This document shows positions 1-20,032 of a DNA stretch of 20,032 nucleotides, in pieces; the first letter of the stretch is position 1, and each line of letters starts with the position of its first letter. The notes under the pieces were generated by a model that had not been told where the DNA came from, searched no databases, and saw only the letters and a list, made by a program, of their open reading frames with translations. This DNA is from an uncultured Oscillospiraceae bacterium (lineage in GTDB: Bacteria; Bacillota; Clostridia; Oscillospirales; Oscillospiraceae): assembly GCA_934573945.1 (NCBI GenBank), contig CAKTMQ010000020.1, forward strand, positions 1-20,032, read 5' to 3'. The position numbers were made by a program, and so were the translations under genes.

Positions 1-339
1 GATCTTCTTGCCGGTGTACTCCTCCAGCACGTCCAGAGACATGGACAGCGCCTGCTGGGGGGAGTAAGGGGGATCCACAGGCACACCGTTGCGGCGCTGC
101 TTCTCCTCAATCTCCTTGGTCTTGGGGGCGATGGAGCCCATCAGGAACACGGAGGCATACACATCGTCGTCCTTCAGGGAGTCAAAGCTGGTGATCTGCA
201 GGGGCTTTCCCTTCTCCAGCACCTCGCTCAGCGCCTTGATGCCTGCTTCGGGATCGCCGCCGCCGCCGCAGCCGTAGAAGCAGCAGCCGGTAGCAAAGTC
301 GATAATGTCCTGCTTGGTTTTCAGTTCAAAAGAATACAT
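1..339 (-). CDS. DUF917 / S-methyl-thiohydantoin desulfurase-like protein, N-terminal part (cut by window edge)
   Basis: The reading frame opens at an ATG (bases 339-337) and stays open for 113 codons to the left edge, so only the N-terminus is visible. A good ribosome site (AGGAG) lies in the 40-base gap after the binding-protein gene. Near residues 19-33 is the glycine-rich motif TGCCFYGCGGGGDPEAG, followed by an I-K-A-L segment and VYASVFLMGSIAP. A GCGGGGDP-type start followed by a hydrophobic 'GSP'-like strand is typical of the DUF917 family (renamed S-Me-THD after a thiohydantoin desulfurase), whose members often sit beside hydantoinase/oxoprolinase genes. Family assignment is by motif recognition; the substrate is unknown. 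It is the sixth visible gene after the importer genes of the left operon, with no terminator before it, so it is probably co-transcribed and acts on the imported compound. Confidence 0.78.
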   Translation of the reverse strand, partial: MYSFELKTKQDIIDFATGCCFYGCGGGGDPEAGIKALSEVLEKGKPLQITSFDSLKDDDVYASVFLMGSIAPKTKEIEEKQRRNGVPVDPPYSPQQALSMSLDVLEEYTGKKI

Positions 340-379
340 AATTCAGAGTCTCCTATCTTAAAAACTGTTTGCTTCAGGT

Positions 380-2050
380 TCAGCGATCGGTGTACACGCT
401 GATGTCGGGCATATACATATCCATGCCCAGCGCATAGTACTTCAGCTCGCCGGTCTCGTTGTAGTAGTTGGCAACAGGCCAATCAATGTAAGAGGACTGA
501 TACGCATAGGGAGCAGCCAGATCGCCCACGGGAGCGGAGGGGCACAGCTCGCTCATCACGTAATCCTGCAGCTCCTCGGCCACAGCGTTGCGCTCGGCGG
601 TGTCGGTCATGGCGACAGCGGCATCCAGCTTGGCATCCAGCTCAGCGTTGGCGACCCAGGTGGGGTTCTCGAAGGTGCCTTGGGTGGCGCTGCCGAACAG
701 GGTACGCATCACGGAAGCGGCATCGTTGACGGACGGGGTGATGTTGCAGGTGGAGACGTTGGGGGTGGTCTCAGCGGAAGCGATCTGCTCCTGATAGGTC
801 AGCCACGGACCCTTGCGGATGTTCATGGTGATGCCGACCTGGGCGCAGCTGGCCTGCAGGGAGAGCATCATCTTCTCCAGAGCGGGAGCGGCATCCAGCA
901 GGAAGCAATCCAGCTCGATGGTCTGATAGGTATCGGCATACTTGGACTGAGCCAGATACTCCTTGGCCTTCTCCAGATCATACTTGTAGGTGGTGCAGTT
1001 GTCGTTGTGGCCGGCGATGGAGGAGGAGACGGGGCCAACGCTCAGGGACGCGCCGTAGAAGCAGGGGCCGATGAAGCTCTCATAGTCCAGCAGGCAGGAG
1101 AGCGCCTTGCGGTAGTTCACATCGTCGGTGGGAGCCACGGTGGTGTTGAAGAACACGTACTGGGTGCAGGCCCAGGAGGTGAAGGCCAGGTCGATGCCGT
1201 CGATGGCGTCGAGAGCCTCATAGTTTTCGGGAGCGAACCAGGGGGAGCTGATCTCCAGCTGCTGGTTGGCCATCATGGTCTGCTGGGTGCTGGGCTCGGT
1301 CATGTAGATCGCCTTGAACTGCTCGGGAGCGTTCTCGCGGCCTTCCCAACCCATGTGCCAGTCGGCAAAGCGGGAAGCCAGGAAGTACTCAGAGTGGACC
1401 ATCTCGGTGGCGGTGTAGGGGCCGGAGCCGGCGTCGTTCTCCAGCAGCCATGCCTTACCATAGTCGCCGTACTCGTCGCCGTAGGTGCCGTCGGCCACGA
1501 TGTTGGCCATGACAGTGGCCTCATCCAGCACGTACAGGTGCCAGATAATGCCCATGAAGGAACCCATGGACTGGGACAGAACGAACTTCACGGTGTATTC
1601 GTCAACAGCGACGCACTCCTTGACATTGGCGAACAGATAGGCAAAGCCCTCGCCGATGGTCTTGAAGCGGTTGAAGGAGAACACCACGTCGGAAGCCTTC
1701 ATCTCGTTGCCGCTGTGGAACTTGACGCCCTGCTTCAGGTGGAAGGTATACTCCAGGCCGTCCTCGCTGGTTTCCCACTCGGTAGCCAGGTCGGGCACCT
1801 GCTCGCTGCCGTCCTGCAGAACCAGGCCGTCATACAGGTTCTCCACGCAGATGCTGCCCACCAGGTCAGTGATCACAGCGGGGTCGATCTTGGGAGTGCT
1901 GTCCGCGGAGAAGCGGACGATGCTGGGACGGGAGCCGGTGGTGGCGCCGTCAGCATCAGGGGTGCTGGGGGTGTCAGTGCCGCCGCCGCAGCCGGTCAGC
2001 AGGCTGAAGCTGAGCAACATTGCCAGGAACATTGCAAGAATACGTTTCAT
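380..2050 (-). CDS. Solute-binding lipoprotein of a dipeptide/oligopeptide (family 5) ABC importer
   Basis: This 556-residue protein starts with a lipoprotein signal: positive MKR, a hydrophobic core, and lipobox LLTGC with the lipidated cysteine at residue 21. A short acidic/Thr-Ser-Pro linker follows. The mature part has the SBP family 5 (DppA/OppA) signature: a VENLYDGL region, then DLATEWETSEDGLEYTFHLK and the VKFHSGNEMKASDVVFSFNR block. Length is normal for the family. It would sit outside the membrane and deliver substrate to the permeases encoded upstream in the same operon. The start is fixed by an AAGGAGG site 7 bases upstream. The position after the two ATPase genes, behind a small hairpin in the 85-base gap, may allow separate mRNA stability. 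Substrate is not readable from sequence; the racemase and DUF917 neighbours hint at modified or cyclic amino-acid compounds (inference). Confidence 0.93.
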   Translation of the reverse strand: MKRILAMFLAMLLSFSLLTGCGGGTDTPSTPDADGATTGSRPSIVRFSADSTPKIDPAVITDLVGSICVENLYDGLVLQDGSEQVPDLATEWETSEDGLEYTFHLKQGVKFHSGNEMKASDVVFSFNRFKTIGEGFAYLFANVKECVAVDEYTVKFVLSQSMGSFMGIIWHLYVLDEATVMANIVADGTYGDEYGDYGKAWLLENDAGSGPYTATEMVHSEYFLASRFADWHMGWEGRENAPEQFKAIYMTEPSTQQTMMANQQLEISSPWFAPENYEALDAIDGIDLAFTSWACTQYVFFNTTVAPTDDVNYRKALSCLLDYESFIGPCFYGASLSVGPVSSSIAGHNDNCTTYKYDLEKAKEYLAQSKYADTYQTIELDCFLLDAAPALEKMMLSLQASCAQVGITMNIRKGPWLTYQEQIASAETTPNVSTCNITPSVNDAASVMRTLFGSATQGTFENPTWVANAELDAKLDAAVAMTDTAERNAVAEELQDYVMSELCPSAPVGDLAAPYAYQSSYIDWPVANYYNETGELKYYALGMDMYMPDISVYTDR

Positions 2051-2088
2051 GATTTTCCTCCTTATGTTGTACAGTTGGTATTTTCACG

Positions 2089-2109
2089 CTTCCGGGAACC
2101 CCGCGGAAG
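2089..2109 (-). promoter_or_regulatory. Small hairpin in the gap before the binding-protein gene
   Basis: Arms CTTCCG (2089-2094) and CGGAAG (2104-2109) flank a 9-base GC-rich loop, 39 bases upstream of the binding-protein start. No T-run follows, so it is not a classic terminator. It may be an mRNA processing or stabilising hairpin that raises binding-protein levels relative to the other importer parts (inference). Confidence 0.35.
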
Positions 2110-2135
2110 GCCGTGCACAAAAGAAACAAAGGGGC

Positions 2136-3101
2136 TTACTTGTCGTACAGGTGGCAGCGGATCATATGACCCGGCTCGATCTCCCGCATGACGGGATCCT
2201 CCCTGGTACAGCGCTCGCACTTGTAGGGGCAGCGGGTGTTGAAGCTGCAGCCCGTGGGAACGTTGACGGGAGAGGGGATCTCTCCCACGCACTCCACCGC
2301 CTTGGGCTTGAGCGCCTCGTCCTCCTCGGACACCACCGGGATGGAGGAGAGGAGCATCTGGGTATAGGGGTGCAGGGGCTTGGTGTAGAAGGTCTCCGTG
2401 GGAGCGATCTCGCAGATCTTGCCCAGATACATGATGGCTACGCGGTTGGACACGTTGCGCATCACGCCCATATCGTGGGTGATGAACATATAGGTGAGGT
2501 TCTGCTCCTTGTGGAGCTTGATGAGCATATTGATGATCTTCGCCTGAATGGACACGTCCAGCGAGGAGGTAGGCTCATCGAGGATGATGAACTTGGGGTT
2601 GCAGCACAGCGCGCGGGCAATGGACACCAGCTGCTTTTCGCCGCCGCCGATGGAGTTGGGGGACTTGTACATGAACTCCGGGGGCAGCTCCACCATGTTC
2701 AGGATCTCCAGGATCTTGTCGTCGATCTGGTTCTTGGGCACCACGTTGTGCACCTTCAGGGGCAGGCTGAGAATGCTGCGCACGTCCTGATAGGGGTTGA
2801 GGGAGGAGCCGGGATCCTGGAACACGATCTGCGCCTCACGGCGGAACTTCATACTTCTCTTCCGCTTGGTCTCCTTGGTGAACACCTCGTTCTCGAACTG
2901 GATCTCGCCGTCGGTCATGCCGTACATGCCCATGACGGTGTAGGCGATGGTGCTCTTACCGGAACCGGACTCGCCCACCAGACCCATGACGTCGCCCTTG
3001 TTGATGGTCAGATCCACGCCGTCCACGGCGCGGACAAAGCGATCCTTGCCCACGGGGAAATACTGCTTCAGATTACGCAGTGTCAGCAGCTCATTCGACA
3101 T
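2136..3101 (-). CDS. ABC importer ATPase, DppF/OppF type (left operon)
   Basis: A 321-residue cytoplasmic ATPase using the ATG at 3101 with AGGTG close upstream; an in-frame GTG at 3110 would add three residues. Visible in order: Walker A GESGSGKS (43-50), Q-loop QDP at residue 95, C-loop region 150-155, Walker B FIILDE (171-176), H-loop histidine 209, and the C-terminal oligopeptide-type motif P-x-GC-x-F-x-x-RCPYKCERC. The C-loop reads SIGGGE rather than the usual LSGGQ; this is the main oddity and may mark the degenerate site of a heterodimeric ATPase pair. It overlaps the preceding ATPase gene by 11 bases, indicating translational coupling. It would power the importer formed with the two permeases and the lipoprotein of this operon. 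Confidence 0.93.
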   Translation of the reverse strand: MSNELLTLRNLKQYFPVGKDRFVRAVDGVDLTINKGDVMGLVGESGSGKSTIAYTVMGMYGMTDGEIQFENEVFTKETKRKRSMKFRREAQIVFQDPGSSLNPYQDVRSILSLPLKVHNVVPKNQIDDKILEILNMVELPPEFMYKSPNSIGGGEKQLVSIARALCCNPKFIILDEPTSSLDVSIQAKIINMLIKLHKEQNLTYMFITHDMGVMRNVSNRVAIMYLGKICEIAPTETFYTKPLHPYTQMLLSSIPVVSEEDEALKPKAVECVGEIPSPVNVPTGCSFNTRCPYKCERCTREDPVMREIEPGHMIRCHLYDK

Positions 3102-4116
3102 GGTCTTCACCTCTCTCTTCCGTGGTATTCACGCCGTCCTTCTCATAGAGGAAGCAGGCGACGGTGTGGCCGTCGGCCACCTGGTAGTTGCCGGGCTTCT
3201 CCTGCTTGCAGCGCTCCGTGCAGTGGGGGCAGCGGTTAAAGAACCGGCAGCCCTTGGGCGGATTGACATAGCTGGGGATGTAGCCGTAGATACCGGCGGA
3301 GATGCCGCCGCCGGTGAGGCGGGGCACGCAGGCCAGCAGTCCCTGGGTGTAGGGATGCAGCGGGTTTTTGAACAGCTCGGCCGTGTCGCAGCACTCCACG
3401 ATGTGGCCGGCGTACATGACGTAGATGCGATCCACCAGCTCACGGACAACGCCCAGAGAGTGGGTGATCATGATCAGGGAGCGCTTCTCCTCCTCCACCA
3501 GCGCACGCAGCAGTTTGTGGATCTGCCCCTGCACCGTCACGTCCAGTGCGGTACCCGGCTCATCGGCGATGAGCATCTGACGGGGCGTCAGCAGCGAGGT
3601 GGCGATACAGATACGCTGGCGCATACCGCCGGAGAGCTGATGGGGATAGGACTTGAGGATACGGTCGGGGTCGGGGATCATCACGCTGTTGATGGCCTGA
3701 CGCGCCGCGTTGAGCATACCTTCCTTATCCTTGTGGTCAAACTTGCCGGAGTACTTCAGCACGTCCATCATCTGCTGCCCCACGGTGAACACCGGGTTCA
3801 GCGCCGCCATGGGCGACTGGGAGATCATGGATGCCTTCTGGCGGCGGAACTCCAGCAGTTCCTTGTCGTTCATGGTGAGCACGTCCTCGCCCTCGAAGAG
3901 GATCTTGGACTCCTCGCCCACCTTGATGCTCCGCTCGTCCAGTGTCCGCATGACCATCTTCATGGTCGTGGTCTTGCCGCAGCCGGATTCGCCCACCAGG
4001 CCGATCTTCTCGCCCTTGTTGACGTACAGGCTGACATGGTCTACCACCTCGGCGTAGCCGCGATAGGTCTTATACCAAACCGAGAGGTTCTGAATATCCA
4101 AAGTTCTTTCGTTCAT
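3091..4116 (-). CDS. ABC importer ATPase, DppD/OppD type (left operon)
   Basis: A 341-residue ATPase. Walker A GESGCGKT at 42-49, Q-loop glutamine 100 (SQSPMAALNP), canonical signature LSGGM at 161-165, Walker B MLIADE at 181-186 and switch histidine 219 (THSLGVV, with Ser where Asp is common) are all present. The C-terminus carries the oligopeptide-family cysteine motif GCRFFNRCPHCTERC, typical of Dpp/Opp ATPases and found in some as an Fe-S or structural cluster. The start codon shares one base with the stop of the upstream permease (TAATG). It is the probable partner of the DppF-type ATPase encoded next, one subunit of a heterodimer. Confidence 0.94.
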   Translation of the reverse strand: MNERTLDIQNLSVWYKTYRGYAEVVDHVSLYVNKGEKIGLVGESGCGKTTTMKMVMRTLDERSIKVGEESKILFEGEDVLTMNDKELLEFRRQKASMISQSPMAALNPVFTVGQQMMDVLKYSGKFDHKDKEGMLNAARQAINSVMIPDPDRILKSYPHQLSGGMRQRICIATSLLTPRQMLIADEPGTALDVTVQGQIHKLLRALVEEEKRSLIMITHSLGVVRELVDRIYVMYAGHIVECCDTAELFKNPLHPYTQGLLACVPRLTGGGISAGIYGYIPSYVNPPKGCRFFNRCPHCTERCKQEKPGNYQVADGHTVACFLYEKDGVNTTEERGEDHVE

Positions 4117-5021
4117 TACTGCTTCCCCCTGTCCAGCATATCCCGGATGCCATCGCCCAGGAAGTTAAAGCCAAGAATCACGAACACGATGGCCAAGGCC
4201 GGGAAGGCCGTCATCCACCAGTACTGCGGCATATACTTGGAGCCCTCGGAGATCATGGTGCCGAAGGAGGGCGTGGGCGGCTGTTCGCCCAGGCCGATGA
4301 AGCTCAGGGACGCGCCCAGCAGGATGACCCAGCCCACGTCCAGCGCCATCTTGGTCAGCACCGGGGACAGACAGTTGGGCAGCAGCTCCTTGAAGAGGAT
4401 GTGGAACTTGCTGGCGCCCACCAGCTCCGCGTTCTTGATGAAATACTCTTTACTGTAACCGGTGGCCATACTGTAGACCAGACGGGTGTACCACGGCCAC
4501 CAGGACAGCGTGACCGCGATCATGGTGTTGGTCATGTTGGGCTCCAGCATGGAGGCAATGGTCATGGCCAGGATCAGCGCAGGCAGCGCCAGGAAAATAT
4601 CGGTCAGACGCATGATAATGGTGTCCACCCAGGTGTGGTGGTAGTAACCGGCCAGCAGTCCCAGGAACGTGCCCACGGGCACCGAGATCACCAGCACCAC
4701 CACGGCCATTTTCAAGGCGCCGCGGAAGCCGAAGATCACGCGGGAGAGGATGTCTCGTCCCGTAACGTCCGTGCCGAACCAGAAGGTGCTGTTGGGCGCC
4801 TGGCTGGCGCTGGCCAGATCCACGTAGGCGCCGGCGTGCTCGGGGAACGGCGCGATATACGGTGCGAACACCGCCAGCACCACCGAGATCAGCACGATGG
4901 TCAGGCCTACCATGGACAGTCTGTTGCTGCGGAAGTTGTACCAGTAGATCCGCAGGTTTTCTCGCGTGGAGGGCTTCAGGAAGCCTTTCTTCACCGCGGT
5001 GGTTTCAGTTTTTGTGCTCAT
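4116..5021 (-). CDS. ABC importer inner-membrane permease, DppC type (left operon)
   Basis: A 301-residue permease. An N-terminal cytoplasmic stretch leads into a first membrane helix (LSMVGLTIVLISVVLAVFAPYIA), as in the OppC N-terminal domain. FGTDVTGRDILSRVIFG then opens the binding-protein-dependent transport domain. The cytoplasmic coupling (EAA) loop is recognisable around KNAELVGASKFHILFKELLPN, followed by the SLSFIGLGEQPPTPSFGTMISEG block characteristic of DppC. About six membrane segments are expected. Its ATG overlaps the preceding permease stop by four bases (ATGA). It forms the channel with the DppB-type permease. Confidence 0.94.
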   Translation of the reverse strand: MSTKTETTAVKKGFLKPSTRENLRIYWYNFRSNRLSMVGLTIVLISVVLAVFAPYIAPFPEHAGAYVDLASASQAPNSTFWFGTDVTGRDILSRVIFGFRGALKMAVVVLVISVPVGTFLGLLAGYYHHTWVDTIIMRLTDIFLALPALILAMTIASMLEPNMTNTMIAVTLSWWPWYTRLVYSMATGYSKEYFIKNAELVGASKFHILFKELLPNCLSPVLTKMALDVGWVILLGASLSFIGLGEQPPTPSFGTMISEGSKYMPQYWWMTAFPALAIVFVILGFNFLGDGIRDMLDRGKQ

Positions 5022-6034
5022 AGATCTCCCCCCAACCGAATTCTCGGATCGACCATGGCGTTGATAATATCAACCACCAGATTCACGACCAAAAACGTTG
5101 CGCCAATGACCAGAACCACTGCACAGATAGAGTTCAGATCCTTGGTGATCATGGCGTTGGCACCGTACTTGGAGAAGCCGGGCCAGTTGAAAACACGTTC
5201 TACCAGGAACGCGTTGCCCACCATGGAGGCAATGTCCATGCCCATCACGGTGATGACGGAGGTGCTGGACGGCTTGAAGAGGTAGCGGTTCATCAGCACC
5301 TTCTCCGGCAGGCCGTAGCTTCTGGACACGCACATATACTCCTTGCCCATGTTGTCGGTCAGGGCGGAGCGGGTCAGACGGGCATCCTGGAACATACCGC
5401 CCAGAGACAGGGCGAAGGCGGGCAGCAGCAGGTGCAGGAAAGCATCCCATGCCACTGCGAATTTGCCCTGCAGCAGGGCGTCAAGCACATAGAAGCCGGT
5501 GATCTTGTCCGGCGCGACCACACCCACGCTCAGACGCCCCAGCGTTGGTATGATCTGCCATACATTGCCGAAGAGCACCAATAGCAATATGGCCATGACG
5601 AAGGATGGTACGGCGATGCCGATGTAGGAAAACACGCGGATGGAGCCATCCAGAATACCGTCCCGGTGTTTTGCCGCGGCGCGTCCCAACAGCAGCGAGC
5701 CTCCGATGATGAACAGCGCCGCCCAGAAGATCAGCTCAAAGGTGGCCGGCAGCAGCTGCTTCATGTCGTCGGTAACAGACCGGCGAGTGGCCAGAGAGAT
5801 ACCGAAGTTGCCATGGAGCACATCACGGAACCACAGCGCGTACTGCACAGGCAGCGGTTTATCCAGGTACATCTGCTTGGACAGCGTGTCCACCGCCTCC
5901 TGGGTCGCGTGCTGTCCCAGCGCCAGACGAGCGGGGTCGCCGGGGATAATGCGGGACAGTGCGAAGATCACGATGGAAACGCCCAACAGAACGAAGATGC
6001 CCTGTACAAGCCTTTTCAATATGTATCGAAGCAT
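5018..6034 (-). CDS. ABC importer inner-membrane permease, DppB type (left operon)
   Basis: A 338-residue permease. It begins with the family's typical MLRYILKRLVQGIFVLLGVS helix and the IPGDPARLALG motif. Several membrane helices follow, with a coupling loop around YMCVSRSYGLPEKVLMNRYL and the ERVFNWPGF motif near the C-terminus, corresponding to the 'E-x-x-F-x-x-PG' signature of DppB. A GGGAGG ribosome site lies about 12 bases before the ATG, in a 37-base gap after the racemase gene. First gene of the importer block; heterodimer partner of the DppC-type permease. Confidence 0.94.
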   Translation of the reverse strand: MLRYILKRLVQGIFVLLGVSIVIFALSRIIPGDPARLALGQHATQEAVDTLSKQMYLDKPLPVQYALWFRDVLHGNFGISLATRRSVTDDMKQLLPATFELIFWAALFIIGGSLLLGRAAAKHRDGILDGSIRVFSYIGIAVPSFVMAILLLVLFGNVWQIIPTLGRLSVGVVAPDKITGFYVLDALLQGKFAVAWDAFLHLLLPAFALSLGGMFQDARLTRSALTDNMGKEYMCVSRSYGLPEKVLMNRYLFKPSSTSVITVMGMDIASMVGNAFLVERVFNWPGFSKYGANAMITKDLNSICAVVLVIGATFLVVNLVVDIINAMVDPRIRLGGDL

Positions 6035-6071
6035 TTTTTACAGTCCTCCCGTATGCTTAGTCGATGATGGT

Positions 6072-6836
6072 TTACAGTTTCCAATCCAGCCTGCGCAGCT
6101 TCTCCTCAACAGGCCAGTAGGCATACTTGCTGTGGGAAACGCCCTGCAGGGCGCAGGCAATGGCATCATACAGCGCCGCACGGTAGGGCTCGATCACGGG
6201 AATATCCACGCCCCGCTTCTTCAGTCCCTCGGCCACGGCCTGCTGCACGGTGCACATACAGGTGCAGCCGAAGATCACCGCCCGGGCACCGTCCTCCTTG
6301 ACCGCCTTATAGGCTGCCTCGATGGTCTTTTCCGCCAGCATTGCCTCGTCGTCGTGCAGCGCCACCACCGGCATATTCACCACCGGGATCGACGCCAGCT
6401 GCGGCTCCATGCCGTACTTGCGCACATTCTCGCGGATACAGCGGTCGGCGTTTTCCAGAATGCCGATGACGGAGAAGCGGCCAGCCATCCGCGCCGCCAG
6501 AGAACAGGCGGACTGACAGGCACCTGTCACCGGGATCCGCACCAGCTCGCGGCACTCGGAGAGCGCCGGATCCAGGAAGCAGTCCATCACGATGGCATCA
6601 AAGCCGTCACGCTCGCCCTGGGCAGCCGCTTTCAGGATATAGGGCGCTGCCAGCGCGGAATCATAGAAGCACTCGATGGACTCGCTGCCGCCCTCTACGA
6701 TCCGTGTCTCCAGCTGCACCAGCCCGCCCAATTCGGTATCCAGCTGCTGCGCCAGCACCTTGCGGTCATTGACGGAGACCTCGATCCCTTCCGTGTATAT
6801 GTCCGGGACAATACTCAGGATCTTGATTTTTCTCAT
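6072..6836 (-). CDS. Asp/Glu racemase superfamily protein, hydantoin-racemase-like
   Basis: A 254-residue cytoplasmic protein. Two cysteines sit where the cofactor-independent racemases carry their catalytic pair: Cys86 in MDCFLDPAL (compare the 'CFgDPGL' of hydantoin racemases) and Cys191 in FGCTCM (compare 'GCaGM'). The LSIVPDI start and VIGILENADR segment also match the two-domain fold. Such enzymes invert the alpha carbon of amino acids, hydantoins or allantoin, or act as maleate/arylmalonate isomerases or decarboxylases. The hydantoin-racemase reading is favoured because a DUF917 protein lies in the same operon. It is the first gene of the left operon. The AGGAGGG site is close to the ATG at 6836. 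Fold assignment is strong; the exact reaction is inference. Confidence 0.85.
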   Translation of the reverse strand: MRKIKILSIVPDIYTEGIEVSVNDRKVLAQQLDTELGGLVQLETRIVEGGSESIECFYDSALAAPYILKAAAQGERDGFDAIVMDCFLDPALSECRELVRIPVTGACQSACSLAARMAGRFSVIGILENADRCIRENVRKYGMEPQLASIPVVNMPVVALHDDEAMLAEKTIEAAYKAVKEDGARAVIFGCTCMCTVQQAVAEGLKKRGVDIPVIEPYRAALYDAIACALQGVSHSKYAYWPVEEKLRRLDWKL

Positions 6837-6909
6837 AGAACCCTCCTTTTGCCAAATGCGGCTTTTTTCTTTTGTTAAATTTTATATAGACCGTCTATGT
6901 GAAAACACA
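6837..6909 (-). promoter_or_regulatory. Probable promoter of the left operon with two palindromic sites
   Basis: Reading leftward, a -10-like TATAAA (6881-6886) lies about 45 bases before the racemase start. The position 17 bases further upstream (6904-6909) reads TGTGTT, a poor -35. The spacer and -35 zone are filled by two palindromes: ATAGACCGTCTAT (6886-6898, odd centre) and TGTGAAAACACA (6898-6909). A weak -35 covered by dyads suggests an activator- or repressor-controlled promoter. The dyads are seen directly; the promoter role is inference. Confidence 0.4.
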
Positions 6910-7290
6910 CATTTTATCTTTGCGGTTCCTGTTCACTTTGTCTATTTCTTGACTAGGGATTGTTTCTTTTGCATATAACACAGCAAAAACCCCGCCGTAC
7001 AGCACGTGCGCCGCAGAGGTTTCTCCACTTGATACAGCAAAGGATACCACAGCTATCCCGTCAAAATCACCGGAAATTATATCCAATCTATGGCAGACTA
7101 CATAAGATTTTATCGGCGCTTTCGCCAACGGGTCTTACAAGCAGCCCATGCCGCCCCGACAGCAAAAACCGCCTGCGCAAAAATTACCAGTATGTACAAA
7201 CGCATATTGCGCGGCGCGCAGGGAAATCTAGCATTGCGATAAGCAATCAACAAGCAATCGCCGAATCAATCCAAGAAAGGAGATACAATC
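6910..7290. other. Intergenic stretch with no convincing gene
   Basis: About 380 bases between the left operon and the spore-protein gene. No reading frame has a good start, ribosome site and family motif together, and no tRNA-like fold was seen. The last 25 bases carry the AAGGAG site of the spore-protein gene. The promoter of that gene should lie here (forespore sigma-G is expected for this family), but I could not point to a convincing box. Confidence 0.5.
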
Positions 7291-7554
7291 ATGTCCAGCA
7301 AGAACACCAACAAGCTGAATGTTCCCGAGGCTCGTGCCGCTATGGATAAGTTCAAGATGGAGGCTGCATCCGAGGTGGGCGTTAACCTGAAGAACGGTTA
7401 CAACGGCGACCTGACCAGCCGCGAGGCCGGTTCCGTCGGCGGCCAGATGGTCAAGAAGATGACGCCCATACGAACGATGAGTTTTGTGAGGGCAGATCGG
7501 ACAAAGCCGGGACACGGGGTTAAGGTGCGGTACATAGCAGGAATCACAATATAA
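7291..7554 (+). CDS. Alpha/beta-type small acid-soluble spore protein with replaced C-terminus
   Basis: These DNA-binding proteins coat spore DNA and are degraded by the GPR protease at germination. Residues 10-57 match the family closely: NVPEARAAMDKFKMEAASEVGV (the GPR-cleavage region is KMEAASE) and GYNGDLTSREAGSVGGQMVKKM. An AAGGAG site precedes the ATG. Normally the protein ends about 10-20 residues after QMVKKM with a short helix. Here the frame instead runs into about 30 residues of unrelated sequence (TPIRTMSFVRADR... to RYIAGITI) before a stop at 7552-7554 and a terminator. The join is just after base 7461. Both conserved helix motifs survive, so the protein may still bind DNA. The tail suggests an insertion or deletion fused foreign sequence to the gene. 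Confidence 0.8.
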   Translation: MSSKNTNKLNVPEARAAMDKFKMEAASEVGVNLKNGYNGDLTSREAGSVGGQMVKKMTPIRTMSFVRADRTKPGHGVKVRYIAGITI

Positions 7555-7736
7555 GAAAACTCACGAGCCAACTTGCGGCTCGTGAGTTCTTTATTTCCTA
7601 TTATTGAAAAGCTACCAATCAAAAGCAACTGAATCAGCAAGAGAGCGAACGAGAAATCAATGAAAGGTGTTTTTAGGGTGACTGTAAATTGAATACGCCT
7701 AAGGAATGTGCGGATAGCCTTCAAAGAATCTTTCAT
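7398..7736 (-). CDS. Doubtful small membrane-protein ORF antisense to the spore-protein gene 3' end
   Basis: A 112-codon minus-strand frame opens at 7736 with a plausible ribosome site (AAGGGGGAA, about 6 bases upstream) and a good promoter at 7829-7857. The N-terminus is basic, then hydrophobic (FSFALLLIQLLLIGSFSIIG). However, the 7558-7588 hairpin followed by TTTTCTTAT lies inside the frame and should end transcription at about codon 60, and the 3' third is antisense to the spore gene. I do not recognise the family. It may be a decayed small gene, a regulatory RNA or a mobile-element remnant. Confidence 0.22.
   Translation of the reverse strand: MKDSLKAIRTFLRRIQFTVTLKTPFIDFSFALLLIQLLLIGSFSIIGNKELTSRKLAREFSYIVIPAMYRTLTPCPGFVRSALTKLIVRMGVIFLTIWPPTEPASRLVRSPL
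7558..7597 (+). terminator. Bidirectional intrinsic terminator after the spore-protein gene
   Basis: A perfect 12-bp stem, AACTCACGAGCC (7558-7569) with GGCTCGTGAGTT (7577-7588), has a 7-base loop and is followed by TCTTTATTT. On the other strand the same stem is followed by TTTTCTTAT, so it can stop both the spore gene and the convergent minus-strand transcript. Confidence 0.82.
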
Positions 7737-7828
7737 GTGTATTCCCCCTTCAACAATACGTTCTCGCTCGTTCGCTTTGAACCTCTTTCGGTCTGGTGAG
7801 TCAGGAAGGGGCTATCTGACCCAATTGC

Positions 7829-7857
7829 ATTATAGCATATTCATTACGAGTTTGCAA
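7829..7857 (-). promoter_or_regulatory. Strong sigma-A-like promoter, minus strand
   Basis: On the minus strand TTGCAA (7857-7852), a 17-base spacer, and consensus TATAAT (7834-7829). With the terminator at 7558-7588 it would define a short transcript of about 260-270 bases. The leader holds a 10-bp segment (CTCGTTCGCT, 7767-7776) that recurs inverted at 7644-7653. Match quality is high; expression is inference. Confidence 0.45.
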
Positions 7858-7869
7858 GAAAATGTAGTG

Positions 7870-8179
7870 ACAACGTCCGATAACATGGTATGCAATGAAA
7901 TGGGAGACCGAGCTCCAGAAGATAGTCAGCGGTGCATCAATGAGGGAACGCTGTTTCACCGGTAGTGCGGCAACGGTGATTACCAGACCGTAAGCTGTGG
8001 TGGTTCGGTATCAGCCGAGCTTCCACAGTACCGGCATCTCCGCGCGGATGGAACCGCTGCTCTAACGTCGTCTGTGTGACCCAGTAGAATCCAGTGACCA
8101 ACTGCTCGATGGTGGAGAACGTCACTAGATACAGCGGCAGGAACAGCCCCACCACCATGTAGGGGGATGGTATCACCAA
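7870..8179 (-). pseudogene. Remnant of a PAP2-family membrane phosphatase
   Basis: Two pieces in different minus-strand frames resemble a PAP2 (phosphatidic acid phosphatase) membrane protein of the kind common in Clostridia. The upstream piece (about 8160-8065) reads PSPYMVVGLFLPLYLVTFST, then IEQLVTGFYWVTQTTLEQ, like the N-terminal helix and 'YWVxxxPLD' region. The downstream piece (about 8000-7880) reads AYGLVITVAALPVKQRSLID, then APLTIFWSSVSHFIAYHVIG, like the C-terminal 'STVFxKQHSxxDV' block and final helix. The catalytic middle (SMPSLH-type motif) is absent, the frames differ by one base, and stops intervene. Total length is far below the usual 200 or more residues. It is therefore a decayed gene with an internal deletion. 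Assignment is by motif memory. Confidence 0.5.
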
Positions 8180-8265
8180 GCGGAGAAAATACTACCTTGA
8201 AAGCTGTGAATTATCTGCAGATCCTTTTGTGTGGAAATGGGGGAAAGTTTTTGTCGAAAGACTCG

Positions 8266-8308
8266 GGATGCCCTGACATCGGTCGTGAACGACGGTATCA
8301 GGGCATCC
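8266..8308 (-). terminator. Long hairpin downstream of the XRE-cupin regulator gene
   Basis: Arms GGATGCCCTGA (8266-8276) and TCAGGGCATCC (8298-8308) are perfect 11-bp inverses; a second small stem (GTCG/CGAC) can form in the loop. It starts 22 bases beyond the regulator stop at 8331. No strong T-run follows on the minus strand, so it may be a weak terminator or an mRNA-end hairpin rather than a standard intrinsic terminator. Confidence 0.5.
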
Positions 8309-8330
8309 TGCTTGTCATGAACAGGATATA

Positions 8331-8909
8331 TCAACTGTTCTGTCGGTTCCCCATCGGATAGGCACACTGGTCACAGACAGCGATATTGTGATAGGACCAA
8401 ACACTGACGCAGACATCAATGCTGGTTTTTCGGAAGCTATGAGCATTATTTGCCGGAATATACAGTGAATCACCTGGGTCCAGTGCATACCGGATGCCAT
8501 TGAGGCACATCTCCATACTGCCGCTGACAATAAAACCAAATTCATCTGCAATGTGCTGTTCGGACTGGTGTTCTGCATCATCGTAGACTGTCATGCAGAT
8601 GCTGCGGATGTTCCGCTGTCCCTCTGTAATGGCTTCGTAAAGAACGTGGCCCTTCTCTTCATAGATCATGCGTCGTTCATTTTTATGTACTACTAATGGA
8701 GTGTCGTTTAAATTTGACAGCAGTTCATTGAAAGTAATGTGCAGCGCAGCGCAAATTTTTTGCAAGCTGGCAATCGTTGGACTATTCAACCCTCTCTCCA
8801 GCATACTCAGGTAGCTGACGGATTGGTTTGTCTTCTCCGCCAATTGCTGTAAAGTTATCCCTTGCGATAATCGTATCTGTTTTACGGTATTTCCAATTTG
8901 TTCTTGCAT
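8331..8909 (-). CDS. XRE-family helix-turn-helix regulator with C-terminal cupin domain
   Basis: A 192-residue DNA-binding protein. Residues about 8-64 form an XRE/Cro-type HTH (QGITLQQLAEKTNQSVSYLSMLERG, then SPTIASLQKICAAL). Residues about 110-175 form a cupin_2 sensor domain (ADEFGFIVSGSMEM, then PGDSLYIPANNAHSF), the SinR/PuuR-like architecture. These regulators usually repress or activate a neighbouring catabolic operon in response to a small ligand held by the cupin. It is transcribed away from the right operon and shares its intergenic region, where palindromes lie; control of that operon and of itself is likely. A GAGGTAGGAGG site precedes the ATG. Family assignment is firm; the ligand is unknown. 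Confidence 0.93.
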   Translation of the reverse strand: MQEQIGNTVKQIRLSQGITLQQLAEKTNQSVSYLSMLERGLNSPTIASLQKICAALHITFNELLSNLNDTPLVVHKNERRMIYEEKGHVLYEAITEGQRNIRSICMTVYDDAEHQSEQHIADEFGFIVSGSMEMCLNGIRYALDPGDSLYIPANNAHSFRKTSIDVCVSVWSYHNIAVCDQCAYPMGNRQNS

Positions 8910-9003
8910 ACGGACCTCCTACCTCTGCCGCAGCGAGCGGCATGTCGCAATTATTTCTCAATGAAAGCGGAAAATACGCTGTGGGCCAGAACTCTTGCCT
9001 ATA

Positions 9004-9032
9004 TATTTACATATGAAACAGGCTTTTGTCAA
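9004..9032 (-). promoter_or_regulatory. Promoter of the XRE-cupin regulator gene
   Basis: On the minus strand: consensus TTGACA (9032-9027), a 17-base spacer, and TAAATA (9009-9004), about 95 bases before the regulator start. The spacer contains GTTTCATATG, whose TTTCATAT also forms the half-site of the 26-bp palindrome at 9124-9149, consistent with autoregulation (inference). Confidence 0.55.
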
Positions 9033-9123
9033 TGTCCGAAAGCCCTCGTGATCATCTTTTCATCAAAAATTTTCCCATTGCTATTCGGTAATCAGTGCAA
9101 CAGGTATATAGCGTTTACTTTTT

Positions 9124-9149
9124 AATTTTTTCATATATATGAAAAAATT
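9124..9149. promoter_or_regulatory. 26-bp perfect palindrome upstream of the right-operon promoter
   Basis: The left half AATTTTTTCATAT is followed immediately by its exact reverse complement ATATGAAAAAATT. It ends 14 bases before the -35 box of the right operon and lies about 90 bases from the regulator's own promoter. Most likely the binding site of the adjacent XRE-cupin regulator, with a dimer contacting the TTTCATAT halves (inference). Confidence 0.6.
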
Positions 9150-9163
9150 TTCGTCGAAGTGTA

Positions 9164-9192
9164 TTGACTTGTCCATTTGATTGTGGTATTTT
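9164..9192 (+). promoter_or_regulatory. Promoter of the right operon
   Basis: TTGACT (9164-9169), a 17-base spacer and TATTTT (9187-9192) form a good sigma-A promoter. It leaves a leader of about 155 bases before the lipoprotein gene at 9356, with one GAAAAATTTTC motif inside that leader. No known riboswitch fold was recognised in the leader. Confidence 0.6.
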
Positions 9193-9355
9193 AATTGTAA
9201 GACGTGCATAATTTGGCTGCTTGATCAAATATTTTTCTTTAAAAGGTTCATTATTTTTATTAGTCGTTAAATTTCGGTTCCTTCTGTTTTCTTTTTAATG
9301 AAAAATTTTCGGAGTCAATGCACAAAACACAGTAGATAGAGATTGGAGGAAGCAT

Positions 9356-10882
9356 ATGAAAAAACGCGCACTTGCATGGCTGCTGGCATTACTGACCATG
9401 CTCGCTCTGACCGCCTGCGGCGGCCAGACCACCCAGGACGATAATAGTTCCCGTACAGACGTTGTTATCGCCCAAACTGCCGATCCCTCATCCCTGGACC
9501 CTCATTATTGCTACGAGCTGACCGGTATGCGGATCTACCGCAATATGTTTGAAAGTCTCCTGAAATCCAACGCCGATGGAACCCTGTCCCCCTGTCTGGC
9601 TGAAAGCTACGAAATCTCCGAAGGCGGTATGGTCTACACCTTTAAGCTGCGTCAGGATGTTACCTTCCAGAACGGCGATCCTATGACCGCCGCCGACGTC
9701 AAGTACTCCTATGACCGTGCTTGCGGTTCCGCCTATTGTGCCGAGGCCGCTGAGCCCATCGACCACACTGACATTATCGATAATTACACCGTTGCTGTCA
9801 CAATGAAATACCCCTATGCGGCACAGTTGCCTTTCTTTGCTACTACATATCTGGCCATCGTAAATCAGAAGGTCGTGGACGCTTTGGGCGACAACTTCGG
9901 CATCGGCCCCGAGGGTGCCGGCACCGGTCCCTATACCTTTAGCAACTGGACGAAAGGCTCTCAGGTAGTCATGGTCCGCAACGAAAAGTATTGGGGCGAT
10001 CTGCCTGCCATGGCCCAGGTTACCTATCGCTGTATCACAGAGGCAGGCGCAGGTGATATTGCCGTCGAAACCGGCGATATCGACGTTTTCCTAGAGCCCT
10101 CTACCGCCGATATCCCTGCCCTGAAAGAGAACACCTCACTGGCCGTTTATCAGGGCGAGTCTAATTATATCGAATACCTAGCCTTTAACGTGACCGTGGC
10201 TCCCTTTGACAATCTGAAAGTCCGTCAGGCCGTTGCCAAGTGCTTTGATAAGCGAGACGTGGTGACTATTGCCGTAGACGATCTGGGCGGTGTCTTATCT
10301 GCTTCTTATACCAACGCCACCCTGTTTGGCGCAAATACCGACATCCCTCTAATTGAAAAGGATATCGAAGGCGCAAAGCAGCTGCTGGCCGAAGCCGGCT
10401 ACCCCGACGGTTTCACCTGCTCTATCACTGCCATTGACGGCGCACGCAAAAAGTCCGCCCAGGTAATTCAGTCCGGCCTGAAGGAAATCGGCATTGATGC
10501 GCAGATCGATATCATGGAGAGCGGCGCTTTCTATGACGCCGCCGGCAAGGGTAACGTAGAAATGTGCCTGGGCGGTATGACCACCCTGGCCGCCGATGCC
10601 GACCCGCTGTTGTTCTGCTGCTTCTCCTCTCAGAACATCGGCACTTACAACCTGTCCCAGTATTCTAACGCCGAGATCGACAATCTAATTACCGAGTCCC
10701 GCGCCAACTCTGACACGGAATCTCGCCGGCAGCAGCTGAAGAACATCCAAACCATCGTCAGCGATGATCTTCCCTCTGTGCCGCTGTACCTGCGGAGCGT
10801 GTTGATCGTCGCCAACGCAAACCTGAAAGGCGTTGAGGTCGAACCCAACAACATTTTGGACGTGGCAAAGCTGAGCTGGTAA
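9356..10882 (+). CDS. Solute-binding lipoprotein of a dipeptide/oligopeptide (family 5) ABC importer (right operon)
   Basis: A 508-residue lipoprotein. The signal runs MKKRALAWLLALLTMLALTAC with the lipidated cysteine at residue 21. The mature part has the SBP family 5 pattern: SSLDPHYCYELTGMRIYRNMF near the start, AESYEISEGGMVYTFKLRQ and VTFQNGDPMTAADVKYSYDR. Length is normal. A GGAGG site lies about 6 bases before the ATG. It is only distantly similar by eye to the left-operon lipoprotein, so the two importers probably take different substrates. A strong hairpin with a T-run follows directly, so this gene is likely made in excess over the downstream permeases. Substrate is probably a peptide or N-substituted imino acid, inferred from the amidohydrolase and AcnX genes downstream. 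Confidence 0.94.
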   Translation: MKKRALAWLLALLTMLALTACGGQTTQDDNSSRTDVVIAQTADPSSLDPHYCYELTGMRIYRNMFESLLKSNADGTLSPCLAESYEISEGGMVYTFKLRQDVTFQNGDPMTAADVKYSYDRACGSAYCAEAAEPIDHTDIIDNYTVAVTMKYPYAAQLPFFATTYLAIVNQKVVDALGDNFGIGPEGAGTGPYTFSNWTKGSQVVMVRNEKYWGDLPAMAQVTYRCITEAGAGDIAVETGDIDVFLEPSTADIPALKENTSLAVYQGESNYIEYLAFNVTVAPFDNLKVRQAVAKCFDKRDVVTIAVDDLGGVLSASYTNATLFGANTDIPLIEKDIEGAKQLLAEAGYPDGFTCSITAIDGARKKSAQVIQSGLKEIGIDAQIDIMESGAFYDAAGKGNVEMCLGGMTTLAADADPLLFCCFSSQNIGTYNLSQYSNAEIDNLITESRANSDTESRRQQLKNIQTIVSDDLPSVPLYLRSVLIVANANLKGVEVEPNNILDVAKLSW

Positions 10883-10893
10883 ATTCGCCTGCA

Positions 10894-10933
10894 GACCGAG
10901 CGAGGGACCTCCCTCGCCCGGTCTTGCTTTTTT
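10894..10933 (+). terminator. Intrinsic terminator/attenuator between lipoprotein and permease genes
   Basis: Stem GACCG-A-GCGAGGGA with TCCCTCGC-C-CGGTC (10894-10923, one internal mismatch, two-base loop), followed by TTGCTTTTTT. It lies between the first and second genes of the right operon. Partial read-through would give high binding-protein and lower permease expression, a common arrangement in importer operons. Confidence 0.8.
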
Positions 10934-10963
10934 CAGATAGAACACCTATAGGGAGAACGCATT

Positions 10964-11893
10964 ATGATACGCTATATTGTCAAACGTCTGGTCATGATCA
11001 TCCCCACGCTTCTGCTGGTCACGTTGATCGTCTTCTCCATCATGTCCTTGACCCCCAGCGATCCCGGCCGCTTGATCCTCGGCCCCAGTGCTCCGCAAGC
11101 AGCCGTAGACCAGCTCAACGATGAGTTCGGGTACAATGACCCGTTTTTTGTCCGCTACTTCAATTTTCTGAAGGGATTGCTCCATGGCGACCTTGGCACT
11201 TCTTATCGAACCGGCCAACCCGTAGCCAAAGAGCTCTTCCAACGCTTCCCCGTAACTCTGCGCCTGGCTGTTATGTCCATTATACTCACCTCATTTATCG
11301 GGATCCTTTTTGGCATCATATCCGCCGTAAAACAGTACTCATTGTTGGACTATGTCACCTCTGTGTCAGCCATTCTCATGTCCGCTATTCCTGTGTTCTG
11401 GTTCGGTCTAATGATGATGCTGATCTTTTCTCTAAAACTCAGGTGGCTGCCCTCCAGCTATCTGGGCGACTGGAAAAGCTATATACTTCCCGTCATCGCT
11501 ATGTCGCTGCCCTATTCCGGTCTTGTGCTGCGTATGACCCGTTCCGCTATGCTGGAAACGATTCGTCAGGATTACATCCGTACCGCCCGGGCAAAGGGTG
11601 CCTCCGAAAAACAAATCGTGCTGAAGCATGCTTTGAAAAACGCATTACCGCCTGTTGTCACCGTATTGGGTACCGTCTTTGGTCTGTCTTTGGGCGGCGC
11701 TGTACTGACAGAAACCGTCTTCACCATCCCCGGCGTAGGCGCGTTCATTGTCAACGCGATCAAAACCAAGGATATCCCCCAGGTGATGGGCGCAATCACG
11801 TTTTTGTCCGCCATGTTCTGCCTTGTCGTTCTGGCCGTAGACCTGCTGTACGCCTTTATCGACCCGCGAATCAAGGCCCTTTACAAGAAGTAA
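10964..11893 (+). CDS. ABC importer permease, DppB type (right operon)
   Basis: A 309-residue membrane protein. It starts MIRYIVKRLVMIIPTLLLVTLIVFSIMSL with TPSDPGRLILG, the standard first helix and GDP-type motif of DppB. The coupling loop is clear (QDYIRTARAKGASEKQIVLK, HALKNALPP), followed by the ETVFTIPGVG motif and a last helix ending in YAFIDPRIK. The ATG follows GGGAG. Shorter than the left-operon counterpart (338 residues) but within family range. Pairs with the DppC-type permease encoded 14 bases downstream. Confidence 0.95.
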   Translation: MIRYIVKRLVMIIPTLLLVTLIVFSIMSLTPSDPGRLILGPSAPQAAVDQLNDEFGYNDPFFVRYFNFLKGLLHGDLGTSYRTGQPVAKELFQRFPVTLRLAVMSIILTSFIGILFGIISAVKQYSLLDYVTSVSAILMSAIPVFWFGLMMMLIFSLKLRWLPSSYLGDWKSYILPVIAMSLPYSGLVLRMTRSAMLETIRQDYIRTARAKGASEKQIVLKHALKNALPPVVTVLGTVFGLSLGGAVLTETVFTIPGVGAFIVNAIKTKDIPQVMGAITFLSAMFCLVVLAVDLLYAFIDPRIKALYKK

Positions 11894-11907
11894 AAGGAGG
11901 ACAATTT

Positions 11908-12795
11908 ATGAATCAGTCTGCAAACGAACGGCCAGTCCCCAAAAAGAAGCAAGGCCAGTTTATCCAGGTGTGGAAACGCTTCAGACGCAGCAAAACCGCG
12001 ATGGTCGCCTTGATCATTATCATCCTATTGATTCTGACGGCCATTTTTGCCGATGTTCTGGTGGATTATGACACGCAGGTAGTCGCTCAGAACAGCGCCG
12101 ACCGCCTCATGAAACCCTGTGCACAGCACCTTTTGGGCGCTGATCAGTATGGCCGGGATATTCTGGCCCGTATCGTCTACGGATCTCGCATGTCTCTGAC
12201 CATCGGCATCGGTACCACGATCATATCCTTGCTGTTAGGCGCGATACTGGGCTCTATCGCCGGCTTCTTCGGCGGCAAGCTGGATGCCGTCATCAGCCGC
12301 ATTGTGGATGCGCTAATGTGCATTCCCGCCACGCTGATGGCACTGTGCATTATTGCGGCGCTGGGTTCCGGTCTCATCAACATCATGATCGCCATTACCA
12401 TTTCCCAAGTACCAGCCTTCACCCGTTTGATCCGCTCAGTCATCATGACACTGCGAGACAAAGACTACGTAGAAGCCGCCCGTGCCTGCGGCACCAGCAA
12501 TCTACGGATCATCACCCGCCACGTACTGCCCAACGCATTGGGTCCCATCATCGTTCAAGGCACCATGTCCATGGCCGATATGATGTTGACTGCCGCCGGT
12601 CTTGGGTTCCTAGGAATGGGTATCGCGCCGCCCATGCCGGAATGGGGCACCATGCTCTCAGAAGGCCGCGAGTTTATCCGCAGCGCTTCTCACCTGGTCA
12701 CTTTCCCTGGCATCGCCATCGTTCTGGCCGCCCTGTGCTTTAATCTGCTGGGTGACGGCCTGCGCGACGCGCTGGACCCCAACCTGAAGAATTGA
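11908..12795 (+). CDS. ABC importer permease, DppC type (right operon)
   Basis: A 295-residue permease. A basic cytoplasmic N-terminus (RPVPKKKQGQF, WKRFRRSKTAM) precedes the first helix. LLGADQYGRDILARIVYGSR opens the transport domain, the coupling loop is KDYVEAARACGTSNLRIITR followed by HVLPNALGP, and the typical GLGFLGMGIAPPMPEWGTML segment follows. I take the ATG at 11908, which has AAAGGAGG 7 bases upstream; the frame is open further upstream, but there it only shadows the DppB gene. Forms the channel with the DppB-type subunit. Confidence 0.94.
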   Translation: MNQSANERPVPKKKQGQFIQVWKRFRRSKTAMVALIIIILLILTAIFADVLVDYDTQVVAQNSADRLMKPCAQHLLGADQYGRDILARIVYGSRMSLTIGIGTTIISLLLGAILGSIAGFFGGKLDAVISRIVDALMCIPATLMALCIIAALGSGLINIMIAITISQVPAFTRLIRSVIMTLRDKDYVEAARACGTSNLRIITRHVLPNALGPIIVQGTMSMADMMLTAAGLGFLGMGIAPPMPEWGTMLSEGREFIRSASHLVTFPGIAIVLAALCFNLLGDGLRDALDPNLKN

Positions 12796-12816
12796 CAGAA
12801 AGGAGCGGATGACATC

Positions 12817-13824
12817 GTGCAAAAAAATGACCTGCTCGAGATACAGGATCTCTCTGTTGCCTATCAAACCACCGAAGAAACCGTTTACGCACTCAACTCC
12901 GTCGACCTAAAACTAGAGGCCGGAAAAACTCTCGGCCTCGTCGGCGAAACCGGCGCAGGAAAGACCACGCTCGCTCTGTCTATCATGCGCCTTTTACCTC
13001 AGACTACCGGTCAGATTCTCTCCGGCTCTATCCAATTCCACGGCGAAGATCTTCTTCAGAAAAAAGAGGCTATCATGCGCGCTATCCGCGGTGAGCAGAT
13101 CTCCATGATTTTTCAGGACCCCATGACCAGTCTGAATCCAGTGCTGCCAGTGGGCGCGCAAATTCAAGAAGCATTGGCTCTGCATAACCACGAAGGCAAG
13201 AGCAAGCAGGACCTGGAAAAGAAAACCGAGGAACTGCTTGAATTGGTGGGCATTCCCGCCAAGCGTAAAGAGGAGTACCCCCATCAGTTTTCCGGCGGTA
13301 TGAAACAGCGTGTAGTCATCGCCATCGCCTTGGCCTGCAATCCCGAACTTCTTATCGCCGACGAACCAACTACTGCCCTAGATGTAACCATCCAAGCGCA
13401 GGTATTGACCATGATGGATCAGCTAAAGCGAAAGCTGGGCACCGCCATGATCCTGATCACCCATGATTTTGGTATCGTAGCCGAGACATGTGACAGTGTA
13501 TGTGTCATGTACGCCGGCGAGATCGTGGAAAGCGGCAGCGTAGAAGATATCTTCAACGGGCAGCGCCACCACCCCTACACGCTGGGATTGTTCCGCTCCC
13601 TGCCCAGTATTGAAAGCAAAGCGCAGCGCTTGATCCCTATCGAAGGTCTGATGCCGGATCCCACAAACTTGCCTCAGGGTTGTAAATTCCACCCCCGCTG
13701 CCCCAACTGTACAGATCGCTGCCGCCAGCAGGCACCCGCCAAGGTTGTAGATGGAGAGCATATGATCCGGTGCCATTTATTCGCAGAAAAGGAGGCACCC
13801 CATGGAACCGATTCTGAAAGTTGA
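12817..13824 (+). CDS. ABC importer ATPase, DppD/OppD type (right operon)
   Basis: A 335-residue ATPase with a GTG start at 12817, preceded by AAAGGAG. Walker A GETGAGKT (43-50), Q-loop Gln100 ([10 protein letters not shown]), C-loop FSGGM (158-162), Walker B LLIADE (178-183) and switch His216 (ITHDFGI) are all intact. The C-terminal oligopeptide motif [15 protein letters not shown] is present. It overlaps the start of the next ATPase by 23 bases. Probable heterodimer partner of that gene product. Confidence 0.94.
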
Positions 13825-14755
13825 ACATCTGAAAAAATGCTTCAAGACTTCCTCCGGCACGCTTCATGCCGTAGATGACATCAATCTCTCCATTCAGAGG
13901 GGCGAAACCCTAGGCGTAGTAGGTGAGTCCGGCTGTGGTAAATCCACTTTTGGCCGAGTGATCTTACGACTTATTCCCGCCACCTCTGGAAAGGTCTACT
14001 TCGAGGGCAACGATATTCTGCAATATGACCGCAGGCAAATTCAGAAACTTCGCAGCGATATGCAGATCATTTTTCAAGACCCTTACGCCAGCCTAAACCC
14101 CCGCATGACAGTCAGCGAACTGATCGCAGAACCAATGATCGTCAACAAGACCTGCAAAAGTAAAGCGGAACTCTATCAGAAAGTTCGCTCTATGATGGAT
14201 ACGGTCGGACTGGCTTCGCGTCTAGAAAACGCCTACCCCCACGAACTCGACGGCGGTCGCCGACAGCGTATCGGCGTAGCCCGCGCTCTGGTCCTAGACC
14301 CGAAATTCATCGTCTGTGACGAGCCCGTTTCCGCATTGGACGTCAGCATTCAAGCTCAGATCCTAAATCTGCTGATGGATCTGCAGGACGAATTCGGTTA
14401 TACCTATGTATTCATCACACACGACCTCTCTGTCGTCAAGCACATCTCCGACTGCATTGCCGTTATGTATCTGGGACAGTGTATAGAATACTGTGAGTCC
14501 GAAGAGTTGTTCCGCAATCCCTGCCACCCCTACACTAAGGCGCTGCTGGATGCTATCCCCATCCCGTCTTTGACCAGCCGCGGAAAGGAACGCACTCTGA
14601 TCCGCGGCGAGATCACCAGCCCCATCAACCCCAAGCCCGGCTGTCGATTTGCTTCCCGCTGCGAGTACTGCACCGAGCGCTGTACTCAGGGTGATATTCC
14701 CATGGTCGATGTTGGCAACGGGCACCTGGTGTCCTGCGTACGAATGGCAAAGTAG
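13802..14755 (+). CDS. ABC importer ATPase, DppF/OppF type (right operon)
   Basis: A 317-residue ATPase. Walker A GESGCGKS at 41-48, Q-loop Gln92 ([10 protein letters not shown]), Walker B FIVCDE at 169-174, switch His207. The C-loop is LDGGR (149-153): Asp replaces the conserved Ser of LSGGQ, a variant I have seen in Clostridia OppF proteins and probably specific to the asymmetric second site. C-terminal cysteine motif [15 protein letters not shown]. The AAAGGAGG site lies inside the end of the preceding gene, so the two are translationally coupled. Last importer subunit before the enzyme genes. Confidence 0.93.
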
Positions 14756-14795
14756 CCATCTTCCGATCTATTGTCACAGAGAAAGGAGAAATATT

Positions 14796-15974
14796 ATGAT
14801 CATTCGAAATGCCCGGTTGCTGCCCGAATTGACAGACGGTTACAGTTCTTCCATGGGCGATATTATCATCGAAGGTAACCGCATAGCCGCCATTACCGAA
14901 CCCGGAAAGCGTCCTCCTTGCCACGCCGAATTTAACGCAGCAGGGCGCACGGTACTGCCCGGGCTAATCGACATGCACCTGCACTTTTCCGTCAGCGGCA
15001 AGGACGTACTGGTTGATAATTTCCAACCCACTCCCGTCCGCACGCTGGAAGCTTACCGTTTCGCGCTGGATACGCTGCGGGCAGGCTTTACCACCGTCCG
15101 CGATGTCGGCGACGTAAAGAACATCGCCGTAGCTCTGCGGGACGAGATCGAGGCCGGCCGTCTAATAGGCCCCCGCATCAAAGCTGCCGCCGCCATTCTG
15201 ACCCCCACAGAGGCCGGCAACGATTATTTTGCCGAGATGTACGATGAATGCAACTCTGTAGATGAAGTTCGCGCAGCCTGTCGGCGGCAGTTGTCAGCCG
15301 GTGGTGACTTTATCAAAGTCATGGCTTCCGGCGCCATCAGCAACCCTAGCGGCCAACCCGGCATGACCATCGAGACTGAAGAAGAGGTTCGAGAAATGGT
15401 ACGCTGCGCCAAACATCACAACACCTACGTGGCCGCTCACTGCCACGGTGCCGACTCTATCGAAATGTGTCTGCGCGCAGGAGTATATACCATCGAACAT
15501 GCCACCATACTCAGCGAGCGGGCACTGGAGGAACTGAAAAAAGGCCAATCCTATATGATCCCAACCTTAGCATGTGCCGAGAAAATTCACAGCACCACGG
15601 CTGGCTTTGCAGATTATATGGCAAAAAAGGAAGGGGAACTGCTGGAGCAGCGCAACCATTGGATCAAACGCGCCTATCAGGAAGGTCTAAAAATGGGCTT
15701 TGGCACCGACTGCGGAACCACCGACAACTGGCACGGCACCAACGCCGACGAATTGATCGCACGAGCAGAAATCGCCGGCATGGCCCCTATCGACACGCTG
15801 CTGCAGGCCACCCGGAATAGTGCGGAAATCATGGGGCTCGATCATGACATCGGTTCCATTGCCGCTGGAAAGTTCGCCGATCTGGTGATCGTAGATGGCG
15901 AACCGGAAAAAGACATCCACCGTGTCAGAAATCACGTATACGCTGTATTCAAAGGCGGCGTATTCGTCCATTGA
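14796..15974 (+). CDS. Metal-dependent amidohydrolase, prolidase/imidazolonepropionase-like
   Basis: A 392-residue cytoplasmic TIM-barrel hydrolase of the amidohydrolase superfamily. The binuclear-type ligand set is complete: HLH (His61, His63), a probable carboxylated lysine (Lys174 in FIKVMASGA), His215 in AHCHG, His235 in TIEHAT and Asp305 in GTDCG. The N- and C-terminal strands (GDIIIEGNRIAAI; IAAGKFADLVIVDGEP) form the usual flanking beta-sandwich. This subgroup includes Xaa-Pro/Xaa-Arg dipeptidases and related cyclic amidases. The ATG at 14796 follows AAAGGAG. Set between importer and AcnX, it probably hydrolyses the imported compound to free the substrate of AcnX, for example an N-acyl or peptidyl hydroxyproline (inference). 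Superfamily is certain; substrate is not. Confidence 0.92.
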   Translation: MIIRNARLLPELTDGYSSSMGDIIIEGNRIAAITEPGKRPPCHAEFNAAGRTVLPGLIDMHLHFSVSGKDVLVDNFQPTPVRTLEAYRFALDTLRAGFTTVRDVGDVKNIAVALRDEIEAGRLIGPRIKAAAAILTPTEAGNDYFAEMYDECNSVDEVRAACRRQLSAGGDFIKVMASGAISNPSGQPGMTIETEEEVREMVRCAKHHNTYVAAHCHGADSIEMCLRAGVYTIEHATILSERALEELKKGQSYMIPTLACAEKIHSTTAGFADYMAKKEGELLEQRNHWIKRAYQEGLKMGFGTDCGTTDNWHGTNADELIARAEIAGMAPIDTLLQATRNSAEIMGLDHDIGSIAAGKFADLVIVDGEPEKDIHRVRNHVYAVFKGGVFVH

Positions 15975-16001
15975 CCCCGTTCAAGAAAGGTCAGGTAATA
16001 C

Positions 16002-16316
16002 ATGCCTCACATTTTTGTAAGAGGAATACCGCAGGAAGAGCTGCAGTCTTTATCCTCCCCCATCAAAGAGCTCGTCACAACCATCTCGCAGGCTGACCCT
16101 TCCTACGTGAAGATCTTTCACGACCCCATGTGCCGCATGGATGCGCCCGAAGACGTGGCAATCGATGTCTATTGGATGCACCGTCCCCAGGATCTATGTG
16201 ACCGAATGGCTAACGCGCTGACAGAACTGTTCCAGTCCCGCGGTGTCTCTTTCGTCCAGGTCACTTTTACAGAGTTCCCCGGAAACCTATTTTATGAAAA
16301 CGGCATACATTACTGA
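16002..16316 (+). CDS. DUF1904 protein, tautomerase/MIF-like fold
   Basis: A 104-residue protein starting MPHIFVRGIPQEELQSLSSP, which matches the DUF1904 family. That family has the tautomerase/MIF fold, in which Pro1, exposed after methionine removal, acts as catalytic base. Pro follows Met here, so an isomerase or tautomerase role is possible. The C-terminal VQVTFTEFPGNLFYENGIHY is the usual last strand pair. It lies 27 bases after the amidohydrolase and 57 before AcnX, clearly in the operon. It could act on an enamine or 2-oxo acid produced by AcnX dehydration, which would need tautomerising (inference). Confidence 0.78.
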   Translation: MPHIFVRGIPQEELQSLSSPIKELVTTISQADPSYVKIFHDPMCRMDAPEDVAIDVYWMHRPQDLCDRMANALTELFQSRGVSFVQVTFTEFPGNLFYENGIHY

Positions 16317-16373
16317 CAGCGCGCGGCCTTTACCGGCCAGCCCCAGCAAAATTCGTTACATATTGGAGGAATC

Positions 16374-17660
16374 ATGGTTAAGCTGACTGAATACGAACAG
16401 CGGATGCTGCGCGGCGAAATGGGGCCGTTCAAGCAGTGTGCACTGCAAAAAATTGTAAATTACGCAAACGTTCTCGGAGCCAAGGAGTTGTGCACCGTAA
16501 CAAAAGCCACGGTCTACCTGGGTTTCCATCCTTATCTGGAGGCCGCAGGTTCAAATGACTACGACGAGATCTTTTCTAAGATGGTCCTGTGCAGCGATAA
16601 AACCATCAAGCTAGGCAAGTTCAGTGATGAATGTTTTTCTCAGACCTGTGTCGGCGCCTGTGACCACTATTGCTATGAACCACTGGGATTGTCCCGTGAA
16701 GTCTTCGAGACAAACCGCGCTTTTCTTGAAAAAACAAAAGAAGCTGGTGTCAGTATCGCCGGCAGCTGTACACCTTACCTGAGCGGATGGATCCCTCTAC
16801 GGGGTGAGCATTTTGTTTCCACAGAATCCAGCAATATCATCATGGCTAACTCTTTATTCGGCGCTTGCGGAAATGCGGACGGCCTAGAGGCCGCCGCTTG
16901 GTCCGCTATCTGCGGCAGAACGCCTCTATGGGGCAATCATATCAAAGAAAACCGCTATGCCACTGATGTATTTGAAATCCAATGCAAAAGTGACACGATT
17001 CTGGACTGGGACATCATTGGCCTGACACTTGGCCGGATGCTGCCCGGCAACAGTCGTCCGGTATTGTGTGGAAATTTCCAGCGCCCCGACATCAACAAGC
17101 TCAAGCGCTGCTTTGGTTCTCTGGCAACCACCAGTGGCTGCGAGATCTGTCACATCGTCGGCTGTACCGCCGAAGCCGGCACACTAGAGGAAGCGTTGGG
17201 CGGCCATGAGCCCTCAGGCCACTATGTCATCACCCAGCAGGATTATGACACAGCCTTGGCATCGGTCTGCGATACTGGCAGCGCCGATATTCAGCTGGTC
17301 ATCCTCGGCTGCCCTCACTTCTCTTTGGAGGAACTGCGGGATATTTCCCAGTTGTTGAAGGGCAAAAAAGTCGCCCCTGGCGTAAATCTTCAACTGTGGA
17401 CGGATATAACGATTCAGCAGCTGGCAGAAGTCAACGGCTACGCCCAGATCATTCGCGATTCTGGTGCTCACCTGCTTAACAGCGCTTGTCCTTTGGTCTG
17501 CGGCCGCAGCGCCCTCGACATGATCACAACCGCCGTAGCGACAGACGGCGCCAAACAGGCACATTATCTGCACAGCGACCTGGTAGATCGCAAGATCTTC
17601 TACGGAAGCACCGAGCGTTGCATCCAGGCTGCCATCGCAGGAAGATGGGAGGAAAACTGA
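16374..17660 (+). CDS. Aconitase X (AcnX) catalytic large subunit, divergent
   Basis: A 428-residue Fe-S dehydratase-type subunit (formerly DUF521). Family marks: MLRGEMGPFKQCALQKIV near the N-terminus, CTPY (132-135), ESSNIIMANSLFGA (151-164), GCPHFSLEEL (312-321), and a C-terminal AKQAHYL then ERCIQAAIAGRW. Candidate cluster ligands are Cys132, Cys313, Cys372 and Cys376. Characterised bacterial AcnX enzymes dehydrate cis-3-hydroxy-L-proline; archaeal ones dehydrate phosphomevalonate. Oddities: the usual GARTNREG loop reads GACGNADG, the usual DTCPV reads SACPLVC, and the protein is cysteine-rich overall. The substrate may therefore differ. A TTGGAGGA site precedes the ATG. The small subunit starts 2 bases after its stop. 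Confidence 0.88.
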   Translation: MVKLTEYEQRMLRGEMGPFKQCALQKIVNYANVLGAKELCTVTKATVYLGFHPYLEAAGSNDYDEIFSKMVLCSDKTIKLGKFSDECFSQTCVGACDHYCYEPLGLSREVFETNRAFLEKTKEAGVSIAGSCTPYLSGWIPLRGEHFVSTESSNIIMANSLFGACGNADGLEAAAWSAICGRTPLWGNHIKENRYATDVFEIQCKSDTILDWDIIGLTLGRMLPGNSRPVLCGNFQRPDINKLKRCFGSLATTSGCEICHIVGCTAEAGTLEEALGGHEPSGHYVITQQDYDTALASVCDTGSADIQLVILGCPHFSLEELRDISQLLKGKKVAPGVNLQLWTDITIQQLAEVNGYAQIIRDSGAHLLNSACPLVCGRSALDMITTAVATDGAKQAHYLHSDLVDRKIFYGSTERCIQAAIAGRWEEN

Positions 17661-17662
17661 CT

Positions 17663-18088
17663 ATGTCCATCACGATTTTTGGTCGCCCCGCTTTTCCCGG
17701 TATAGCCGCTGGTGAAGCCATCGTTTGTCCTGACAGCATTCAAGGATGGTCCGGTGTCAGCGACAAGACCGGTATCATCATTGAAAACGGGAACCCCGAA
17801 AAAGGCAAATGTATTGCCGGAAAGATCCTGGCCCTTCCTTACGGAAAAGGCTCCACCGGTTGGTCCGGGCATTTCCATTCCGCATCTGTAGCGGGCTTTA
17901 CACCAGCGGGCTGGCTGTTTCCCACCATGGACTCACGCACAGGCGTAGCCACCGCCGTACTGGAGATCCCTACGGTGACAGATTTCCCCACCGATGTAGA
18001 CTTGTTTCAGCTTATCGAATCCGGCGATTATATTGAAATTGACGGGAATACAGGAAAAGTTACCATCACCAAACAACACCAGCAATAA
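17663..18088 (+). CDS. Aconitase X (AcnX) small swivel-domain subunit
   Basis: A 141-residue protein (formerly DUF126), the mobile beta/alpha swivel domain that closes over the AcnX active site. Seen: GRPAFPGIAAGEAIV at the start, GWSGVSDKTGIIIENGNPEKG (the family's 'SFWGGVDPxTG' region), AGKILALPYGKGSTGWS (the serine-rich 'GRGSSTGS' substrate loop, here GKGSTGWS), and a C-terminal VDLFQLIESGDYIEIDGNTG barrel closure. The GGAGG ribosome site is inside the large-subunit gene, so the two are translationally coupled. Separate small and large genes are the two-subunit AcnX arrangement. Last gene of the right operon. Confidence 0.9.
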   Translation: MSITIFGRPAFPGIAAGEAIVCPDSIQGWSGVSDKTGIIIENGNPEKGKCIAGKILALPYGKGSTGWSGHFHSASVAGFTPAGWLFPTMDSRTGVATAVLEIPTVTDFPTDVDLFQLIESGDYIEIDGNTGKVTITKQHQQ

Positions 18089-18170
18089 GTGTAGAAAGAA
18101 CTGCGGTAGCTCCTGTACGCTCCGACAATCTTCCCAACGAAGATTACCAATACCGCACAGCGCATTGTGA

Positions 18171-18299
18171 AGAGCACTTCTCAGAGGCAATTATTTCCTA
18201 TTCTACCGCATTGAGACCGAAGCGGTACAGGTCGCCCGTGTTCTGGATGGGCGGCAGGATTATCTGCGTGTTCTGTTTGGCATGGCGGAAGAGAAGTGA
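18171..18299 (+). pseudogene. 3' remnant of a ParE/RelE-type toxin gene
   Basis: A 42-codon open stretch with no start codon. It reads LLRGNYFLFYRIETEAVQV followed by ARVLDGRQDYLRVLFGMAEE before TGA (18297-18299). The 'GNYxxFYRI...VxVxRVLxGRxDxxxxLF' pattern is the C-terminal half of ParE/RelE toxins. An in-frame stop (18168-18170) and frame breaks lie upstream, and no antitoxin gene is seen before it. The rest of the 18.09-18.17 kb gap holds no gene I recognise. It is a degraded toxin-antitoxin module. Confidence 0.7.
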
Positions 18300-18315
18300 A
18301 TATCAGTAACACGAT

Positions 18316-18360
18316 AGCAGCCCCTTCTTTTCAGGTAGAAAGAAGGGGCTGCTCAGTTTT
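18316..18360 (+). terminator. Strong intrinsic terminator between convergent units
   Basis: Perfect 14-bp stem AGCAGCCCCTTCTT (18316-18329) with AAGAAGGGGCTGCT (18340-18353), a 10-base loop, then CAGTTTTT. It should end the right operon. The same stem could also stop minus-strand transcripts, but there the following run is not T-rich. Confidence 0.85.
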
Positions 18361-18373
18361 TCAATCATGCGGT

Positions 18374-18459
18374 GTGAAAATTCACTCGTAATTCACTCCG
18401 CGTGGTGAATTTTCACTTTTCATTCACTCTCAAGAGTGAAAATTCACTTTCCCGTGAAA
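18374..18459. repeat. Cluster of GTGAAAATTCAC direct and inverted repeats
   Basis: GTGAAAATTCAC occurs at 18374-18385 and 18436-18447, and its exact inverse GTGAATTTTCAC at 18405-18416. ATTCAC half-copies lie at 18391-18396 and 18422-18427, and GTGAAAG at 18454-18460. TTCACTCT and AGAGTGAA (18423-18440) also form a tight 8-bp dyad. All fall within 86 bases between the terminator and the 3' end of the kinase gene. No coding content. Confidence 0.75.
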
Positions 18460-18505
18460 GAGATTCCCGACGATTACGCATCTCTTGTGCCGTTCCTATT
18501 TACAA

Positions 18506-19318
18506 TCAAAGCTGCTTCTGCCGCAGCAGAATGGTAGTATACACTCTGTCTGTGATGAGTCCCCAATCCCGCTGTGGGTAGTATCGCAGCAGCGGCTCCA
18601 GCCTCGCAAAGATATCCTCTCTCGACAGCTTGGGCATGTATAGCTGCTTACCGTACAGCGCCCGGACTGTGCCCGCCTGCCGGTTGAATGTCGTGCTGAA
18701 CGGGCGGGCACACTGCGCCGCGATCAGAGCTTTCGGCTCAATATCCACGGGAGCTGTCCGCGTATTGGAGAGCAGTCCTGCGCCGTTATCAAAGATGGGG
18801 CAATAATCGTATTTACCATCACACTCCAGAACCGCGATATTGTTCAAATGGCGGTCATCGTTCAGGAACAGTGCGTCTACCTCGAACAGTAGGGTCAGAT
18901 ACTGCGGAAAAAGCTCCAAGCCCGTCAGCTCCGCCGTAGCATCGGCCAGATAGGCAATGCGCTTCCTGTCACTGGATTGCCGCGACAGAATATCCCGAAG
19001 AGACACTTCACTCTCCCTTTTGTACAGGTGGCTCAGCGTGATAATGGACTGACCCGGCAGCAGAAAGTTTTCACTGCTACACCCTGTCCGTTCGATGCCA
19101 TGGGCGGTAATGCGTTCCATTCGGTAGCGGGTAAAGCGGAACGGGTAGTCCTTCTCACAGTTACTGAGTTCCAGCAGTTGTGAGATCAACGTCTCCGCCA
19201 AGGCTTCATAGCCAAACTGATCCAGTTTGTACCAACGATTTCCCTCTACCCACTTTTCCTGATTGCCTTTGGAAGAGGTTTCGGCAATCTTTTCGTTTGT
19301 CACAAAATGCAGGCTCAT
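18506..19318 (-). CDS. HipA/CtkA-like serine/threonine kinase, probable toxin
   Basis: A 270-residue kinase using the ATG at 19318, which overlaps the stop of the preceding gene by four bases (ATGA); a longer frame upstream of this start has no support. Seen: Lys31 in NRWYKLD as candidate ATP-binding lysine, then YEALAETLISQLLELS; catalytic-loop motif LFLNDDRHLNN (Asp155, Asn159 or Asn160); metal-binding IFDNGAGLL (Asp177). This is the C-terminal kinase core of the HipA/CtkA group, without the N-terminal HipA domain of E. coli. HipA toxins phosphorylate translation factors such as GltX; targets of this branch are unknown. Coupled behind an AbrB-like gene it is probably the toxin of a two-gene module, though a non-toxin signalling role is possible. 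Confidence 0.83.
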   Translation of the reverse strand: MSLHFVTNEKIAETSSKGNQEKWVEGNRWYKLDQFGYEALAETLISQLLELSNCEKDYPFRFTRYRMERITAHGIERTGCSSENFLLPGQSIITLSHLYKRESEVSLRDILSRQSSDRKRIAYLADATAELTGLELFPQYLTLLFEVDALFLNDDRHLNNIAVLECDGKYDYCPIFDNGAGLLSNTRTAPVDIEPKALIAAQCARPFSTTFNRQAGTVRALYGKQLYMPKLSREDIFARLEPLLRYYPQRDWGLITDRVYTTILLRQKQL

Positions 19319-19848
19319 TCCACTACCTCGATCCACTGCTGGTCTTCCGCCATGCGGCCCTGTGTGCGCTTGATAATCTCCCACGGGTCATACTCGTCCA
19401 ATCCCAAGGTTTCCAGATATTCACGGATACCCTCACGCTGTCGGGGAACGCACCGTTCTTCCAAAAAGGCCATCAGATCGGCCCAGGAGGGAAGCCGATT
19501 CTTTCCAAATGCCGTTTTTACCATCTGGCCGGTATGGTTCTCAGCACAAAGGGTATGATCCGTAAAGTCCACCACGATCGTCGTACAGAGCGTATCACCA
19601 TTCCAGAATTTCAGTGTTTTTAAGCTGTGGGACTGTGCCGCCTTTTCGTCGTAAAATTCCTCGATAGTAACGACTCTAGTAATCATGATCTGATGCCCGT
19701 CAAAGGCCAGTTCGGCCTCTCGCTTCTCGTCGGTGATCCCCATGGTCTGAAGCCAGCGGGACGGCAGTGTTACCTTGTGGGTTTTCGCACCGGCACCTGC
19801 TGTTCCTCCGGCTGTACTGCTGTTGATCCGTGCCAAACGTCTTTCCAT
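19315..19848 (-). CDS. AbrB/SpoVT-like DNA-binding protein, probable antitoxin
   Basis: A 177-residue protein. After a Gly/Ala/Ser-rich N-terminus, residues about 22-57 (KTHKVTLPSRWLQTMGITDE, AELAFDGHQIMITR) have the swapped-hairpin AbrB/MazE pattern 'kvtlPs.wl..lgi...'. The C-terminal two thirds (TLKFWNGDTLCTTIVVDF, a GKNRLPSWADLMAFLEERC block, then REYLETLGLDEYDPWEIIKR) resemble nothing I can name. This part is probably what contacts the kinase. It is the first gene of the minus-strand pair, overlapping the kinase by four bases. A GAGGTG ribosome site precedes the ATG. As in other modules, it probably represses its own promoter. Confidence 0.75.
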   Translation of the reverse strand: MERRLARINSSTAGGTAGAGAKTHKVTLPSRWLQTMGITDEKREAELAFDGHQIMITRVVTIEEFYDEKAAQSHSLKTLKFWNGDTLCTTIVVDFTDHTLCAENHTGQMVKTAFGKNRLPSWADLMAFLEERCVPRQREGIREYLETLGLDEYDPWEIIKRTQGRMAEDQQWIEVVE

Positions 19849-19869
19849 GCCATCACCTCGTCTTGCTTC

Positions 19870-19897
19870 AAAATATCAGCCATGAGCAAAACTCCAA
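19870..19897 (-). promoter_or_regulatory. Possible promoter of the AbrB-kinase pair
   Basis: On the minus strand TTGGAG (19897-19892), a 16-base spacer and TATTTT (19875-19870), 22 bases before the AbrB-like start. The leader would be very short. Reasonable but not strong match. Confidence 0.33.
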
Positions 19898-19984
19898 AAG
19901 AGTAGAGATTGCAATGGTTCCCGGCCATGGCTGAAACCGAAAATCACTCCATTGATATAGAAAGCGGAGCCCCATTCTGGTAAA

Positions 19985-20032
19985 ATGAAGCTGCAAATCA
20001 CACCAACCAGAAAGGGGCTGGCCGCTATCTAC
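19985..20032 (+). CDS. Start of an unidentified gene, possibly a serine recombinase (cut by window edge)
   Basis: An ATG at 19985 opens a frame reading MKLQITPTRKGLAAIY to the edge. Many Firmicute serine recombinases begin with a basic stretch then 'AAIYCRLSRDD', so the next residues would be diagnostic. The ribosome site is weak. A 13-base inverted pair (AGCCCCATTCTGG 19968-19980; CCAGAAAGGGGCT 20007-20019, one mismatch) overlaps the start. Sixteen residues are too few for a firm call. Confidence 0.25.
   Translation, partial: MKLQITPTRKGLAAIY

Follow-up and report, generated by a model that had tools for sequence, protein, structure and literature searches.

The window (20,032 nucleotides, taken as a whole) comes from an organism that is probably anaerobic. 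At positions 9356-18088 it contains one transcription unit in the order SBP-DppBCDF-amidohydrolase-DUF1904-aconitase X (AcnX) large-AcnX small, and every gene is intact (Table 1). Neighboring genes of the operon are 2 to 81 bp apart, except for DppD and DppF, which overlap; a Shine-Dalgarno-like sequence lies upstream of every start codon. An earlier note had described a single transcription unit with all five parts of a Dpp-type importer and both AcnX subunits. The short gaps, common strand and terminator-like hairpin at the end agree with this, and Pfam models recovered the binding protein (SBP), two permeases, two ATPases and both AcnX subunits, with the matches listed in Table 1.

Table 1. 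Features of the operon and of the adjoining regulatory region (window positions).
Feature	Position	Strand	Evidence
XRE-type HTH + cupin regulator, divergent from operon	8331..8909	-	PF01381, PF07883
Candidate operator in the regulator-operon gap, 26-bp palindrome AATTTTTTCATATATATGAAAAAATT	9124..9149	.	arms of 13
Family-5 solute-binding lipoprotein, Dpp/Opp importer	9356..10882	+	PF00496, 275.6 bits
Importer permease DppB	10964..11893	+	PF00528, PF19300
Importer permease DppC	11908..12795	+	PF00528, PF12911; ATG at 11908
Importer ATPase DppD	12817..13824	+	PF00005, PF08352; GTG start
Importer ATPase DppF	13802..14755	+	PF00005, PF08352
Amidohydrolase, COG1228 dipeptidase/carboxypeptidase kin	14796..15974	+	PF01979, 150.4 bits
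DUF1904, tautomerase-fold protein (predicted)	16002..16316	+	PF08921, 54.2 bits (cut-off 24.1)
AcnX large subunit	16374..17660	+	PF04412, 305.1 bits
AcnX small (swivel) subunit	17663..18088	+	PF01989, 73.6 bits; 2-bp gap after large subunit
Intrinsic-terminator-like hairpin 3' of operon	18316..18353	+	16 pairs, 8 G-C, then CAGTTTTTCA (T run); consensus match only

Comparisons were made among 20 loci of one fully supported AcnX clade (the window included), with 19 other AcnX loci serving as controls. The boundaries in the earlier note hold for the operon genes but left out the divergent XRE-cupin gene. This gene is counted here as part of the system because it is conserved with the AcnX clade: relatives (37-57% identity) occur in 7 of the 19 other clade loci and at none of the 19 non-clade AcnX loci. 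In 2000 dinucleotide shuffles of the 446 bases between regulator and operon, the 26-bp palindrome was never equalled. A related palindrome, TTCATATATGAA, adjoins the regulator in L002, and L002 was the only one of the other loci looked at to have one there. The XRE-cupin protein is probably the sensor of the operon's substrate and may act at the 26-bp palindrome.

The importer is of the Opp/Dpp type, with a family 5 SBP, two permeases (one with OppC_N) and two oligo_HPY ATPases. The SBP scores far below the cut-off of every NCBIfam model matched. Operons combining a Dpp importer with AcnX recur in the window, L009 and L077. DppD is 67% identical to that of L077 and 63% identical to that of L009 (63-67% for DppD/DppF together), which should be considered a modest excess because a DppD fragment from an L010 importer outside any AcnX operon is already 54% identical. 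The window also encodes a second importer, the ATPases of which are 37-39% identical to DppD. In L009, Dpp, two COG1228 hydrolases, a DUF885 protein and AcnX form one same-strand run, and in L077 a same-strand Dpp-AcnX run is found together with RidA.

As the earlier note had proposed, the amidohydrolase has a full binuclear-type ligand set (H61-x-H63, K174, H215, H235, D305); HxH, Lys, His, His and Asp are the binuclear metal ligands of the amidohydrolase superfamily. It shares these ligands and its fold family with COG1228 prolidases/carboxypeptidases (PDB kin 2qs8, 3mtw and 3feq, prolidases among them). The best NCBIfam model is Xaa-Pro dipeptidase NF051886, but the score (252.7 bits) is about half the cut-off of 500, and the relative 3mtw is named L-arginine carboxypeptidase. 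Recurrence of the amidohydrolase with AcnX, which had been put forward as a check, was upheld in part: the Dpp, COG1228 and AcnX set is found again in L009, but identity to the hydrolases there, and to that of L050, is only 29-32%.

With separate PF04412 and PF01989 genes in one operon, the AcnX is of the two-subunit type (type II). Alignment places cluster cysteines at Cys132, Cys313 and Cys372 and catalytic residues at Glu151, Ser152, Lys394 and Tyr398 of the large subunit, and the general-base Ser64 and Trp29 in the small subunit (catalytic roles from PMC8184944). All 20 clade members share Ser64, Glu151, Ser152, Lys394 and the full set of type-II cluster cysteines; Tyr398 is found in only 16/20. 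In the fused control L114 (type I), position 313 is occupied by Ser and position 374 by Cys, in agreement with the published type I pattern (PMC8184944).

Judged by its residues, the window AcnX lacks the hallmarks of the functionally known AcnX enzymes. It shares with the C3LHyp dehydratase AtAcnX the superfamily, the domain plan and equivalents of the general-base Ser, Glu292, Ser293, Lys530, Tyr534 and Trp35, but the third cluster cysteine is Cys510 in AtAcnX and Cys313, as in type II, in the window. The residues contacting amine and ring in C3LHyp dehydratase are Asp203, Thr72, Ile206 and Trp35 (PMC8184944). Trp35 alone is kept, as Trp29, in 20/20 clade members; Asp203, Ile206 and Thr72 correspond to Tyr48, Phe51 and Gly66, Asp or Thr is found at the Tyr48 and Gly66 places in 0/20 members, and the place of the amine-binding Asp is Tyr or Phe in 16/20. 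Trp29 is not diagnostic because several control AcnX have Trp, while the Asp-motif proteins of L064 and L066 have Phe. On the NCBIfam model for C3LHyp dehydratase, which has a cut-off of 700, the large subunit scores 165 bits; the model describes the fused protein, and a single subunit could hardly reach that value.

TkAcnX, the archaeal mevalonate-5-phosphate dehydratase (type IIb), also has two subunits, its Cys110/Cys283/Cys342 matching Cys132/Cys313/Cys372 and its Ser62 matching Ser64. That identity is not supported: the substrate residues Ala47, Ser50, Asn79, Leu27 and Val64 are replaced by Tyr48, Phe51, Cys92, Trp29 and Gly66 (small-subunit places aligned directly, large-subunit places, TkAcnX 47-85, through AtAcnX and the equivalences in PMC8184944). 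TkAcnX serves isoprenoid synthesis, whereas the window AcnX lies in a catabolic-type bacterial operon. The clade may correspond to one of the AcnX types IIc to IIf of PMC8184944, which are bacterial and two-subunit and, like the clade, lack the landmark residues of the C3LHyp and MVA5P enzymes.

Four of the 19 control loci have the Asp motif H[IV]DGC, three of them beside proline racemase: L064 has an OCD-family gene and a proline racemase, L066 a proline racemase and a glycyl radical enzyme, and L114 two proline racemases. Neighbor searches of the fetched stretches at E 1e-5, with an OCD gene, two proline racemases and the glycyl radical gene as queries, gave OCD in 0/20 clade loci, no relative of the L066 glycyl radical gene, and a proline racemase, a distant one, only in L010. 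The 20-kb window holds no OCD-type reductase, as the earlier note had said of the usual downstream pyrroline reductase. Beside clade AcnX these searches thus gave neither an OCD-type gene nor a proline racemase of close kin; the neighbors there are DUF1904, RidA and XRE-cupin instead.

DUF1904 was modeled with AlphaFold2 (pLDDT 92.3). The model matches DUF1904 structures 4m1a and 1u9d with TM-scores (query) of 0.87 and 0.90, T. vaginalis MIF chains with 0.71-0.83 and, among the 50 matches listed, CaaD/4-OT-like chains with 0.65-0.78; PDB structure matches are to DUF1904 4m1a, MIF, 4-OT-like proteins and cis-CaaD. The protein begins Met-Pro, and Pro2 (the Pro1 position) and Arg61 are each present in 20/20 DUF1904 sequences. 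The model thus shows, as previously suggested, a beta-alpha-beta tautomerase fold, and the sequence an N-terminal proline, features in common with the tautomerase superfamily (4-OT, cis-CaaD, MIF, CHMI, MSAD); sequence similarity to 4-OT-like chains reaches only E of about 0.1, and Pro1 and the fold are no proof of tautomerase activity. In the literature searched, DUF1904 is named in one paper, which to judge from the title compares Vibrio genomes.

DUF1904 is linked to AcnX in this clade beyond chance, so on this point the neighborhood check attached to the earlier note came out in its favor. It is found at 5/20 clade loci versus 0/19 other AcnX loci, AcnX is found at 0/15 other DUF1904 loci, and where clade genomes were searched (13 of 18), all 4 intact copies adjoin AcnX. 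In a phylum-wide sample of 348 genomes, only 17 have DUF1904. The window, L001 and L003 form a supported sub-clade (100/99) in which DUF1904 and XRE-cupin are constant while importers differ (Dpp; BCCT+MttB; TRAP); DUF1904 therefore follows AcnX, not the importer. Identity to the DUF1904 of the window is only 30-31% for the L002 copy and 41-42% for the L007 copy. No single partner is essential to the clade, since DUF1904, RidA, MttB and amidohydrolase are all missing from the 6 kb on either side of AcnX in six loci (L010, L011, L012, L014, L052, L069), four of which stop short of 6 kb on at least one side.

The enzyme most often beside clade AcnX is RidA, which lies within 6 kb at 8/20 clade loci versus 1/19 other AcnX loci and has invariant Arg104 and Glu118. 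RidA is reported to act on enamines/imines. A betaine transporter (BCCT) and an MttB-type methyltransferase each lie within 6 kb at 7/20 clade loci, and a BCCT, TRAP or Dpp importer does so at 13/20. MttB proteins at clade loci fall into three groups with mutual identity of just 31-39%. A 2-oxoacid:ferredoxin oxidoreductase (Por) is near AcnX in L001 and L002, and L003 has a serine dehydratase. RidA, BCCT and MttB are all absent from the window.

The reading we prefer, with doubt slightly outweighing confidence, is that of a substrate-induced catabolic operon in which AcnX converts a beta-hydroxy amino acid, or an N-methyl form, by loss of water to an enamine resolved by DUF1904 and/or RidA. 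By family membership, the importer would bring in a small peptide or N-acylated compound, and the amidohydrolase would cleave its amide to give a beta-hydroxy amino or imino acid, possibly N-methylated. From the conserved catalytic residues, Ser64 of the swivel subunit would abstract the C2 proton, and the Fe-S cluster (Cys132, Cys313, Cys372), with Glu151 and Lys394, would take the C3 hydroxyl, yielding the enamine. The fold and conserved linkage suggest that the N-terminal proline of DUF1904 may then catalyze the enamine-to-imine proton shift, and that imine hydrolysis would give a 2-oxo acid, aided by RidA in many sister loci and here by an unseen RidA or proceeding unaided. This pathway is supported by the single transcription unit, the conserved catalytic residues, the RidA and DUF1904 linkage, the recurring Dpp and AcnX runs and Por near L001/L002 AcnX. 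It is weakened by the absence of RidA from the window, the restriction of DUF1904 to five loci and its low identity in two of them, the six loci without these partners, the modest excess in DppD identity, the incomplete conservation of Tyr398 and the low amidohydrolase identity. Both cyclic 3-hydroxyproline-like and linear carnitine-like acids are possible AcnX substrates. A single common substrate is not proved, because a single MttB demethylation of a betaine would give a different amine than peptide cleavage.

Alternatively, clade AcnX could be a CoA-free dehydratase of carnitine-like 3-hydroxy-4-aminobutyrates; in BCCT+MttB loci the tautomerase-fold protein would shift the demethylated crotonate (allylic) to the 3,4-enamine, as 4-OT-like folds do allylic shifts, RidA would hydrolyze this to succinic semialdehyde and an amine, and in the window operon the precursor supplied to the same enzyme would be acylated or peptide-bound. 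The frequency of BCCT and MttB argues for this, and Tyr or Phe in place of the amine-binding Asp would suit a methylated ammonium. MtcB, a homologue of MttB, is known to demethylate carnitine (PMC8604678), and the other characterized type-II AcnX works on a linear 3-hydroxy acid (PMC8184944). We nevertheless consider it unlikely: BCCT and MttB are both missing from the window, three divergent MttB groups do not imply one betaine, and Por and serine dehydratase point to 2-oxo and alpha-amino acids. A cis-3-hydroxyproline route, with DUF1904 performing the Delta2- to Delta1-pyrroline-2-carboxylate shift, appears very doubtful. The reaction is known from AcnX of types I and IIa (PMC5144071, PMC8184944), and the Xaa-Pro dipeptidase model, the prolidase kin and Trp29 are consistent with it. 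Its chemistry, which the earlier note had carried over to this operon, does not fit the loss of Asp203, Thr72 and Ile206, the low C3LHyp model score (on a fused-protein model) or the proline racemase, OCD and glycyl radical context of the motif-bearing controls, missing from clade loci apart from the distant L010 racemase, and the BCCT+MttB contexts would be left unexplained. Finally, ordinary peptide scavenging by importer and amidohydrolase, with DUF1904-AcnX a separate function on a shared transcript, draws on how common Dpp importers and COG1228 hydrolases are, on importers varying freely among clade loci and on the poorly kept amidohydrolase, but is distinctly improbable given the L009/L077 same-strand runs, their DppD/DppF identities relative to the second window importer and the L010 fragment, the hydrolases and DUF885 protein in the L009 run, and an importer within 6 kb of AcnX in 13/20 clade loci.

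Under the preferred reading of an enamine-forming AcnX, the locus and its relatives provide a small testable set (the AcnX pair, DUF1904 and the regulator) that ties an AcnX branch and DUF1904 to enamine/imine chemistry. Bacterial AcnX branches without known landmark residues were left without an assigned function in the structural classification (PMC8184944). A bolder proposal, and an unlikely one, is a new catabolic route of anaerobes in which this branch dehydrates, CoA-free, a beta-hydroxy betaine or amino acid (for example carnitine or a demethylated form), and DUF1904 as tautomerase with RidA leads to the oxo compound, front ends being interchangeable (betaine import and MttB, TRAP, or peptide import and amidohydrolase). 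If the betaine-linked loci share the enamine/imine chemistry, AcnX would be one more enzyme with a say in what becomes of quaternary amines in anaerobes, a field of medical interest because of trimethylamine.

The operon at 9356-18088 (+) encodes a family-5 SBP, two permeases, two ATPases, an amidohydrolase with a binuclear-type ligand set, DUF1904 and both AcnX subunits, large and small, with intergenic gaps of 2 to 81 bp, one overlap and a Shine-Dalgarno-like stretch before every start. The earlier note was correct in its gene observation, and the importer, amidohydrolase, DUF1904 and AcnX genes that it described as one unit are present on one strand; it omitted the XRE-cupin regulator, which belongs with the unit. 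A palindrome lies in the 446-base spacer between this regulator and the operon, and dinucleotide shuffling of the spacer did not equal it in 2000 trials. It was not taken to be a conserved operator, since a resembling palindrome was seen in only one other locus (L002) among those inspected. A tRNA scan and an Rfam scan of the window (gathering threshold) gave no matches.

Features of the window outside and at selected points within the operon
Feature	Position	Strand	Family
S-Me-THD/DUF917-type gene, start only	1-339	-	PF06032
Second complete Dpp importer	380-6034	-	
Asp/Glu-racemase-family gene	6072-6836	-	PF01177
XRE-HTH/cupin gene, divergent, upstream of operon	8331-8909	-	
26-bp palindrome between XRE-cupin gene and operon	9124-9149		
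DppC start	11908	+	
AcnX small subunit start	17663	+	
Hairpin, 16 pairs and T run, after operon	18316-18353		

A second, separate gene run (1-6836) lies on the strand opposite to the operon, and its content suggests hydantoin-like or amino-acid catabolism. It was rejected as part of the pathway because of its orientation and because the racemase and DUF917 fragment have no relatives in the fetched loci (E 1e-4). Two overlapping genes that appear HipA-like (18506-19848, -) adjoin the end of the operon. A candidate alpha/beta-type small acid-soluble spore protein (7291-7554), so named by appearance and without an NCBIfam match, would fit a spore-forming clostridial host.

A scan with the AcnX large subunit, using one genome per species, returned 15 loci; apart from the fragment L015, they are 46-72% identical along their full length. 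Genome searches, whose counts include the centre genome, supplied further clade loci. Matches at E below 1e-180 occurred in 4 of 398 genomes sampled from the phylum of genome G001, and matches at E 1e-100 or better in two families, with 2 of 250 genomes in one and 3 of 250 in the other; in one order, the single match at E 1e-70 among 394 genomes was the centre genome itself. The clade's AcnX gene has a rare and patchy distribution. A maximum-likelihood tree of 40 AcnX large subunits groups the window with 19 relatives (support 100/100), apart from the 20 others; nested in this group is a sub-clade of the window, L001 and L003 (support 100/99). Two loci were excluded from the 20-locus count: L005, a further contig that repeats the AcnX and neighbours of L004, and L015, with an AcnX fragment of 130 amino acids. 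L058, which carries no DUF1904, RidA, BCCT, MttB or XRE-cupin labels, was excluded from the 19 controls. A plasmid search for named kin (157 records) returned only distant AcnX, and these served as controls. One clade locus (L069, 8173-11548) holds tandem AcnX subunit pairs, of which one belongs to the window's clade and the other is distant.

The neighbourhood check bears out the link between DUF1904 and AcnX: by gene content, the conserved linkage is real, with DUF1904 within 6 kb of AcnX in 5 of the 20 clade loci (window included) versus none of the 19 control loci. The phylum-wide picture was assessed separately. DUF1904 genes occur in 17 of 348 genomes of the phylum; 15 of the 16 loci outside G001 were fetched (one with internal stops was left out), and none has AcnX nearby within about 8 kb per side where the contig sufficed (L104, 4.5 kb, and L107, 7.6 kb, fall short of this). 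The DUF1904 proteins of these 15 loci are only 17-32% identical to that of the window. When 13 of 18 clade genomes were searched singly, intact DUF1904 was found in 4, each time at the AcnX locus. A broken copy with stops (L076, G371:C9:160966-161187) occurs in genome G371, whose AcnX locus is without DUF1904, a pattern that looks like gene loss. The window, L001 and L003 retain DUF1904, AcnX and the regulator, and have as importers Dpp, BCCT with MttB, and TRAP, respectively. Retention of DUF1904 despite the importer swap is the strongest evidence for DUF1904 working with AcnX.

The proposal that DUF1904 is a tautomerase is sound as a fold argument. Its predicted model (pLDDT 92.3) matches solved DUF1904 structures first, followed by MIF, 4-oxalocrotonate-tautomerase-like and cis-CaaD chains, and both the Pro after Met and Arg61 are present in 20 of 20 DUF1904 sequences. 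A search of 5.8 billion proteins that reaches close kin only found 25 relatives of the window type, 49-98% identical.

Other neighbours were also counted within 6 kb of AcnX. Among the 20 clade loci, RidA occurs in 8, a BCCT transporter and an MttB-family methyltransferase in 7 each, TRAP parts and Dpp operons in 3 each (omitting a 24% DctM match in L009 and an opposite-strand importer in L010), and a corrinoid protein and a 2-oxoacid:ferredoxin oxidoreductase in 2 each. Any BCCT, TRAP or Dpp importer is present in 13 of 20. An XRE-cupin relative occurs in 8 of 20 when the whole fetched stretch is considered. The 19 controls have no XRE-cupin or BCCT gene, one RidA and two MttB (25-26% identity). 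Six clade loci (L010, L011, L012, L014, L052 and L069) lack all four of DUF1904, RidA, MttB and amidohydrolase inside the 6-kb limit; the amidohydrolase of L050 lies just beyond it. Note that absences are weak where the contig stops less than 6 kb from AcnX at either end or at both, as it does in the window, L001, L007, L008, L011, L012, L013, L014, L050, L069 and L078, and in controls that include L053, L056, L057, L059, L060 and L062. In the TRAP and DUF1904 locus L003, a single-chain serine-dehydratase-type protein (PF03313, 11730-13316) immediately follows the AcnX pair.

The importers of L009 and L077, both encoded in AcnX operons, have ATPases 63-67% identical to the Dpp ATPases of the window's operon, against 37-39% for the window's other importer; the operon's DppD is 54% identical to a DppD fragment of the L010 importer, which is outside any AcnX operon. 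L009 carries a one-strand run of SBP-B-C-D-F-DUF885-COG1228-AcnX-AcnX-COG1228, of which the DUF885 protein (7005-8747) may be a further enzyme of the pathway. The window's amidohydrolase has a full ligand set and falls under the curated score for Xaa-Pro dipeptidase; its nearest kin are COG1228 dipeptidases and carboxypeptidases.

Active-site residues of the C3LHyp (cis-3-hydroxy-L-proline) dehydratase AtAcnX and the mevalonate-5-phosphate (MVA5P) dehydratase TkAcnX were taken from PMC8184944 and mapped by profile alignments to PDB sequences, and again by a joint alignment that covered 40 AcnX large subunits with the matching small subunits. As an alignment control, the fused S. meliloti protein L114 has Ser and Cys exactly at the type I positions. 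The window AcnX retains the general-base Ser (Ser64), Glu292 (Glu151), Ser293 (Ser152), Lys530 (Lys394) and the type-II cysteine set (Cys132, Cys313 and Cys372). Tyr534 corresponds to Tyr398, present in 16 of 20 clade members, and Trp35 to Trp29. Trp29 alone is not diagnostic, because several unrelated controls have it while L064 and L066 do not. At the amine-binding Asp203 the window has Tyr48 (16 of the 20 clade members have Tyr or Phe there, and 4 have Gly or Cys); at the amine-binding Thr72 it has Gly66, and at the ring contact Ile206 it has Phe51 (Ala in 14 of 20). TkAcnX Asn79 is replaced by Cys92, TkAcnX positions 47-85 being placed by the equivalences in PMC8184944 rather than by direct alignment. 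Only L064, L066, L067 and L114 carry H[IV]DGC, the C3LHyp-enzyme motif. Proline racemase genes neighbour AcnX in three of these four loci, together with an OCD-family gene in one and a glycyl radical enzyme in another.

Because catalytic residues are kept and substrate residues lost, the window AcnX should be a 3-hydroxy acid dehydratase and, on this evidence, neither a cis-3-hydroxyproline nor a mevalonate-phosphate dehydratase. The cis-3-hydroxyproline chemistry put forward earlier is not supported, given the replacement of Asp203, Thr72 and Ile206 and the distribution of the motif. According to PMC8184944, AcnX types IIc-IIf lack both landmark residue sets and are uncharacterised; the window's clade may be one of them. 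The large subunit has Cys87, Cys92 and Cys96 spaced as Cys-x4-Cys-x3-Cys. All three cysteines are present in 15 of 20 clade members, and Cys92 aligns with the active-site Asn233/Asn79 found in known AcnX enzymes; the motif may be an additional metal site or a redox switch.

All 8 clade RidA proteins retain Arg104 and Glu118, the catalytic positions of RidA. Hydrolysis of reactive enamines and imines by RidA is described in PMC7311433, PMC4433059 and PMC5619798. RidA is a natural partner, because AcnX acting on an alpha-amino-beta-hydroxy acid yields an enamine of the RidA-substrate type, and its recurrence supports an enamine-forming AcnX reaction though the window is without RidA. Import and amide cleavage, assigned at family level with moderate backing from recurrence, would be followed by dehydration by AcnX, as its conserved catalytic residues imply. 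DUF1904 would then convert the enamine to an imine, as its fold, Pro1 and linkage suggest, and the RidA of sister loci points to subsequent imine hydrolysis.

Two kinds of substrate are compatible with these data: cyclic beta-hydroxy imino acids, because Trp29 is kept, and linear carnitine-like acids, because of the BCCT and MttB neighbours and the aromatic residue replacing Asp. Since the pocket loops are nearly alike in the window (TVYLGFHPY), L001 (TVYFGYHPY) and L003 (TVYFGAHPY), these enzymes probably have a common substrate core, delivered by three different front ends. Among solved structures, 9yce (called glycine betaine methyltransferase) and 2qne are closest to the MttB homologues, and neither fixes which betaine these use; the BCCT proteins matched models, all under cut-off. 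Hydroxyectoine was considered as a substrate: it would suit BCCT and TRAP importers but not MttB. The distant AcnX of L059, L060, L063 and L068 (29-31% identical) adjoin corrinoid-protein or MttB relatives, so a link of AcnX to corrinoid demethylation may range wider than the window's clade.

Among the matches listed, judged by titles and abstract openings, enzyme-focused aconitase X literature dealt with archaeal isoprenoid synthesis, C3LHyp dehydratase or MVA5P dehydratase, and the MttB, betaine and aconitase X literature, judged also by term counts, showed no AcnX-MttB link. DUF1904 is named in a single paper of the literature searched, and the AcnX, DUF1904 and MttB literature searched, including PMC5144071 and PMC8604678, gave no description of the window's gene set. 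The specific cis-3-hydroxyproline biochemistry of the earlier note is not supported, and a broader, more interesting reading replaces it.
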